From NCBI GenBank assembly GCA_030536755.1, contig JAUNPJ010000014.1:1-60842 (forward strand): 60,842 bases of DNA. Reading direction: 5' to 3'. Shown here piece by piece: positions 1 through 60,842 of this stretch. Origin of the DNA: Eubacteriales bacterium. Its GTDB lineage: Bacteria > Bacillota > Clostridia > Lachnospirales > Lachnospiraceae. Position 1 is the first letter of the stretch, and each line of letters starts with the position of its first letter. The position numbers and the translations under genes were made by a program. The notes beneath the pieces are model-generated. The model was not told where the DNA came from and searched no databases. It was given only the letters and a program-made list of their open reading frames with translations.

Positions 1-413
1 ATCTCTTTTTCATGGAGGTCTTGACCTCCATTCTGTAGAGGTCTTAAATAATCCTCATAGAATTTTTTTACATAGATTATATTTGGATACCCCTGTCCCT
101 GACGCCTTCTTTCAATCAACCCGATTCCTTCCTCGGAAGTATCCAGTTCACTGAGTATCTTATAAACATAGCTCTCCGACCGGTTCAAAATTTCCGCCAT
201 TTCTTCTACTGTAAAAATGATGTAGACCCTGTCTTCTTCATCCACCCATCCATTTCTGCGGGACATATCCATTCGATCCAACAGCAATCCGTACAATACT
301 TTAGAATCTGTGGATATTTTATTGAACTTCGGATCAGTAAACAGTATCTTTGGCATCCGGAAAAAAGCAAAGCGATCTGACTCCCCACTGTGAAAGTAGT
401 CATAATAGCGCAT
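1..413 (-). CDS. RepA_N-type replication initiator, partial (C-terminus beyond window)
   Basis: The frame is open from an ATG at 413 to the window edge (137 codons visible). The N-terminus starts MRYYDYFHSGESDRFAFFR and continues with a MPKILF..D..F stretch, an LLLDRM segment and a winged-helix-like region ending in IIYVKKFYEDY. This is the RepA_N layout shared with the genes at 419-1519 and 4332-5330. RepA_N proteins initiate replication of low-GC Gram-positive plasmids and are also found in integrative elements. The start lies five bases after the stop of the gene at 419-1519, so it is the last visible gene of that operon. The missing C-terminus prevents saying whether it carries a DUF6017-like tail. 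The family call is secure; actual replication activity is inferred. Confidence 0.8.
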   Translation of the reverse strand, partial: MRYYDYFHSGESDRFAFFRMPKILFTDPKFNKISTDSKVLYGLLLDRMDMSRRNGWVDEEDRVYIIFTVEEMAEILNRSESYVYKILSELDTSEEGIGLIERRRQGQGYPNIIYVKKFYEDYLRPLQNGGQDLHEKE

Positions 414-418
414 GGTTC

Positions 419-1519
419 TTATTCTTCCTTCTTATCATCTTCAACTTCCAGATTTGCCTCTTCTGATTCAAAGATTTCCTGGTTAAGAGCATTCATAAAA
501 CCATCAATATAAAGCTGGCGCAAATCACCTATTTGCAGCCATTCAATGTCCTGCATCTCTTCAAAACCCCAGTTTACAACTTCTTTCATGATATAAAGTA
601 CATCATAAACACCATCGTAATCGTTACAGTCATATAATGTACGAATCATCTCCACCAGACGGTCTCCATCAATTACACCTTTCTTATCAAGTTCGATAAG
701 CACACTGAAAAAGGAAAGCGCACACATAGTACTTCTCCGACGGATCACGTTGCTATCCGGCTTACCATAGTCGTTAATCATATTTCTTACATACAGTTCC
801 TTAAAGATTTCCCCTTTGATGACAGCCTCCTGACGCTTCTGGTTCCGCTCTCCTGGTGAGCAGAATTCAAAATCACCCTCTCCATCGAGACCAGCAGCAA
901 TATCCGCTTCTTCTTTATCCAAAACTTCTTTTAACTCATCAAGTCCAAAATATTCATCATTCTGACCGCTGTATGTGCGCATCTGATTTAATGCAAATTT
1001 TACGATTTCTATAAGACCTGTAAGACGACCAAAGCTTCCCTCAATCTTGAGGATTTCATCGAAATCGGACTGATCATATACCACCTTTTCATCATAGTTT
1101 TCTTCACTTTCTTTTCTGGGAAATTCTTTCATCTTTTCCTGTGTCATCATTCTTTTCATATCATTTTTATCCTCCTCAATTTTTCCTGTAATATCTTTCA
1201 CATAAATCTGGCATGGTCTGCCAGGATACGGCTGTGTTACAACCACCATTTTCTCTTTCTGATAAAGTTCTTCCAGTGCCATGTCCACACGGTACCGGGT
1301 AGCATTCAAATCTTTCTTCATCTCACTTTTCGGATAGATCACATAGCGTGTTCCGTAATCATCGATCCAGCCGTTAAATGCAGCCACATTCATACGATCC
1401 AGAAGCAGTGCATATAAAACCTTTGCTTCGACTGACATTTTTCTGTATTCCGGATCCCTGAACAGGATCTTCGGAACCTGCAGACATTCAACCGGTTCAT
1501 ATCCCAATCTGTTCATCAT
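419..1519 (-). CDS. RepA_N-domain protein with long acidic unknown C-terminus
   Basis: 366 residues. Residues 1 to about 110 match the RepA_N pattern of its two paralogues (VPKILFRDPEYRKMS, YALLLDRMN, IIYPKSEMKKDL-like winged helix, IYVKDI). The remaining roughly 250 residues are acidic, resemble nothing I recognise, and do not look like the DUF6017 tail of the third paralogue. It could be a diverged initiator or a regulator reusing the DNA-binding domain. Its start ATGATG overlaps the TGA stop of the upstream gene, with GGAGG about 10 bases before the first ATG, so translation is probably coupled. It sits between a hypothetical gene and a third RepA_N gene. Role in replication is inferred from the domain only. 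Confidence 0.75.
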   Translation of the reverse strand: MMNRLGYEPVECLQVPKILFRDPEYRKMSVEAKVLYALLLDRMNVAAFNGWIDDYGTRYVIYPKSEMKKDLNATRYRVDMALEELYQKEKMVVVTQPYPGRPCQIYVKDITGKIEEDKNDMKRMMTQEKMKEFPRKESEENYDEKVVYDQSDFDEILKIEGSFGRLTGLIEIVKFALNQMRTYSGQNDEYFGLDELKEVLDKEEADIAAGLDGEGDFEFCSPGERNQKRQEAVIKGEIFKELYVRNMINDYGKPDSNVIRRRSTMCALSFFSVLIELDKKGVIDGDRLVEMIRTLYDCNDYDGVYDVLYIMKEVVNWGFEEMQDIEWLQIGDLRQLYIDGFMNALNQEIFESEEANLEVEDDKKEE

Positions 1520-2007
1520 TCCTTTTCTGCCTCCATTTCAGTTACAAAATCACCAATACCATAATTCTGCGGCATATCGAGTATTAACCAGCGGATCTTA
1601 CTCACCGGAACCTCTAACCCTCTGTTCGTTCCAATTGACTTTTTTGTTTTTGACATTTCATTCACCAGCTTCACAAGAAACCGCGAAAAACAAACAGAAT
1701 ACGTTTTTAATGTTTCCCCATGAAGTGACGCTACATAAAAGCTGTCCAGTTCTCCGCGTGCTCTGCTATCTTTAAAAAGTCTCTGAACAAGCAGATGCAT
1801 TTGAAGCTGCTGATTATTGCAGTCTAAATGCATAATCTTCTGACTGATTGCCAGCAGTATATCAACATCCATACTGTTTTCCATGATTGCTCCGGCAAAT
1901 ATGGTTGCCTCCATCATGGCTTCTAACTCAATCTGTTTCACATTTATCTGTTCCTCTTCATTCATAAATCTCTTGCTGATCAAGAGTTCTTTATCTACCT
2001 GATTCAT
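1516..2007 (-). CDS. hypothetical protein of plasmid-like operon
   Basis: 163 residues and not recognised. It is predicted soluble and mostly helical, with no signal peptide or membrane segment, and a central Met/Leu-rich helical stretch (EAMMEATIFAGAIMENSMD). AGGAGGAAA precedes the ATG at good distance. The stop codon overlaps the start of the RepA_N gene downstream (ATGATGA), and the gene lies 11 bases after ssb. The tight coupling between ssb and a RepA_N gene suggests a role in element replication or maintenance, but nothing in the protein itself shows this. Confidence 0.6.
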   Translation of the reverse strand: MNQVDKELLISKRFMNEEEQINVKQIELEAMMEATIFAGAIMENSMDVDILLAISQKIMHLDCNNQQLQMHLLVQRLFKDSRARGELDSFYVASLHGETLKTYSVCFSRFLVKLVNEMSKTKKSIGTNRGLEVPVSKIRWLILDMPQNYGIGDFVTEMEAEKE

Positions 2008-2018
2008 GGTCTTTCCTC

Positions 2019-2444
2019 CTATCGAAATGGAAGTTCTTCATCATATCCATCCGGAATACTCATAAATCCGTCGAAATCTTCCGGTGCCGGTGGCGGATAA
2101 TTACCTGACTGATCGTTACCACTGTCTTTCCTGCTGTCCAGAAATTCAAATCTCTGGGCAATAATGTCATATGCTGTTTTCTTTTCTCCTGTTTTCTTAT
2201 CAGAATAGGTGGAAGTCTGAAGTTCTCCCTCTACCATGATCCGCATCCCCTTGTGCAGATACCTGAAAGCCGTGTCCGCAAGCTTATTGAATCCTCTGAC
2301 ATTGAAAAAATCAGTGACATCTCTTTCTGTGTTTCTGCTTACCGCCAGACTGAATTTTGCTACTCGGAATTCACCATTTTCAGTGGGGTAAGTATTGTAC
2401 TCGGGATCCCTCGTCAGCCTTCCGATCAGAATAATTTTGTTCAT
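2019..2444 (-). CDS. ssb: single-stranded DNA-binding protein, element-borne
   Basis: 141 residues with a typical SSB OB-fold start (MNKIILIGRLTRDPEYN), FSLAV, DFFNVRGFNKLAD and a GMRIMVEGELQTSTYSD core, then a Pro/Asp-rich linker. SSB coats single-stranded DNA and recruits partners through its acidic tip. Here the tip ends EELPFR, so one residue follows the usual terminal Pro-Phe, which may change partner binding. The start at 2444 is chosen because GGAGAAGGAA lies just upstream and because it overlaps the stop of the cysteine-rich gene (ATGA). The position inside a rep/par operon, away from rpsF/rpsR, marks it as an accessory SSB and not the main chromosomal copy. Confidence 0.9.
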   Translation of the reverse strand: MNKIILIGRLTRDPEYNTYPTENGEFRVAKFSLAVSRNTERDVTDFFNVRGFNKLADTAFRYLHKGMRIMVEGELQTSTYSDKKTGEKKTAYDIIAQRFEFLDSRKDSGNDQSGNYPPPAPEDFDGFMSIPDGYDEELPFR

Positions 2445-2854
2445 ACTTTCCTTCTCCTTCCCTCCAGAGCCGCATAACAGATGCCGATACATGGCTGTAC
2501 TGCTCCATAAGGGCAGCCATAACATTTTTCATTTTTCTTCTTGTCTTCCTTCAATTCCTTTTCGAACATCTGCTCCAGAAGATCAGCCCTCTTCTTTTTC
2601 TCCAGATAATACTTTTCTGCATCACTGCATTCTTCCTTTGCAATGGAAAGCATCCTTTTTAATGACGGATGAAAGATTTCACTTGCAACATCCCAGGCGC
2701 AGCTGACAAGCATGCACCTGCGTTTTTTCTGATAAACACCGCCGTAGTAAGGGCAGATCGTGCAGAACCTTTCATTACAGATTGTGTTTGAGATTACCGG
2801 AAGGTCTCCCTTCAATTCTTTCGGAATCTCACTTGACTTTATACATGGTCTCAT
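2441..2854 (-). CDS. cysteine-rich putative zinc-binding protein
   Basis: 137 residues, unrecognised family. Two cysteine clusters are visible: an N-terminal one (NTICNERFCTICPYYGG followed by RRCMLVSC) and a C-terminal one (EKCYGCPYGAVQPCIGICY), separated by a charged helical coiled-coil-like segment at about residues 65-110. The CxxC pairs suggest a structural metal site, most likely zinc; an iron-sulfur cluster is also possible. AAAGGAGATG lies upstream of the ATG. The stop overlaps the ssb start by ATGA, so the two are probably translated together. It is the first clearly supported gene of the operon running to the window start. Confidence 0.65.
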   Translation of the reverse strand: MRPCIKSSEIPKELKGDLPVISNTICNERFCTICPYYGGVYQKKRRCMLVSCAWDVASEIFHPSLKRMLSIAKEECSDAEKYYLEKKKRADLLEQMFEKELKEDKKKNEKCYGCPYGAVQPCIGICYAALEGRRRKV

Positions 2855-2860
2855 TTTTTC

Positions 2861-3448
2861 ATCTCCTTTTCCCAGTCACCTTAACCGGCAACACAAGAAT
2901 GCGGCAGAACTCTCCGGACCAATCGATCCATTCTGCCGCACAGCTTCTATTGTCAGTTTGATTATTTTCATACAGTGCTCTTTGTCTCTTTACACGTGTT
3001 TCCCATTTCAGGGAACACCCAATCCGTTTGCGCCATTGCAGGCAGCCACAGCCACATCGTATGTGGTCTCCAGGATCCTCACTCCTCCTGGCCGACATCA
3101 TTCGGGAGTCTCATTATAAGTTCGCTGCTTCTTATAGAAAGCCGGGGGCATCATCGATACCTTTTAATGCAAACCTCTGTTTTATTTTCCGGAGGACCGA
3201 TTGTCCTGCCGGATTATCCGGAACCATCTATAGTGATCCCGGCGGATTGGCGAGCTCATTCAGTTGTCAATGTTCGTGTCGAGAATTTTCACTTATTCTT
3301 CTCAAGTTCTAAGGACAAAGTTTTTGGCAAAAATAAAGGACGATTTTGAAAAAAATGAAAAAATTTTTTGAAATATTGTTTTTGACATGGTTTTTGGACG
3401 TGAAATCATAGAAAAAGATCATCCTTCGCATGAAAAATGGTCTTTGAA
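2861..3448. other. about 600-bp gap between two minus-strand operons, with inverted repeats
   Basis: I see no convincing gene here. It must contain the promoter of the ssb/RepA_N operon, but no strong -35/-10 pair is obvious. Two overlapping inverted repeats lie at 3188-3222: arms TCCGGAGGAC/GTCCTGCCGGA (one bulge, five-base loop), then the palindrome CCGGATTATCCGG. Such paired palindromes can be operators, replication control sites or conjugative nick regions; the sequence does not choose between these. Bases 3330-3450 are strongly A/T-rich. Two weak minus-strand frames (2859-3101 and 2876-2971) have no good family signature. Confidence 0.4.
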
Positions 3449-3449
3449 A

Positions 3450-3495
3450 AGAAAAAAGACGGTGACTCTCACGTAACTTGTGAAAATCACCGTCT
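3450..3495 (-). terminator. intrinsic terminator after the par/rep operon
   Basis: Read on the minus strand, arms AGACGGTGA and TCACCGTCT (3487-3495 and 3457-3465) form a perfect 9-bp stem with a second short TCAC/GTGA stem in the loop, followed by a run of six T. It lies just downstream of the gene at 3523-3987 and closes the operon that starts with the second parB. Confidence 0.85.
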
Positions 3496-3522
3496 GGTAA
3501 TTTATTATTTTATCCTACTGTG

Positions 3523-3987
3523 TTAGGAAGTCATGTTTTCGTATGGATTGAATTTTTTACCTTCACTTTCGCTTTTTGCAAGATCTTCAAAAAAAGTATC
3601 TTCATCCGTCAGGAATAATTCATAGATTGCGCGGATCATAATTTCTCCCATCGGCATTTCTTCGATCAGATCTTCCACAGGTCTTCCTTTGAAGAAACAC
3701 TCTTTCATAATAAGATATGTCAGACTGCATGCCTGCTGAATACACTCACGGATTGTCTCACGTATTGCTTCATGATACCCCTGCAAGTCTTCTGCAGATA
3801 TATTTCTTATAATTGCCTCATGGCCTTTTTTTGAATCGGGTCCTCCATTCTTAAAAAGATCCAGCTCTGCCCTGGCCGCTTTTTGAGCATTATCATCCAA
3901 ATGAAGATATTCCCAGATTATTTTGACAGTATTGCTATCCTCACCGTATTCAATCGGCGGTAACTGCAGATATTTTTTCTTTTCCAT
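3523..3987 (-). CDS. hypothetical protein, last gene of par/rep operon
   Basis: 154 residues, not recognised. Soluble and acidic, with a helical middle (HEAIIRETIRECIQQAC-like region) and C-terminal FFEDLAKSESEGKKFNPYENMTS. The ATG at 3987 is preferred over an in-frame TTG two codons earlier because AGGGGGA is then eight bases away. It starts two bases after the stop of the small membrane protein gene and is followed by a strong terminator. Its position suggests a maintenance or accessory role for the element, but no function can be assigned. Confidence 0.55.
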   Translation of the reverse strand: MEKKKYLQLPPIEYGEDSNTVKIIWEYLHLDDNAQKAARAELDLFKNGGPDSKKGHEAIIRNISAEDLQGYHEAIRETIRECIQQACSLTYLIMKECFFKGRPVEDLIEEMPMGEIMIRAIYELFLTDEDTFFEDLAKSESEGKKFNPYENMTS

Positions 3988-3989
3988 TT

Positions 3990-4307
3990 TCAAAATCCCC
4001 CTACGATTTTTTCAGATACTGCCTTTACAGCAAAACCCAGAAGTACCTCTACAAATACTCCGCAGGTCAAAGCTGCAATCAATACTGCTTCCACAACGGC
4101 TACCAGCACATATCTCATGTAATCCTGACGGAACCAGATCACGGTTCCGATCAAAATAATACCACACAAGACACCGATCACCCATTTGAACAGGGAATAC
4201 ACATTCACCACAAGTTTCATTGCTCCCTGACACATGAGCAGTACCAATAACACCGGAACTAACGCTGCTCTGATTATGACCTTTCCGAATAAACTCATCA
4301 TCTTCAT
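3990..4307 (-). CDS. small membrane protein, about three transmembrane helices
   Basis: 105 residues. Hydrophobic stretches at about residues 10-33, 38-58 and 65-95 indicate an integral membrane protein with short loops. The family is not recognised. GGAAAGGAG precedes the ATG at good spacing. It lies 24 bases after the DUF6017-type RepA gene and two bases before the next hypothetical gene, so it belongs to the par/rep operon. Small membrane proteins of this sort are common in conjugative elements of Clostridia, but there is no motif here that proves a transfer role. Confidence 0.55.
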   Translation of the reverse strand: MKMMSLFGKVIIRAALVPVLLVLLMCQGAMKLVVNVYSLFKWVIGVLCGIILIGTVIWFRQDYMRYVLVAVVEAVLIAALTCGVFVEVLLGFAVKAVSEKIVGGF

Positions 4308-4331
4308 ATTTCTCCTTTCCCCTCGTTACAT

Positions 4332-5330
4332 TTATCTTGCAAACATCGGCATATCATGATTGACTTCGGCGCAGTAATAACCATCCATCGTAGACGGCGC
4401 ATTAAACAACGCTGCAAGTAAGTATTTCTTGATATTCTTTACCTTTGTTGTGTTCCCATGCAGACACTGGATCACGTAATCTATGTGGGAATAATTTAGT
4501 TTCAGGAATTTGCTTTTCACCAGTTCTGCCGGATAATGTTCACTGGCAATAAGGATTTCTTTTCGTTTGCTCATGACTGTTTCCAGAATGAGATTGTAAA
4601 TACCTTCAACAAGTTCCTGATCATGATTATGTGTGATCAGCAATGAATCGTACTCAATATTCTTTCGAATGATTTCTCCATATGCCTGCAATGTCTGATC
4701 TGGCATCTCATCGCATCTTATCACATCCTGACCTGAATACGATAAGATATGATTCGATTTATTCTCATTCATATAGTTCTGGTTTATATTAGTCTTATTC
4801 TTTAGAGGTGCCCTAACGGGAACCTCTTGAAGTGTCGGTTTCGGGACTATAGTAGTGCCCGTTTTGGGACCTCTTGACGTGTCTGTCTTGGAACCACCAG
4901 AAGTTCCCTTTTCAGCACCTCTTGCTTCATATATGTTAGTGGCTTTTCCTGTAGTTCCCATTTCGATACCTCTGGTTACTTCCTGCGACATAAAGCTTTT
5001 TACATATATAATGCTGGGTAGACCAAATCCCCGTTTTTTCTTTTCCACCAGTCCAAACGCTTCCAACTCTGTAAGATACTCCATGGCTTTTTTTCTGGAA
5101 AATCCCAGATCCGACTGTATATCTGAAATCGGATAAATGATAAACACACGATTATCTTCATCGAACCAGCTGTTTTTCCTTGATAATGTCATTCGGTCCA
5201 GAAGTATCGAATAGAGTATTTTTGCCTGCAGGGACAAATCTAAAAATGTATTCTCGGTAATCATAACTCTTGGGATACGAATGAAATTGAACTGCTCGGC
5301 CTGAGCACCATAGTAATAATCGAAATTCAT
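4332..5330 (-). CDS. replication initiator RepA_N with DUF6017-type C-terminus
   Basis: 332 residues. Residues 1 to about 105 are a RepA_N winged-helix domain (FNFIRIPRVMITENTFLDLS, ILYSILLDRMTLS, VFIIYPISDI, IIYVKSF). A low-complexity Thr/Gly/Lys linker follows (about 115-175) with repeated TSRGPKTGT-like units. The C-terminal 130 residues match the DUF6017 pattern (YDSLLITH, VKSKFLKLN, KNIKKYLLAALFNAPSTMD, YYCAEVNHDMP). RepA_N proteins start plasmid replication. The start at 5330 is chosen for GGGGAGG six bases upstream. It begins one base after the stop of the first parB, so rep and par are transcribed together, as on plasmids and many integrative elements. It is the best candidate for the functional initiator among the three paralogues. 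Confidence 0.88.
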   Translation of the reverse strand: MNFDYYYGAQAEQFNFIRIPRVMITENTFLDLSLQAKILYSILLDRMTLSRKNSWFDEDNRVFIIYPISDIQSDLGFSRKKAMEYLTELEAFGLVEKKKRGFGLPSIIYVKSFMSQEVTRGIEMGTTGKATNIYEARGAEKGTSGGSKTDTSRGPKTGTTIVPKPTLQEVPVRAPLKNKTNINQNYMNENKSNHILSYSGQDVIRCDEMPDQTLQAYGEIIRKNIEYDSLLITHNHDQELVEGIYNLILETVMSKRKEILIASEHYPAELVKSKFLKLNYSHIDYVIQCLHGNTTKVKNIKKYLLAALFNAPSTMDGYYCAEVNHDMPMFAR

Positions 5331-5331
5331 G

Positions 5332-6237
5332 TCACACCTCCCCGTTTTTCCATTTATCCAGAAGCTGGAATAGGACATTCTTAATATCATCAGAACCATA
5401 ACTTGCAGGGAAATACTCTCTGAGTTTCTTTTCTGATAAGGTGAGCTTGCCGCCAGAAGTCTTTCCGGTCTGATGGTTATTCATAATCATTATCAGCTTT
5501 GGCTGTGTCATAACTCCTTTTTCACATTCCTCGCGAAGAGCTGAGATCTGTTTCGGTTTTACCGTACCATTCTCTTTGATATACTCATAAATCCACTTCT
5601 GGATTTCCTTATCTATGTAGGAAATATCTACTGCAACTGTAAACTGAATTCGCTTTGTATCTACATATTCTAATATTTCAGGAATCAATTCTGTCAAGCG
5701 AATATATCTTCTAATCTGTGCACGACTATCACCGACTTCGTCAGCCATCGCAACATCGGCTTTATAATGTGTCTCATTTTGAGACACATTTTCTGATGAC
5801 TTCCGTCCAACACTTCGCCTCATCGCATCCATCTTCATTTTGTAAGCGAATGCTTTTTCACTTGGCAGTAATTCTTCCCTCTGAATGTTCGCATCCACCA
5901 TAGCAAGGACTGCGGTATCATCATCCATTTCTCTGACAATTGCAGGAATCATGCTAAGTCCCGCAAGTCCGGCGGCATGTAACCTGCGGTGACCGGAAAT
6001 CATCTCATATCCTCTGGTCTTTTTGGACGGTCGGATCAATACCGGTGTAAGAACTCCATTAACCTTAATGCTTTCAACCAGTTCTGCCATCTTATCATCA
6101 TCAATTACCTTGAATGGATGATTTTCAAAACTGTGGATATCACGGATGCTTACATCAACTGCAGATTCCTCATTACTTACTCCAAGCAGTGCTTCATAAT
6201 TCGTTAATTTTATTTTCTGACCAACTCTTTCTTTCAT
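5332..6237 (-). CDS. ParB/RepB/Spo0J-family partition protein, element copy 1
   Basis: 301 residues. The ParB N-domain is clear: HPFKVIDDDKMAELVESIK, GVLTPVLIRP, then ISGHRRLHAA (the arginine patch that binds CTP in this superfamily) and VDANIQREELLPSEKAFAYK. A helix-turn-helix middle contains the VGDSRAQIRRYIRLTELIPE segment. ParB proteins bind centromere sites and work with a ParA ATPase to segregate DNA. It overlaps the parA stop by ATGA and is followed one base later by the RepA start. It is clearly different from the chromosomal ParB at 12560-13558. Two ParB paralogues around one ParA is unusual. Confidence 0.9.
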   Translation of the reverse strand: MKERVGQKIKLTNYEALLGVSNEESAVDVSIRDIHSFENHPFKVIDDDKMAELVESIKVNGVLTPVLIRPSKKTRGYEMISGHRRLHAAGLAGLSMIPAIVREMDDDTAVLAMVDANIQREELLPSEKAFAYKMKMDAMRRSVGRKSSENVSQNETHYKADVAMADEVGDSRAQIRRYIRLTELIPEILEYVDTKRIQFTVAVDISYIDKEIQKWIYEYIKENGTVKPKQISALREECEKGVMTQPKLIMIMNNHQTGKTSGGKLTLSEKKLREYFPASYGSDDIKNVLFQLLDKWKNGEV

Positions 6238-7013
6238 TTCGCAAGTACCTCCTGTGTCAGTGCTTCATATGCTTTTGCAACTTTGCTGTTTGGACAGTGC
6301 GCATAAATACTGATTCCTTCTGCGCTGATTTCAGATGCTTTCACCGACATTGGAATATAAGTTTCAAATATTCCAAGTGTGTCTGCATATGTTTCTTTGA
6401 CTGCAGCAAAGATATCCTTTGTATAATTGGATCGCATATCAACCATGGAAAGAAGAATTCCTTCTACTTTTAATGACTTATTGAGTCTGCGCTGTACCAT
6501 CGTAATCGTATGCAACAGCATCTGCAGACCTTTTACCGGAAGAAACTGTGCCTGAACCGGAATTAAAACAGATGTTGCAGCCACCAGGGCATTGATCGTC
6601 ATCATTCCCAAACTAGGTGAACAATCTATAATAATATAGTCATAGTCTTCTTTGATCATATCCAGGTATTCCTGCATCAGATGTTCTCTGCTGATGATGT
6701 TAATCATTGCTACTTCCAGCCCGGACAGTTCAATATTTGCAGGTATTAAATCTACCCCTTCTTCGTGATGAAGAATTCCGGCTCTCGGATCAAATTCCTC
6801 TTCATCAATGATATGTCCCAGAATGGTTGCAAGTGTTATTTCCAGTTCGTCCGGTTCCTTATAACCAAGGCTTGCTGTGCAGCTTCCCTGCGGATCAGCA
6901 TCCACAACAGCTACTCTTTTTCCGTTTCTTGCTAGTCCAACTGCCAGATTTACTGCAGTCGTTGACTTGGACTGGCCCCCTTTTTGGTTTGCGATTGCTA
7001 TAATTTTACACAT
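6234..7013 (-). CDS. ParA-family partition ATPase with atypical Walker A
   Basis: 259 residues from the ATG at 7013, chosen for AGGGAGGAA upstream. It is a typical small ParA: N-terminal [48 protein letters not shown] and the C-terminal DMRSNYTKD and AKAYEALTQEVL. The family binds DNA nonspecifically in its ATP dimer form and moves ParB-bound DNA. The deviant Walker A reads KGGQSKSTT where KGGxGKTT is usual, so the glycine before the catalytic lysine is a serine. The signature lysines are kept. It lies between two parB genes and overlaps the downstream one, pointing to a single operon. Confidence 0.9.
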   Translation of the reverse strand: MCKIIAIANQKGGQSKSTTAVNLAVGLARNGKRVAVVDADPQGSCTASLGYKEPDELEITLATILGHIIDEEEFDPRAGILHHEEGVDLIPANIELSGLEVAMINIISREHLMQEYLDMIKEDYDYIIIDCSPSLGMMTINALVAATSVLIPVQAQFLPVKGLQMLLHTITMVQRRLNKSLKVEGILLSMVDMRSNYTKDIFAAVKETYADTLGIFETYIPMSVKASEISAEGISIYAHCPNSKVAKAYEALTQEVLAK

Positions 7014-7026
7014 GATTCTTCCTCCC

Positions 7027-7899
7027 TTAATTTTCCCAGTACTGTCCACAATAGATCTTTAATAAAGCAACGATTTCTTTTTTCATCTGCGCCGGTGTAT
7101 AGCTTCTTGGAAAGAAACGGTATAACTGCTCATTTTTGAACATGACTCTGTTGGTTTCTCCCTTTTTAATTTCACCTAGAATCTCCTGCATCCTTTCCTT
7201 CGTACAGTTGCCACTCTTACTCAGTTCTTTTATCCTCTGTGCCTGCGATATGGATGGCGATGACTGTGTGGCATCCATTGCATTTAACAGTTCTTTCTGT
7301 TCTTCTTCGCTTAAAAAAGAGAGATCTACCGCAGGATTAAAAGCCAGCATTCCTTCATCCAGTAATTTCAGCAATTCCGGAATCAGATATGTTATCCGGA
7401 TATAGCGCTGTACCTGCTTTTGACTGTCACCTGCCTCAGCTCCAATTACCTGCAGTGGTGATTTTCCTTTTGGATAAACATAGCCGATTTGTCCTGATTT
7501 CGGTCTGCCGACACTTCTTCTCAGAACATCATATTTCATTCTGTAGGCAAATGCTTTCTCACTGGGACTGATCTGTTCTCTCTGAACATTGGAATCTACC
7601 ATTTCCAGAATGGCCTCATCATCACTCAGAACCCTGATCAGTACCGGAACCTTGGTAAATCCAAGCTGTCTGGCAGCTTCACATCTACGGTGACCGGATA
7701 CGATCTCGTAATATCCTTCCAGTTTTGGTCTGACTATGATTGGATTCAAAATGCCAAAACGTCCAATGCTTTCACGAAGTGCTTCCATCTGCTGATCATT
7801 TTTCACTTTAAACGGATGATTCTTAAATCCTTTCAGTCTCTCGGTGCTGATTTCAATTACTTTTTCTTCAAGATCCTTTTCTTTTTGCTTGCATTGCAT
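7027..7899 (-). CDS. ParB/RepB/Spo0J-family partition protein, element copy 2
   Basis: 290 residues. It has the same architecture as copy 1: HPFKVKNDQQMEALRESI, GILNPIIVRP, VSGHRRCEAARQLG, VDSNVQREQISPSEKAFAY and a HTH region around AGDSQKQVQRYIRITYLIPE. Overall it is clearly paralogous to copy 1 but not close, so the duplication is old or the two came separately. The ATG has GGAGTGAGG upstream. It is the first gene of the par/rep operon, and the 430 bases upstream are filled with palindromes that may be its binding sites. One copy may serve partition and the other regulation; this is inference. Confidence 0.9.
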   Translation of the reverse strand: MQCKQKEKDLEEKVIEISTERLKGFKNHPFKVKNDQQMEALRESIGRFGILNPIIVRPKLEGYYEIVSGHRRCEAARQLGFTKVPVLIRVLSDDEAILEMVDSNVQREQISPSEKAFAYRMKYDVLRRSVGRPKSGQIGYVYPKGKSPLQVIGAEAGDSQKQVQRYIRITYLIPELLKLLDEGMLAFNPAVDLSFLSEEEQKELLNAMDATQSSPSISQAQRIKELSKSGNCTKERMQEILGEIKKGETNRVMFKNEQLYRFFPRSYTPAQMKKEIVALLKIYCGQYWEN

Positions 7900-7937
7900 A
7901 TCCTCACTCCATTTCCTTTCCGCATCCTCGCGGAGCG

Positions 7938-8016
7938 TTTATCTCAGTCGCCTATTCTACTGAGATAAAAAGAACCCGCCTGGACAGATGCTTATTCATC
8001 TGACCAAACAGGTTCT
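7938..8016. promoter_or_regulatory. two hairpins upstream of the second element parB
   Basis: The first is a perfect 11-bp inverted repeat TTTATCTCAGT/ACTGAGATAAA (7938-7948 and 7959-7969, ten-base loop). The second is a nested structure at 7971-8016: outer AGAACC/GGTTCT and inner CAGATG/CATCTG. They lie in the 5' leader of the parB-parA-parB-rep operon. No clear T-run follows in the direction of transcription, so attenuation is possible but not shown. Binding sites for the partition proteins are an alternative. Confidence 0.45.
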
Positions 8017-8022
8017 TCGTCC

Positions 8023-8309
8023 TCTTAGCTGCAGCTAAGAAATATAGTAACATTCTGCTAAGCAGTTATCCACCTCTTTCCCCGGAAAAACCCGGGAAAA
8101 CGTGGACAAATACGGGAAATCTCTGCCATATCACAAAACGAAAAACTTTTATTAGCAGAAACCATATTTTCACCGCTTAGCTGAAATCGATTTTGCTTAG
8201 CTGGCAGCTAATTAATTTTTCATTTCTCTTAGCTGAGATTTTTCTTCTTCTCACAATCAGAATCTTTCCAAAATAAAAGAAGCGGATCCCGATCTGCTTA
8301 GCTAGCTAA
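8023..8309. repeat. iterated TTAGCT/AGCTAA palindromes, candidate centromere or origin
   Basis: Palindromes sharing a TTAGCT core recur over 290 bases: TCTTAGCTGCAGCTAAGA (perfect 18-mer, 8023-8040), CTGCTAAGCAG (8055-8065), GCTTAGCTG (8175-8183), TTAGCTGGCAGCTAA (8197-8211), TCTCTTAGCTGAGA (8225-8238) and TTAGCTAGCTAA (8298-8309). A DnaA-box-like TTATCCACC lies at about 8067-8075 and a CCCGGG-rich stretch follows. The region has no gene and sits immediately upstream of the element partition operon. Clustered palindromes in that position are typical of plasmid centromeres (parS/parC) or iteron origins. Which protein binds is unknown. Confidence 0.55.
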
Positions 8310-8331
8310 TCGTTTTTCCGCTTCAATCTAG

Positions 8332-8403
8332 CGTTCCCTGCGGGAATCGAACCCACAACTAGTGCTTAGGAGGCACTTGTTATATCCATTTAACTAAAGG
8401 AAC
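8332..8403 (-). tRNA. tRNA-Arg (anticodon CCT)
   Basis: A complete 72-base cloverleaf on the minus strand. The acceptor stem pairs GTTCCTT with AGGGAAC (one G-T pair), the D stem pairs GTTA with TAAC, the anticodon stem AGTGC/GCACT encloses CTCCTAA with anticodon CCT, and the T arm contains GGTTCGATTCCC. CCA is not encoded. It is the only complete tRNA in the cluster. Three more tRNA-Arg 5' halves with the identical anticodon-loop sequence follow to the right. The nine-base core CTTAGGAGG is at 8365-8373. It lies at the junction between the plasmid-like region and core chromosome, so it may have been supplied by an integrated element. Confidence 0.92.
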
Positions 8404-8512
8404 AAGCATCGGTTTTTTGGCTTAAAATCAAGGTTTTTTGCCATTTCACCGACTTCTCTTATATATGATTAAGGTCTGTTTTCATGACCGTAACCCGCTG
8501 TTATTTCACTTT

Positions 8513-8632
8513 GATTGACGATGTTGTTATCGCCTATTTGGCGATAACTATGTTGTCAATTTCATGCGTCTCCATTTCAAATCGAACTGCTACTCATTTT
8601 TTTATAGTAGTTAAAGCGATAAGTGTTGTCAA
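8513..8632. repeat. three copies of a TTGACAACA..TTATCGC motif, candidate recombinase arm sites
   Basis: The motif occurs once in plus orientation (8515-8534, TTGACGATGTTGTTATCGCC) and twice in minus orientation (about 8540-8559 and 8613-8631, read TTGACAACA then TTATCGC). The first two form an imperfect inverted repeat around TATTT. The third ends three bases before the CTTAGGAGG core at 8635. Repeated short motifs beside a core site are typical of tyrosine-recombinase attachment arms, but no integrase gene is nearby in the window. A hairpin terminator is an alternative for the first pair. Confidence 0.4.
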
Positions 8633-8634
8633 GA

Positions 8635-8674
8635 CTTAGGAGGCGAATGCTCTATCCAGCTGAGCTATGCCGAC
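8635..8674 (-). pseudogene. tRNA-Arg(CCT) 5' half, truncated at the anticodon loop (copy A)
   Basis: Minus-strand sequence begins with acceptor strand GTCGGCA, then TAGCTCAGCTGGATAGAGC (D arm) and TTCGCCTCCTAAG (anticodon arm up to the 3' side of the loop). Then tRNA similarity stops: no matching anticodon stem, T arm or TGCCGAC acceptor strand follows. It is therefore a half-gene whose break lies in the CTTAGGAGG core (8635-8643). The same half is found again at 8883-8922. Confidence 0.85.
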
Positions 8675-8882
8675 ATACGATTTTTGGCTTAAAATAAGGC
8701 TTTTCGGGCCTTTTTTGCCTCGGACTCGTTAACCGATTTTTTTCTATTTTCAGCCGATATTTTTTTCGGCGAAAATGCTATTTGCGTCCTCTGCAGCACT
8801 TGGCTTTTCTAATCAAAATTCTCAGTACCGAATTGCCATCGACACCTGATTACTTTTCAATAGTTCTCAGTACAGGTCCCCC

Positions 8883-8922
8883 CTTAGGAGGCGAATGCTC
8901 TATCCAGCTGAGCTATGCCGAC
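8883..8922 (-). pseudogene. tRNA-Arg(CCT) 5' half, truncated at the anticodon loop (copy B)
   Basis: The 40 bases are the same as copy A at 8635-8674: GTCGGCA acceptor strand, D arm and anticodon arm ending CCTCCTAAG. They are followed on the minus strand by GGGGGACCTGTACTGAGAA instead of a tRNA 3' half. The core CTTAGGAGG is at 8883-8891. It is 248 bases from copy A and both share most of their flanking sequence. Confidence 0.85.
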
Positions 8923-9129
8923 ATACGATTTTGGCTTAAAATCAAGGTTTTTCAGCCTTTTTGATCACCCGGATCGGTGACCGATTTTTTCTATTTTCAG
9001 CCGATATTTTTTTCGGCGAAAATGCTATTTGCGTCCTCTGCAGCACTTGGCTTTTCTAATCAAAATTCTCAGTACCGAATTGCCATCGACACCTGAGTAC
9101 TTTTCAAAAGTTCTCAGTACAGGTCCCCC

Positions 9130-9168
9130 CTTAGGAGGCGCTTGTTTTATCCGTTAAACTAAGAGGAC
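9130..9168 (-). pseudogene. tRNA-Arg(CCT) 5' half with different sequence, probably the original host gene
   Basis: Starts GTCCTCTTAGTTTAACGG, then ATAAAACAAGCGCCTCCTAAG, and breaks at the same CTTAGGAGG core (9130-9138). The acceptor and D arm differ from copies A and B and from the complete tRNA, so it is an independent tRNA-Arg lineage. It is the outermost half, next to maf, and the sequence beyond it is core chromosome. It may be the original tRNA gene interrupted by the first integration. What follows the break is GGGGGGACCTGTACTGAG, the same flank as copy B. Confidence 0.8.
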
Positions 9169-9243
9169 ATTACCGATTTTTGGCTTAAAATTACTGCACT
9201 AGATAATAATACTATATTTATCTTCAAAATACAAGAATCAATT

Positions 9244-9822
9244 TTACCAAATCCAGTCTCTGAGCACTTCCTGATACAGTCTCGCAACCGGCAGACCTAC
9301 CACATTGTTGTAATCACCGCAAATTGCCTGAATGTATTTTGCTCCGATTCCCTGGATGCCATAGGCCCCCGCTTTGTCCATAGGCTCTTTTGTTTTCACG
9401 TAAAACATAATCTCCTCTTCGGACATGGGATAAAAAGTCACTTCTGTTTTCTCAGAAAAAGTACGAACGGTTTTCTTCTGATTTGTCCACAAAACTGCCG
9501 TAACTCCGGTAAACACGCAATGCGTTCTGCCGGATAACTTGCGGAGCATTTCCTTTGCGTCCTCCTCATCCGAAGGCTTTCCCATAATTTTGTCGTCATA
9601 CACAACAATGGTGTCTGCTCCGAGAATCAATGTATCTTCCTCTTTGTGCAATTGGGCCACTTCCATCGCCTTCTGGTAAGAGAGTTCCTCCACCACTTCC
9701 CGCGGAATGACGCTGGTAATGTGTTCCTCTCCCCTGGCAGGTTCAATTTGAAAAGACAGTCCAATCTGTTCCAGAAGTTCTTTCCTTCTCGGAGAGGCAG
9801 ATGCCAAAATAATCTTTTTCAT
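9244..9822 (-). CDS. maf: Maf-family nucleotide pyrophosphatase
   Basis: 192 residues from the ATG at 9822 (AAGGAGAAA upstream). It starts MKKIILASASPRRKELLEQIG, the Maf signature, with LGADTIV, DDKIMGKP, GRTHCVFTGV, EPMDKAGAYGIQGIGAKYI and NNVVGLPVARL further on. Maf proteins hydrolyse dTTP, UTP and modified nucleotides to monophosphates and are linked to septum control in Bacillus. It lies 13 bases after the DUF3881 gene in the serS operon and is the first core gene next to the tRNA-half array. Length is normal for the family. Confidence 0.93.
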   Translation of the reverse strand: MKKIILASASPRRKELLEQIGLSFQIEPARGEEHITSVIPREVVEELSYQKAMEVAQLHKEEDTLILGADTIVVYDDKIMGKPSDEEDAKEMLRKLSGRTHCVFTGVTAVLWTNQKKTVRTFSEKTEVTFYPMSEEEIMFYVKTKEPMDKAGAYGIQGIGAKYIQAICGDYNNVVGLPVARLYQEVLRDWIW

Positions 9823-9835
9823 AGCTTTCTCCTTA

Positions 9836-10711
9836 CTACAAATGAAGCTGTCCCTGCAGCCAGATGATTCCCTTGAATCTTCTGCCGATGTCCGGCTCGC
9901 CGAGCATATCTCTGGCATTGATACAGACATCAAACTGCATATCGTTACAGTTCAAAGTCATCTGAAATACTTCTTCTCCTGTATATGTATTTCGAAAACT
10001 ACTGCAGTCCATAATCTCTCCCATCACATTGTACTGATCGCACTCAATACCATAGGGCATAAAATAGGAATCTACAATAGAAAATACATCTTCTGTCTGA
10101 ATACGTTTGGAAATCATAGTATAAGTATCGATGTCATCCATCGTCAGATTTTCAATCGCTTCTTCGTCTCCGCTTCGGGCATCCAGCATCAATTGATTTC
10201 TGGTTCTGGTCGCTTCCTGTTCAATTCGAACCTGTTCTTTATCTTTCTGAACAGGCAAAAGAATTTTCCCCTCTTTTGCCAGTCCAGTCAAAGTCACCGG
10301 CTGCATCTCCGACATTTCATACCCTCTGCCGATCTGCCGTTTATACTCTCCGCCATTCTGCAGATAGAAAATAATCGTCACGCCGATCCGAATATCATCA
10401 CAGGCCCCCGCATAAGATTCTGTCCCCGCATGACGGTCAATCATTATCTTTTCCTGCGTTGTAATTCCCGTTCCCTTAAAATATGGGAAATAATATTCCA
10501 TCTGAAATTCATCATTTTCATCGTATTCGCCACAGACAGAGATGCCCATATCACAGCCGTAATTCTTGGATATCTGTGCAAACAATTGTCCGCTCTCAGA
10601 TTCTGCCAGAATTTTCTCATCGTATCTGTCCATTATTTGATTCAAAATTACATCCAGATCTTTCTTTGTTTTTACTTTAGAAAAACCAATCGATCTTAAA
10701 AAACTATGCAT
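9836..10711 (-). CDS. DUF3881 family protein
   Basis: 291 residues from the ATG at 10711, chosen because AAGGAG then has about seven bases of spacing. Starts MHSFLRSIGFSKVKTKKDLD, with GDDIRIGVTIIFY-like and GYEMSEMQPVTLTGL segments and a C-terminal IGRRFKGIIWLQGQLHL. I recognise the protein as DUF3881-like, a soluble family of unknown function known from Lachnospiraceae and near relatives. It is placed between serS and maf, a context that supports the taxonomic call. No catalytic motif is evident. Confidence 0.75.
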   Translation of the reverse strand: MHSFLRSIGFSKVKTKKDLDVILNQIMDRYDEKILAESESGQLFAQISKNYGCDMGISVCGEYDENDEFQMEYYFPYFKGTGITTQEKIMIDRHAGTESYAGACDDIRIGVTIIFYLQNGGEYKRQIGRGYEMSEMQPVTLTGLAKEGKILLPVQKDKEQVRIEQEATRTRNQLMLDARSGDEEAIENLTMDDIDTYTMISKRIQTEDVFSIVDSYFMPYGIECDQYNVMGEIMDCSSFRNTYTGEEVFQMTLNCNDMQFDVCINARDMLGEPDIGRRFKGIIWLQGQLHL

Positions 10712-10727
10712 AGGCATCTCCTTCTGA

Positions 10728-12017
10728 TTATTTTTTCTTTTCAATCTTAGTCATTCCGCCCATATATGGCTGCAGAGCTTTTGGAATGCTTACAGATCCA
10801 TCTGCATTCAGGTTGTTTTCCAGGAATGCGATCAACATACGCGGCGGTGCTACTACAGTATTATTTAAGGTGTGTGCCAGATATTTTTTACCATCTTTTC
10901 CATTGACACGGATTTTCAGTCTTCTTGCCTGTGCATCACCCAGGTTTGAACAGCTTCCTACCTCAAAATATTTCTTCTGTCTTGGAGACCATGCTTCTAC
11001 GTCTACAGATTTCACTTTCAGGTCAGCAAGGTCACCGGAGCAACACTCCAGAGTACGTACCGGAATATCCAAAGAACGGAACAGATCTACTGTATTCTGC
11101 CACAGTTTGTCAAACCACATTGGGCTGTCCTCCGGCTTGCACACAACGATCATTTCCTGTTTTTCAAACTGATGGATACGGTATACACCTCTCTCTTCCA
11201 GACCGTGTGCACCCTTCTCTTTACGGAAGCATGGAGAGTAGCTGGTCAAAGTCTGCGGAAGGGACTCTTCCGGAACAATCGTATCAATAAATTTACCAAT
11301 CATGGAATGCTCACTTGTTCCAATTAAGTATAAGTCTTCTCCCTCGATTTTATACATCATGGCATCCATTTCTGCAAAGCTCATAACGCCAGTTACCACA
11401 TTGCTTCGAATCATAAATGGCGGTACGCAGTAAGTAAATCCTCTGTCAATCATAAAATCTCTTGCATAGCTGATGACTGCAGAGTGAAGTCTCGCAATAT
11501 CACCCATCAGATAATAAAAACCATTTCCGGCAACCTTACGGGCACTGTCAAGATCCAGTCCATCAAAGCTTTCCATAATCTCTGAATGATATGGAATTTC
11601 AAAATCAGGTACTACCGGTTCACCAAAACGTTCTACTTCTACGTTCTCGCTGTCATCTTTTCCAATCGGTACAGATGGGTCGATGATATTTGGGATGACC
11701 ATCATTTTCTGTTTTAATTCTTCTTCTACTTCTTTTTCTCTCTCGCTCAGCTTCGTAATACGGTCAGCAGAAGCAGCCACCTGTTTTTTTACTTCCTCTG
11801 CTTCTTCTTTTTTGTCCTGTCCCATCAGCGCACCGATTTGCTTGCTGATTTTATTTTTCTCTGCCCGGAGTGCTTCTACCTCACCTTTGATTTCACGATT
11901 TTCTTTATCCAGCGCCAGAACCTGATCTACCAGTTCCAACTTGCTGTCCTGAAATTTATTACGAATATTCTGACGAACTACATCCGGGTTTTCTCTCACA
12001 AATTTAATATCTAACAT
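10728..12017 (-). CDS. serS: seryl-tRNA synthetase
   Basis: 429 residues. An N-terminal coiled-coil tRNA-binding arm (about 1-110) is followed by a class II core: TSEHSMIGKF, motif 2 FRKEKGAHGLEERGVYRIHQ, FEVGSCSNLGDAQARRLKIR and motif 3 NNTVVAPPRMLIAFLENN. The enzyme charges tRNA-Ser in the cytoplasm. Motif 3 differs from the usual NGSGLAVGRTLVAILEN pattern, though the key Arg and the ENN are kept, and motif 2 is also divergent. This seems to be a lineage-specific SerRS form found in Clostridia and not a broken enzyme. It sits between the DUF4446 and DUF3881 genes. Confidence 0.95.
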   Translation of the reverse strand: MLDIKFVRENPDVVRQNIRNKFQDSKLELVDQVLALDKENREIKGEVEALRAEKNKISKQIGALMGQDKKEEAEEVKKQVAASADRITKLSEREKEVEEELKQKMMVIPNIIDPSVPIGKDDSENVEVERFGEPVVPDFEIPYHSEIMESFDGLDLDSARKVAGNGFYYLMGDIARLHSAVISYARDFMIDRGFTYCVPPFMIRSNVVTGVMSFAEMDAMMYKIEGEDLYLIGTSEHSMIGKFIDTIVPEESLPQTLTSYSPCFRKEKGAHGLEERGVYRIHQFEKQEMIVVCKPEDSPMWFDKLWQNTVDLFRSLDIPVRTLECCSGDLADLKVKSVDVEAWSPRQKKYFEVGSCSNLGDAQARRLKIRVNGKDGKKYLAHTLNNTVVAPPRMLIAFLENNLNADGSVSIPKALQPYMGGMTKIEKKK

Positions 12018-12030
12018 GATTTCCTCCTAA

Positions 12031-12549
12031 TTATTCTTCTTCCATTTCCATTCCATAATTTACAGCTTTTCTCAGAGCCTCTACCTCTTCCTGACTCAGC
12101 ATGACGTAAGACTCTCCTTTTACAATTTCCTTCAGATAAAGGAAACAATTGTCACGACTGTGTATTGCGTTTAATATGATACCAGTATTCTCGTGATCGA
12201 GCAAGGCTAAAACAAAACTTAATTTTCCACCCATGTCGTCAAACGCATCATATTTTTCCACGCCATACTTACTGTACAGTCGGTTTAAATTCTTTTTTAA
12301 AAGATTGATTTCCTGCATATGGACATCTTTGATTTCCATCAGCTTATCAATGTGATTGAACTGACGTATAAACTGCTTTTCCAGGGATTGCCCATCCTGT
12401 CCCCTCATAAAGGATTTGTATCGTTTTTCCAGTCTGGATTGACGCATGTGAATGCGGAACACACAGACTGCCAGAAACACCACAACCAGGAGCAGGAAAA
12501 TAATAACGATTCCCGGATCCAATCCCAAACTATCAAACAAATAGCTCAT
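12031..12549 (-). CDS. DUF4446 family membrane-anchored protein
   Basis: 172 residues from the ATG at 12549, six bases after AAGGAG. One N-terminal transmembrane helix (about residues 10-32, VIIFLLLVVVFLAVCVF) is followed by a helical region (LEKRYKSFMRG, IDKLMEIKDVHMQEINLLKKNLNRLYSKYGVEKYDAFDDMGGKLSF) and an ALLDHENTGIILNAIHSRD domain, the DUF4446 pattern. The function is unknown. It follows parB directly, an arrangement seen across Clostridia, which hints at a role near chromosome segregation or the cell envelope. Confidence 0.85.
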   Translation of the reverse strand: MSYLFDSLGLDPGIVIIFLLLVVVFLAVCVFRIHMRQSRLEKRYKSFMRGQDGQSLEKQFIRQFNHIDKLMEIKDVHMQEINLLKKNLNRLYSKYGVEKYDAFDDMGGKLSFVLALLDHENTGIILNAIHSRDNCFLYLKEIVKGESYVMLSQEEVEALRKAVNYGMEMEEE

Positions 12550-12559
12550 CTTCATCTCC

Positions 12560-13558
12560 TTAATGAATTGATTCAAACAGTTCTATGATTCTTTCCAATT
12601 CCTCCTGAGAGTAGTATTCGATTTCTATCTTTCCTTTATGATTCTTTTTCCTGTTAATAGAAACTTTCGTTCCTACAATTGACTTCATTTTTTCTTCCAG
12701 GCTCTGATAGATTGCATCCTCTGCCGTATTTGTCTCAGTCTTCTTCGGGGCGGCTGGCTCCAGAATTGATTTTACCAGTTTTTCGGTTTCCCGTACACTT
12801 AATTTTTCGTCAAATACTTTTGCAGCAACAGACATCTGGCTATCTGCATCGGAAATTGCCAAAATAGCTCTGGCATGACCCGATGTGATCATATCATCAA
12901 TCAGCATCTGCTGAACGCCATCTGATAACTTGAGCAGTCGAATGGAATTGGTTACAGCGACACGACTCTTGGACACACGCTCTGCAATCTCGTCCTGTTT
13001 CATGTGAAACTCTTCCATCAGGCGTTTGTATGCCCATGCTTCTTCAATAGGATTCAGATCTTCCCGCTGAATATTTTCAATCAGAGAGATTTCCACAATT
13101 TCCTGATCAGAATAGTTTTTGATAATAACAGGAATTTCTTTCAGGCCTGCCAGTTTTGCTGCTCTCCAACGTCTTTCCCCTGCAATAATCTCATAGTAGT
13201 CTTTTTTATCCGCCACCAGCAGAGGCTGCAATACTCCATATTGTTTCATGGACTCCGCAAGTTCCAACAAAGCATCTTCATTAAAATTCTTCCGTGGCTG
13301 TTCTCTGTTTGGTTCCACTTTTGTGATTTTAACCAGTGTCTCACCGGCCGTTCTGTTTTCTTCTTTTTTCTCCAGCTCAGGCTCTGTTATTTTAGTAGAT
13401 ATCGTTTCTTCTTCGACAGATTTGTCCACATGTTCAACAGTTGGATTTTTTTGACTTTTGTGCTCTTGCCTGGATTCTGTTTGTTTGGAAGGCGGAATCA
13501 AGGCATTCACTCCTCCGCCAAGACCTCTTCCAAGGCCTCCTCGTTTTTTTCCTGCCAT
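12560..13558 (-). CDS. parB: chromosome partitioning protein ParB (Spo0J)
   Basis: 332 residues. Starts MAGKKRGGLGRGLGGGVNAL, the typical ParA-stimulating tail. An acidic linker (about 25-75) leads to the ParB domain: VEPNREQPRKNF, GVLQPLLV, IIAGERRWRAAKLAGL (CTP-binding arginine patch), IENIQREDLNPIEEAWAYKRL, a HTH (EIAERVSKSRVAVTNSIRLLKL) and a C-terminal dimerisation part. It binds parS and loads condensin. The start follows the parA stop directly. The four parS sites at 14391-14522 are its expected targets. Confidence 0.96.
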   Translation of the reverse strand: MAGKKRGGLGRGLGGGVNALIPPSKQTESRQEHKSQKNPTVEHVDKSVEEETISTKITEPELEKKEENRTAGETLVKITKVEPNREQPRKNFNEDALLELAESMKQYGVLQPLLVADKKDYYEIIAGERRWRAAKLAGLKEIPVIIKNYSDQEIVEISLIENIQREDLNPIEEAWAYKRLMEEFHMKQDEIAERVSKSRVAVTNSIRLLKLSDGVQQMLIDDMITSGHARAILAISDADSQMSVAAKVFDEKLSVRETEKLVKSILEPAAPKKTETNTAEDAIYQSLEEKMKSIVGTKVSINRKKNHKGKIEIEYYSQEELERIIELFESIH

Positions 13559-14326
13559 TTATGATTCCTCCCTGCCAATTACTTCCTCAGCCAAAAGGCG
13601 ATATGCCTCCGCGCCTGAAGATTTTGAATCATATAAATTAATCGGAAGTCCATAGCTTGGCGCTTCTGCTAATCTGACATTTCGAGGTATGATTGTCTTG
13701 TAAATGTTTTGATTAAGATTTTCTTTTACATTTTCTACGACTTCCAATGACAGGTTTGTTCTCGCATCATACATCGTAAACACAACGCCTTCGATTTTCA
13801 GTCTTTTATTCAAACGTTCCTTTACAAGATCAATCGTATGAAGCAGCTGTGACAATCCTTCCAGCGCATAATACTCACACTGAATTGGTACAAGTACGGA
13901 ATTTGCAGCTGTCATCGCATTAATCGTAAGTATGCTCAACGATGGCGGACAATCCATAATGATATAGTCATATTTTCTTTTCACCTTCTCGAGGCAATTT
14001 TTCAAAATATATTCTCTGTCTTCCAAGCTAACTAATTCAATTTCAGCTCCGGATAAATTCACATTTGAAGGAATCAAAGATAAATGATCAATTACATTTT
14101 CTATAATGCATTCTTTGACTGTGTTTTCTCCCAAAAGCAATTCATACAGTGTATGTTCCACGGCATTTTTATCAATGCCGAATCCACTGGTGGAATTTCC
14201 CTGAGGATCAATATCCACAAGAAGAACTTTCTTGCCAGCTTCAGCCAGACAGGAAGATAAATTAATGGCTGTGGTAGATTTCCCCACTCCGCCTTTTTGA
14301 TTGGCAATCGCAATAATTCTGCCCAT
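13559..14326 (-). CDS. parA: chromosome partitioning ATPase ParA (Soj)
   Basis: 255 residues, standard length. Canonical deviant Walker [18 protein letters not shown], Walker A' [14 protein letters not shown], Walker [16 protein letters not shown] and the [13 protein letters not shown] and [12 protein letters not shown] signatures. It works with ParB in origin segregation and in Bacillus regulates DnaA. AGGGAGGAA precedes the start. The promoter at 14362-14390 abuts the first parS site, so ParB binding could repress the operon. It is clearly distinct from the element ParA at 6234-7013, which has an altered Walker A. Confidence 0.96.
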
Positions 14327-14361
14327 CGTATTCCTCCCTATTTAAATTTTTTCTGAGCCTT

Positions 14362-14390
14362 ATTATAGCACTTTCATCTTTTTATTTCTA
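14362..14390 (-). promoter_or_regulatory. parA operon promoter
   Basis: On the minus strand TAGAAA (14385-14390) and TATAAT (14362-14367) are separated by 17 bases and lie about 35 bases before the parA start. The -35 touches the parS site at 14391-14406, which suggests autoregulation by ParB spreading. Confidence 0.7.
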
Positions 14391-14522
14391 CGTTTCACGT
14401 GAAACATTTTTGTTTTTTCTTTCATGTTTCACGTGAAACATTATTTATCTTTTGTTTTTTCTTTCGTGTTTCACGTGAAACATTATTTACCTTTTTATTT
14501 TTTCTGTGTTTCACGTGAAACA
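14391..14522. repeat. cluster of four parS sites
   Basis: Three perfect copies of TGTTTCACGTGAAACA at 14425-14440, 14467-14482 and 14507-14522, and one with a single first-base change at 14391-14406. Start-to-start spacing is 34, 42 and 40 bases with T-rich linkers. This 16-mer is the well-known Firmicutes parS bound by Spo0J/ParB. The cluster lies about 9 kb from dnaA and between divergent parA and hydrolase genes. I saw only incomplete matches elsewhere (for example near 15264 and 15921). Confidence 0.97.
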
Positions 14523-14555
14523 TTTTCGTGCGCGAAAAAGAAAGAAATCTTTCGG

Positions 14556-14584
14556 TTGTAACTTCCCTTTATTTGAATTATAAT
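14556..14584 (+). promoter_or_regulatory. promoter of the alpha/beta hydrolase gene
   Basis: TTGTAA (14556-14561) and TATAAT (14579-14584) have 17-base spacing, about 35 bases before the GTG start at 14619. The last parS site is 33 bases upstream of the -35, so ParB spreading could influence it. Confidence 0.75.
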
Positions 14585-14618
14585 AGAAGTAACAAAATAC
14601 ATACAGGAGGTACGTAAT

Positions 14619-15587
14619 GTGAAGAAGCAGAAAAACAAGATTATTACACTTGGTATTTTGGTTACAATTGCTACCGGCATTATCTATATAGCAAATAAGA
14701 TCATTGCTGCATCAGCGTTATTTAAAGAAATGCTCGATGAACCAGATGGTAACAATTATTATCATTGGCGTTTTGGTGATGTTTATTACAGGAAGTCCGG
14801 TCACGGTGCTCCTCTTTTGCTGGTGCATGATTTATCCGCCGGCGGTTCCGGGTATGAATGGAAAAAAATAGAGAGCAAATTGAGCAAACAGTATACCGTA
14901 TACACCATCGATCTCTTAGGATGCGGAAGATCCGACAAGCCAAAGATTACTTATACAAATTTCATTTACGTTCAGCTTTTATGTGATTTTGTAAAAAATG
15001 TAATCGGCGAGAAGACAAACATCATCGCCAGCGGATTGTCAACTTCATTTGTCATCATGGCATGCAATTCCAACAGCGATCTGTTTGATAAAAACATGCT
15101 TGTCAATCCTCCAAGCCTCGTATCATTGAATCAGATTCCGGGCAAAAACAGCAAAATGCAGAAATTCCTGTTGGAAATTCCGATCGTAGGAACTATGGTT
15201 TATCATATCCTGGTATCAAGGGTGTATACAAAAAATCTTTTTATTGAAGATTATTACTTCAATCCGTTTCACGTGGATACCGATTTTATGGAATGCTACT
15301 ATGAGGCAGCTCACACCGGTGATGGATCCGGCAAATATTTGCAGGCAAGCATCACAGGAAAATACCTTAATTTCAATATTCTCCACGGGCTGAAATCCAT
15401 CAACAACAGCACCTGCATCATTGGTGGAAAAGACGAACCAGGAATCAAAGATATTGTGGATGATTATCTGTATTACAATCCAGCTATGGAAAATGTTATT
15501 ATTCCGAAATCAAAACACTTTCCACACATGGAACAACCCGCAAATTTCCTTGAACACGTAGGAATTTATTTTTCAGCAGAAGAATAA
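14619..15587 (+). CDS. membrane-anchored alpha/beta hydrolase
   Basis: 322 residues, GTG start with AGGAGG eight bases upstream. One N-terminal transmembrane helix (about 8-30) places the catalytic domain outside. The fold is clear: LLLVHDLSAGGSGYEW (oxyanion region), YTIDLLGCGRSDKP, nucleophile elbow ASGLSTSF, acid in GGKDEPGI and His in SKHFPHMEQP. The elbow reads GLSTS and not the usual GxSxG. The substrate is unknown. It is the only plus-strand gene left of the origin among the core genes, with its own promoter and terminator, and is divergent from parA. Confidence 0.88.
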   Translation: MKKQKNKIITLGILVTIATGIIYIANKIIAASALFKEMLDEPDGNNYYHWRFGDVYYRKSGHGAPLLLVHDLSAGGSGYEWKKIESKLSKQYTVYTIDLLGCGRSDKPKITYTNFIYVQLLCDFVKNVIGEKTNIIASGLSTSFVIMACNSNSDLFDKNMLVNPPSLVSLNQIPGKNSKMQKFLLEIPIVGTMVYHILVSRVYTKNLFIEDYYFNPFHVDTDFMECYYEAAHTGDGSGKYLQASITGKYLNFNILHGLKSINNSTCIIGGKDEPGIKDIVDDYLYYNPAMENVIIPKSKHFPHMEQPANFLEHVGIYFSAEE

Positions 15588-15590
15588 ATA

Positions 15591-15623
15591 CGAAAAAAAC
15601 CTGCCTACGGCAGGTTTTTTTCG
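15591..15623. terminator. bidirectional terminator between hydrolase gene and rsmG
   Basis: AAAAAAACCTGCC and GGCAGGTTTTTTT form a perfect stem with a three-base loop. The A-run and T-run make it functional in both directions, fitting the convergent genes on either side. Confidence 0.92.
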
Positions 15624-15644
15624 TGCGATTTTTTTCGTTTTTTC

Positions 15645-16367
15645 TTATTTTAATGGTTCTTTGGAAGGCATTCCCGCTTTTCGCGGATATTTTTTCGGTG
15701 TACTCTTCTCTTTTTTGATGATCACGAGCGATCTGCCCATTTCTGTATCACCCAATTGAAATTTATGCACATTTTCCAGGCGTCCGCCCAGAATTTTCAG
15801 TGCTTTTTCCGAATCATTCAGCTCTTCCTCAATTTTTCCCGATTTGTAAGGAACAAAATGTCCCTGAACTTTCACATACGGCAGACAATACTCGGATAAT
15901 GTGGATAAGTTCGCCACTGCACGTGAAACACAGAGATCATACGTTTCTCTGTACTCTTTTTGCTTTGCGTACTCTTCTGCTCTTCCGTGAATAGTCTCTA
16001 CCTTTTTTAATCCCAGGTTATCCACAATTTCGTTCAAAAAACCGATTCTTTTCTTCAAAGAGTCCAGTAAAGTGATCTCCAGATGTGGATAAACGATTTT
16101 TAACGGAATTCCCGGAAATCCTGCTCCCGTTCCTATATCAATCACTCGATCAACCTTATCCACATCCATAACACCGGAAACAGCAAGGCTATCCACAAAA
16201 TGCTTCACCAAAACCTCCTCAAACTCTGTAATGGCTGTCAGGTTCATCACCTGATTCCACTCCACCAGAATTTCATAATAACGAACAAACTGCTCCTTCT
16301 GCTGCTGCGTCAGTTCAATCCCAAAATCTCTGCAGCCCTGTTCCAATAAATCTAATTTATAATCCAT
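15645..16367 (-). CDS. rsmG: 16S rRNA (guanine-527-N7)-methyltransferase RsmG
   Basis: 240 residues from the ATG at 16367 (GGGAGAAGAGG upstream). Class I methyltransferase with VDRVIDIGTGAGFPGIPLKI as the SAM-binding loop, NLTAITEFEEVLVKHFVDSL before it and VSRAVANLSTLSEYCLPYVK after it, all typical of GidB/RsmG. It methylates G527 of 16S rRNA. The in-frame extension up to 16517 is not needed. It is followed by a bidirectional terminator, and upstream lies an A/T-rich repeat array at 16543-16604. Confidence 0.95.
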   Translation of the reverse strand: MDYKLDLLEQGCRDFGIELTQQQKEQFVRYYEILVEWNQVMNLTAITEFEEVLVKHFVDSLAVSGVMDVDKVDRVIDIGTGAGFPGIPLKIVYPHLEITLLDSLKKRIGFLNEIVDNLGLKKVETIHGRAEEYAKQKEYRETYDLCVSRAVANLSTLSEYCLPYVKVQGHFVPYKSGKIEEELNDSEKALKILGGRLENVHKFQLGDTEMGRSLVIIKKEKSTPKKYPRKAGMPSKEPLK

Positions 16368-16542
16368 ATCCTCTTCTCCCATTTTATCTGTTTTCTTTCT
16401 GAAAATATCAAACCGTTTTTTCTGCAATCTCTGCCAATGCAACTTTCTCTTATTTTCAGCAACATAAGCTGTACTTATGTATGAATAAAGACAAAAACTT
16501 TTCCGGCAGAATTTCATGGAGAAAAAAATGATATTTTATGGG

Positions 16543-16604
16543 TTTTGTATATTTATTCATTTACCTTTTGCATATTTATACATTATTTTGTATATTTATT
16601 CATT
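16543..16604. repeat. three 19-bp A/T repeats resembling ArgR/AhrC boxes
   Basis: TTTTGTATATTTATTCATT at 16543-16561 and 16586-16604, and TTTTGCATATTTATACATT at 16566-16584. Start-to-start distances are 23 and 20 bases, about two helical turns. The complement, ATGAATAAATATACAAAA, resembles Gram-positive ARG operators (ATGAATAAAAATKCAA-like). A further partial match in the other orientation is at about 16479-16494. The array sits between mnmG and rsmG, where no arginine gene exists, so function is open; it may simply regulate rsmG. Confidence 0.5.
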
Positions 16605-16641
16605 CATTTTATGCATAATTATAAACGCCTGTATTTACACG

Positions 16642-18513
16642 CTATTTTGTTTCCAGATAAACCAAAAGGACTGAAATATCCGCCGGGGAAACACCGGAAA
16701 TCCGGGACGCCTGCCCGATCGAAACAGGCCGATAGAGGTTTAATTTCTGTTTTGCCTCGATGCGAAGACTGTTTACTTCATCATAATTGATGTTCTCGGG
16801 TATCTTTCGTGCCTCCATTTTCTTAAAATCCTTCACCTGTTTTAACTGGCGGCGGATATATCCATCGTATTTGATGTTGATATTGACCTGTTCTGCAACA
16901 TCCCAGGGCAGCATTTCTCTCTTTTTATCAATCGGTGCCAGCTTTTCATAATCCAACTCCGGACGGCGAATCAGTTCTCCAAGAGTCGTTCCTGCCTTCA
17001 AAGGCGTACTTCCCAGACTTTCCAGAAGCTGCTGTACTTCTTTGTTTGCTCCAATATTCGTATGCTCGACACGATGAATCTCTTCCTCAATCTGTTTTTC
17101 CTTCAAAAGAAGGCGGTCATAATCTTCCTGGCTGATCAGCCCGGCCTCATAGCCTTTTTTGCGCAGGCGAAGATCCGCATTGTCCTGCCTCAGAAGCAGC
17201 CGATACTCCGCACGGCTCGTCATCATACGATACGGCTCATGATTTTCTTTTGTCACAAGGTCATCGATCAGCACACCGATATACGCCTCACTTCTGTCTA
17301 AGGTCATCATTTCACGGCCTTTTACCTTCAATGCGGCATTGATACCGGCAACCAGTCCCTGTGCCGCAGCCTCCTCATATCCGGAACTTCCGTTAAACTG
17401 TCCCGCACTGAACAGTCCCTTAATATTTTTAAACTCCAACGTCGGATTCAGCTGTCTCGGATTGATGCAGTCATACTCGATAGCATAGGCGTTTCGCACA
17501 ATTTTGGCATGCTCCAGACCTGCCACAGAATGGTACATCTCATACTGTACATCCTCCGGCAGAGAGCTTGACATTCCGCCGATGTACATTTCATTTGTGT
17601 ACAGGCCTTCCGGCTCAATGAACACCTGGTGGCGGTCTTTATCCGCAAAACGCACGACTTTGTCCTCAATCGACGGGCAGTAACGCGGGCCGGTTCCCTC
17701 GATCATGCCGGAATACAGCGGAGAACGATCCAGATTGTCACGGATAATCTGATGTGTTTTTGGATTTGTATAGGTCAGCCAACAGGATTCCTGCTTAATC
17801 TGCACATCCTCCGGATTGGTGGAAAACGAAAACGGAACTACCCGTTCATCTCCAAACTGTTCCTCCATCTTGCTGAAATCAATGGAATTTCTGTCAATTC
17901 TGGCAGGCGTCCCTGTCTTAAAGCGAAACATTTCGATTCCCAGCGCCTTCAGAGAATCCGTCAGATGGTTGGCCGCCTGCAGCCCGTTTGGGCCTGTATA
18001 ATTGCTCACATCGCCATAAATGCAGCGAGCCTTCAGATAAGTACCTGTACACAAAACAACGGCTTTACAGTGGTATATGGCGCCAGAATAGGTCTTTACG
18101 CCTGTGATGCAGCCGTCCTCCACCAAAAGTTCTGCCACCTCGCCCTGACGCACCGTAAGATGCGCTGTATTTTCCAGCGTTTTTCGCATTTCACGGCTGT
18201 ATGCCTGCTTATCTGCCTGTGCACGAAGCGAGTGCACCGCCGGTCCCTTGGACTTATTCAGCATTTTCGACTGTATAAACGTCTTATCAATGTTTTTGCC
18301 CATCTCACCGCCCAGCGCATCCAGCTCACGCACCAGATGGCCTTTCGAACTGCCTCCGACATTCGGATTGCAGGGCATCAGCGCAATGCTGTCCACACTG
18401 ACGGTAAACATAATGGTCTCCAGACCGAGTCTCGCACCTGCAAGCGCTGCCTCGCAGCCCGCATGACCGGCACCGACCACAACAATATCATAATATTCTT
18501 CTAACTTGTTCAT
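16642..18513 (-). CDS. mnmG: tRNA uridine-5-carboxymethylaminomethyl modification enzyme MnmG
   Basis: 623 residues from the ATG at 18513 (GAGGTAAAA upstream), normal length. FAD-binding N-terminus [20 protein letters not shown], then [58 protein letters not shown] and the C-terminal helical domain ending [17 protein letters not shown]. With MnmE it installs the cmnm5 group on U34 of several tRNAs in the cytoplasm. It starts 13 bases after the mnmE stop. An N-terminal extension to 18618 is possible but lacks family support. Confidence 0.97.
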
Positions 18514-18526
18514 TTTTACCTCATTT

Positions 18527-19936
18527 CTATTTTCCGGTGCAGAACTTGCTGAAAATCTCATTGACAAGATCCTCACCGACTTCCTCACCAATGATGCTTC
18601 CCAGTTCCTTGTATGCATTCATCAAATCAATCGAATAAAAATCCTCCGGCATATCCAGATCAATGCTGCCAAGCACCTGATTCAGACTGTTTTTCGTCTC
18701 TTCCAGCGCTGCCTTGTGTCTTGCATTGGTAATATATACCTCATTATTAAAAGTCAGCTCTCCATGGAAAAACATCTGTTTAATCTGTTCTTCCAGCTCT
18801 TCCATGCCGGTTTCTTCCTTCGCCGAAATTGCCACAATTGGATACTCAATTCCATCATTTTTAGAGTTATCCACATTATCCACAAAGTTGTGCACAATCG
18901 TTTCCACATTAACCACAGAGGGCAAATCTGCCTTATTTAAAAGGATTATCGCCTTTTTGCCCTTCAAAAGCTGCATGATTTCCACATCGTTTTCATCAAG
19001 CGATGTGGATGAATCCACAACATAAAGAATCAAATCCGCATCTTTTGCACTGTCTTTTGCACGTCCGACACCGATTTTTTCCACCACATCATCTGTCGCT
19101 CGGATGCCTGCCGTATCCACAATCCGAAGAGAAATCCCGCTGAGATTGATGTATTCTTCGAGAATATCTCTCGTCGTACCTGCGATATCCGTGACAATGG
19201 CTTTGTTCTCTCCCACAAGAAGGTTCAGCAGGGAAGATTTTCCCGCGTTCGGCTTGCCCAGAATAACCGTTTTGATGCCTTCTTTAATCATTTTTCCATC
19301 GGACGCCGTCGCAAGAAGCCGCTCCACCCTGGCAAGCTCCTCTTCCACATCCACCCGAAGCTGACTGCTGTAGCCGTCCAGACTGATGTGCTCCGGGTCA
19401 TCCAGAGCCGATTCAATATACGCAATATGGTACAAAATTCTGCTTCTAAGTTCCTCGATTGTGGTTTTTACAGAGCCTTTCAGCTGACTGATCGAGCTTT
19501 TGAGCGCATAGCTGTTCTGGGACTGGATCACATCAATGACCGCCTCTGCCTGTGACAGATCCAGTCTTCCGTTTAAGAAGGCTCTCTTCGTAAACTCTCC
19601 CGGTTCTGCGATTCTTGCTCCGTTTTTTACCACGGTTTCGAGCACACGGCGCATGGCATAAACCCCGCCGTGGCAATCTATTTCTACTGTATTTTCTCCA
19701 GTAAAGGTCCTTGGCGCCTTCATGATCATCACAAGAACCTCATCTACAATCTCCTCACCATCATAAATATATCCGTAATGAATGGTGTGGCTGTCTGCTG
19801 TGCGGATATCAAATGTTCCGCCTTTTGACCGATAAATACGGTGGATCACATCCATACAGTCCTCGCCGCTGATTCTGACAATTCCGATCCCCGACGCACT
19901 CATGGCTGTAGCCACCGCTGCTATTGTGTCTGCCAT
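18527..19936 (-). CDS. mnmE: tRNA modification GTPase MnmE
   Basis: 469 residues. N-terminal formyl-THF-binding domain ([20 protein letters not shown]), helical domain, and a G domain with [22 protein letters not shown] and LNKADL. The C-terminus [10 protein letters not shown] carries the conserved Cys. It partners MnmG in U34 modification. It is in the standard mnmE-mnmG-rsmG order. A terminator after jag separates it from the upstream genes, so it probably has its own promoter in the 190 bases upstream, where I did not find a clear pair. Confidence 0.97.
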
Positions 19937-20051
19937 AAACTACTCCATTCTAATTATCTATTACTCATCTACGATTTTCCACCACGATTTTACCACAAAC
20001 ATCTTATAATTGAAACGAAAAGTACCGTAAAATACAAAACGTGATAAAACA

Positions 20052-20085
20052 AAACGCTCAGCCATATCTTATGACTGAGCATTTT
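20052..20085 (-). terminator. intrinsic terminator after jag
   Basis: Read on the minus strand, GCTCAG and CTGAGC with an additional CATA/TATG inner stem are followed by GTTTTGTTTTATC. It lies about 45 bases after the jag stop. Confidence 0.75.
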
Positions 20086-20128
20086 GCTGTTCTGTACACA
20101 AAGGGAAATTCCCCTTCCACATCTGAAA

Positions 20129-21070
20129 TTATGATCTGCGGCCTTTCATCTTCACTACCACGTGACGATAAGGCTCTTCTCCCTCACTGAAGGTTTCCAC
20201 ATAACGGTTTCCCTGCAGTGCAGAGTGGATAATTCTTCTCTCATATGGATTCATCGGCTCTAACACAACCGGTTTTCTGGTCTTTCTTACTTTATAGGCG
20301 ATTCCCTTGGCAAGATTCTCCAGTGTCTCTTTTCTGCGGTTTCTGTAGTCCTCTGTGTCCAATTTAATGCGAACGTAGCTGCTTCTGTTCTTGTTCACAA
20401 CAAGACTTGTCAAATACTGAAGAGAATCCAGTGTCTGTCCTCGCTTACCGATCAGAATTCCCATATCATCGCCGGTGAACTCAAGATCAAGACATCTGTC
20501 CTCGGTATTGTATTTCGCTGTAATACCAACATCCAGATCCATAGTCTTAAATACATCTGTCAGAAATTCTGTAGAGACTTTCTTGATTTCCTCAATCTCA
20601 GCCTCATCCGTGATCAACTCTACCGGTCTGGATTCTTTCTTTACCACTTCTTTTTTGAAAGTCTCTGCCTTATGAGCTTTGTCTTTTGCTCTTCCAAAAG
20701 CTTCTCTGTGTTTTGACTGCTCTTTTGCAGACTTTTTCACAGGTGCTTCCGGTTTTACAAACTCTTTTTTCGGCGTTACTTTTTCTTCTTTTTTCTGTAC
20801 CGGTTTTTGTACAGGTTCGGAAACTTTTTTCGGCTCTGCTGCTTCGGAAATCGGTTCAGAAAAAAACTCCTCAACCTCTTGTTCCTCCAGCTTTGCTGTT
20901 TCTTTTTTGCGCACGCGGATAATTGCCGGTTTGCTTCCAAATCCCAAAAATCCTGAACTACCTTCGCTTATAATCTGAATATCCAGTTCATCGCTGGGAG
21001 TTTCTAACTGCATAGAAGCCTTAATAATGGCCTCATCTTTATTTTTTGCTGATATTTCAATATAGTCCAT
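20129..21070 (-). CDS. jag: Jag/KhpB RNA-binding protein
   Basis: 313 residues from the ATG at 21070 (GGGAGG upstream). Jag_N domain at the start (MDYIEISAKNKDEAIIKAS, GFLGFGSKPAIIRV), a long Lys/Glu/Pro linker (about 60-150), then a KH domain (GILIGKRGQTLDSLQYL) and an R3H-like end (MNPYERRIIHSAL, GEEPYRHVVVKMKGRRS). It binds RNA and influences sporulation or cell elongation in relatives. It follows yidC, the normal spoIIIJ-jag arrangement. Confidence 0.95.
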   Translation of the reverse strand: MDYIEISAKNKDEAIIKASMQLETPSDELDIQIISEGSSGFLGFGSKPAIIRVRKKETAKLEEQEVEEFFSEPISEAAEPKKVSEPVQKPVQKKEEKVTPKKEFVKPEAPVKKSAKEQSKHREAFGRAKDKAHKAETFKKEVVKKESRPVELITDEAEIEEIKKVSTEFLTDVFKTMDLDVGITAKYNTEDRCLDLEFTGDDMGILIGKRGQTLDSLQYLTSLVVNKNRSSYVRIKLDTEDYRNRRKETLENLAKGIAYKVRKTRKPVVLEPMNPYERRIIHSALQGNRYVETFSEGEEPYRHVVVKMKGRRS

Positions 21071-21094
21071 GGAAAAACCTCCCATTTTTCTCCC

Positions 21095-22360
21095 TTACTT
21101 CTTTTTATTTTTCTCATCAAACTGCTTGACCATATTTGCTTTGGAGGCAAGGCTGCCAGGTTTGTAATTCTTTGGAGCAGAAACGGAGTCCTTCTGCTCA
21201 ACCTGGATGTTCGCAGCATTAATTTTTCGAGCATTCTGATGTGCCTGATTTGTGATTTTCTGAGGCGGAAGCCCTTCTTTTGCACGTTTTTTCTGGGCTT
21301 TCTCCATATTTTTCTTCACCAGCTTGTCCAGATCAATGTTCGCCATATGTCTGTTGATCACAAGCATCTGTACGCTTCGGATAACGGCACCTGCGATCCA
21401 GTAGATACCCATACCTACAGGCAGTGTCAGACAGAAGAATGCTGACATAATCGGCATGGTGGTATTCATAGTCTTCATGGTGGATTCCATGCTGTTTGCA
21501 GCACCATTATCACTGGAAGAAGTTGCTGCCTGAGGCATCAGCTTGTAGTTCAGCCACTGTGTAAACCATGCCAGAAGCGGAATCAGAACCGCTCCGATCA
21601 CAAGCATGATACTTCCTGCTGCAAATGCATCTTTCATGATCGCAAATGGTGTATCTGCGATATTCAGTCCCAGAAAAGACTGTACATGTGCGATCTCAGA
21701 AGCAGTATCGTTGATCACATTGGAAAAACTGGAAAATTTGTCTATCTCAGCAAATGCTTCCCACTGAGACGGAGATAATTTGTAAAGCACATCGATGACG
21801 GAATTGCTGGTCGCAACTCCATTTTCAAGAGTTAATTTTACTGTGTTAATCTTGTTGTCTGTCAGAAAATTCTGGATAATATCTGTATATCCATTTACAC
21901 TGGTAATGTTTGTAACCGCATCGGTAAAAATCGCTCTTACACTTCCTACATAAGCAGGAATACGGTAAATTACCTGATACAACGCTAACAAAATCGGCAT
22001 CTGAACCAACAACGGCAGGCAGGTTCCCATCGGAGATACGCCATATTTCTGATAAACCAGAGTGGTCTCTTCCTGCATTTTCATCATAGATGCCTGGTCT
22101 TTTTTGTTCTTGTACTTCTTCTGGATTGCCTGAAGTTCCGGGTTCATGATAGCAGTCATCTTGGATAATTTCTGCTGTTTGATCTGAATAGGTGTCAGTA
22201 TCATATAAATAATCAGTGTAAAAATAATAATACTAAGACCAATATTCTGGATGCCAACCATATCAAGGACTCTGTAAATGCCATCCATCAGCCATCCGAG
22301 TAACGTTGACACCTGTCCCAGAATCGGCACACCACTTTTTGTGGCAACAATCATATTCAA
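21095..22360 (-). CDS. yidC: membrane protein insertase YidC/SpoIIIJ
   Basis: 421 residues. Multi-spanning Oxa1/YidC protein: first helix near GLSIIIFTLIIYMILTPIQ, then the cytoplasmic QKKYKNKKDQASMMKMQEE hairpin, MGTCLPLLVQMPILLALYQ, an extracellular domain of about 120 residues and helices near IMLVIGAVLIPLLAWF and FFCLTLPVGMGIYWI, with a basic C-terminal tail. It inserts and folds membrane proteins. The start appears to be TTG at 22360, nine bases after AGGAGG; an ATG two codons on has poorer spacing. The long extracellular insertion is larger than in Bacillus SpoIIIJ. Confidence 0.93.
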   Translation of the reverse strand: MNMIVATKSGVPILGQVSTLLGWLMDGIYRVLDMVGIQNIGLSIIIFTLIIYMILTPIQIKQQKLSKMTAIMNPELQAIQKKYKNKKDQASMMKMQEETTLVYQKYGVSPMGTCLPLLVQMPILLALYQVIYRIPAYVGSVRAIFTDAVTNITSVNGYTDIIQNFLTDNKINTVKLTLENGVATSNSVIDVLYKLSPSQWEAFAEIDKFSSFSNVINDTASEIAHVQSFLGLNIADTPFAIMKDAFAAGSIMLVIGAVLIPLLAWFTQWLNYKLMPQAATSSSDNGAANSMESTMKTMNTTMPIMSAFFCLTLPVGMGIYWIAGAVIRSVQMLVINRHMANIDLDKLVKKNMEKAQKKRAKEGLPPQKITNQAHQNARKINAANIQVEQKDSVSAPKNYKPGSLASKANMVKQFDEKNKKK

Positions 22361-22384
22361 CTTACTTTTCCTCCTCTAGATTTT

Positions 22385-22603
22385 TTACGGTACTGGATCA
22401 TACCCTCCTTTGGAGAATGGATTACACCTTAATATTCTCCATGCAGCAAGCAGGCTTCCCTTTAAAGCACCATACTTCTCTATCGCTTCCAACCCATAGT
22501 TGGAACAGGTAGGATAATAGGGACAATGTACTCTCTTCAATGGAGACAAATATTTCTGATAGAATCGTATTAACTTAATTAATATTGTTTTGATTATCTT
22601 CAC
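22385..22603 (-). CDS. yidD: membrane protein insertion efficiency factor YidD
   Basis: 72 residues, GTG start inside the end of rnpA (29-base overlap), suggesting translational coupling. Characteristic YidD pattern: [35 protein letters not shown] with its conserved cysteines, and [17 protein letters not shown]. It is thought to help YidC-dependent insertion at the membrane. Order rpmH-rnpA-yidD-yidC-jag is the standard one. Confidence 0.95.
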
Positions 22604-22937
22604 TTCCCATCACTTGATGATGATTTCCCAGATGCAGCAAAGCCTTCTCAATCTCTCTGTACGTTCTGCCTTTGGATGCCACACGGGCAATCACCACGAA
22701 ATCATACCCTTTCTGAAACGAAGTTTCATTCAAACGATAGCTTTCTCTGATTAATCTTGTTATTCTGTGACGAACAACACTATTACCGACTTTTTTACTT
22801 ACAGATATTCCCAAACGGTTTTTGTCAGATTTGTTGTCCAGTACATACATAACCAGAAATCTATTGGCGTAAGATGTTCCGTGCCTATATACCTTTTGAA
22901 AATCTCTGTTTTTCTTTAACGACTCTGAATAGATCAT
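22575..22937 (-). CDS. rnpA: ribonuclease P protein component
   Basis: 120 residues from the ATG at 22937, seven bases after GAAGGAA; an in-frame TTG lies five codons upstream. Signature [35 protein letters not shown] and the RNR-type basic helix [12 protein letters not shown]. It binds the P RNA and precursor tRNA 5' leader to support maturation. Gap of 51 bases to rpmH. The C-terminal tail overlaps yidD. Confidence 0.95.
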
Positions 22938-22988
22938 AGAATATTCCTTCAAATATTAAATAGAAGAAAAGACCACATAAATGCGGTC

Positions 22989-23123
22989 TTATGCAGATAA
23001 GCTTTTTCTTCCTTTTAATCTTCTGGCAGCTAAAACTTTACGTCCGCCTTTAGTACTCATTCTTGCTCTGAATCCGTGAACTTTAGATCTGGATCTCTTT
23101 TTTGGTTGGAATGTCATTTTCAT
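22989..23123 (-). CDS. rpmH: 50S ribosomal protein L34
   Basis: 44 residues, [20 protein letters not shown] at the start and an Arg/Lys-rich [14 protein letters not shown] end, an unmistakable L34. AAGGAGG lies ten bases before the ATG. It is the first gene left of the origin and has a strong promoter at 23187-23215. Too short for ordinary ORF cut-offs. Confidence 0.97.
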
Positions 23124-23186
23124 AACCTGGGCACCTCCTTTATCTATATAGAATTCTACTTTACCTTTATTAGAACATCACTTCAT

Positions 23187-23215
23187 ATTATATTCACAAT
23201 AATCGTACAAGTCAA
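23187..23215 (-). promoter_or_regulatory. rpmH promoter
   Basis: On the minus strand TTGACT (23210-23215) and TATAAT (23187-23192) with exact 17-base spacing, about 65 bases before rpmH. It drives rpmH-rnpA-yidD-yidC-jag away from oriC. Confidence 0.85.
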
Positions 23216-23299
23216 GAAAAAAAATACGTCTGCAATGCCAAAAATTTCAAATTTCCCGGAAAATCGCCCAAAACACATCTTATGTAAACCTTTATGCAC

Positions 23300-23440
23300 T
23301 TATTCACCAGTTAACGTAATATTGTCCACAATTTGTGGATAACTTGTGGATAACTATGTTATTATCCGTGTAAAAGTACGTTTTTTTTACACAAAAAGCC
23401 AATTTTCCCCTTATTTTTCAAGGATTTTGAGTTATACACA
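23300..23440. other. oriC: oriC part 1, DnaA boxes upstream of dnaA
   Basis: The rpmH-dnaA gap carries two perfect DnaA boxes in reverse orientation (TGTGGATAA at 23334-23342 and 23345-23353) and near matches TTGTCCACA (23322-23330), TTATCCGTG (23362-23370), TTATACACA (23432-23440) and TTATTCACC (23300-23308). The strand switch of genes occurs here. As in Bacillus, a second cluster follows dnaA, so the origin appears bipartite. Confidence 0.9.
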
Positions 23441-23454
23441 TATTTTACCATAAT
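23427..23454 (+). promoter_or_regulatory. candidate dnaA promoter overlapping a DnaA box
   Basis: TTGAGT (23427-23432) and CATAAT (23449-23454) with 16-base spacing, about 120 bases before dnaA. A DnaA box-like TTATACACA occupies the spacer, which would allow autorepression by DnaA. Confidence 0.6.
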
Positions 23455-23577
23455 TGTGTTTTATGGTAACCGTTCATTTTATTTTCCATTGCGAAAAAGA
23501 GGATTTTATTATAAGATATATGAGTAACAGTGGGTACATTTTTAAGTGTATCGTAATATACAATTAGGAGAATTTTC

Positions 23578-24936
23578 ATGAATATAGTAGAAATCGAAGA
23601 AAAATGGCCTGCCATCTTACAATTTGTCAAAGATGAGCACGAATTAGGCGATGTTTCTTTCAATACCTGGTTAAAACCACTGAAGGTATTCAGTGTGGAG
23701 GATCACATAGTCACCATTCTGGTTCCGCAGGAACAGATCGGGCTTACTTATGTAAGCAAAAAATACACACTTCCTCTGCAGGTTGCGATTGCTGAAATTA
23801 CAGGAATGGTATGCGAAGTCCGCTTTGCAACTCCTGAAGACGTGAAAGATCTTGCTCCGAAGAAAAAGCCGATTGTACAAAACTCCATCTATGAAGCTGC
23901 ACATTTGAACCCAAAATACACTTTTGATACGTTCGTAGTCGGCAGCAACAACAAATTTGCCCATGCAGCATCCCTGGCAGTAGCCGAATCTCCGGGCGAA
24001 ATTTACAATCCGCTGTTTATCTACGGAGGCGTTGGTCTGGGAAAAACCCATTTGATGCACTCCATCGCTCATTTCATCCTGGAACAGAATCCAAATGCAA
24101 ACGTACTGTATGTAACCAGTGAGGAGTTCACCAATGAACTGATCGAGGCGATCCGTAACAGCAACAACACCGCCATGACAAAATTCCGTGAAAAATATAG
24201 AAATATCGACGTTTTACTGATTGACGACGTACAGTTTATTATAGGTAAAGAGTCTACGCAGGAGGAATTTTTCCATACCTTTAATACCCTGCACAGCGCC
24301 AAAAAACAGATCATCATATCTTCCGATAAACCGCCGAAAGATATGGAAATTCTGGAAGACCGCATTCGTTCCCGCTTTGAATGGGGACTGATCGCTGATA
24401 TTTCTTCCCCGGATTATGAGACAAGAATGGCGATTCTTCGCAAAAAAGAAGAACTGGACGGTTATCACATCAGCGAAGATGTCATCAAATATATTGCATC
24501 CAATGTAAAATCAAACATCCGTGAGCTGGAGGGATCCCTGAATAAACTGATGGCTCTGGCAAATCTTGAAAACCGGGAAATCAATGTCGCACTGGCCGAA
24601 CAGGTGCTCAAAGACATCATTTCTCCGGATGAAAAGAAAGAAATCACACCGGAATACATCATTTCTATGGTAGCGGAACATTTCGATATCACAGAAGATG
24701 ACATCCGGGGAACAAAACGCAACAGCAAAATCGTCCGCCCGCGGCAGATTGCCATGTACCTGTGCCGCGATATGACCGAAGTTCCGCTGGCAGCTATTGG
24801 AAAAATAATGGGAAACAAAGACCACACAACCGTCATGCATGGATTCGAGAAGATCGAAAAAGAAATGAAAACATCCGAAAGCCTGAAAAATACGATTGAA
24901 ATATTGAAGAAAAAGATCAATCCACAGAAAAAATAA
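23578..24936 (+). CDS. dnaA: chromosomal replication initiator DnaA
   Basis: 452 residues, normal length. Domain I at 1-80, AAA+ core with Walker A GGVGLGKTHLMHSI, Walker B DVLLIDDVQFI, sensor DRIRSRFEWGL, and domain IV with the DnaA-box-binding signature VRPRQIAMYLCRDMTE and KDHTTVMHG. It opens the origin. AGGAGA lies seven bases before the ATG. DnaA box clusters flank it on both sides. Confidence 0.99.
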   Translation: MNIVEIEEKWPAILQFVKDEHELGDVSFNTWLKPLKVFSVEDHIVTILVPQEQIGLTYVSKKYTLPLQVAIAEITGMVCEVRFATPEDVKDLAPKKKPIVQNSIYEAAHLNPKYTFDTFVVGSNNKFAHAASLAVAESPGEIYNPLFIYGGVGLGKTHLMHSIAHFILEQNPNANVLYVTSEEFTNELIEAIRNSNNTAMTKFREKYRNIDVLLIDDVQFIIGKESTQEEFFHTFNTLHSAKKQIIISSDKPPKDMEILEDRIRSRFEWGLIADISSPDYETRMAILRKKEELDGYHISEDVIKYIASNVKSNIRELEGSLNKLMALANLENREINVALAEQVLKDIISPDEKKEITPEYIISMVAEHFDITEDDIRGTKRNSKIVRPRQIAMYLCRDMTEVPLAAIGKIMGNKDHTTVMHGFEKIEKEMKTSESLKNTIEILKKKINPQKK

Positions 24937-25218
24937 TTATCCAGAAAGTTATCCACAAAGTACTGTGGAATCGACTGTATAAAAAGTGGAAAACTGTGAA
25001 CAAGTGGCGCGATTTTTTGGATAAGTCATTTTTACCCACATTGTTCACAAACCATCTGTGCCTTTTTCACATATTTATCCCATGCCCGAAACCCTTGCGG
25101 TTACAGGTTTTTTTAGGGTTTTTCACAAATCCACAAGCCCTACGGCGAATACTGTGAATTATTTATATAATTATTTTTTTAGCAAACCATTTTTTCCAAG
25201 AAGGGAGTTATTCACAAA
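24937..25218. other. oriC: oriC part 2, DnaA boxes and A/T-rich unwinding region
   Basis: The 282 bases between dnaA and dnaN contain TTATCCACA (24949-24957, perfect), TTATCCAGA (24937-24945), TTACCCACA (25032-25040), TTGTTCACA (25041-25049) and further AATCCACA-like sites. They end in an A/T-only stretch at about 25158-25183 (ATTTATATAATTATTTTTTT) that is a natural unwinding element. A hairpin-like CCCTTGCGG/CCCTACGG region lies near 25090-25145. Confidence 0.88.
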
Positions 25219-26331
25219 ATGAAAATAATTTGTTCAAAGGCAAATTTATCAAAAAGCGTAAACATTGCCCTGAAAGCAGTACCAAGCAGAACAACCATGC
25301 CCATATTGGAATGCATCCTCATCGATGCTTCTTCTAATATGATCAAATTTACCACAAACGATATGGAACTCGGAATCGAAACAATCGTTACCGGAACCAT
25401 TGAACAAAAAGGAATCATTGCACTGGATGCAAAAATTTTCTCTGAAATTATAAGAAGACTTCCAGATAATGATGTTATCATTCAGTCTGATGATAATTTA
25501 AATGTTACAATTACCTGTGAAAAAGCAAAATTCAACATTCCTGGAAAATCAGGAGAAGATTTTGCCTACCTTCCGGTGATAGAAAAAGACGAATGCCTGA
25601 CCATTTCTCAATTTACCCTGAAGGAAATGATCCGACAGACCATCTTTTCCATTGCAGTAAACGAAAATAACAGAATTATGACAGGTGAGCTGTTCCAGAT
25701 TCAGGACAACAAATTGAAAATCGTATCTCTGGACGGACATCGTATTTCCATTCGTACGATGGGACTGAAAAAAGAATACGAAGACCGCAAAGTCATTGTT
25801 CCGGGTAAAACTTTAAATGAAATCAGTAAAATTTTGTCTGGAGAGATTGATGATCAGGTAGGTATTTTCTTCAGTAAAAATCATATTGTATTTGAATTTG
25901 ATAATACTGTGGTGGTATCCAGACTGATTGAAGGTGAATATTTCAGAATTGATCAGATGCTTTCCAGTGATTATGAGACAAAAGTACAGATTAACCGCAA
26001 AGAGTTCCTCAATTGTATTGATCGTGCCACACTTTTGATCCGCGAAGGAGACAAACGTCCGATCATTATTCATGTGGGAGATGGCTCGATGGAATTGAAA
26101 ATCGATTCCGCCATGGGATCTATGAATGAGCAGATTGATATTGAAAAAGAAGGAAAAGATATTTTGATCGGCTTCAACCCAAAATTTCTGATGGATGCAT
26201 TAAAAGTAATCGATGATGAGACCATCAGTATCTATCTGATGAATCCGAAAGCGCCATGTTTTATCAGGGATGATGAAGAAAAATATACATATCTGATTCT
26301 TCCGGTTAACTTTAATCAGGCACGCTCATAA
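25219..26331 (+). CDS. dnaN: DNA polymerase III beta sliding clamp
   Basis: 370 residues, the usual length. Starts MKIICSKANLSKSVNIALKA, with ILECILIDASSNMIKFTTND, the NIPGKSGEDFAYLP segment, FSIAVNENNRIMTGELFQ and the C-terminal end NPKAPCFIRDDEEKYTYLILPVN in separate pieces. It encircles DNA as a dimer to hold the polymerase. AAGGGAG lies 11 bases upstream. It follows dnaA through the second half of the origin. Confidence 0.98.
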   Translation: MKIICSKANLSKSVNIALKAVPSRTTMPILECILIDASSNMIKFTTNDMELGIETIVTGTIEQKGIIALDAKIFSEIIRRLPDNDVIIQSDDNLNVTITCEKAKFNIPGKSGEDFAYLPVIEKDECLTISQFTLKEMIRQTIFSIAVNENNRIMTGELFQIQDNKLKIVSLDGHRISIRTMGLKKEYEDRKVIVPGKTLNEISKILSGEIDDQVGIFFSKNHIVFEFDNTVVVSRLIEGEYFRIDQMLSSDYETKVQINRKEFLNCIDRATLLIREGDKRPIIIHVGDGSMELKIDSAMGSMNEQIDIEKEGKDILIGFNPKFLMDALKVIDDETISIYLMNPKAPCFIRDDEEKYTYLILPVNFNQARS

Positions 26332-26345
26332 GGATGGTGAAAAAT

Positions 26346-26555
26346 ATGGTAGAGATCAAATTGAGAGATGAATTTATCAAACTCGGTCAGGCACTGAAGG
26401 CTGCCAACCTTGTTCAGGATGGTGTTGAGGCAAAATTCGTGATCCAGGACGGACTCGTAACCGTGAACGGTGAGGTTGATACAAGAAGAGGTAAGAAATT
26501 GTACGATGGAGATGTGATTTCTTATCAGGGTGAAGAAGTAAAGATTGTAAAATAA
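26346..26555 (+). CDS. S4-domain RNA-binding protein (YaaA/RlbA type)
   Basis: 69 residues from the ATG at 26346; an alternative ATG at 26334 sits directly on the AAGG. The protein is almost entirely an S4 fold: FIKLGQALKAANLVQDGVEA, VTVNGEVDTRRGKKL and GDVISYQGEEVKIVK. In Bacillus the equivalent (YaaA) lies between dnaN and recF and has a role in late ribosome assembly. It is 14 bases after dnaN and 29 before recF, matching that order. Confidence 0.9.
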   Translation: MVEIKLRDEFIKLGQALKAANLVQDGVEAKFVIQDGLVTVNGEVDTRRGKKLYDGDVISYQGEEVKIVK

Positions 26556-26584
26556 AATTTGGAAAAGTTTAAATTGAGGAAAGT

Positions 26585-27670
26585 ATGTATATTGAATCCA
26601 TTCAGTTGAAAAATTACAGAAATTATGAAGCTCTTGATATGAAGCTGGATAAAGAGACAAATATTTTATATGGTGACAACGCACAGGGAAAGACCAATGT
26701 TTTAGAGGCCATCTACCTGTGCGGGACCACAAAATCTCACAGAGGCAGCAAGGACCGGGAAATCATTAAATTCCAGGAAGACGAAGCTCATATCAGGATG
26801 GTAGTTTCCAAAAAAAATATGAAGTATCGGATTGATATGCATTTAAAGAAAAACAAGGCCAAAGGGGTGGCGATCAATGGGCTGCCCATCAAAAAGGCCC
26901 GGGAATTATTTGGAATTGTGAATCTTGTGTTTTTTTCTCCGGAGGATCTGAATATTATCAAGAACGGTCCAGGGGAGAGAAGAAGATTTATTGATTTAGA
27001 GTTATGTCAACTAAATGCCATCTATTTGACGGATTTATCGAATTATAATCATATTGTAAACCAGAGGAATAAGCTTCTGAAGGATCTTGCGTTTCGGCCG
27101 GAGCTTATGGATACACTGGATATCTGGGATTTGCAGATGGCCCAATTCGGAAAAAAAATCATTCAGGAAAGAACGAAGTTTATTGAGAAGCTGAATGAGA
27201 TCATACAGGAAATCCATAGAAACCTGACGGGAGAGCGGGAAGAACTGGAACTGATCTACGAACCAAGTGTGACTGCAGAAGCGATCGAACAGGAAATTGC
27301 GAAAAACAGGGAACGTGATCTGAAATTGAAACTGACGACCATTGGCCCTCATCGGGATGATCTGTGTGTGATGGTAAATGGCATTGATATTCGAAAGTTT
27401 GGTTCCCAGGGGCAGCAGAGAACGGCTGCTTTATCTTTGAAATTGTCAGAGATTTATCTTGTAAAGGAAGTCATGAAAGATACACCGGTGCTTTTGCTGG
27501 ATGATGTATTGTCAGAACTGGACAGCAGCAGGCAGAATTACCTGCTCAACAGCATTCACGATGTGCAGACCGTGATCACCTGTACGGGTCTGGATGAATT
27601 TGTAAATAATCGATTTCATATTAACAAGATTTTTCATGTAGTTTGCGGGCAGGTGTACCTTTCTAATTAA
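26585..27670 (+). CDS. recF: DNA replication and repair protein RecF
   Basis: 361 residues. SMC-like ATPase with Walker A GDNAQGKTNVLEAIYLC near residue 33, LVFFSPEDLNIIKNGPGERR in the middle, the ABC-type signature SQGQQRTAALSLKLSE, and Walker B TPVLLLDDVLSELD. It loads RecA at gaps. GAGG lies six bases before the ATG. gyrB, which often follows recF in Firmicutes, is absent; the next gene is a TPR/AAA protein. Confidence 0.97.
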   Translation: MYIESIQLKNYRNYEALDMKLDKETNILYGDNAQGKTNVLEAIYLCGTTKSHRGSKDREIIKFQEDEAHIRMVVSKKNMKYRIDMHLKKNKAKGVAINGLPIKKARELFGIVNLVFFSPEDLNIIKNGPGERRRFIDLELCQLNAIYLTDLSNYNHIVNQRNKLLKDLAFRPELMDTLDIWDLQMAQFGKKIIQERTKFIEKLNEIIQEIHRNLTGEREELELIYEPSVTAEAIEQEIAKNRERDLKLKLTTIGPHRDDLCVMVNGIDIRKFGSQGQQRTAALSLKLSEIYLVKEVMKDTPVLLLDDVLSELDSSRQNYLLNSIHDVQTVITCTGLDEFVNNRFHINKIFHVVCGQVYLSN

Positions 27671-27732
27671 GTTTTGACAAGGTATAGGTGGTATGATAGA
27701 CTAATCTAGAGTATGGAAAGTTGGTGATTACT

Positions 27733-29994
27733 GTGGATAGAGAAGAATTTCAAATAAAACTGGATGAAATAAATTCACTTGTTTCCCGCAAGGATTACAA
27801 GTCTGCTTTGGAGATCGTAAACAGCATTGACTGGCGAAGAGTCAAAAATGTGCGTACGTTATGTATGGTAGGCGAGATTTATGCGGCAAACAAAAAATAC
27901 AGCGAAAGCCGTGAGATCTTTCTGTTGGCTTATCACAGATCTCCGGTGGGCAAAACGATTTTGTATCGTCTGATCGAGGTGTCCATTAAGCTGAATGATT
28001 TTGATGAGGCGCAGGAATATTACGAAGAATTCGTGAGAGTGGCGCCGAAGGATCATACGAGATTTATTCTGCAATACAAGATTGCAGCAGCAAAGAAAGT
28101 TCCGGTGGAGGATCAGATTCGGATTCTGGAGGAACATAAAGAAAAAGAAATGACAGAACGCTGGTCGTATGAACTGGCGAAGCTTTATTATAAAGCAGGG
28201 AAGTATGACAAGTGCATCGAAGCGTGCGATGATCTTGTGATCTGGTTCAGAGATGGAAAATATGTGATTCGTGCGCTCGAATTGAAGATGAAGCTGGCAG
28301 AATTGACACCTTCCCAGCAGAAAATATATGAGGAAAGCCTGATTCCACCGGTTCAGGAGCCTGCAAAACCTGCAGAAGAAGCTGTGAAAGAACCGGTAAT
28401 TGAGAAAACGGTTGTAGAAGAGCCTGTCGAGGAGCCCGTGGCAGAACCGGAAGAGAAGAAAGAAGAATTGCCAGTAGAGGAACCGGTTGTAAAAGAACCT
28501 GTCGAGGAGCCCGTGGCAGAACCGGAAGAGAAGAAAGAAGAATTGCCAGTAGAGGAACCGGTTGTAAAAGAGACTGTTGTCGAGGAGCCTGAGGCAGAAC
28601 CGGAAGAAGAACCGGCAGTCGAGGAAACTGTGACAGAAGAGCCTGTCATTGCGGATGAGGCAAGCTTTCAGAAGAAGATTACAGCAGGCATCCGCGATAT
28701 TTTTAAGAAGAGATTCAGGCCTGCAGAGGATGAACTGTATAAGCCGGAAGAAGATTTGAAAGTGATGTATACGGCAGGAATGATCAATTATTCTGATGTG
28801 ATTCCCGAAAAGGTAGAGATTCCGGATGATATTCCGATGCTTGAACCGGAAAAAATCAAAGAAGAAATCAAAGAGACACCAGCTGTATCAGAGATTCCGA
28901 AGCTGAGCATTCCGAAGGTAAATCTGAATGAAACGGCAAGTGTGGAGGACCTTCCGATTGAGGATAAGATTTCTTTCAATCTGGAAGATACAATTCTGGC
29001 AGCGGCTGCTGAGCAGGGAATTCCGGTTCCGGAGGAAGATTCCGAAGAAGAAAAGACAGAACAGGAAGAGAGAACAGCAACAGTCGAGGAACCTGTGGAA
29101 GAGACAGAAGCGGAAGAAGAATTGATGCAGCCGGAAGAGGAAGAAGAGGAACTTTCCGAAGAAGAAGAGCTGATGCGCTTCATCGATGAGCAGAGCAAAG
29201 ATCCGAATGTGGAAGAACGTGATCTTGTTCCGAGAGAAGAGATTCTGGATGACGAAGAGACAAAGCTGTTTAAATATTTTGCTGCTGTACCTGGTATGAG
29301 AGAACAGTTAGTTGAGGTTCTCAAGGATACGCAGATGGCTGCAGCCGATCAGACTTCCCGCACCGGAAATGTCATTATCATGGGAAATCGCGGAAGCGGA
29401 AAAACAACACTTTTTGAACTGCTGGTGAAGGCGATCTGTCGTGAACTGAAGATGCCGGCAGCGAAGGTGGCACGGATCCATGCACAGCAGATGAATGGAA
29501 AAGATGTTGGAAAGATACTGGCTCAGCTTTCAGGTGGTTTCCTCTTGATCCAGGACATGAACCAGATGGATGCAGACACGGCCGAAGCACTGAATCAGGC
29601 CCTGGAACTTCCGACGGATGGACTTACCGTGATCATCGAAGATGAGAAAATCGGAATGAGAAAGTTCATTGCCAGAAATCCAAAATTAATCGAGAAATTC
29701 ACCTCAAGGATCGCGATTCCTGTATTTACAAATGATGAGCTGGTGAATTTTGCCAAGATTTATACAAACGAAGCAGGATATAAGATCAATGAAATGGGCA
29801 TTCTTGCACTGTATTCTCTGATCAGTGATAACCAGAAGGAAGACGAACCTATGACGGTCGGCGGTGTCAAGAAGCTTGTCGATGATGCAATCGCCAAGGC
29901 AGAGAGCGGGACAAGAAAGCTGCAGAGAAATCTGGCTAAGACGAGATTGGACAAAGATGGATTTGTGGTTCTCTATGAAAAAGATTTTAAATAA
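27733..29994 (+). CDS. large TPR, acidic repeat and AAA ATPase protein
   Basis: 753 residues from GTG at 27733 (GGTGA five bases upstream); TTG at 27721 is an alternative. N-terminal about 200 residues are TPR-like helices (YKSALEIVNSID, YAANKKYSESREIFLLAY, YYKAGKYDKCIEACD). Residues about 205-510 are Glu/Pro/Val-rich and disordered, including a 25-residue tandem repeat. The C-terminal about 230 residues are an AAA domain: Walker A GNRGSGKTTLFELL, Walker B-like GGFLLIQDMNQMD, and a C-terminal helical lid. It resembles the CbbX/SpoVK branch in organisation. The function is unknown. It lies between recF and rsmA, with a possible own promoter (TTGACA at 27674-27679). Confidence 0.7.
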   Translation: MDREEFQIKLDEINSLVSRKDYKSALEIVNSIDWRRVKNVRTLCMVGEIYAANKKYSESREIFLLAYHRSPVGKTILYRLIEVSIKLNDFDEAQEYYEEFVRVAPKDHTRFILQYKIAAAKKVPVEDQIRILEEHKEKEMTERWSYELAKLYYKAGKYDKCIEACDDLVIWFRDGKYVIRALELKMKLAELTPSQQKIYEESLIPPVQEPAKPAEEAVKEPVIEKTVVEEPVEEPVAEPEEKKEELPVEEPVVKEPVEEPVAEPEEKKEELPVEEPVVKETVVEEPEAEPEEEPAVEETVTEEPVIADEASFQKKITAGIRDIFKKRFRPAEDELYKPEEDLKVMYTAGMINYSDVIPEKVEIPDDIPMLEPEKIKEEIKETPAVSEIPKLSIPKVNLNETASVEDLPIEDKISFNLEDTILAAAAEQGIPVPEEDSEEEKTEQEERTATVEEPVEETEAEEELMQPEEEEEELSEEEELMRFIDEQSKDPNVEERDLVPREEILDDEETKLFKYFAAVPGMREQLVEVLKDTQMAAADQTSRTGNVIIMGNRGSGKTTLFELLVKAICRELKMPAAKVARIHAQQMNGKDVGKILAQLSGGFLLIQDMNQMDADTAEALNQALELPTDGLTVIIEDEKIGMRKFIARNPKLIEKFTSRIAIPVFTNDELVNFAKIYTNEAGYKINEMGILALYSLISDNQKEDEPMTVGGVKKLVDDAIAKAESGTRKLQRNLAKTRLDKDGFVVLYEKDFK
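28423..28572 (+). repeat. 75-bp tandem duplication inside the acidic linker
   Basis: Copies 28423-28497 and 28498-28572 differ only at the last base and encode PVEEPVAEPEEKKEELPVEE plus five more residues twice. In-frame, so copy number may vary between strains. Confidence 0.95.
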
Positions 29995-30013
29995 TGAACA
30001 GGAGACATATACG

Positions 30014-30883
30014 ATGACCAAACCTTATCTGGGAGATCCAAAACATACCATAGAAGTTCTGCAAAAGTATGATTTTGCCTTTCAAAAAAGGTTTGGTCAG
30101 AACTTTCTAATCGATACACATGTTTTGGATAAAATCATAGCTGCGTCCCAAATCACAAAAGATGATTTTGTGCTGGAAATCGGTCCGGGAATCGGAACGA
30201 TGACGCAGTATCTGTCTGTGGCTGCCAGAGAAGTCGTGGCAGTTGAGATTGATAAGACGCTGATTCCTATTCTGGAGGATACACTTTCTGAATTTCCAAA
30301 TGTGACGGTGATCAATGATGATATTTTGAAGGTAGATGTTGCGAAAATCGCCAGAGAGCGAAACGTCGGCCGGCCGGTTAAGGTCGTGGCCAATCTTCCG
30401 TATTACATCACCACCCCGATCATCATGGGATTGTTTGAAAATCAGGTTCCTCTGGATTCGATCACCATTATGGTGCAGAAAGAAGTTGCAGACCGCATGA
30501 AGACAGGACCGGGCTCCAAGGATTACGGGGCACTGTCTCTGGCCGTACAGTATTATGCGAAGCCGGAGATCGTGGCAAATGTGCCGCCCAACTGTTTCAT
30601 GCCGAGACCGAAGGTGGGAAGCGCAGTCATTCGTCTGACGAGATATGAACAGCCCCCGGTATTTGTGAAGGATGAACATTTGATGTTTCGGATTATCCGT
30701 GCATCCTTCAATCAGAGAAGAAAGACACTGGTAAATGGATTGAAAAATTCCGGAGAGCTTTCCTTTTCGAAGGAAGAAATCGAGGCTGCAATCGAAGCAT
30801 GCGGACTTTCTCCTTCTGTGAGAGGAGAGGCACTGACACTGGAGCAGTTTGCCGCTCTGACGAATGCATTCGTAAATGAATAA
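30014..30883 (+). CDS. rsmA: 16S rRNA dimethyladenosine transferase RsmA (KsgA)
   Basis: 289 residues from the ATG at 30014 (AGGAG nine bases upstream), chosen over a long upstream extension that only overlaps the AAA gene. KsgA signatures: QKRFGQNFLID, VLEIGPGIGTMTQYL, the catalytic VANLPYYITTPIIM and RASFNQRRKTL. It dimethylates two adjacent adenines of helix 45. It starts 19 bases after the AAA protein stop, suggesting one operon, and ends at a terminator. Confidence 0.97.
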   Translation: MTKPYLGDPKHTIEVLQKYDFAFQKRFGQNFLIDTHVLDKIIAASQITKDDFVLEIGPGIGTMTQYLSVAAREVVAVEIDKTLIPILEDTLSEFPNVTVINDDILKVDVAKIARERNVGRPVKVVANLPYYITTPIIMGLFENQVPLDSITIMVQKEVADRMKTGPGSKDYGALSLAVQYYAKPEIVANVPPNCFMPRPKVGSAVIRLTRYEQPPVFVKDEHLMFRIIRASFNQRRKTLVNGLKNSGELSFSKEEIEAAIEACGLSPSVRGEALTLEQFAALTNAFVNE

Positions 30884-30894
30884 AATATTGGACA

Positions 30895-30922
30895 AAAAAA
30901 GAAGCTCGTCAGAGCTTCTTTT
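30895..30922 (+). terminator. terminator after rsmA
   Basis: GAAGCTC/GAGCTTC stem extended by A/T pairs, four-base loop, then CTTTTTAC. The A-run on the left may let it also serve the convergent ROK gene. Confidence 0.88.
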
Positions 30923-31073
30923 TACATTAAAGGAAGGAGAGTCGATATAAAATCGACATATGAAAAAGAAATTGATAAAAATAATTGTTGGTTGTTATTA
31001 TTTTTATGGTTATAGTATATCCATTAAATATGATAAAACCATGTGTAACTTATGAAGAAATCATGAACGAATG

Positions 31074-32213
31074 TCAAAAGATTTGTGAATGAGAATTGAG
31101 AAACTCATTGACACAAATATGGACTCCGCCCAAAAATTCAGAGATATCCTGATATTCTCCGGTGATGAGTGAAAAATCTCTGCCCAAAAAATTGTGAATC
31201 TGTGACTGAATCCGTTCACAAATGCCTGGAATGTTGGTAGAGAAGGAACTGTTGAGGATAATAATATCCGGATTTAATGTATTTAAAATGTTGTTGAGAC
31301 CAATGGACATATACAAAATAAAATGATCGATCAGAGAAATCGCCAGGGAATCTCCGTCATGGTAGTCGCGGATAAATTTTTCGATGGTCACAAATGAATA
31401 ATTTTTTTCACGGGCGTATTCTTCTAAAATTGCCTTCTCGGAAGCATACTGTTCCAGACATCCGTGATTTCCGCAGGGGCACGGCCGTCCTTCGGGGAAC
31501 AGAATCGTATGTCCAATCTCACCTGCAAAGCCGTCCTTTCCCCGGAACAAAATCCCATCCATCATAATTCCCATACCAATACCGGAGTGCACATTGATAT
31601 ACATGAGATTTTTTTGAGAATAATGATAAGCAGATTCTCCCAGCACACACAGGTTCGCCTCGTTTTCAACAAAAACAGGAATGTGGAAGCGCCTGGTCAG
31701 AAGCTCCGCCATATTTTTGGATTCCAGCGTATAATAAGGAGTAAACTGGATCTCATTGTTGTTGACCACGCCGTGAATACCCATACAGATTCCAATCACG
31801 CCGTAGGTGCTTTCGGGAATGCTGTACAGTGTTTTTTGGATGACACTGCTCAGATATTTTTCGGTGATCACGTTGTCCTGGCGGGGATATTCCCTGACGA
31901 TGCAGTTTTCTCCCTTCAAGTCAGAAATCATCACCGAGGTCTTATCCAGTGCAATGTCCATCGAAATCACATTGCCGCAGCTTTGGTTAAAGCGAAGCAG
32001 AATGGGTTTGCGTCCTTTGGTTGTATCTGCACTTCCAATTTCCTCCACCAGTTCCAGATCCATCAATTCCTGAACAATTGCGGATATGGTTGCTTTTGTG
32101 AGATGCAGTTTTTTGGAAAGATTTGCCCTGGACAAAGGATTATTATGGATAATGGTATCTAATACAAGCCTTCGGTTCATGTCCCGAATATATTCCTGAC
32201 TGCCTGTGATCAT
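31074..32213 (-). CDS. ROK-family transcriptional repressor
   Basis: 379 residues. N-terminal winged HTH (NPLSRANLSKKLHLTKATIS, AIVQELMDLELVEE) followed by a ROK sugar-kinase-like domain with YINVHSGIGMGI, DGFAGEIGH and the zinc motif CPCGNHGCLEQYAS. Such proteins (XylR/NagC class) repress sugar genes and respond to a sugar ligand. AGGAGG lies six bases before the ATG. It is divergent from the DUF1002 gene; no sugar catabolic genes are adjacent, so the regulon is unknown. Confidence 0.9.
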   Translation of the reverse strand: MITGSQEYIRDMNRRLVLDTIIHNNPLSRANLSKKLHLTKATISAIVQELMDLELVEEIGSADTTKGRKPILLRFNQSCGNVISMDIALDKTSVMISDLKGENCIVREYPRQDNVITEKYLSSVIQKTLYSIPESTYGVIGICMGIHGVVNNNEIQFTPYYTLESKNMAELLTRRFHIPVFVENEANLCVLGESAYHYSQKNLMYINVHSGIGMGIMMDGILFRGKDGFAGEIGHTILFPEGRPCPCGNHGCLEQYASEKAILEEYAREKNYSFVTIEKFIRDYHDGDSLAISLIDHFILYMSIGLNNILNTLNPDIIILNSSFSTNIPGICERIQSQIHNFLGRDFSLITGEYQDISEFLGGVHICVNEFLNSHSQIF

Positions 32214-32256
32214 GAGCGGCCTCCTTTTCTTTTTGTTTCGACTTTTCCTGTACTAC

Positions 32257-32285
32257 AGTATAACATAAATAAAGGAATCTTTCAG
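32257..32285 (-). promoter_or_regulatory. promoter of the ROK gene
   Basis: On the minus strand CTGAAA (32280-32285) and TATACT (32257-32262) are 17 bases apart, about 45 bases before the start. In the opposite direction an extended TGGTATACT (32327-32335) may serve the DUF1002 gene. Confidence 0.6.
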
Positions 32286-32414
32286 AAACATTTCACAGAA
32301 TCTTTAGAAACAGATGGTGACAGGTATGGTATACTTAGGATGCCTGAATAGGCTATATGAGAATCAGGTAGCCTGTCATCGTACATTTGATGTATTTCAA
32401 AGGAGGAAACAAAG

Positions 32415-33314
32415 ATGAAGTGGAGAAAAAAGGCAGCTGCGCTGCTGGCTGCAATCATGATGTTGATGGCTCCGGTGACTGTCATGGCTGACAGTGTGGA
32501 TGTTGTGTCTGATAAACCATATATCTCGTTGGGGGCAGATCTGAACAGCACAGAGAAGGAGACCGTGCTGCAGCTTCTCGGCGTATCGGAACGTGAACTG
32601 TCCAACTATACAGTGGTAACAATAACAAATAGCATGGAGCATGAATATCTGGATTCGTATCTCGATTCCAGCCTGATCGGTTCAAGAGCGCTGTCTTCCG
32701 TTCTGGTAAAAGGCCAGAAGGACGGATATGGAATCAAAGTCACGACAAAAAACATTTCCTACTGTACCGTAGGTATGTATCAGAATGCTCTGGCTACCGC
32801 CGGCATTCAGAACGCGGATATTGTCGTTGCCGGACCGTTTAAGATCTCAGGAACAGCAGGTCTTGTCGGTGCCATCAAAGCTTATGAAAATATGACCGGC
32901 GAACAGGTGGATGACGAGAAAGTAGAGGTGGCCACAAATGAGCTTGTGGTGACCAGTGATCTTGCTGAAAATATCGGCGATGCGGAGAAAGCAGAGGAAC
33001 TTGTAGGATTTATTAAGAACGAAGTGGCATCCAACGATTATACGGAAGATGAGATGTCGGCACTGGTCGATGAAGCTGCATCCGAGATGCAGGTCTCACT
33101 GAGTGATGAGGATAAACAGAACATTCTGGAATTGATGGACAAGGTCAAAGGACTGGACATTGATGTCGATCAGCTTCAGGAGCAGGTGAAAGGACTTTAC
33201 AGCAAATTGCAGGGGATGGACCTGCATATCGACCTGAATTCACCGGAAACGCAGAGCTTTTTGTCAAATTTGTGGAATAAAATCACAGAATTCTTTAACA
33301 ATTTACTAGGATAA
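32415..33314 (+). CDS. secreted DUF1002 family protein
   Basis: 299 residues. N-terminal signal peptide (MKWRKKAAALLAAIMMLMAP, cleavage after AMA-like VMA). Mature part has YISLGADLNSTEKETVLQLLGV, an ITNSMEHEYLDSYL segment, TTKNISYCTVGMYQNALATAGI and a C-terminal helical region. This is the DUF1002 (YpuA-like) pattern, a secreted family of unknown function common in Clostridia and Bacilli. AAAGGAGG lies nine bases before the ATG. Monocistronic; no clear terminator follows. Confidence 0.85.
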   Translation: MKWRKKAAALLAAIMMLMAPVTVMADSVDVVSDKPYISLGADLNSTEKETVLQLLGVSERELSNYTVVTITNSMEHEYLDSYLDSSLIGSRALSSVLVKGQKDGYGIKVTTKNISYCTVGMYQNALATAGIQNADIVVAGPFKISGTAGLVGAIKAYENMTGEQVDDEKVEVATNELVVTSDLAENIGDAEKAEELVGFIKNEVASNDYTEDEMSALVDEAASEMQVSLSDEDKQNILELMDKVKGLDIDVDQLQEQVKGLYSKLQGMDLHIDLNSPETQSFLSNLWNKITEFFNNLLG

Positions 33315-33574
33315 AGTTGGATAAAAATGGAAGAGTATAGTACAATTTTACAAAAAAAATAAAAAAAATAAGTTAAAATTGTGTAATATACCGAATGTTC
33401 ACGATTTGTTCATAATTTATTTATAATGTATTCATAACTTGTTGTTATGATATAAACAGTTCGAAAGAACAACTCAAGTATAAAGGTAATGTTTTCATTA
33501 CACATATAAATTTTTTCATAATAATTGCCCGGGCAGACATGTCCGGGCACTCCTCATTTGGGGGGGGCCCGCCC
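33315..33574 (+). promoter_or_regulatory. gap before the capsule locus, possible promoter and leader hairpins
   Basis: A very A/T-rich stretch contains a plausible plus-strand promoter (TTCACG at 33398-33403, 18 bases, TATAAT at 33422-33427). Downstream are three hairpins: GTTC-GAAA-GAAC (33459-33470), GTAATG-TTTT-CATTAC (33486-33501) and the G/C-rich TGCCCGG/CCGGGCA (33526-33549). If transcription starts here, the cpsB leader is about 550 bases long, of the type controlled by the locus antiterminator LoaP. The last hairpin may also end the small minus-strand gene. Unproven. Confidence 0.4.
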
Positions 33575-33718
33575 TCATCTCCTCCAATTTCGGATGAATT
33601 CTTCCTGTGCTTTGTCATCTTCTGCACGGTCATAAGGGGTGGACATCCTGATGCAGGAATAGATCATCAAAAAAAGTATCACGAAAAGAATGAATAAAAA
33701 AATGGCCAGAATAATCAC
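33575..33718 (-). CDS. small single-span membrane protein
   Basis: 47 residues from GTG at 33718, with AAGGAG five bases upstream. It begins MIILAIFLFILFVILFLMIY (a transmembrane helix) and ends MSTPYDRAEDDKAQEEFIRN plus WRR. Small proteins with one helix followed by a TPYDR..DD..Q..Y/F-like tail recur in Lachnospiraceae, which is why I accept it. The function is unknown. It lies antisense inside the leader of the capsule operon, and in-frame sequence further upstream (to 34045) has no ribosome site. Confidence 0.6.
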   Translation of the reverse strand: MIILAIFLFILFVILFLMIYSCIRMSTPYDRAEDDKAQEEFIRNWRR

Positions 33719-33990
33719 AGGAGCTCCTTTGCTTACAAATCTGTCTATAATAATATACTTCAAATCCATAAAATATATGTGGATTGTGAATGGATTTTCT
33801 TCAGAAAAACGGTGTAACATGTCAATTATTACAAAAAACATGCTAATTATGTAGAAATATTGAATTATAAAAAAAATAATGCTAATATAAAAATGATGAC
33901 ATGAAAAAATATGTATTAGAATTGTTTTTTTATCATATGTCGTAGCTGCATTTGATAAAGCACATACATAGTTTAAGAGGAGTAAGTCAT

Positions 33991-34716
33991 TTGAAAATGA
34001 TTGATATACACGCGCATATTCTTCCAGGTCTCGATGACGGATCATCCAATGAAAAGAAGAGTATGGAAATGATCAAACTGGCAGAGAGTCAGGGAATTAC
34101 AACGATTATAGGAACCCCTCACTATTCCCATCACTTTCAAAACAGTCGGCAAAAGATTGCTGCTGCTTATGAGAAATTGATGGATCATATGAGAAGTGAG
34201 GGCTATTGTTCTATTCAGATTTATATGGGACAGGAAATCCTATATTCAGAAGATGTTCCTGAAAAACTGGCAGCTGGAGAACTCATAACATTAGCCGGCA
34301 GTCGGTACGTTCTGATTGAATTTTTGCCATTTGAGTCCTATTCTAAAATTTTTCGTGCAGCAGGTATGGTCGCCATGGCTGGGTATGATATGATTCTGGC
34401 TCATACAGAACGATATGAATGTCTGAGAAATCCAGATAAAATACAGGAACTTCTTGATGCAGGAGTAAAGCTTCAGATGAATTGTCGGCCAATTGGGGGC
34501 AAATGGTACAATGAGACAACCAGATGGTGCAGAAAAATGCTTAAAGAAGAAAACATACATTTTCTTGGAACAGATATGCATAATACAGACAGCAGAAAGC
34601 CTGACATAAAAGCAGCAGTCTGTTGGATGAAGAAACATCTGGACGAGGAATATATGCAGGATATCTGCTGGAAAAATGCAGAGAAAATCCTGAATCATAA
34701 ACAAATAACAAGATAA
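33991..34716 (+). CDS. CpsB/YwqE-type PHP-domain tyrosine phosphatase
   Basis: 241 residues, probably from TTG at 33991 with AGGAG eight bases upstream (ATG at 33997 is the alternative). Metal-binding signature MIDIHAHILPGLDDGS, then GTPHYSHHF, YMGQEILYSED, LIEFLPFE, LAHTERYECL and FLGTDMHNTD. The enzyme dephosphorylates the tyrosine tail of the CpsD-type kinase and so tunes capsule assembly in the cytoplasm. It leads the operon cpsB-cpsC-cpsD. Confidence 0.93.
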   Translation: MKMIDIHAHILPGLDDGSSNEKKSMEMIKLAESQGITTIIGTPHYSHHFQNSRQKIAAAYEKLMDHMRSEGYCSIQIYMGQEILYSEDVPEKLAAGELITLAGSRYVLIEFLPFESYSKIFRAAGMVAMAGYDMILAHTERYECLRNPDKIQELLDAGVKLQMNCRPIGGKWYNETTRWCRKMLKEENIHFLGTDMHNTDSRKPDIKAAVCWMKKHLDEEYMQDICWKNAEKILNHKQITR

Positions 34717-34727
34717 AGGGGAGAGCG

Positions 34728-35456
34728 ATGGAAAAAAATATCAACGATGATGAAATTGATTTATTAGAACTCTTTTTCGCCATCAGAAGAAGATTTCTGG
34801 CTGTTGTGGCAACCGGCCTTTTCTTCGGTTGTCTGGCATGTATTTTTACGAAGTTTTTTATGACACCGATTTATACATCCACATCCAGTATGCTGGTATT
34901 GACAAAAGAGACAACTTTGGCGTCACTGGCCGATCTTCAGATGGGAAGTCAGTTAACGAATGACTATCGTATTTTAATTACGAGTCGTCCGGTACTGGAG
35001 GAAGTTATTGAAAATCTGAAGCTTGATACGGATTATAAAACTCTGGCAGAAAGCATTACAGTGGATAATCCCAGCGATACACGAATTCTGAATATTGCAG
35101 TGAATAATCCGGATGCGGAACTTGCAGCAAAGATCGTAAATGAACTTTCCGGTGTTTCATCAGAATTTATCGGAGACAAGATGGAAGTAACACCTCCCAA
35201 GATCATTGAGGAGGGGGAGATTCCTACAGTTAAGTCCAGTCCAAGTATGATGAAAAACACATTGCTTGGAATCCTGCTTGGCTTCCTGATCAGCGGTGGA
35301 ATTATTGTAGTTGTGACTCTTATGGATGATACCATTAAGTGTGAAGAGGATATTGAGAAATATCTTGGTATTCCAATGCTGGCAAGTGTTCCTGACAGAA
35401 AGGATTACATTTCAACAGGAAGAAAGAATAAGAATAAGAAAAGGAAAAGAAAATAA
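34728..35456 (+). CDS. Wzz/CpsC-like polysaccharide chain-length and kinase-activating protein
   Basis: 242 residues. Two transmembrane helices (about 24-46 and 180-205) bracket an extracellular domain with YTSTSSMLVLTKE, LTNDYRILITSRPVLEEVIE and VNELSGVSSEFIGDKM, ending PTVKSSPSMMKNTLLGILLG. The C-terminal cytoplasmic tail is basic. In Gram-positives this subunit activates CpsD and sets polymer length. Stop and cpsD start overlap by one base (TAATG). AGGGGAGAG precedes its ATG. Confidence 0.92.
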   Translation: MEKNINDDEIDLLELFFAIRRRFLAVVATGLFFGCLACIFTKFFMTPIYTSTSSMLVLTKETTLASLADLQMGSQLTNDYRILITSRPVLEEVIENLKLDTDYKTLAESITVDNPSDTRILNIAVNNPDAELAAKIVNELSGVSSEFIGDKMEVTPPKIIEEGEIPTVKSSPSMMKNTLLGILLGFLISGGIIVVVTLMDDTIKCEEDIEKYLGIPMLASVPDRKDYISTGRKNKNKKRKRK

Positions 35457-36142
35457 TGGAACGAAGGGAATTAATCGATCCGAGAAAACGGGATTATTAC
35501 TATGAAGAGGCTATGAAGACTCTCCGTACAAACGTTCTCTATTCAGGGAAGGATGTAAAAACGATCCTGATTACCAGTTGTTTTCCAAATGAAGGAAAAA
35601 GCGACATTGCCATGCAGTTGGCAAAAGAGCTGGGAAGCATGGGCAAAAGAGTATTGCTTTTTGATTCAGATATCCGAAAATCAGCTTTGATCAAGAGATA
35701 TTCCATTGAGGGGGAAACAAAAGGACTGTCTCAGTATCTGAGCGGACAGGCAGAGGTCAAGGATATCTTATATGCCAGCAATTATAAAAATATGGACATT
35801 GTCTTTGCCGGCCCTACCGTGCCAAATCCTTCCGAGCTTCTGGAGGAACAGTCTCTGACGATCCTGCTGAAGGAACTTCGGAAATATTACCACTATATTA
35901 TTATCGACTGTCCGCCTCTTGGAAGCGTGATTGATGCGGCCATTATTGCAAAGCAGTGTGACGGCGCGATCATGGTTATTGAAAGCGACAGAGTCAGCTA
36001 CCGGGAAGTACAGAGAGCGCAGGAACAGATCAGAAAGGCAGACTGCAAGATCCTTGGAGCTGTACTGAATAAAGTGGATATGAAGAAAGACAAATATTAC
36101 CATAAATACAGCTATTACTATGCAGATAAGAAGAAAGGTTAA
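35456..36142 (+). CDS. CpsD/CapB-type BY-kinase
   Basis: 228 residues. RTNVLYSG at the start, Walker A ITSCFPNEGKSDIAMQLA, Walker A' RVLLFDSDIRKSALIKRY, Walker B YHYIIIDCPPLGSVIDA, and a tyrosine cluster YYHKYSYYYADKKKG at the C-terminus that is the expected autophosphorylation site. It acts with the preceding Wzz-like protein and is reset by the CpsB phosphatase. The threonine or serine of the Walker A end is replaced by Asp after GKS, a minor variation. Confidence 0.94.
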   Translation: MERRELIDPRKRDYYYEEAMKTLRTNVLYSGKDVKTILITSCFPNEGKSDIAMQLAKELGSMGKRVLLFDSDIRKSALIKRYSIEGETKGLSQYLSGQAEVKDILYASNYKNMDIVFAGPTVPNPSELLEEQSLTILLKELRKYYHYIIIDCPPLGSVIDAAIIAKQCDGAIMVIESDRVSYREVQRAQEQIRKADCKILGAVLNKVDMKKDKYYHKYSYYYADKKKG

Positions 36143-36157
36143 AAGAGTAAAGTAATC

Positions 36158-37036
36158 ATGAGACGAGTATTAAAAACGTTTCTGATGCTGCTTCTGTGTG
36201 CTCTGCTGTTTGGTCTTTTGTCCTATCTGCTGCTTGATTACCGGGAACAGGGAATCAAAGAGAAAGAGAGGCTGGAAAAGCTGGTATCAGAAGGAAAAGA
36301 GGAAAAGTCAGAGAATTCTTCTTCAAAGGAAGAACCATCAAAAGAAGAAACATCGCAAGAAGACTCGGAAGAGGAAGAAGAACCTGAAGCTGTGGAAGAG
36401 ACAAAGAAAGAGGCAGAAGGTGTTGCCTGCTGGGGAGATGAGTTGCTGAGTACACAGGCAGCAGCAACAAACTCTTATACAGTTGTTTTACAGAAATTGC
36501 TGACGGATCAGGGATACAATCTGACAGTGGCCAATAAGACTCTGACAGAAACCTGCAGTCTGACTACCATGAAAATGGCAGGTGTCCCTATGACGGATAT
36601 TGATGCTTATATCGCCAAACATCAGGCGGCAGCAAATGGCGCACAGCTTCCTATTACTGAAGGTGCAACACGAAATCTGACTGCGGAGCAGATGACAAGA
36701 ACCGATCAGAATTATATTCCTGTGTTATTCATGGGATATTACGGCGGCTGGAATTATGACACCAAAGAGTTGATCGAACAGCAGCAGAAAATTCTGGATA
36801 CATTTGGAGACTATAAAGATTCCTATATTATTGTAGGTCTTGCGCCTGCGTCAGGAAGAGTCACTGCAGAACAGTACAATGCAGATATGAGGGCAGCATG
36901 GGGCGAACATTACATTGCATGTTCCGATGTATGTGCGCAGGGTGCTCTGTCCTATGAAGGGCAGCAGGAGATTGCGCAGGCCGTGTTCAATAAGATGGTT
37001 GAGCTTCAGTATATTCAGAAGAAAGCAGATGCTTAA
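36158..37036 (+). CDS. membrane-anchored SGNH-hydrolase-like protein
   Basis: 292 residues. One N-terminal transmembrane helix (about 6-27), a Glu/Ser-rich linker (about 35-88), then a domain starting VACWGDELLSTQAAATNSYT (block I, with GDE instead of GDS), YIPVLFMGYYGGWN in the middle and GALSYEGQQEIAQAVFNKM at the end. In active SGNH enzymes the last block carries Asp-x-x-His; here I do not see it and the block I serine is not in the usual place. It may be a diverged or inactive O-acyl esterase/transferase of the capsule system. Confidence 0.65.
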   Translation: MRRVLKTFLMLLLCALLFGLLSYLLLDYREQGIKEKERLEKLVSEGKEEKSENSSSKEEPSKEETSQEDSEEEEEPEAVEETKKEAEGVACWGDELLSTQAAATNSYTVVLQKLLTDQGYNLTVANKTLTETCSLTTMKMAGVPMTDIDAYIAKHQAAANGAQLPITEGATRNLTAEQMTRTDQNYIPVLFMGYYGGWNYDTKELIEQQQKILDTFGDYKDSYIIVGLAPASGRVTAEQYNADMRAAWGEHYIACSDVCAQGALSYEGQQEIAQAVFNKMVELQYIQKKADA

Positions 37037-37048
37037 GGAACAAAACTT

Positions 37049-38041
37049 ATGTCAAGAAGAAAAACAAAACAGAAACTGATTCTGGCTGTTGCGGCATGCA
37101 TTGTCGCGGCGGCAGCCGGAGTCGGAATCCGGCAGTATCAACACAACAAGAAAATGGCAATCAGTCAGACGGGAGAGGGCACATCTTCATCCGGCAAAGA
37201 TATCGTCTGGAATGGTCAGACATATACATACAATGAACATCTGAGCAATTATCTGTTCCTTGGAATTGATAACAGAGAAATCAAAGATACACAAACAGGA
37301 CAGACGGATGCCGGTCAGTCAGACTCCCTTTATCTCATCTCCTGGGACAGGGTAGAAAATACACTGACCAGAGTCAACATACCGAGAGATACCATGACAG
37401 AGATTGAGGTTTTCAGCATGAATGGAAACAGCATGGGATTGTCTGAGGATCATATCAGTCTTGCATATGGATTTGGTGATGGAAAACACGAAAGCTGCAA
37501 ACTTTCCAAAGAAGCAGTTTCCCGCCTGTTTTATGACGTACCGATTCAGGGATATTGTTCCATCAGCATGGATGCACTTCCGGTACTTACCGAAACGGTT
37601 GGAGAGTTCACCGTCACAGTTCCGAATGACAGTCTGGAAACAGCAAATCCGGACTATAAGAAGGGGACAACGATTACTTTGACCAAAGACAATACAGAAC
37701 AGTTTGTCCGTTACAGAGATGTAGAGACATCGCAGAGTGCATTAAGCCGAATGGAACGGCAGGAAGTCTTTCTGGATGCGTTCGGAAAGAAAGTGAAAGA
37801 AAGGTTTTCACAGAATCCACAGGTTGTGACAGAGTTATATGAAAATCTCCAGCCATATATGGTGACCAATATCAGCAACGATCAGTTTGTAAAATTGATG
37901 GAGAGTGCTGATACGGGAACGAATGACCAGTGGACGATTCCCGGAAAAGGAGTCGAGGGAGACTACTATGACGAGTATCATGTGGATGACGATGCTTTCA
38001 AAGAAAAGGTAATCGAAACCTTTTATGTGGAGGCAAAATAA
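37049..38041 (+). CDS. LytR-CpsA-Psr (LCP) family glycopolymer ligase
   Basis: 330 residues. N-terminal transmembrane helix (about 10-27). LCP core: YLFLGIDNRE, AGQSDSLYLISWD, VNIPRDTMTEI, ISLAYGFGDG, SISMDALPVL and QFVRYRDVE, then SRMERQEVFLDAF. These enzymes move polymers from undecaprenyl carrier to peptidoglycan on the outer face of the membrane. The Asp of QSDSL and Arg of PRDT are kept. It follows the SGNH-like gene by 12 bases. Confidence 0.9.
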   Translation: MSRRKTKQKLILAVAACIVAAAAGVGIRQYQHNKKMAISQTGEGTSSSGKDIVWNGQTYTYNEHLSNYLFLGIDNREIKDTQTGQTDAGQSDSLYLISWDRVENTLTRVNIPRDTMTEIEVFSMNGNSMGLSEDHISLAYGFGDGKHESCKLSKEAVSRLFYDVPIQGYCSISMDALPVLTETVGEFTVTVPNDSLETANPDYKKGTTITLTKDNTEQFVRYRDVETSQSALSRMERQEVFLDAFGKKVKERFSQNPQVVTELYENLQPYMVTNISNDQFVKLMESADTGTNDQWTIPGKGVEGDYYDEYHVDDDAFKEKVIETFYVEAK

Positions 38042-38117
38042 TTTTGAATGTGGATACCTGATGCATCTTGCATTAGTATCTATAAAATGATTAAGCGAAG
38101 AAAAGGAGGTGAGTCCA

Positions 38118-38657
38118 ATGAAAATCAGAAAGAGAATTCTTGGAGTTGTCCTTGCTGCCACTCTGGTAGTTTCACAGGCTGTATGCGTATTTGCTACTGG
38201 AAGCAAAACAGCAACAACAGGTATCAGTCAGGAATTCAAAGATACCTATGCTTCAGAAACTGTTACACAGGATACTTTGAAGGACATTCCGGATGACAAA
38301 ATGTCCAAGGAAAACAAAGCTATTGCAGAGAAATTCCTCAGCGGCGATATTGATGGAGCTATCGAACTTATTAAAGAGTCTGATCCTGAGATCGCAAAAG
38401 AGCTCGAAGAGTATAAAGATGTTCTGACAATGCAGTATATCAAAGATTTAAGCAAGGCTACTAAGAACAAAGACGGAAAGTATGAGATTGGTTTTTCTTT
38501 GCCGAACAAAACAGCAAATACAGAAGCAATCGTTCTCAACTTTGGTTTCAATACCCAAAAGTGGGAGATAAGCAAACTGAAGGGTAAAGATAATCAGAAT
38601 CTGAAGGCAGAATTAGAAGATCCGGGATTAGCTACCGTTTTGGCTAAGAAGAAATAA
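38118..38657 (+). CDS. small secreted protein of the capsule operon
   Basis: 179 residues from the ATG at 38118 (AGGAGGTGA upstream). Clear signal peptide (MKIRKRILGVVLAATLVVSQ, cleavage after CVFA). Mature part is charged and mixed helix/strand, with FLSGDIDGAIELIKESDPE and a C-terminal beta-like NTEAIVLNFGFNTQKWEISK. No family recognised. It lies between the LCP ligase and the initiating transferase, so a role in the envelope polymer is plausible only by context. Confidence 0.65.
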   Translation: MKIRKRILGVVLAATLVVSQAVCVFATGSKTATTGISQEFKDTYASETVTQDTLKDIPDDKMSKENKAIAEKFLSGDIDGAIELIKESDPEIAKELEEYKDVLTMQYIKDLSKATKNKDGKYEIGFSLPNKTANTEAIVLNFGFNTQKWEISKLKGKDNQNLKAELEDPGLATVLAKKK

Positions 38658-38811
38658 TGAAATGAAGAATGGGGCTGACTGGCAATCGATGGGTTGTCGA
38701 TCAGTTCCTTCTGAAACAAACGTGGATTGTTGCCTGTGCAGAGTGCCTTTATCCACATAATGATAAAGACACTGTGGAAAAGTAATAATCACTGGAAGAA
38801 AGAAGGGGAAA

Positions 38812-40263
38812 ATGTATCAAAAAAGTTCTCAGGGATGGTTAAAACATGTTGATTTTATTATTCTTGATATTTTGTGTTTTCAGGTATCTTTTGGGCTTGC
38901 GTACATCATTCGTCAGGGCGTTTCTGTTCCATACCGGGATTTTTTGTATCTTCGCATGGGTATTATACTGATACCGATTGACTTGCTTGTGATACTCTTT
39001 TTCGGATCCATGAGAAACGTTCTCAAGAGAGGATATTATCTGGAATTTGCCATGACGGTCAAGCATGCCTGCATGGTGGAGCTTTTGAGTATTTTATATC
39101 TTTTTACATCGAAAGAGGCACAGAGTTACTCAAGGGTTATCTTGTATCTGACAGGAATTATTTACGTTGTGTTGGGATATACGGTGCGTCTGCTGTGGAA
39201 GCAGTATCTGAAAAAAAGAAGGCTGGACAGCGACAAACGTTCTCTCCTGATCGTAACGACAGATGACAGGGTTCATGCGATTGTAGAAAATATTCTGAAT
39301 CATAATTATGAGGCTTTCCGCGTTGCGGGAATTGCAGTTGTAAACAAATCCATGATTGGAGAGAAGGTTAAGGATATCCCGATTGTGGCTGACTGCGATA
39401 CGGTCGTTGATTATGTCTGCCGCGAATGGGTAGATGAAGTCTTTCTTGACCTTTCAGAAGATGAGCCTTATCCGGATCAGCTGATCAATCAGTTCTCCGA
39501 GATGGGAGTGACGGTACATATGCGACTTCTCAAAACTACCAGTATAGAAGGAAAGAAACAGTTTATAGAACAGATCGGAGAATATACCGTTCTCACGACA
39601 ACCATGAATACAGCTACTATAAAGCAGTTATTCATCAAAAGAGTGTTAGATATCGCAGGAGGAGTGGTGGGATGTATCATTACATTGATTCTGTTCATCT
39701 TTCTTGGACCTGCAATCTATATAAGGTCTCCGGGGCCGATCTTCTTCGCTCAGGAGCGCATCGGAAAAAACGGAAAGCGTTTTAAGATGTATAAGTTCCG
39801 CAGCATGTATATGGATGCAGAGGAACGAAAGAAAGAGCTGATGAAGGAAAACCGGGTGAAGGACGGCATGATGTTCAAGCTGGAATGGGATCCGCGTATC
39901 ATCGGCTGTAAAAAACTGCCGGATGGCACGATGAAGAAAGGCATTGGCAATTATATCCGGGATTTGAGCCTGGATGAGTTTCCTCAGTTTTTCAATGTGC
40001 TGAAGGGGGATATGAGTCTGGTGGGAACAAGACCGCCGACCATCGACGAATGGGAAAAATATGAACTTCGTCACAGAGCGAGGCTTGCGATCAAACCGGG
40101 GGTGACCGGTATGTGGCAGGTCAGCGGCAGAAGCAACATCACGGACTTTGAGGAGGTCGTGAAGCTGGATCGAGAGTATATCAACCAGTGGAGCATTGGG
40201 CTGGATATAAAGATACTGCTCAAGACGGTGATGGTGGTGTTGAGAAAAGACGGGTCGATGTAA
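38812..40263 (+). CDS. large polyprenyl phosphoglycosyltransferase (WcaJ/CpsE type)
   Basis: 483 residues. Four N-terminal transmembrane helices (to about 125), a CoA-binding-like Rossmann domain (about 140-245), a fifth helix (GGVVGCIITLILFIFLGPAIY) and the catalytic sugar transferase domain: SPGPIFFAQERIGKNGKRF, MYKFRSMYMDAEERK, LDEFPQFFNVLKGDMSLVGT, RPPTIDEWE and KPGVTGMWQVSGRS. It transfers a sugar-1-phosphate to undecaprenyl phosphate, the first step of repeat-unit assembly. A second, smaller initiating enzyme is encoded at 50026-50625. Confidence 0.94.
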   Translation: MYQKSSQGWLKHVDFIILDILCFQVSFGLAYIIRQGVSVPYRDFLYLRMGIILIPIDLLVILFFGSMRNVLKRGYYLEFAMTVKHACMVELLSILYLFTSKEAQSYSRVILYLTGIIYVVLGYTVRLLWKQYLKKRRLDSDKRSLLIVTTDDRVHAIVENILNHNYEAFRVAGIAVVNKSMIGEKVKDIPIVADCDTVVDYVCREWVDEVFLDLSEDEPYPDQLINQFSEMGVTVHMRLLKTTSIEGKKQFIEQIGEYTVLTTTMNTATIKQLFIKRVLDIAGGVVGCIITLILFIFLGPAIYIRSPGPIFFAQERIGKNGKRFKMYKFRSMYMDAEERKKELMKENRVKDGMMFKLEWDPRIIGCKKLPDGTMKKGIGNYIRDLSLDEFPQFFNVLKGDMSLVGTRPPTIDEWEKYELRHRARLAIKPGVTGMWQVSGRSNITDFEEVVKLDREYINQWSIGLDIKILLKTVMVVLRKDGSM

Positions 40264-40272
40264 AGACCATTT

Positions 40273-40357
40273 TCAGATCAGTAGAAAATTTTTGATCTGA
40301 AAAATAAGGGCGACAAAAGGCGAAAATAAAATATATAAAAGGGCGACAAAAGGCGAA
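40273..40357 (+). repeat. hairpin and a 19-bp direct repeat before the dehydratase gene
   Basis: TCAGATCA/TGATCTGA (40273-40300) form an 8-bp stem with a 12-base loop. The direct repeat AAGGGCGACAAAAGGCGAA occurs at 40306-40324 and 40339-40357. No T-run follows the stem. The 209-bp gap has no gene and may hold an RNA control element or an operator for the following genes. Confidence 0.6.
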
Positions 40358-40472
40358 TTAAACAACGATGTGAGTTACAGAATGACAGAATTGTGTAGTT
40401 GACATAGCTGCTTAATTTTGAAACACATGAGCCGGAAGTATGAAATTACGTAGGAGATAAGGGGAAAGTAAG

Positions 40473-42431
40473 ATGCGTGGAAATTCAAAGAGATGCAAAA
40501 AGAAAATGGAACACTGGGAAGTCATTTCCCTGTTATTGATGGTATATGACTTTTTTGCTGTGTCAATATCTTATTTTGCGGCACTTTGGATACGGTTTGA
40601 CTGTAGATTCAGTGCTATAGAGAAGAAATATCTGCTGGCATATTGCCAAACGATTCTTATTTACGCAGCGTTCTGCATTGGTGTGTTCTGGTGTGTGAGG
40701 CTCTATAAAAGCATCTGGCGATTTGCCAGTTATTCCGAACTTCTGAGAGTTGTTCTGGCAACAGCAATTACGGGAATTGTTTATATCGTATGTATGACAG
40801 GTTTCGTATTAAGAATGCCGGTTTCTTATTTTATATTCGGGATTATCATTCAGTTCAGCCTGACGCTGGGGATTCGTTTTTCCTATCGTTTTGTGCTCCT
40901 TTTGAGAGGAGCGAGAAAGGAGCATGAACAGGAAAAGCGAGTGATGCTGGTTGGAGCCGGTGCAGCAGGACAGATGATTTTTCGGGATATCAAAGCTGCC
41001 AAGGAAACAAATGAAAAAGTATATTGCTTCATTGATGACAATCCAAATAAATGGGGCAGATATATTGACAATGTTCCTGTCTTTGGTGGAAGAGACAGCA
41101 TTATGGAAGCTGTTGATAAATTTGGAATTGAAAAAATCTATGTGGCTATTCCGAGTGCGAAACCAGAGGATAAGAGAGATATTCTTCGAATCTGTAATCA
41201 AACCGTTTGTGAGCTTATGAATTTGCCGGGAATGTACCAGCTGTACACCGGAGAAGTAACCGTCAGCAAAATGAAGCCCGTTCAGATTGAAGATCTGCTG
41301 GGCAGAGATCCCATCGAGACGGATATGGACGAAGTATTTGGGTACCTTGTGGGAAAAACGGTACTGGTAACTGGCGTTGGTTCGATTGGCTCAGAATTGG
41401 CAAGACAGATTGCAGCGCATCATCCGAAACATCTGATCCTTTTTGATATTTATGAAAACAATGCCTACGATATTCAGCTGGAATTAAAGAAAAAATATCC
41501 GGAACTGAAGCTGGATACGATTATTGGTTCCGTAAGAGACAGCAGAAAGCTTTTCAAATTGTTTGAAGAATACAAACCGGATATTGTATATCATGCAGCT
41601 GCCCACAAACATGTGCCGCTGATGGAAGACAGTCCATGCGAAGCGATTAAGAATAATGCATTGGGAACTTACAAGACGGCATATGCTGCCATGGCACACG
41701 GATGTAAGAAATTTGTACTGATTAGTACAGATAAGGCGGTGAATCCGACCAATATCATGGGAGCATCCAAGCGCCTATGTGAAATGATCATTCAGGCATT
41801 TGATGCAAAGATCAAAGAAGGAAAAGCCTATGAAATCCCGCAGCTGTTTACGCACGGAATGGATGAGGTGGTTACATCACCGAAAGTAATCGAAGCCTTG
41901 AAAACGACAAAGACAGAATTTGTTGCCGTTCGTTTCGGGAATGTCCTGGGAAGTAACGGGTCTGTAGTTCCATTGTTCAAAAAGCAGATTGAAGCCGGCG
42001 GACCGGTAACGGTCACTCATCCGGATATTATCCGTTATTTTATGACAATTCCGGAAGCGGTAAGCCTTGTACTTCTTGCAGGAACTTATGCAAAGGGTGG
42101 AGAGATTTTTGTTCTGGATATGGGAGAACCTGTGAAAATTGATACTCTTGCAAGAAACCTGATTCGATTGTCCGGATACACGCCGGATGTCGATATAAAA
42201 ATAACATATACCGGGCTGCGAAGCGGCGAGAAGCTTTATGAAGAAAAGCTGATGTCGGAAGAGGGATTAAAGAAGACAAAGAATGATTTGATACATATTG
42301 GATGTCCCATACCATTTGATATTGAGGAATTTTTACAGAAGTTAGATGAACTTTTGGAAGCTGCATATAAAAATAAGGATGATATCAGTGCGAGAGTGCA
42401 GAAAGTCGTATCGACTTATCATCCGGTGTAG
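40473..42431 (+). CDS. PglF/CapD-type UDP-sugar 4,6-dehydratase, membrane-bound
   Basis: 652 residues. Four N-terminal helices (about 18-145), a first Rossmann domain (VMLVGAGAAGQMIFRDIK), and a catalytic SDR domain with YHAAAHKHVPLMED, LISTDKAVNPTNIMGASKR (Thr-Asp-Lys), FVAVRFGNVLGSNGSV and GLRSGEKLYEE. The family makes UDP-4-keto-6-deoxy-GlcNAc. The nucleotide-binding loop reads TGVGSIGSE at about 300-308, one residue shorter than the usual TGAGGSIGSE. Substrate for the aminotransferase at 47811-49088 would be its product. Confidence 0.92.
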   Translation: MRGNSKRCKKKMEHWEVISLLLMVYDFFAVSISYFAALWIRFDCRFSAIEKKYLLAYCQTILIYAAFCIGVFWCVRLYKSIWRFASYSELLRVVLATAITGIVYIVCMTGFVLRMPVSYFIFGIIIQFSLTLGIRFSYRFVLLLRGARKEHEQEKRVMLVGAGAAGQMIFRDIKAAKETNEKVYCFIDDNPNKWGRYIDNVPVFGGRDSIMEAVDKFGIEKIYVAIPSAKPEDKRDILRICNQTVCELMNLPGMYQLYTGEVTVSKMKPVQIEDLLGRDPIETDMDEVFGYLVGKTVLVTGVGSIGSELARQIAAHHPKHLILFDIYENNAYDIQLELKKKYPELKLDTIIGSVRDSRKLFKLFEEYKPDIVYHAAAHKHVPLMEDSPCEAIKNNALGTYKTAYAAMAHGCKKFVLISTDKAVNPTNIMGASKRLCEMIIQAFDAKIKEGKAYEIPQLFTHGMDEVVTSPKVIEALKTTKTEFVAVRFGNVLGSNGSVVPLFKKQIEAGGPVTVTHPDIIRYFMTIPEAVSLVLLAGTYAKGGEIFVLDMGEPVKIDTLARNLIRLSGYTPDVDIKITYTGLRSGEKLYEEKLMSEEGLKKTKNDLIHIGCPIPFDIEEFLQKLDELLEAAYKNKDDISARVQKVVSTYHPV

Positions 42432-42463
42432 GAAAAATAGATATAGGAAGAGTGTGTAATAAT

Positions 42464-43141
42464 ATGAAAAACTGGTATATTCTGTTTGTCCAGACAGAGA
42501 AGCAGAGTCAGCTGTGCTCCCTTCTTGAGCAGGAAGGAGTTCACGCATTCCTTCCCATGATGGAATATTACCGGAGAGATAGAAAGGGATTGGCAGAAAA
42601 AACTATGTTCCCAGGATATATCTTCGTACAGTCAGAGCTGGATCAGAAAGAATTCGATAGCCTGCTGGATTCCATGCAGGAAAGACGGTGGGGATTTATC
42701 AGACAGTTGAAAGAAGAGGGAGGTGCTGCTCTGACGGAGGAAGAGAGAACTTTCTTCCAGTGGCTTCTGGATGATGCCGGAACGGTCCGCATGTCTTACG
42801 GATATTTGAATCCTGCCGGAAAGGCGGTTATTACCTATGGACCATTAATCGGTTGTGAGAAACATATCCGAAAGACGGATAAGCATAACCGTTCGGTGAT
42901 GATGAATTTTACTTTCCGGGAAGATCCGGTGAAGCTTGGGTTGACTATCTTGACTCTGAAGGAACTAAGAGAACAGGAGCTATATACAGAAGAAACTGAG
43001 AATTTGGTTCTGAGAAACAAAGCAAAGGGTGCAGATAAAGTATATGAAAAAGAGAGAGTTATCAAAGTCTTTGATGAAGAACTGCAGGAAGACGTAGAAA
43101 TCAATTTAGAAGTATTGATAAGCAAAATGACACAGTTGTAG
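42464..43141 (+). CDS. loaP: NusG-paralogue antiterminator LoaP
   Basis: 225 residues from the ATG at 42464 (AGGAAGAG upstream). NGN domain: MKNWYILFVQTEKQSQLCSL, AFLPMMEYYRRDRKG, TMFPGYIFVQSELD. Then a linker and a KOW-like domain (KAVITYGPLIGCEKHIRKTD, NRSVMMNFTF). The C-terminal about 70 residues are an acidic helical extension. LoaP proteins are processive antiterminators encoded inside long polysaccharide or polyketide operons of Firmicutes, acting through a leader RNA hairpin. That fits the large downstream locus here. Confidence 0.88.
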   Translation: MKNWYILFVQTEKQSQLCSLLEQEGVHAFLPMMEYYRRDRKGLAEKTMFPGYIFVQSELDQKEFDSLLDSMQERRWGFIRQLKEEGGAALTEEERTFFQWLLDDAGTVRMSYGYLNPAGKAVITYGPLIGCEKHIRKTDKHNRSVMMNFTFREDPVKLGLTILTLKELREQELYTEETENLVLRNKAKGADKVYEKERVIKVFDEELQEDVEINLEVLISKMTQL

Positions 43142-43170
43142 CTGGTTTACCGCACGATTGTGGGATTTGA

Positions 43171-43230
43171 ACATAGCGGAGCAGGGAGCCTCATTCCGGG
43201 TGGATGAGGAATGGCGAAGCTATGTCTTTT
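43171..43230 (+). terminator. long hairpin with T-run after loaP
   Basis: Outer stem ACATAGC/GCTATGT (43171-43177 and 43219-43225), inner stem CCTCAT/ATGAGG (43189-43194 and 43204-43209), followed by CTTTTTG. It is a terminator or a LoaP-controlled stop. Confidence 0.75.
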
Positions 43231-43269
43231 TGCAGTTTGTTTTATGTAATTGCTGTGGAATATCAGATA

Positions 43270-43392
43270 CCAGATTTATTCTTTTGATGTCAGTGACCAT
43301 GGTGTGTTGTTAGTGAAGATGGAAATGAATGCCATGAGTAATGCAGAATATGCAGCTATTGACGATATTTATATAACAATTTAAGGTTTTAC
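43270..43392 (+). pseudogene. degenerate fragment of a TasA-like surface protein gene
   Basis: Nucleotide similarity to the intact gene at 44051-44608 is visible in two blocks: around 43273-43320 (matching the SYDVDDEWCVVSED region) and 43327-43382 (matching the MTMKSISNAEYAAIDDINIT region). The region between is deleted and the frame is broken by stops. It shows that the family once had at least three tandem members here. Confidence 0.75.
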
Positions 43393-43515
43393 AAGATATT
43401 GTGGTAAAGGGGCGTGGATATCTCCTTTTACAGTTCTGATGAGTACATAAGATGTTTATGTGCCGATCAGAGCTGTAAAAAGCTCAGAAAAACACATAAG
43501 ATGTGTGGGAAAAGA

Positions 43516-43785
43516 GTGGTGTGGTTGGCAAGTCCAACCATGCATGGTGAAGAACTGAAATATATAACTGAAGCATATGAAACCAACTGGATGAGCACAG
43601 TTGTGGCTAATATCAATGAGGTGGAGCGCATTGCGGCGGAGAAGGCAGGAGTTAATTATGCTGTTGGCCTGTCCGCTTGTACTGTCGCTCTCCACCTGTG
43701 TGTGAAACTGGCGGGTGAGAAGCTTTATGGGAAACCAGCAATCAGTCATGGTGCATTGGAAGGTAAGAGGATGATAGCTGTATAA
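43516..43785 (+). pseudogene. truncated copy of the DegT-family aminotransferase
   Basis: Encodes VVWLASPTMHGEELKYITEA, NWMSTVVANINEVERIAAEK and the YGKPAISHGALEGKR segment, about 85 residues closely matching residues 13-97 of the intact enzyme at 47811-49088, then stops shortly after. The PLP lysine and the rest are missing. A hairpin ACACATAAGATGTGT lies just before the similarity begins (43492-43506), and the same 15-mer occurs at 47552-47566 ahead of the intact gene, so the repeat may mark the recombination edge. An open frame continues upstream to 43414 but has no similarity. Confidence 0.85.
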
Positions 43786-44050
43786 TAGGGACAACCAAGA
43801 AAAATCCTTGAATTTACAAGGGTTTTCGGCTCTAAGTGAGTCCCCGTTATTTGAAATTTTCTACGGATACTGGAGTGGGTCAGAGAATCCAAGAGGTAAA
43901 GATGGCTTCTTGGATACTCATGAATTGCCCCACAATCTGGAGTAGAAAATCTAATAAGGAGGAACTGACTTAGATAACACGCCATGTCTGGTGGTGGGCT
44001 ATGGTTAAGTTTTGTGGGGATACAAAGCATTAATCAAGAGGTAATGATTT
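43786..44050 (+). other. gene-free stretch before the first TasA-like gene
   Basis: 265 bases with no convincing gene. A frame fragment near 43870-43945 could encode a peptide tail (reading about DTHELPHNLE) but has no start or context. Looks like debris of an earlier insertion. Confidence 0.3.
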
Positions 44051-44608
44051 ATGAATAAGAAAGCAGTTAGAACAGGAGTCGCTTGCGGAATTTTTCTTGG
44101 GATAACAATTATTGCATATGCAATAACGTCATTATTTTTTACAAAAAGTGAAACATCAAAACTCTCAAAAAGGACAGTTTTCCAATTTGATCTTTCCACT
44201 GATATGGCAGCAACGGAAGTGGGACCTGGTGATTGCTTTGATGTAAAACCAGTTATATATAATGATGCAACCGAAGAAATGTATGTGTTTATACAAGTGG
44301 ATATGCCAACAGCTGCACATGAAGCACTTTATTCATATGATGTTGACGATGAATGGTGTGTTGTCAGTGAGGATGATGGAACAGTTGTTTATGCTTATGG
44401 AAGTACTGAGATGACAATATTGGCTCCTGGAGATAGCACAAGTGCTCTGACAAATCAGATGACCATGAAATCAATCTCAAATGCGGAGTATGCAGCTATT
44501 GATGATATTAATATTACAATCACCGGTTATGCAATGGGAACAGAGGATATGTCTACCTATCCTGTGAATGCATGGAATGAATGTAAAACGATTGGAAATA
44601 TTCAATAG
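44051..44608 (+). CDS. TasA/camelysin-like surface protein, copy 1
   Basis: 185 residues. Short basic start MNKKAVRTGVACGIFLG and one hydrophobic segment (about 8-31) like a SipW-type signal or anchor. The extracellular beta domain reads EVGPGDCFDVKPVIYNDATE, MYVFIQVDMP, MTILAPGDSTSALTNQMTM and AAIDDINITITGYAMGTED. The order (PGD..V.PV..ND, Y/V-F-V-x-V, LAPG.ST, D-I-x-I-T-x-Y-A-x) is that of TasA/camelysin family proteins, which form surface fibres or matrix components. No SipW peptidase is visible in the window. Paralogue follows at 44920-45483. Confidence 0.65.
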   Translation: MNKKAVRTGVACGIFLGITIIAYAITSLFFTKSETSKLSKRTVFQFDLSTDMAATEVGPGDCFDVKPVIYNDATEEMYVFIQVDMPTAAHEALYSYDVDDEWCVVSEDDGTVVYAYGSTEMTILAPGDSTSALTNQMTMKSISNAEYAAIDDINITITGYAMGTEDMSTYPVNAWNECKTIGNIQ

Positions 44609-44919
44609 TGGATATTGGGCCATTGATTTGACGAAGAATTGCAATTATTACAGACTGTAAGAATTGATGGGGGTTATCACTGTGTGTAAGGTTACAGAGT
44701 TCCAACATTAAGTGTCGGCATTAGTCCCTAATCATCTATCAACCCTAACACTCAACTACCGCAAAACAAAAAGACACCACTCACCAAGGGAGTGGAAGGG
44801 AACCACACCCACAAAAGAAAAAACAACAACGCCACAGAGGTGGTATGGAAGAACACCACAACAGAAAAGAAGAAAAAAGGAACATCAACGATGGTGTGGA
44901 GGAGAAAAGAAGTGATTTT
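44609..44919 (+). other. spacer between the two TasA-like genes
   Basis: 311 bases without a gene. From about 44757 on it becomes A/C/G-rich with small hairpins such as CCACTC/GGAGTGG (about 44784-44802) and CCAC-AGAG-GTGG (44832-44843), the beginning of the hairpin-rich landscape that continues after the next gene. Confidence 0.45.
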
Positions 44920-45483
44920 ATGAACAATAAAGTAGCAAAAGCCGGCATGGCTGTTGGAATATTTCTTGGTGCAGCAATTGTTGCGTATGCGAGTACGAAT
45001 CTGTTTTCTATGAAGAGCTATACCACTTCTTTCACTCCGAAACAAATATTCCAATTTGATTTCAACACTGGTTTGAACGGCGGCGAGGTTGGTCCAGGGG
45101 ATTCCTTTTCAATGAATCCAGTTATCTATAACGACGCAACGGAAGATATGTTTGTGTTTATCCGGGTGGATATGCCCTTTGTTGACGGTTCACCGCTATA
45201 CACGTTTGAAGTGGATAGGGATTGGACGCAGGTTGAGAGTGATGGAGGGGTGGTTGTGTATGCCTATACAGCCGGAAGTGAAGGTATGACAACTCTCACC
45301 CCTGGAGAAAGTACAACTGCACTGACAGAACAGATGACCATGCGGTCAATCACCAACGCAGAATATGCGGGCATTGACGATATCAATATCACGCTTACCG
45401 GTTATGCCATTGGAGTAGAGGATGTACCTACAGTTCCCGAAGAAGTGTGGGAACATTGTAAGTTCATTGAGGAGAGCCAATAA
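44920..45483 (+). CDS. TasA/camelysin-like surface protein, copy 2
   Basis: 187 residues from the ATG at 44920, the position that aligns with copy 1 (MNNKVAKAGMAVGIFLGAA). Same architecture: hydrophobic N-terminal segment, IFQFDFNTG, EVGPGDSFSMNPVIYNDATE, MFVFIRVDMPF, TTLTPGESTTALTEQMTM, IDDINITLTGYAIGVED. The two are clearly homologous along their whole length, so this is a tandem duplication. A longer frame upstream is low-complexity and not supported. The ribosome site is weak. Confidence 0.65.
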   Translation: MNNKVAKAGMAVGIFLGAAIVAYASTNLFSMKSYTTSFTPKQIFQFDFNTGLNGGEVGPGDSFSMNPVIYNDATEDMFVFIRVDMPFVDGSPLYTFEVDRDWTQVESDGGVVVYAYTAGSEGMTTLTPGESTTALTEQMTMRSITNAEYAGIDDINITLTGYAIGVEDVPTVPEEVWEHCKFIEESQ

Positions 45484-46580
45484 AAAAGAAGAAAAGAAGA
45501 GAGGGAAAAAGCACACTAGGAAGAGGTGGTGTGGGGAAGAACACCACATGGTGCAGATGAGTATTCGGTAAGAATCAACATGGGTGTTGAAGAGCAAAAG
45601 GGAAGTCCAGAAAGAGGAATAGGGAGCATATTATCTGCATCTAATGACGGAAAATCTGCAATTATTGACATTAGTCTCTCCGACCCGTGACACCTCAAAA
45701 TTAGTGCACAGTGTACAAATATCAACCTAAACAACAATAAAACCTATATAAAGTGCACAAATAAACACCCTCCGAGAGGGTGGAAAAGGTAAAAAAAGAG
45801 CACTGGAGAAGGTGAAAATGGGGAAAAATGAGGTAAAAACAGGGAAAAATGTAGTTGTGCAGTAGAGTGTGCATTCTCTGACCCGTAGCTGCCCCCTAAA
45901 ACACACCCGAGCACCACTAATGCACGGGGAAAAGAAATAAAACCACAGAAAGTGTGGAAATGAGAGAAATGAGAGAAATAGAGCCGGGGAGAGCAGGAAA
46001 ACAAGAAAAAATAACAAAATAACAAAATAACAAAGTGCACTGGAGCGCTTCATAAGATAGCGCGAAGCGCCGACCCGTGACTACCCCTCACGGCTTCATT
46101 GCTTTTTCTCTCTTTTCCTACTTTTCTTCGTTTGGTGGCTTGCCACCATCCTCTGTTTTCCACGAAAACAAGGGGAGAAGAAGAAAAGAGTGTGAGGAAC
46201 AGACCAATAAAAAACAGATAACCACATAAGGTGTGGAGAGAACCACGCCAATAAAAAATAAAACCACAGAAAGTGTGGTCGAGGAGAAGCTGATGGAGAG
46301 TGTGCTGGAAAAACGGCAAATCGTTGAGAAGTACATAAGGTGTGAGCAACACACCAATAAAAAACAGATAACCACAGATAGTGTGGCTGAAAATGGACTT
46401 GAGGCTGCTGATATAACAGATGAGATTATGGAGAGGTTTGTGAAGTAGGTGGCGAGTGTGAGCACGCCATAGGGAGTGTGGCAAGACAGGCCACAAAAGA
46501 AAAAACCACAGGAAGTGTGGGAGAGAACAAGCTAATAAAAATAAAAACACATAAGGTGTGTGGAAAGGAAGAAAAGCCAA

Positions 46581-46820
46581 ATGAACGGTGTGAGAGAAAT
46601 GTCCATAAATTGTTACAAGTTGGGAGTTCCTCTCCATGTGATAGCCACAGCAGCTAGTGTGGATGATGAGGTTGTTACTGGTTGGATAAAAGAAGACGCT
46701 GAGGAAAGAATGGTGAGACTCTTCAAGCTGCTACTCTCACAGGAAAGAATTGAGGATGCTAAGAGAGCAGCTGAGGATGGAGAGTATAGGGAACGGTTGA
46801 TGAGAGAGTTGGGCGTGTGA
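46581..46820 (+). CDS. small protein resembling the C-terminal part of PD-(D/E)XK transposase/Rpn proteins
   Basis: 79 residues from the ATG at 46581 (AGGAAG nine bases upstream). Contains MSINCYKLGVPLHVIATAAS, a HTH-like helix pair (VDDEVVTGWIKED), then EERMVRLFKLLLSQERIEDA and KRAAEDGEYRERLMRELGV. The last part resembles the tails of Rpn-type nuclease/transposase proteins that are abundant in Lachnospiraceae, but the nuclease domain is absent. It may be a relic or a free-standing small protein. Bracketed by hairpin-array sequence. Confidence 0.5.
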   Translation: MNGVREMSINCYKLGVPLHVIATAASVDDEVVTGWIKEDAEERMVRLFKLLLSQERIEDAKRAAEDGEYRERLMRELGV

Positions 46821-46900
46821 GCAACACACCAATAAAAACAGATAACCACACCACTAAGAACAGATAACCACACAAGACTGTGAGCCAGGGAGAAAACCAT

Positions 46901-47200
46901 ATGGGTGGAAGAGTATTAGATCACGAGGCAAAGAGATTATTTAATGAAGGCCGACAAGAGGGCTTACAAGAAGCCAGAGCAGAAATTATACGTGAATTGG
47001 CTGATAAGGGTCTTCTCGAACTTACAGCGTTAAGTCCATCTGAGCAAGGAAAGGCAGAATGCAAGCTGAGAGCTGCGAAAGAAGCGGCAACTGAACTTCA
47101 CAGGGATGGTTGGTCTGTGGATGAAATTGTGGATGTGATTAAGACAGTAATTGATATGGAAGATGTCGTTAAGAGCTGGTTAGGAGAAGATGGGGTGTGA
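46901..47200 (+). CDS. small protein resembling an Rpn/PD-(D/E)XK C-terminal tail
   Basis: 99 residues from the ATG at 46901 (GGGAG eight bases upstream). Begins MGGRVLDHEAKRLFNEGRQE with GLQEARAEIIRELADKGLLE, the repetitive EGRQEG helix seen at the end of PD-(D/E)XK transposase-like proteins, and ends with a helical WSVDEIVDVIKTVIDMEDVV segment. The catalytic core is missing. Together with the gene at 46581 it suggests a decayed Rpn-like element inside the hairpin array. It may still be expressed. Confidence 0.5.
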   Translation: MGGRVLDHEAKRLFNEGRQEGLQEARAEIIRELADKGLLELTALSPSEQGKAECKLRAAKEAATELHRDGWSVDEIVDVIKTVIDMEDVVKSWLGEDGV

Positions 47201-47591
47201 GCACGCCATAGTTGGTGTGTGGGAAAAGATCCTAACAAGAAAACATAACTTGTGCGGGAGAGCACAGGGAGAAGGAAGAAAAGAAAAAAAGATTGCGCGA
47301 AGCGCAGAGACAGGCCACAGAAAGAAAAGAAGACCACAGAAATCGTGGACAAGGGAGAAGGGAGAAATAGAGAAATAAGAAGAAAACAGCCGTGGCGAGT
47401 AAGAGCACGCCATAGGGAGTGTGGGAAAAGATCCACACAAGAAAAAAGAGATCGAGCGGAGCGAGATTTTGGGAGTTTTAATGAGCAGAACAGGGGATGG
47501 TGTGCCGATTAAAGCTTCAAAAAGAGAAAGCCGGAAAAGACCGGCAGAAGAACACATAAGATGTGTGGGAGAAGCTGGAGGGTGAAAAATT

Positions 47592-47738
47592 ATGGAAAAC
47601 AAGGAATATGTTTGTCCTAAATGTGGTGCTGTTAGAATAAACTGGGGACCTGTTACGGAAAAGGATAATTATATCGAACAACATGGGTTCTGCAGACAAT
47701 GCGAGACAGCATTTGTGGTTAAGGAAGAGAAGAAATAA
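47592..47738 (+). CDS. small zinc-ribbon protein
   Basis: 48 residues: MENKEYVCPKCGAVRINWGP and a second pair in FCRQCETAFVVKEEKK. Two CxxC knuckles 26 residues apart make a zinc ribbon, as in small nucleic-acid-binding or transcription-factor-like proteins. GGAGGGTG precedes the ATG. It lies 25 bases after the last hairpin unit and 72 bases before the aminotransferase. The function is unknown. Confidence 0.65.
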   Translation: MENKEYVCPKCGAVRINWGPVTEKDNYIEQHGFCRQCETAFVVKEEKK

Positions 47739-47810
47739 AACACAGTAAACATCCGTGTGAACATCACGCGATCAAATAGAAGGAGCACAGCTCCAGGAGG
47801 TTTATGAAAA

Positions 47811-49088
47811 ATGTTTAAAGGAACAGATATCAAACCGTTTGAATCTAAAGTTTGGCTTGCTAGCCCCACTATGCATGGTGAGGAAATCAAATATGTTCAG
47901 GAGGCATATGACACTAACTGGATGTCCACAGTTGGTAAAAATATAAATGAAGTTGAGAAAATAGCAGCTGAGAAAGCTGAGGTTAAATATGGCGTTGGCC
48001 TTTCTTGTTGTACAGCAGCTCTCCATTTGTGCTGTAAATTAGCTGGTGAAAGATTATATGGAAAACCTGCCATTTCTCATGGAGCTCTTGAAGGGAAAAG
48101 AGTTTTTTGTTCTGACATGACATTTGATGCAACTCTTAATCCTGTGGTTTATGAGGGTGGTATTCCAATCTTCATTGATACAGAAAGAGAGTCATGGAAC
48201 ATGGATCCAGTTGCTCTTGAGAAAGCATTTGAGATGTATCCGGATGTAAAACTCGTTGTGTCTGCAGAGTTATACGGCTTTCCAGGAAGAATGGATGAGA
48301 TTAAAAAGATCTGTGAAAAACACGGAGCGCTTTTAATTGAAGACGCAGCTGAAGCCATGGGAGCAACAATTGATGGCAGACAGTGTGGATCATTTGGTGA
48401 TTATTCTGCCGTGAGCTATAACGGAAACAAGATCATCACAGGATCAGCTGGTGGATGTTTATTAACAAACAGTCTTGAGGACGCAAACAGATCTAGAAAA
48501 TGGGCAACACAAGCTCGTGAAAATGCTGCATGGTATCAGCACGAGGAAGTTGGTTACAACTATCGTATGTCTAATGTGATTGCTGGTGTTATCCGTGGTC
48601 AGTATTTACATCTTGAAGAGCACATTGCTCAGAAGAAAACTGTTTATGAGAGATATGCAGAGGGATTTAAAGGATTACCAGTTAAGATGAATCCTATTAC
48701 AGAAGGGACAGAACCTAACTATTGGCTTAGTGCAATGATTATTTACGAAGATGCTATGTGTAAGCAAGTTCGTGGCGAATGTGATGTTGCGTATATAAAA
48801 GAAGAAGGTAAGACTTGCCCAACTGAGATTCTTGAAGCGATTGCTTCTATTAATGCAGAAGGACGTCCTATCTGGAAGCCGATGCATATGCAGCCAATGT
48901 ACAGAATGCATGAAGTTGTAGGTCGTGAAGGAACTCTTCGTTGCCGTACAAATGCATATATTGCTGGTGGTGTGGAAGATGTCGGTGCTGATATTTTCCA
49001 GCGTGGAGTGTGCTTACCTTCTGACAACAAGATGACAGCAGAGCAGCAGGATAAGATTATTGAAGTTATTAGAGCTTGTTTTGAGTAA
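47811..49088 (+). CDS. DegT/DnrJ/EryC1-family sugar aminotransferase (PglE-like)
   Basis: 425 residues. PLP enzyme with WLASPTMHGEE, YDTNWMST, ALHLCCKLAG, DMTFDATLNPVVYEGGIPIF, LLIEDAAEAMGATIDGRQ and the lysine in SYNGNKIITGSAGG (Lys207). It converts a 4-keto-6-deoxy nucleotide sugar to the 4-amino form and would act after the dehydratase at 40473-42431. It is about 40 residues longer than typical PglE, with an extra GKPAISHGALEGKR segment near residue 90 and another insertion near 330. AGGAGG precedes the ATG by about ten bases. A truncated copy lies at 43516-43785. Confidence 0.93.
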   Translation: MFKGTDIKPFESKVWLASPTMHGEEIKYVQEAYDTNWMSTVGKNINEVEKIAAEKAEVKYGVGLSCCTAALHLCCKLAGERLYGKPAISHGALEGKRVFCSDMTFDATLNPVVYEGGIPIFIDTERESWNMDPVALEKAFEMYPDVKLVVSAELYGFPGRMDEIKKICEKHGALLIEDAAEAMGATIDGRQCGSFGDYSAVSYNGNKIITGSAGGCLLTNSLEDANRSRKWATQARENAAWYQHEEVGYNYRMSNVIAGVIRGQYLHLEEHIAQKKTVYERYAEGFKGLPVKMNPITEGTEPNYWLSAMIIYEDAMCKQVRGECDVAYIKEEGKTCPTEILEAIASINAEGRPIWKPMHMQPMYRMHEVVGREGTLRCRTNAYIAGGVEDVGADIFQRGVCLPSDNKMTAEQQDKIIEVIRACFE

Positions 49089-49115
49089 GAAAAAGCTTGA
49101 GGAGTCATGCATCAT

Positions 49116-49871
49116 ATGAAAACAGATGAGGTTGGAAAAAAGATAGCAGAATTAAGACGTCAAGCTGGATATAGTCAAAAGACTTTGGCAGCTGCATTAC
49201 ACATCACTGATAAGGCTATATCAAAGTGGGAAAGAGGAATTTGTTTTCCGGACGTTTCGCTACTTCCTAAATTGTCAATTCTGTTAGATTCAGACCTGGA
49301 GGTTTTTATATCAGAGGATCTTAAGTGTGAAGAGTGGGTTGGATTGATAGAGATAGATGAGTGCGATTTTTCGCAAATTGTCTATGATAAACCTCTTGTT
49401 TATTATCTGCTGTCTCATTTTTTGTTAGTAGGAATTACGGATATATACATAATAACAAATAAAAAAAATCAACACTATCTGTCAGATGAGAAATTCAAAA
49501 CTTTGGGATTTACTTTTTATTTTGGACAGCCGAATCAGCAACGTGTAATGATATTTAATCATCCGTGGTTTCTTTTTGGTTCTAATTTATCGCAGCAGTT
49601 TTTAGGAGCAATGTCCAGCTGTAGAAATACAAAGCTTGTTCCCGAAAATTTTAGAGAAACAGTGCTATTTGATTATAAAAACAACTATTTTAAAGACAAA
49701 AAGAAGTTTTTACGAACCTCAAAGAAAAGAACTTTGGGGAGAGGGATGGTATGTCTTGATATGAGTGATGCGGATGCAATTCTCGATGCCGCGTCATTTA
49801 TTAAAATGTATCAAAAGCACTCAGGACTGTTAATCGGTAGCTTGGAAGAGATTGTAAAGAAGAAGTCGTAG
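49116..49871 (+). CDS. XRE-type HTH fused to an RmlA-like nucleotidyltransferase fragment
   Basis: 251 residues from the ATG at 49116; an ATG at 49107 sits two bases from GAGGAG. Residues 6-60 are a classic Cro/C1 HTH (IAELRRQAGYSQKTLAAALH, ITDKAISKWERGICFPDVSL). From about 76 on comes a stretch like glucose-1-phosphate thymidylyltransferase (IVYDKPLVYYLLSHFLLVGI, TDIYIITNKK) but without the GGxGTRL nucleotide-binding start. The rest (FYFGQPNQQRVMIFNHPWF, GRGMVCLDMSDADAILDAAS) also follows that fold loosely. A ligand-sensing regulator built on a dead sugar nucleotidyltransferase is a reasonable guess. Confidence 0.7.
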   Translation: MKTDEVGKKIAELRRQAGYSQKTLAAALHITDKAISKWERGICFPDVSLLPKLSILLDSDLEVFISEDLKCEEWVGLIEIDECDFSQIVYDKPLVYYLLSHFLLVGITDIYIITNKKNQHYLSDEKFKTLGFTFYFGQPNQQRVMIFNHPWFLFGSNLSQQFLGAMSSCRNTKLVPENFRETVLFDYKNNYFKDKKKFLRTSKKRTLGRGMVCLDMSDADAILDAASFIKMYQKHSGLLIGSLEEIVKKKS

Positions 49872-50025
49872 AGACGATTTGGTATTAACGCAAAAAGGTA
49901 AACCACAAGTCGGTTGAAATTTAATTGATGACCATATAAAGTTTTGTATGATCCTTGTTTGAAAAGGTGAACTATTAAAATCTAATTTCATAAAAATACT
50001 TTATTTGATAAAGAGGAGAATATAA

Positions 50026-50625
50026 GTGATTATCAGAAAGACAAATTTGATTATTAAACGCTTGATTGATTTTATTGGTAGTAGTTTAGGACTAGTTATT
50101 CTATCTCCAGTTTTTCTTGTGACGATATTTTTATTAGAAATTTTTATGCCTGGGCCAGTGCTTTTTAGACAGCAGCGAGTTGGGGAAAATGGAAAAATTT
50201 TTGATATTCTTAAATTTCGAAGTATGAAGGTTGATAAAGAAGCTGAGAAGAATCATGACTTTTCTAAAGATGAAGAACGAAAGACGCCATTTGGCAACCT
50301 TATTAGAAGATTGAAAATTGATGAATTGCCTCAATTAATAAATGTATTTCGAGGTGATATGTCATTAGTAGGACCTAGACCTACGGTCAAAGAACAAACA
50401 GATTTGTACACAGACTATCAAAGACAACGCTTAAATATGCGACCGGGAATGACGGGATTGGCGCAGGTAAATGGGAATATCTCATTAACTTGGGACGAAC
50501 GTATTGAATATGATGTTGAATACGTTACAAAGTTCTCTATATGGTTAGACTTGAAAATTTTACTGAAAACTGTGGCTGTTGTAATCTGTGGAGAGAATAA
50601 GTTTAATAAGCAGGAAAGGAAATGA
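50026..50625 (+). CDS. small phosphoglycosyltransferase (PglC-like)
   Basis: 199 residues, GTG start with GAGGAG upstream. One N-terminal re-entrant hydrophobic helix (LIDFIGSSLGLVILSPVFLV), then PGPVLFRQQRVGENGKIFDI, LKFRSMKVDKEAE, RRLKIDELPQLINVFRGDMS, LVGPRPTVKEQ and RPGMTGLAQVNG. These are the catalytic Asp-Glu and substrate motifs of monotopic PGTs. It would load the amino-sugar phosphate onto undecaprenyl phosphate. Note the larger enzyme at 38812-40263 already provides such an activity. It is distinctly more A/T-rich than the genes left of 43 kb. Confidence 0.9.
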   Translation: MIIRKTNLIIKRLIDFIGSSLGLVILSPVFLVTIFLLEIFMPGPVLFRQQRVGENGKIFDILKFRSMKVDKEAEKNHDFSKDEERKTPFGNLIRRLKIDELPQLINVFRGDMSLVGPRPTVKEQTDLYTDYQRQRLNMRPGMTGLAQVNGNISLTWDERIEYDVEYVTKFSIWLDLKILLKTVAVVICGENKFNKQERK

Positions 50626-50629
50626 ACAA

Positions 50630-51529
50630 ATGAAATCGGTGTTGATAGGTTCAGTATATTCTAGTCAAATAGTTTTAGAAGAGATGATTTCAAATAATTT
50701 TCCGATTGATATGGTTTTCTCATTAGACGAAGAATATGCTAAAGATGTTTCTGGGTATTGTCCGATTCATGTGACAGCCGAAAAATATAATATTCCTGTA
50801 AAAAAATTTCGGAAAATATCAGATGATGAAAATGTTGAAATTCTTAAAAGAATAAAGCCGGATTATATTTTTGTAATTGGATTGTCGCAATTGATCGATA
50901 AAAGAATATTAGAAATTCCGCTGAAGGGGTGCGTAGGTTTTCATCCTACACCATTACCAAAATTCAGAGGAAGGGCAGCAATGGTATGGCAGGTGCTTTT
51001 AGGAGTTCATGAAACTAAATGTACGATGTTTATGCTGGATGAAGGCATGGACTCTGGAGATATACTCTGCCAACAAGAGTATTTTATCGATGATTCAGAT
51101 TATGCCGATGATGTTGGCGCAAAATTGTTGGAGGCAATACGATTATTAAGTCGAAAGGTTTTTACTGGATTAAAAACAGGTACAATTGTACCTATTAAAC
51201 AGAACGAGGATGAAGCAAGTTATTTACTTATTAGACGTCCTGAAGATGGGCTAATAGATTGGAAAGATTCTATTGAAAATATTCATAGATTAATTAGAGC
51301 TGTATCGCATCCTTATCCAGGAGCGTATGGCATGTATGATGGTATTCATCAAGTGATTATATGGCGTGCAGAAGTTATGAAGAATCATAATATTATTGGT
51401 ATACCTGGACAAATTTGCCGAGTATCAACGGACTCATTTGATATTCTATGTAAGGATGGAATCTTGAAAGTTACAGATTGGGACAATGTAGATAATATTA
51501 AGCTTTTTGTTGGTCATAAGCTAAAATGA
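50630..51529 (+). CDS. sugar N-formyltransferase-like protein
   Basis: 299 residues from the ATG at 50630 (AAGGAA eight bases upstream). Formyltransferase fold: PDYIFVIGLSQLIDKRIL, CVGFHPTPLPKFRGRAAMVW, CTMFMLDEGMDSGDIL and a C-terminal OB-like domain. His105 and Asp141 of the usual Asn-His-Asp triad are kept, but the Asn position (two before His) is Gly103. Family members formylate 4-amino sugars or methionyl-tRNA. With a PIG-L deacetylase next to it and an aminotransferase upstream, a 4-amino-sugar substrate is likely; the missing Asn leaves activity uncertain. Confidence 0.8.
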   Translation: MKSVLIGSVYSSQIVLEEMISNNFPIDMVFSLDEEYAKDVSGYCPIHVTAEKYNIPVKKFRKISDDENVEILKRIKPDYIFVIGLSQLIDKRILEIPLKGCVGFHPTPLPKFRGRAAMVWQVLLGVHETKCTMFMLDEGMDSGDILCQQEYFIDDSDYADDVGAKLLEAIRLLSRKVFTGLKTGTIVPIKQNEDEASYLLIRRPEDGLIDWKDSIENIHRLIRAVSHPYPGAYGMYDGIHQVIIWRAEVMKNHNIIGIPGQICRVSTDSFDILCKDGILKVTDWDNVDNIKLFVGHKLK

Positions 51530-51560
51530 TTTAACTAATATTAATATGGAGATGTAGAGT

Positions 51561-52214
51561 ATGCGAGTATTAGCGTTTGCACCTCATAATGATGATGAAG
51601 TGCTGGGTGTTGGTGGTACTATTGCAAAACTATCAACACAAGGACACGAGATATTTGTATGTGAGGTAACAAGTTGGTTGGAAAATCAAGATGCAACCAT
51701 TGAATTAAAAAAACAAGCTATAGAAGCCCACAATATATTAGGCGTGAAAGAGACATATTTTCTTGATTTGCCAGTTGTCCATTTGAAGGAAACTGCGACT
51801 CATATCAAAAATAAAAAGTTTTGTGAAATAGTAAACGAGGTTAAGCCTGAAATGGCATTTATTCCGCATATTGGAGACATGCATGTCGATCATGCAGAGA
51901 CTGCTATGGCAGCAATGGTTGCATTAAGACCTCTTGAGAATCCGCAGTTAAAGCAGATTTATACATACGAAACACTCTCTGAAACCGAATGGAATCTGCC
52001 CAATGTAGTAAACGGTTTTATTCCAAATGTATGGTGCAATATTTCAGATACATTTGAGAAAAAAGTTGAAGCAATGAAATGTTTTGCCGGACAGTTAAGA
52101 GCATTTCCGCATCCAAGATCAATTGAAGCCATTAATGCATTAGCTCAATTACGAGGATCTACAATAGGTGCAAATTATGCGGAGGCTTTTATGCTAACAC
52201 GTGAGGTGTTTTAA
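51561..52214 (+). CDS. PIG-L family N-deacetylase
   Basis: 217 residues. Starts MRVLAFAPHNDDEVLGVGGT, the PHxDDE zinc motif with Asn in the variable place, and HVDH at 108-111 provides the other ligand. These enzymes remove N-acetyl groups from GlcNAc derivatives. The last base of the stop is shared with the next start (TAATG), so it is coupled to the PglD-like gene. Adjacent formyltransferase and acyltransferase suggest that an amino group is freed here and re-acylated. Confidence 0.9.
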   Translation: MRVLAFAPHNDDEVLGVGGTIAKLSTQGHEIFVCEVTSWLENQDATIELKKQAIEAHNILGVKETYFLDLPVVHLKETATHIKNKKFCEIVNEVKPEMAFIPHIGDMHVDHAETAMAAMVALRPLENPQLKQIYTYETLSETEWNLPNVVNGFIPNVWCNISDTFEKKVEAMKCFAGQLRAFPHPRSIEAINALAQLRGSTIGANYAEAFMLTREVF

Positions 52215-52861
52215 TGAAAAAAATAGCATTGTTTGGAGCTGGTGGTTTTGGAAGAGAAGTTGCATCAATCATCGAAGTACTAAATTCAATATCGCCAGTT
52301 TATGAATTAGTAGGATTTCTAGATGATGGAGCAGGGTTTTCTACAGAGGTTAAAATAAATGGATATCCTTTTCTTGGGAAGAGGGAATGGATATTAGAAC
52401 ATAAAGACGACGTACATTGTGTCTGTACGATTGGTAATTCAAAGATTAGAAGGCAGATTCAAAGGGAGTTAACCGAGCAGGGCGTAAAATTTGAAACAAT
52501 TATAGCTTTTGGAAGTTATATTGGCCCATACACAAAGTTGGGTGATGGCTGCGTGTTATATGGAGGCATTACTGTTTCGGTTAATTGTCAAATCGGTGAC
52601 GGGGTTCTTTTGAATCAGCAGGTTAATATTGGACATGACGTTACGATTGGAGATTTTTCAACAATTATGCCGATGACAGGTATTAGTGGTAATTGCCATA
52701 TTGGTTCTGAGGTTAATATTGGTGGCCATGCTTTTATCATCCCAGGAAAAAAAGTTGGAGATGGGGCTACTATTGCAGCCGGAAGTATAGTATTTGCTAA
52801 TGTAAAAGCTGGAACGACGGTATTAGGTAATCCAGCTAAGAGGATGAGAGAATTAGAATAA
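52214..52861 (+). CDS. PglD/NeuD-type sugar O/N-acyltransferase
   Basis: 215 residues. N-terminal Rossmann-like domain (MKKIALFGAGGFGREVASII, VGFLDDGAGF) and a left-handed beta-helix of hexapeptide repeats (GPYTKLGDGCVLYGGITVSV, QIGDGVLLNQQVNIGHDVTI, GDFSTIMPMTGISGNCHIGS) with the likely catalytic His141 in NIGHDV. PglD acetylates UDP-4-amino-sugars with acetyl-CoA. In this cluster the donor might instead be an acyl-ACP made by the following genes; this is inference from position. Confidence 0.92.
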   Translation: MKKIALFGAGGFGREVASIIEVLNSISPVYELVGFLDDGAGFSTEVKINGYPFLGKREWILEHKDDVHCVCTIGNSKIRRQIQRELTEQGVKFETIIAFGSYIGPYTKLGDGCVLYGGITVSVNCQIGDGVLLNQQVNIGHDVTIGDFSTIMPMTGISGNCHIGSEVNIGGHAFIIPGKKVGDGATIAAGSIVFANVKAGTTVLGNPAKRMRELE

Positions 52862-52874
52862 GGAGATTAGAATC

Positions 52875-53810
52875 ATGAAGATCGCATTATTATTTTCAGG
52901 TCAGGGTGCTCAGTATCCTGGAATGATGAAAGATTTGTACGACACAGAGACTTCTGTGAAAAATGTGTTTGATAACGCAGATGATGCTTTGGGTAGAAAT
53001 ATCTCAACATTATGTTTTGAGGGAACTCAGGAAGAATTAAATCTTACCCATAATACACAGCCTTGTATGCTAGCTTCAGATCTTGCTGCAGCGATGGCTT
53101 TAAAAGAGCATGGTGTGGTAGCGGATGTAGTTGCTGGTTTCTCTCTTGGTGAGTATGCAGCGCTTGCATATGCGAATGCTATAGATCAGAAAGATGTATT
53201 TAAATTAATTCAGATAAGAGCAGATGCAATGCAGGAAGCAGTTGCACCAGGTGAAGGCGCCATGGCTGCATTTGTCGGAGCTACATCAGAGCAGGTTGAG
53301 GATATTTGTTCTAGAGTCACGAAAGGATATGTTGTAGCAGCAAACTATAATAGCCCAGTTCAAACAGTTGTTTCGGGTTCCGCTACCGGTGTAGATGAAG
53401 CTTGTGAATTGGCAGAGAAAGCTGAACTTCGCTGTGTGAAATTAGCAGTAAGTGCACCATTCCACTGTGCATTAATGGAGCCTGCAGCAATAAGACTGGA
53501 AGAAGAGTTCAAAACAATTACATTTGATGATCCGAGTGTACCTGTGTATATGAATGTTGACGGAAATCAATATGTTAAGGGGGATGTTATTGCTGACTTA
53601 TTAGTTAAACAGGCCATGAGTCCAGTTAGATGGGTACAGACTTTAGAAAACATGAAAGAGGCTGGCGTAGATACCTTTATTGAATGCGGTCCAGGAAAAA
53701 CACTTTCTGGATTAGTGAAAAAGACATTAAAGGGAGTAAAAGTATATCGCGTTGAAAATGTAAAAACATTGAACGATACGTTGGAAGCATTAAAAAATGA
53801 AAATTCATAA
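52875..53810 (+). CDS. malonyl-CoA:ACP transacylase (FabD-like)
   Basis: 311 residues, normal length. Starts MKIALLFSGQGAQYPGMMKD, active-site Ser90 in AGFSLGEYAAL, Arg115 in QIRADAMQ, AAFVGAT, VAANYNSPVQTVVSG and His197 in SAPFHCALM. It loads malonyl units onto the carrier proteins encoded downstream. It is the first gene of the acyl module, 14 bases after the PglD-like gene and overlapping the next gene by 14 bases. It is not in the usual fabH-fabD-fabG-acpP fatty-acid operon. Confidence 0.95.
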   Translation: MKIALLFSGQGAQYPGMMKDLYDTETSVKNVFDNADDALGRNISTLCFEGTQEELNLTHNTQPCMLASDLAAAMALKEHGVVADVVAGFSLGEYAALAYANAIDQKDVFKLIQIRADAMQEAVAPGEGAMAAFVGATSEQVEDICSRVTKGYVVAANYNSPVQTVVSGSATGVDEACELAEKAELRCVKLAVSAPFHCALMEPAAIRLEEEFKTITFDDPSVPVYMNVDGNQYVKGDVIADLLVKQAMSPVRWVQTLENMKEAGVDTFIECGPGKTLSGLVKKTLKGVKVYRVENVKTLNDTLEALKNENS

Positions 53811-54417
53811 ATACGACTCTGGGCTTCTTCATTCTTGTATGTATTTCATTGAAGAGAATGGGCATGCAATTGTAATAGACCCGTGTGAGATAACTGATTG
53901 TATTGGTGATAATATTGTGGATTATCTTATCATTACACATGAGCATTATGACCATATCTCAGGGGTAAATAAATGGAAAGATAGAACAGGTGCAAAACTT
54001 ATCTGCAGTGAGAAATGTTCAACTAATATAACTGATTCAAAAAAGAATATGTCCAGATATTTTGATGTGTTCTGTGGAATGCAAACGTGGGTTCCTAGGG
54101 AAGAAATTAAAATTCAAGCTGTGGAATATATCTGTACTGCTGATATAACGTTTAATGATGAGAAAATATTTAACTGGCAAGGGCATACTATTGAACTAAT
54201 GGAACTTCCAGGCCATTCTGAAGGGAGTATAGGTATTTGTATTGATAAAGATCATTTTTTCTCAGGAGACAGCTTATTTGAAAACTATCCGATAGAACTT
54301 AGATTTCCAGGAGGCAGCAAAAAGCAGTGGAATACGAAGGGGAAATTAAGGATAGAAGGATTACCTAGAGGGATAAGAATATGGCCGGGACATTTTGATG
54401 ACTTTATTCTTAAATAA
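53797..54417 (+). CDS. metallo-beta-lactamase-fold hydrolase, possible thioesterase
   Basis: 206 residues. Metal-binding THEHYDHISG (His48, His50, Asp52, His53), His140 in LPGHSEGS and Asp158 in FSGDSLF complete a dinuclear site; the expected final His is in WPGHFDDF. The family covers glyoxalase II-like and polyketide thioesterases. Placed between FabD and KAS III, thioester hydrolysis or editing of carrier-bound acyl groups is plausible. The start lies inside the FabD end. Confidence 0.8.
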   Translation: MKIHKYDSGLLHSCMYFIEENGHAIVIDPCEITDCIGDNIVDYLIITHEHYDHISGVNKWKDRTGAKLICSEKCSTNITDSKKNMSRYFDVFCGMQTWVPREEIKIQAVEYICTADITFNDEKIFNWQGHTIELMELPGHSEGSIGICIDKDHFFSGDSLFENYPIELRFPGGSKKQWNTKGKLRIEGLPRGIRIWPGHFDDFILK

Positions 54418-54438
54418 ATGAAAAGGAGGTAAACGCTT

Positions 54439-55539
54439 ATGGCTTTTTATAATTCAAGTGGAATACAAATAGCTGGTATTGCTTGTTCAGTTCCAGATAA
54501 TTTTGTTACAGTTGAAAGCTTTAAATCAGTGTTTGGTGAGCAAGTACCAGAAAAGTTTTCAGCAGGAACTGGTATTAAATCTATGTTCAAAGCATTGCCT
54601 GAGCAGACTGCCAGTGATCTTGCTGTTGCGGCAGCAGAAAATCTATTTGAACATTCCAGTGTAAAGAAGGAAGAAATAGGCTTATTAATATTGGTAACAC
54701 AGTCGCCGGATTATCGTAGACCGTCAAGTGCAAGCATAGTTCAAAAAGGATTGCATCTTCCTATTGATTGTTCATGTATGGAAATAAATTTAGGGTGTTC
54801 AGGATTTATATACGGACTGCAAACAGCAATGTCTATGCTGCGAGATTCTGAAGAAAAGTATGCACTGCTTGTTATGGGGGAGACGGCTTCAAAATTGGTA
54901 GATCCAAATGATAAATCCATAGTAATGATGTATGGTGATGCTGGAGCGGCTATCCTTTTAGAAAAGAAAGAGTGTGACATAACAAAAACATTGTTAAGAA
55001 GTGACGGAGATCGTTACAGAGCAATAGTTCTTCCGGGCGGAGGTTTTAGAGATATGTATCCACCTAAGGACAGATTCTTATGTGCTGATGATAATGAACG
55101 GTCATTATACGATATTTATATGGATGGAACAGCTGTATTTTCATTTTCTATAACGGATGTACCGCAGACTCTTATGGATTACATGAAACATACTGAAACA
55201 ACAGTGGAAGATTATGATTTGTTTGTGTTTCATCAGGCGAATGAGTTTATTATCAAACAGTTAATGAGAAAATTGAAAATAAAGAAAGATAAGGTTCCGA
55301 TTTCTTTAGATAGATATGGAAATACCGGTGGTATCTCTATACCACTAACTCTATGTAGTGAGTTTGGCGAACAGGCAGATGGAAAATGTTTAAAAACATT
55401 GATGTCTGGATTTGGAATAGGTTTATCTTGGGGAGTTACTAGTTGCCAAATTGATACTAATGTAATCTACCCAATAAACAGGACTAAATATTATTTCAAA
55501 GAAGGAAAGATTACTCGAGAAATGCTTGAGAAGAAATGA
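54439..55539 (+). CDS. KAS III-like ketoacyl synthase, copy 1
   Basis: 366 residues. FabH-type triad: Cys120 in INLGCSGFIYG, His265 in VFHQAN and Asn295 in YGNTGGISIP. LILVTQSPDYRRPSSASIVQ and SGFGIGLSWG also match the family. It condenses an acyl-CoA with malonyl-ACP; some relatives only transfer acyl groups. AAAAGGAGG lies upstream. It has a longer C-terminal tail than FabH. A second, clearly related copy is at 56341-57426. Confidence 0.92.
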   Translation: MAFYNSSGIQIAGIACSVPDNFVTVESFKSVFGEQVPEKFSAGTGIKSMFKALPEQTASDLAVAAAENLFEHSSVKKEEIGLLILVTQSPDYRRPSSASIVQKGLHLPIDCSCMEINLGCSGFIYGLQTAMSMLRDSEEKYALLVMGETASKLVDPNDKSIVMMYGDAGAAILLEKKECDITKTLLRSDGDRYRAIVLPGGGFRDMYPPKDRFLCADDNERSLYDIYMDGTAVFSFSITDVPQTLMDYMKHTETTVEDYDLFVFHQANEFIIKQLMRKLKIKKDKVPISLDRYGNTGGISIPLTLCSEFGEQADGKCLKTLMSGFGIGLSWGVTSCQIDTNVIYPINRTKYYFKEGKITREMLEKK

Positions 55540-55546
55540 GGTTAAG

Positions 55547-56317
55547 ATGAACGATTATTATCAATTAACAGATAAACACTATTTGGTAACTGGTGCAACA
55601 TCTGGAATTGGACGAGAAACAGCAATCATATTAAGCAAGCTGGGTGCAAAGGTTGCAATTCTTGGAAGAAGAGAAGATAAGTTGCAGGAAACTATGGAGA
55701 TGATGGAAGGAACAGGACATGCATCATATGTTGTTGATGTTTCCGACATTGATTCATTAGAAGAGAAAATCAAGACAATTGTTAAGGAGACTGGAGCATT
55801 TGATGGATTTGTTCATAGTGCTGGTATTGTAAAGAATCTACCGATTACCAATTTTAAATATGAACGTCTTCATGAAATTATGTTGACCAATTTTTATTCG
55901 TTTTTTGAAATCACCAGAGTACTGTGTAGAAAAGGAAGATATAACGAAGGGTTTAGCGTAGTTGGAGTGTCTTCAGTGGCTGCCACACATGGTGCAGCTA
56001 CACAATCTGCATATGGCGCTTCTAAAGCGGCAATGAATGGTGCTATGAGATGCCTTGCTAAAGAATTAGGACCTAAGGGAATAAGGTTTAACACAGTTCT
56101 TCCAGCGGCGACTAACACAGAAATGTATAGTACATATATGGCTTTGAAGGCTGATATGAAAGATACGGAAATGAAGATTGAAGCTAATCCAAGACAATAT
56201 TTAGGTATGAATGCTCCAGCGGATGTTGCAAATGCAATTATTTATTTGCTTTCACCATTATCTGGAAAGATTACTGGAGTTCAATTACCTGTTGACGGTG
56301 GATACGCATCTTGCTAA
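55547..56317 (+). CDS. short-chain dehydrogenase, FabG-like ketoreductase
   Basis: 256 residues from the ATG at 55547 (GAGG five bases upstream). Cofactor motif TGATSGIG at 15-22, GRRED suggesting NADPH, SAGIV, and the Ser142/143, Tyr156, Lys160 catalytic set in VSSVAATHGAATQSAYGASK. C-terminal PVDGGYASC is the SDR end. It would reduce the 3-keto group formed by the KAS III enzyme on the carrier protein. No dehydratase or enoyl reductase is present, so the product should remain a 3-hydroxyacyl. Confidence 0.92.
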   Translation: MNDYYQLTDKHYLVTGATSGIGRETAIILSKLGAKVAILGRREDKLQETMEMMEGTGHASYVVDVSDIDSLEEKIKTIVKETGAFDGFVHSAGIVKNLPITNFKYERLHEIMLTNFYSFFEITRVLCRKGRYNEGFSVVGVSSVAATHGAATQSAYGASKAAMNGAMRCLAKELGPKGIRFNTVLPAATNTEMYSTYMALKADMKDTEMKIEANPRQYLGMNAPADVANAIIYLLSPLSGKITGVQLPVDGGYASC

Positions 56318-56340
56318 AGAAGGAAAGGAGAAATAGTAAA

Positions 56341-57426
56341 ATGGTATTTAGTAAGTTCGACGATGTGAAAATTGCAGCAATTGCTGCGGCAGTACCTCAG
56401 AATGTTATTGATATTGAGGCAAAGTTAAATGATCCTGAAGAGGATCCAAAGTTTATTAAACAGTTCATGAAAAACACAGGTATCAAGGCGAAGAGAAGAT
56501 GTGGGTTTGAACAGACTGCATCAGATTTTTCTTATGCTGCTGCAAAGCAGATTATGGATGCTGGTTATTTTACTTCAGATGAAGTTGGTGTGTTAATTAA
56601 TATTACACAGACACCGGATTATAGAACTCCATCAACAGCTATGTTAATCCAGAAGAGATTAGGATTATCCAAGAACTGCCTTGTTTTTGATATCAATTTA
56701 GGTTGTTCGGGATTTGTATATGGTGTTTCTTTGGCAGCAAGTATTTTAAAAACATCAAACGCTACAAAGGCACTTGTTACAGTTGGAGATACTCTTGCTA
56801 GAGGAAGAAAGCATGTAAAAATGAAGCGATCTTCGAATACTGGTCTCTTATTTGGAGATGCAAGTGCAGCAATTTTGCTTGAAAAAGGCTCTGAAAATGG
56901 ATTCTGCTCTGCATTAATGAGTGATGGAACAGGTCATAAAGCATTATCTTCTCCGTACAACGGCTGGAGACATCCAGTAGGACCTGAGAGTATTCCGGGG
57001 GACGATATTGCGGTATTCAACTTTACAATTAGCGAAGTTCCGGCAATTCTCAAGGAGTACATGGAAGTAACTGGAACAGGCACTGATAACTATGATGGAT
57101 TAGTTCTTCATCAGGCAAATATGATGATTTTGAAGAATATTGCAAAGAGAGTTGGAATGCCAATGGATAAGGTTCCGGTATGTTTGGATCGATTTGGAAA
57201 TACTAGTGGATGTTCAGTTCCGCTTGCAATCGTAGATAAATACGGAAAAGACGAAGACGACAAAGTTGTAAATCTGCTTACAAGTTCTTTTGGTATCGGT
57301 CTCTCTTGGGGTGTAGTGGGATTTGAGATTAACACCAAGGATGTACTTCCGTTGATTGAAACAAATGAAACTTATGATGATGGCTATTCAGATGATGTGG
57401 AAATGGACGCTATTATAGAGGATTAA
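56341..57426 (+). CDS. KAS III-like ketoacyl synthase, copy 2
   Basis: 361 residues from the ATG at 56341 (AAAGGAG ten bases upstream; an in-frame TTG 30 bases earlier is less likely). Triad: Cys122 in INLGCSGFVYG, His257 in VLHQANMM and Asn287 in FGNTSGCSVP. It is a paralogue of copy 1 (shared FIKQF-like start, TQTPDYRTPSTAMLIQKR, SSFGIGLSWGVVGFEI). The acidic C-terminal tail DDGYSDDVEMDAIIED is unusual. With two copies, one may condense and the other transfer the acyl group; both keep the full triad. Confidence 0.92.
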   Translation: MVFSKFDDVKIAAIAAAVPQNVIDIEAKLNDPEEDPKFIKQFMKNTGIKAKRRCGFEQTASDFSYAAAKQIMDAGYFTSDEVGVLINITQTPDYRTPSTAMLIQKRLGLSKNCLVFDINLGCSGFVYGVSLAASILKTSNATKALVTVGDTLARGRKHVKMKRSSNTGLLFGDASAAILLEKGSENGFCSALMSDGTGHKALSSPYNGWRHPVGPESIPGDDIAVFNFTISEVPAILKEYMEVTGTGTDNYDGLVLHQANMMILKNIAKRVGMPMDKVPVCLDRFGNTSGCSVPLAIVDKYGKDEDDKVVNLLTSSFGIGLSWGVVGFEINTKDVLPLIETNETYDDGYSDDVEMDAIIED

Positions 57427-57444
57427 TAATAAGGAAAATGAAAA

Positions 57445-57666
57445 ATGACAGAACGTGAAAAACTTGCAATGCTTGAGGAAATGCTGGAACTCGAAGAAGG
57501 AGATCTGACAGCAGACAGATTACTGGAAGATATTGATGAATATGATTCAATGTCTAAGCTCTCTCTTATCGTGCTCATGGACGATGAATTTGGAGTAAAA
57601 CTTACTGGCGATGAAATCAAAGGATTTAATACAGTAGGCGATATTATCGCAAAGATGAACAAATAA
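57445..57666 (+). CDS. acyl carrier protein, tandem copy 1
   Basis: 73 residues, acidic and helical, with the phosphopantetheine serine at Ser35 in IDEYDSMSKLSLIVLMDDEF. DSM replaces the more common DSL. It differs from copies 2 and 3 by one residue (Arg25 for Lys) and a few synonymous bases, so it is the oldest of the three. 18 bases after the second KAS III gene. It carries growing acyl chains as thioesters. Confidence 0.93.
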   Translation: MTEREKLAMLEEMLELEEGDLTADRLLEDIDEYDSMSKLSLIVLMDDEFGVKLTGDEIKGFNTVGDIIAKMNK

Positions 57667-57732
57667 GAATAATTGGATGAATGGCATGGGGATGTAAAAG
57701 TCCTCATGCTATGTAAAAAAGGAGAATGAAAG

Positions 57733-57954
57733 ATGACAGAACGTGAAAAACTTGCAATGCTTGAGGAAATGCTGGAACTTGAAGAAGGAGATCTGACAGC
57801 AGACAAATTACTGGAGGATATCGATGAATATGACTCAATGTCAAAGCTTTCTCTTATCGTGCTCATGGACGATGAATTTGGAGTAAAACTTACTGGCGAT
57901 GAAATCAAAGGATTTAATACAGTAGGCGATATTATCGCAAAGATGAACAAATAA
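57733..57954 (+). CDS. acyl carrier protein, tandem copy 2
   Basis: 73 residues, protein identical to copy 3. Serine 35 in YDSMS is the attachment site. AAAAGGAG precedes the ATG. The intergenic hairpin GCATGGGGA/TCCTCATGC in front of it is repeated before copy 3 and could balance translation or protect the mRNA. Confidence 0.93.
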   Translation: MTEREKLAMLEEMLELEEGDLTADKLLEDIDEYDSMSKLSLIVLMDDEFGVKLTGDEIKGFNTVGDIIAKMNK

Positions 57955-58020
57955 GAATAATTGGATGAATGGCATGGGGATGTAAAAGTCCTCATGCTAT
58001 GTAAAAAAGGAGAATGAAAG

Positions 58021-58242
58021 ATGACAGAACGTGAAAAACTTGCAATGCTTGAGGAAATGCTGGAACTTGAAGAAGGAGATCTGACAGCAGACAAATTACT
58101 GGAGGATATCGATGAATATGACTCAATGTCAAAGCTTTCTCTTATCGTGCTCATGGACGATGAATTTGGAGTAAAACTTACTGGCGATGAAATCAAAGGA
58201 TTTAATACAGTAGGCGATATTATCGCAAAGATGAACAAATAG
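58021..58242 (+). CDS. acyl carrier protein, tandem copy 3
   Basis: 73 residues, identical in protein and, as far as I can see by eye, in DNA to copy 2. It is followed 12 bases later by the divergent fourth carrier protein. Tandem carrier proteins in polyketide and PUFA synthases raise flux, which may be the reason here. Confidence 0.93.
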   Translation: MTEREKLAMLEEMLELEEGDLTADKLLEDIDEYDSMSKLSLIVLMDDEFGVKLTGDEIKGFNTVGDIIAKMNK

Positions 58243-58254
58243 GGTGATGAATGT

Positions 58255-58497
58255 ATGAGTAATATTGAAAAGTATAATGAGATATTTATGCGAGTATTAG
58301 AAGTCCCAGTCAGTGTTCTTGATGAGAACTTTACTTTTAAAGATGTACCACAGTGGGATTCTGTAGCTCATTTATCTTTGATTTCTGAATTAGAAGATGC
58401 TTTTGATGTGTTTTTTGAGTCTGATGATGTACTTCATTATGGATCATATTGTAATGGAATTAAAATACTAGAACGATATGGAGTAGTAATGAATTGA
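58255..58497 (+). CDS. divergent acyl carrier protein
   Basis: 80 residues. Ser36 in VPQWDSVAHLSLISELEDAF is the phosphopantetheine site. The sequence is clearly different from the three tandem carriers, so it may accept a different partner, for example the acyl acceptor or transfer step. ATG preceded by AGGGTGATGA. It is the last gene of the acyl module. Confidence 0.9.
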   Translation: MSNIEKYNEIFMRVLEVPVSVLDENFTFKDVPQWDSVAHLSLISELEDAFDVFFESDDVLHYGSYCNGIKILERYGVVMN

Positions 58498-58526
58498 TTT
58501 TTGTTTTGGGGTAGGTGAGTTGAAAC

Positions 58527-59780
58527 TTGAAAAGATTAGTAACTATAAAAACTAAATATTTCATGATGTGTTTGATGCTATGGTATTTTTGTGATGATGC
58601 AATAATTTCAGGTTTCACGCATTTGCTTGGAGGATATGCGCATTTAATTTGGTTATTTGGATTTGTATGCTTATTTTCGTTTTCTTTAGTTTTTTCTAAT
58701 AAAAACAATTTATTAATTCCAATATGTTTATATGTGTCAATTGTATTTTTAGTTTTATTTACAAGTGTTTTTCATCCGGAGTATGCTGATTGGTTTCATC
58801 ATAGCTATTATAATCTAAACAATATGCTTGTCCATCCGAGAGGTGCTATTTGGGCTTTTATTGTAGTATGGTTAATAGATGATCCTGAAGATATATACAG
58901 TACATTGAGAATTGTGTGTTGGATTCTATTCATCTATTATTTGTTACAGTACGCACAAGCGATGCGTATTGGTTATTGGACAATATATGATATTGATGGT
59001 ACCGAGAGCCAGATGACTTATAATATGGAATTTGGATATGCAATGATGTTTCCTGCTGTTTTTTTTGGAGCAGTTGCTTTTTTAAAAAAAGTTAAGATCT
59101 ATTATTTGTTCTATGCAGTAGCAATGATAACTATTCTTTTAGGGGGGTCAAGGGGTTCTGCAGTTTGGGGAATACTTTTATTTCCAATTATGCTTCCATT
59201 TAAATGGAAAAATTTTACCAAAAAAGAAAGGCATATTTGGTTATTAGCATGTTTTTTCCTTTTACCTTTGGCATACCTAGTGTATAGCTATTTAGATGTA
59301 ATTCAACTTGGCTTATCAGTCGCGTTGTCAGAACATGGAATATCATCAAGGACAATTGAGGCATTGTTTTCGGGTGAATTATCAGATGCAAATGGTCGTG
59401 ATGAAATATACGAGATGGCAATTGACCTTATAAAAACTGGTGGACCGTTTGGGCGAGGAATATATGGAGATCGCATATACATAGGACGCTTTTTTAGATG
59501 GGGATACAGTCATAATGTTATCCTTGAATTGCTTGTAACATTTGGATATGTAGGCGGAAGTGTAATAGTAGGTGCAGTTGTATATGGGATATATAATTTG
59601 TTTCGAAGAGTCACAGGAATCACTGAACAGATTATATTTATAACTTTTTTTGTTACATCTTTAAAACTGATTCTTTCTAACTCGTTTTGGTATGTGCCAT
59701 CTTTTTGGGTAGTATTAGTTTTAATAATAAAATGGAAGACAGGAACGGTAAAACAAAAAAAATTACTTGGAAGTGGTTAG
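58527..59780 (+). CDS. Wzy-like polysaccharide polymerase/O-antigen ligase family membrane protein
   Basis: 417 residues, probable TTG start with AGGTGAG nine bases upstream. Around ten transmembrane helices, with a large loop near 100-160 and GGSRGSAVWGILLFPIMLPF, ALFSGELSDANGRDEIYEMA and FGRGIYGDRIYIG, RWGYSHNVILELLVTFGYVG towards the C-terminus. The GR..I/W....I and HN..L patterns are those of O-antigen polymerase/ligase (Wzy/WaaL). It joins lipid-linked repeat units on the outer face. Confidence 0.82.
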   Translation: MKRLVTIKTKYFMMCLMLWYFCDDAIISGFTHLLGGYAHLIWLFGFVCLFSFSLVFSNKNNLLIPICLYVSIVFLVLFTSVFHPEYADWFHHSYYNLNNMLVHPRGAIWAFIVVWLIDDPEDIYSTLRIVCWILFIYYLLQYAQAMRIGYWTIYDIDGTESQMTYNMEFGYAMMFPAVFFGAVAFLKKVKIYYLFYAVAMITILLGGSRGSAVWGILLFPIMLPFKWKNFTKKERHIWLLACFFLLPLAYLVYSYLDVIQLGLSVALSEHGISSRTIEALFSGELSDANGRDEIYEMAIDLIKTGGPFGRGIYGDRIYIGRFFRWGYSHNVILELLVTFGYVGGSVIVGAVVYGIYNLFRRVTGITEQIIFITFFVTSLKLILSNSFWYVPSFWVVLVLIIKWKTGTVKQKKLLGSG

Positions 59781-59784
59781 AGTA

Positions 59785-60842
59785 ATGAAAAATAGATCGA
59801 CGTATTCATTTAATAATATGATTTGGGGAACTATGTATCGAAGTCTGCGGATGTTTTTTCCGTTGGTTCTTCGAGGTTTTATCATACGTGAGATTGGAGC
59901 GCATTATGTTGGACTTGAAGGTGTTTTTGGCGCGATTCTATCTATATTAAATTTAACTGAACTAGGTTTTGGAACAGCCGTTGTCTTTATGATGTATAAG
60001 CCAGCTGCCGAAAATGATATACCTACTATGCGTATACTCTTGGGAGTGATGCGAAAATTTTATATTATAATTGGCTCTGTAATTCTTGCTATTGGGTGTT
60101 TATGTATTCCAATATTAAATATCCTTGTAAGAAATGATACTGGTGCAAATATGAATATTTATCTATTGTACATCATGTATTTATTTCAAACGGTAGGAAG
60201 CTATTTTAGTTTTGCATATAGATCATCTCTTTTGACTGCATATCAAAGACAAGATGTGATTTTTAAAATATTGTTTTTTACTAGTCTTGTAGAATATTCA
60301 TTAAAAATAGTTATTTTAATTATAACAAAGAACTATTATCTATATATTTTGGTTTTTGCTTTGATGATAATACCTCAGAATATTTGTTATTACATATATT
60401 CTAAAAAAATGTATCCAGATATATATCCTGAGGGAAAACCTACAGCAGAAATGATTAGTACTATAAAAACTAAAATTACTGCACTGATAGGACATAGATT
60501 GGGTGCTACGGTAATGTTTTCAATCGATAGCATTATAATATCTTCATTTATAGGTTTATCTATTCTTGTAAAATATGATAATTATAATGTCATCATGAAT
60601 TCTATAATAACTTTGCTAGGGGTTATTTTGACAAGTTTGGTTGCAAGCGTAGGAAACAAACTTGTATTGGATTCAGTACAAGAGACCTATGGATTGTTTA
60701 AAAGAATCTCATTTCTCTGGATTGCTATAGTGGGTTGGTGTACAGCATGTTTCCTGTCTTTATATCAGCCTTTTATTTCTCTTTGGGTTGGAGAAGAGTA
60801 TTGTTTTGATGAAGGAATTGTAATCTGTATTTGTTTATATTT
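59785..60842 (+). CDS. Wzx-like flippase, partial (continues beyond window)
   Basis: 352 codons visible from the ATG at 59785, four bases after the polymerase stop. MKNRSTYSFNNMIWGTMYRS, REIGAHYVGLEGVFGAILSI, LNLTELGFGTAVVFMMYKP and further hydrophobic helices match the polysaccharide exporter (PST/MVF) family. It moves the lipid-linked repeat unit across the membrane. With Wzy next to it and two initiating transferases, a Wzx/Wzy pathway is complete apart from glycosyltransferases, expected downstream. Confidence 0.88.
   Translation, partial: MKNRSTYSFNNMIWGTMYRSLRMFFPLVLRGFIIREIGAHYVGLEGVFGAILSILNLTELGFGTAVVFMMYKPAAENDIPTMRILLGVMRKFYIIIGSVILAIGCLCIPILNILVRNDTGANMNIYLLYIMYLFQTVGSYFSFAYRSSLLTAYQRQDVIFKILFFTSLVEYSLKIVILIITKNYYLYILVFALMIIPQNICYYIYSKKMYPDIYPEGKPTAEMISTIKTKITALIGHRLGATVMFSIDSIIISSFIGLSILVKYDNYNVIMNSIITLLGVILTSLVASVGNKLVLDSVQETYGLFKRISFLWIAIVGWCTACFLSLYQPFISLWVGEEYCFDEGIVICICLY

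Follow-up and report, generated by a model that had tools for sequence, protein, structure and literature searches.

The window analysed here, a stretch of 60,842 nt on the forward strand of contig JAUNPJ010000014.1 (assembly GCA_030536755.1) from a Eubacteriales bacterium of the Lachnospiraceae, carries an acyl-ACP gene block within a glycan locus. The block (52214–58497) lies between the gene for an initiating sugar transferase and genes resembling Wzy/Wzx and encodes PglD, FabD, an MBL-fold hydrolase, a KAS III, a ketoreductase (SDR), a second KAS III, three ACPs that are nearly identical and a fourth that diverges. The cassette probably builds a short, hydroxylated acyl group and transfers this onto an amino sugar. 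Taking the evidence as a whole, we lean towards a glycan-dedicated type II ketide assembly line, in which two rounds would give a C6 acyl group transferred by PglD and the number of KAS genes in relatives would form a ladder. The reactions, the product and the ladder rule are all inferred from sequence. A sequence-only reading had named these same genes, all of which we located in place, and had proposed a dedicated acyl-sugar pathway; this remains the best reading of the block, but its product needs changing to a two-round C6 type.

All genes of the window described here lie on the + strand, and the 15 main proteins on that strand from 47811 to the contig end were scanned with Pfam and NCBIfam profiles. 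FabD, a malonyl-CoA:ACP transacylase (52875–53810), scores 290 bits against a cut-off of 261 for TIGR00128. Elsewhere in the genome are a second FabD (G000:C112), 44% identical and beside an ACP, a FabH (C138) and PP-binding proteins (C112, C42 and C22), copies which suggest that the block is dedicated. The MBL-fold hydrolase (53797–54417; PF00753) has the metal-ligand motif THEHYDH with H140, D158 and H199, ligands shared by all 15 aligned rows, and an AF2 model with pLDDT 91.7. We propose that it is a thioesterase or editing enzyme. The ketoreductase (55526–56317, clade S2) matches PF13561 (176 bits) and PF00106 and keeps the YxxxK motif. Its top NCBIfam match is a subfamily named for glucose 1-dehydrogenase (168.5 bits against a cut-off of 215), followed by FabG models, every one below cut-off; the earlier label "FabG-like" is fair but unspecific. 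The listed start of this gene is a TTG, and an ATG at 55547 is likelier. The earlier claim that dehydratase and enoyl reductase are missing held for the 15 scanned proteins, which include neither a dehydratase nor a clear enoyl reductase, with the caveat that the top Pfam match of the ketoreductase, PF13561, is described as enoyl-ACP reductase. Despite that description, we take PF13561 to span SDRs widely. With a dehydratase missing from the scanned proteins, and a clear enoyl reductase too, the growing chain would keep its oxygens.

Both KAS III proteins, one of clade K1 (54439–55539) and one of clade K2 (56311–57426, a clade shared with loci L010, L012 and L013), match PF08545/PF08541 and fall under the FabH cut-offs (TIGR00747: 191 and 162 bits against 292). 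For the K2 gene, an ATG at 56341 is a likelier start than the one listed. Intact triads had been claimed for both proteins, and alignment places the Cys, His and Asn in each. The Asn, which is used in decarboxylative condensation, is kept in 20 of 20 close KAS. Residues that we take to contact the CoA adenine in FabH (Trp32 and Arg151, E. coli numbering) or, presumably, to dock the ACP (Arg249) are lost: across 19 aligned K1, K2 and K3 rows, Trp32, Arg36 and Arg249 occur in none and Arg151 in one. The host genome's own FabH retains all four. Trp32 is also absent, by eye, from the solved KAS III proteins 4efi and 3gwa, so its loss is a trait of the class. With the CoA and ACP contacts lost and TIGR00747 under cut-off, we rejected the identification of the module KAS as the FabH of type II fatty acid synthesis.

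Four carrier proteins are present, as previously counted, but they are really three near-identical copies plus one of another class. The class-a ACPs (57445–57666, 57733–57954 and 58021–58242; PF00550) form a tandem array with a 288-bp unit. Copies 2 and 3 have identical sense codons, copies 1 and 2 differ at nine bases per unit, seven of them coding, and Ser35 is invariant in the alignment. The fourth protein (class 4, motif WDSVAHLSL; 58255–58497) has no Pfam or NCBIfam match; its assignment as a divergent second carrier rests on conservation among relatives, at 59–78% in 10 of 10 close loci, and on an AF2 model. It aligns with the ACPs, the Ser being invariant, and the model (pLDDT 90.3) is four-helical and ACP-like, with helices at 3–15, 36–50, 56–60 and 65–74. 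The predicted four-helix fold, with Ser36 at the start of helix II, is that of an ACP.

On the sugar side, a 652-residue PglF/CapD-like nucleotide-sugar 4,6-dehydratase (40473–42431; PF02719, 377 bits, and PF13727) lies about 5 kb upstream of a LegC/PseC-like 4-aminotransferase of the DegT/DnrJ/EryC1 family (47811–49088; PF01041, 220 bits). The former likely makes a UDP-4-keto sugar and the latter a 4-amino sugar. Both belong to the right Pfam families, with all NCBIfam equivalogs below cut-off: the best model for the dehydratase is FnlA/PseB-like, and the aminotransferase scores 270 bits against 420 for TIGR04181. Relatives of the aminotransferase (59–64%) occur in L009, L010, L011 and L017. 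The initiating phosphoglycosyl transferase (50026–50625; Bac_transf, PF02397, 221.5 bits) is small, of PglC-like size. It is followed by a sugar N-formyltransferase-like protein with an ArnA/Fmt fold (50588–51529; PF00551 and PF02911; ArnA-type PRK08125 at 156 bits, under cut-off; 49% relative in L036) and a PIG-L de-N-acetylase (51561–52214; PF02585), with relatives at 48–49% in L011, L014 and L017 and at 38% in L036. PglD, a left-handed β-helix (LbH) N-acyltransferase (52214–52861), scores 183 bits against a cut-off of 161 for TIGR03570 and keeps the His of its GHD motif when aligned to five solved relatives, including VioB, and 16 locus proteins. A PglD like that of the window (44–67%) occurs in only six of ten relatives; in its place, L010, L013 and L016 encode two paralogues, neither of which has the catalytic His, and the L015 stretch yielded no such PglD. 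Of the Wzy/Wzx flank proposed earlier, the polymerase (58527–59780) is borne out by PF04932; the probable Wzx flippase (59767–60840, truncated where the contig ends) matches no Pfam family, even at E 10, and is assigned by its look, multi-membrane by eye, and its place.

In the pathway that we favour, FabD would load malonyl groups on the class-a ACPs, whose triplication would raise malonyl-ACP supply. K1 would perform the first condensation to acetoacetyl-ACP, the S2 ketoreductase would reduce it, and K2 would add a second malonyl unit. Further reduction would yield 3,5-dihydroxyhexanoyl-ACP; should the one SDR act only once, the product would be a C6 acid reduced in part. With two KAS and one SDR, reducing both ketones needs the SDR to act twice or outside help. 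The class-4 ACP would carry the starter or serve for hand-off, with mis-acylated ACP cleared by the MBL enzyme. PglD would then acylate the amino group of a bacillosamine-type UDP-4-amino-6-deoxy sugar, which the PglF-like dehydratase and the aminotransferase would produce. The other N-acetyl may be swapped for N-formyl by PIG-L and the formyltransferase, and the modified sugar would start or join a Wzx/Wzy repeat unit.

The closest published parallel is in Flavobacterium psychrophilum, where the authors assigned two KAS, a reductase, an ACP and a PglD homologue to 3,5-dihydroxyhexanoyl-Qui2NAc4N, predicting the gene roles from gene content (PMC6519341, in excerpt). That system (wfpC–wfpG with pglE/pglF) and the window have in common a Wzy-dependent locus, two ketoacyl synthases, a ketoreductase, an ACP, a PglD homologue, and, in the window as putative counterparts, a 4,6-dehydratase and an aminotransferase; the match is one of parts list. 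The published system differs in being Gram-negative, and the excerpted text has one ACP and mentions no FabD or MBL protein. In the window, the wfp-type parts are two KAS with triads, an SDR with four ACPs, and PglD with its catalytic His. Because the window has this parts list, we predict an N-linked 3,5-dihydroxyhexanoyl group, or its partly reduced C6 counterpart, on a bacillosamine-type sugar. The single-round 3-hydroxyacyl or 3-ketoacyl product suggested previously does not agree with this two-round parallel. According to a review (PMC3210612, in excerpt), Vibrio cholerae O3 carries 3,5-dihydroxyhexanoyl, of undetermined configuration, at C-4 of bacillosamine, the same diamino sugar, and other polysaccharides carry (S)-3-hydroxybutyryl on bacillosamine; these are structures only, and the excerpt names no biosynthetic genes for them.

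The Pseudomonas precedent invoked earlier is correct, but has one KAS where the window has two. In Pseudomonas syringae, a KAS III, a ketoreductase, an ACP and a VioB-type transferase (vioS, vioR, acp, vioB), like those of the window, accompany an N-(3-hydroxy-1-oxobutyl) amino sugar, 3-hydroxybutyryl-viosamine, and vioR was tested by mutant mass spectrometry (PMC3927599, in excerpt). That island has a single ACP, serves a flagellin glycan on a dTDP sugar and, in the excerpted seven-gene list, contains no FabD or MBL protein. We rejected the window as a viosamine island (vioA-M-T-S-B-R-acp), given its two KAS in place of a single KAS III set; no vioM-like methyltransferase or vioT-sized (1,173-residue) protein occurs among the 15 main proteins scanned (47811–60840). 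The LpxC/LpxD acylation of lipid A follows a similar logic of deacetylase plus LbH N-acyltransferase, for which the window has PIG-L and PglD instead. A search of the window's genome with the LpxD-like protein of L011 matched only PglD, and N-acylation of the LpxC/LpxD type was likewise rejected.

A search for the same block in other Clostridia glycan loci, suggested by the sequence-only reading, found ten Clostridia-type loci that retain the core beside sugar transferases, and the block is therefore more than a chance assembly. Including the window, class-a and class-4 ACPs and a SugT-type transferase occur in 11 of 11 loci, the MBL protein in 10 and FabD in nine. Some relatives carry additional genes: PPTase genes lie within the L036 and L037 clusters, and LpxD-like proteins occur in L011, L017, L036 and L014, the last 99.7% identical to that of L011. 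Against the LpxD subfamily model NF002060 (cut-off 207), L011 (209) and L036 (235) pass and L017 (199) misses; none of the L011, L017 and L036 proteins passes the LpxD equivalog TIGR01853 (204, 235 and 206 against 242.5). The conserved neighbourhoods, the GHD His of PglD and these PPTase or LpxD-like genes strengthen the dedicated-pathway reading. Five close loci (L011, L014, L015, L017 and L024) come with AMP-ligase genes, which suggests a ligase-loaded acid there.

The KAS of the close loci fall into three clades, K1, K2 and K3, with one KAS in four loci, two in five (window included) and three in two. In gene-order lists compiled without the ACPs, the L024 remnant and a downstream SDR ("Sdn"), the order K1, K2, K3 holds in seven of seven multi-KAS close loci. 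It fails outside the close clade: in the more distant L063, a K3-like KAS (46%) precedes a K1-like one (48%). SDR clades tend to go with particular KAS clades. S1 directly follows K1 in 4/4 S1 loci, S2 directly precedes K2 in 3/3 S2 loci, and S3 is found in 5/5 K3 loci, beside K3 in four and beside a 65-residue K3 remnant in L024, which also has an extra ACPa. Exceptions are the absence of S1 from seven of 11 K1 loci and of S2 from one of four K2 loci (L012), and an S3 without K3 in L015. The K2 of L012 is a K3/K2 chimera, its N-terminal part 76% identical to K3 and 46% to K2 and its C-terminal part 81% to K2 and 45% to K3; no such switch occurs in eight other K2/K3 sequences.

The number of chain-building steps in a kit (one, two or three) may thus set the length of the sugar decoration, each KAS gene adding a C2 unit to give C4, C6 or C8. 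We offer tentatively, as a possibility short of an even chance, a gene-level colinear ladder in rumen and gut Clostridia, in which one, two or three interchangeable KAS–SDR cassettes would program 3-hydroxybutyryl, 3,5-dihydroxyhexanoyl or 3,5,7-trihydroxyoctanoyl groups on amino sugars of surface polysaccharides, and the surface would change as cassettes duplicate, disappear and recombine, much as in modular polyketide synthases. Modular and type II polyketide synthases have ketosynthase–ketoreductase–ACP sets, cassette duplication and chimeric ketosynthases; the window differs in its separate proteins, KAS III rather than KAS I/II type, short products and sugar acceptor. The ladder has only two anchors, P. 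syringae and F. psychrophilum, and the latter assignment is itself predicted.

K1 and the SDR could instead make 3-hydroxybutyryl-ACP in one round, leaving K2 another job as a second starter, for another acyl group or as redundancy. In four related loci (L011, L014, L015 and L017), K1 is indeed the sole KAS, accompanied by ACPs and one or more SDRs, and a single KAS is enough in P. syringae (PMC3927599, in excerpt). We nevertheless judge this rather unlikely, as K2 retains its triad and adjoins an SDR of its own clade in three of four K2 loci, and at least two KAS recur in L009, L013, L016, L024, L036, L037 and L063. It is improbable that the product is a free lipid or a secreted small molecule and the location of its genes in the glycan locus incidental. 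An ACP–KAS–SDR trio does lie outside any obvious glycan cluster in L064 (L065 also has the trio), but the SugT-type transferase is close by in all 11 close loci, and the scanned flanking genes (10 genes, 7 loci) encode glycosyltransferases, Wzy, flippases or AMP-ligases. In the window, the block also comes immediately after PglD and shares its strand, and no + strand terminator is predicted between 50026 and 59780, which is weak evidence. We give still less weight to the idea that K2 (or K3) is an acyltransferase of the KAS III type, forming no C–C bonds and instead passing the completed chain to a sugar or another acceptor. Some KAS III relatives, CerJ among them, act as acyltransferases, and the CoA residues Trp32, Arg36 and Arg151 are gone from nearly all module KAS; against this stand the condensation Asn, kept in all 20 close KAS, and the LbH acyltransferase already in the window. 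A spare set of fatty-acid initiation genes is very improbable indeed, for although FabD and KAS III families are common to fatty acid synthesis, the scanned block proteins include no dehydratase or clear enoyl reductase, the FabH-type CoA contacts are lost, and further FabH, FabD and ACP copies lie elsewhere in the genome.

A Gram-positive version of such a cassette had been suggested to be new, and we found no description of one in open PMC text, among the matches listed. Matches there for "trihydroxyoctan" were to purple carrot and Amycolatopsis metabolites, neither on polysaccharides by description. If the two-round assembly line and its ladder are true, the number and type of KAS in a genome would reveal the acyl decoration of Gram-positive gut polysaccharides and predict unusual polyhydroxyacyl sugars. 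Polyketide-style assembly would be tied to surface glycan variation, in a small, testable system where chain length may depend on how many discrete ketosynthases there are.

A host draft genome of 3.84 Mb in 145 contigs (completeness 99.99) contains the window as one entire contig. Contamination of the draft is listed at 5.12%; the idea of a stray piece was set aside because dnaA, dnaN and a RecF/SMC-type gene, at 23.6–27.7 kb, mark the contig as chromosomal. A Gram-positive-type polysaccharide locus starts at 34 kb. Its first half encodes a CpsB/CapC-type protein, a chain-length protein, a tyrosine kinase, a LytR-CpsA-Psr protein, a priming transferase, a PglF/CapD-like dehydratase and a LoaP-like antiterminator, with several of these assignments scoring below their own NCBIfam cut-offs. 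A stretch of small ORFs separates this half from an aminotransferase (47811–49088), which is followed, all on the plus strand, by an HTH gene, a small priming sugar transferase, a formyltransferase, PIG-L, and then PglD, FabD, an MBL protein, a KAS, an SDR, a second KAS, three ACPs and a fourth ACP (PglD to fourth ACP, 52214–58497), and finally Wzy and a Wzx-like gene. The acyl-ACP module that the sequence-only reading had placed inside a glycan locus is thus confirmed. A fragment at 43519–43773 shares 82% identity over 85 residues with the aminotransferase and is likely what is left of a duplicate. Two similar proteins (44051–44608 and 44845–45483) lie between the locus halves; each begins with a hydrophobic segment and has a VGPGD motif, and neither gave a Pfam match.

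Both KAS proteins, K1 and K2, belong to the KAS III family. By text pattern, Cys, His and Asn motifs were found in 20/20 KAS proteins of the window and its close relatives, and condensation would be expected in each; 19 of these were also aligned, the K1 protein of locus L014 being in the trees and pattern scan only. Outside these loci, L026_Kb and L027_Kb lack all three motifs by the same patterns, and one motif each is missing from L025_Ka (Cys) and L026_Ka (Asn). Of the 19 aligned module KAS, nearly all have lost the residues that in E. coli FabH contact CoA (Trp32, Arg36 and Arg151) and dock ACP (Arg249); the host's own FabH keeps them. This loss fits ACP-borne donors and another ACP partner, but is only suggestive, since the solved KAS III structures 4efi and 3gwa also lose Trp32, which weakens the case for a peculiarity of the module. 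For the SDR, the top Pfam model is described as an enoyl-ACP reductase, but the NCBIfam ranking is headed by dehydrogenase and FabG models, none of which reaches its cut-off; we infer a ketoreductase role. The metal ligands of the MBL protein are invariant in 15/15 aligned rows, and the enzyme may act as a thioesterase or in editing. PglD has the His seen in five solved relatives. No dehydratase was found among the block proteins.

The first three carriers, of class a, form a 288-bp tandem array with a 98% match. Copies 2 and 3 have all sense codons in common, and nine bases of the unit, seven of them coding, separate copy 1 from copy 2; with so few differences, the array looks recent. The fourth carrier, of class 4, has no family match in Pfam or NCBIfam. 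It is nevertheless predicted, in a confident model, to be a four-helix protein, and has a counterpart in 10/10 close relatives, with the Ser kept. Class-4 rows are 22–26% identical to the first class-a copy, as against 22–24% for the genome's three other PP-binding stretches. A spare fatty-acid initiation set was set aside as an explanation of the block because the host has separate FabH, FabD and ACPs: a genome search with K1 reached three places, namely K1, K2 and one further KAS III (31% identical to K1); a second FabD, 44% identical, adjoins an ACP on another contig, C112; and further PP-binding proteins lie elsewhere.

A search for the same block in other Clostridia glycan loci, which the sequence-only reading had proposed, gave ten close relatives (L009–L017 and L024). 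A K1 scan of 84,980 species genomes, which detects close relatives only, returned nine loci at 68–72% identity, and a family search returned L024 at 62% and weaker matches (37–41%) in three more genomes. With the window included, both ACP classes and a SugT-type transferase are present in 11/11 loci, so that two carrier classes occur at every close locus; two class-a copies are found in each of L016 and L024. MBL occurs in 10/11 loci and FabD in 9/11, L017 having neither and L024 having no FabD in the stretch read. These counts treat L047 as L011, their contigs being equally long, and a match in genome G879 as L017, their coordinates being equal, each counted once, and exclude the further loci L025–L027 (though these are in the trees), L036, L037, L048–L050 and L063–L065. 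The relatives are mostly labelled Clostridia or Bacillota; L010, L016 and L017 are labelled as coming from goat or sheep gut, and L013 as Chloroflexi. Profile searches matched 9/392 genomes of the order (E 1e-100), 7/381 of the class (E 1e-110), 4/398 of the phylum (E 1e-90) and 1/23 of the family of genome G652, and a single-sequence search matched 5/397 of the window's own family (E 1e-60); the genome draws overlap, and all tallies but that for the G652 family include the window's own genome. In a plasmid search (363 records), all relatives were below 60% identity; three regions were read, two of them from Parabacteroides distasonis. The glycan loci in these two (L028:6462–11140 and L029:4940–10056) carry an annotated KAS III, an SDR, an AMP-binding protein, an acetyltransferase 31–33% identical to the window's PglD, and two carriers, one of them class-4-like (39–48%); a KAS-like fragment is present in L028 as well, at 10826–11140.

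Other loci bear on where the acyl group goes. In the only distantly related L036 and L037, each cluster comprises two KAS, an SDR, an ACP, a PPTase, a PglD-like protein and an aminotransferase, and L036 additionally has FabD, PIG-L, a formyltransferase and an LpxD-like protein. LpxD-like N-acyltransferases occur at L011:5360–6289, L014:5360–6289, L017:5805–6734 and L036:13657–14580, with a PIG-L deacetylase in the same loci; the model NF002060 is passed by L011 and L036 and missed by L017, and the equivalog TIGR01853 is passed by 0/3 scanned. These clusters and LpxD-like genes give the best indirect indication that acyl groups borne on ACP are destined for amino sugars. The four loci also place an LpxC/LpxD-like logic inside polysaccharide loci; for the window genome, an LpxD route was set aside after a genome search in which only PglD turned up. 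Several loci fit this reading poorly. In three multi-KAS loci, PglD is replaced by two tandem PglD-like proteins of the left-handed beta-helix type (L010:7080–8369, L013:1119–2404 and L016:7139–8429); neither member of the pair has the catalytic His. No PglD was found in the stretch of L015 read. Five close loci (L011, L014, L015, L017 and L024) have an AMP-ligase plus another SDR, and there the ligase may load the class-4 ACP. In the window genome nothing matched the L011 ligase at E 1e-10, and such loading was set aside for this host; five AMP-binding proteins lie elsewhere in that genome, two of them in one stretch (L055).

Two known systems guide the prediction of the product. The Pseudomonas precedent of the sequence-only reading is borne out by a passage describing N-(3-hydroxy-1-oxobutyl)-viosamine in P. 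syringae, which makes it with a single KAS, a single reductase and an ACP (PMC3927599). In the O-polysaccharide of F. psychrophilum, 3,5-dihydroxyhexanoyl is carried on Qui2NAc4N, a group that the authors attribute to a pair of KAS together with one reductase, an ACP and a PglD homologue (PMC6519341). The window matches this parts list, with two KAS to one SDR and a dehydratase and an aminotransferase of the right families. From this match we predict, by analogy, that a bacillosamine-type sugar bears a C6 3,5-dihydroxyacyl group in amide linkage; the acyl group may instead be the 3-hydroxy-5-oxo or the 5-hydroxy-3-oxo form. A second amine may be deacetylated by PIG-L and formylated by the formyltransferase. 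Of the acyl-sugar pathway proposed earlier, the kind of pathway stands, and the short 3-hydroxyacyl or 3-ketoacyl product gives way to the predicted C6 form. In ropy Lactiplantibacillus plantarum, genes for an ACP, a 3-oxoacyl-ACP reductase and a synthase II lie in a strain-specific region, which the passage concerned does not link to the cps cluster (PMC10100969). No earlier description of a Gram-positive form of such a pathway was found among the matches listed in open PMC text.

The KAS trees show three clades (support 99/98 for K1, 99/99 for K2, and for K3 89/88 when L027 is included but just 82/56 when it is not). K1 is present in 11/11 loci and is the first KAS every time; K2 occurs in the window, L010, L012 and L013, and K3 in L009, L010, L012, L016 and L024. 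The order K1-K2-K3 holds in 7/7 multi-KAS loci; for random positions in independent loci the chance of this would be about 1 in 1,150, but the loci are not independent. Beyond the close clade it is broken in L063, and a strict order was rejected as a general rule. SDR clades tend to go with particular KAS clades, counting SDRs other than the downstream 'Sdn' ones. S1 lies immediately 3′ of K1 in L009, L010, L012 and L016 and is missing from 7/11 loci; S2 lies immediately 5′ of K2 in the window, L010 and L013, with L012 lacking it; and S3 is found in 5/5 K3 loci, adjoining K3 in four and a K3 remnant in L024, and also in L015, which has no K3. The one-KAS loci L011, L014 and L017 have a separate SDR clade upstream, and yet another lies downstream in L011, L014, L015, L017 and L024. 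The second KAS of L012 is a K3/K2 chimera, a pattern seen in 0/8 control sequences, and at L024:8680–9118 a second K3, of which 65 residues remain, lies beside an extra class-a ACP as a decayed tandem duplicate. The trio ACP-KAS-SDR recurs at L064:8385–10428 and L065:9608–11645; in L064 it lies away from any evident glycan locus, among neighbours of no recognised type and, by eye, transposase-like ORFs; it may serve other products. The K1 tree, with mostly weak branches, implies at least three changes in KAS number. Clade order, SDR pairing, chimera, remnant and changes in number together indicate turnover of KAS–SDR cassettes, which appear to have been gained, lost and recombined inside one conserved frame. 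As a bold hypothesis, the number of KAS (1, 2 or 3) would set the acyl length (C4, C6 or C8) like the rungs of a ladder.
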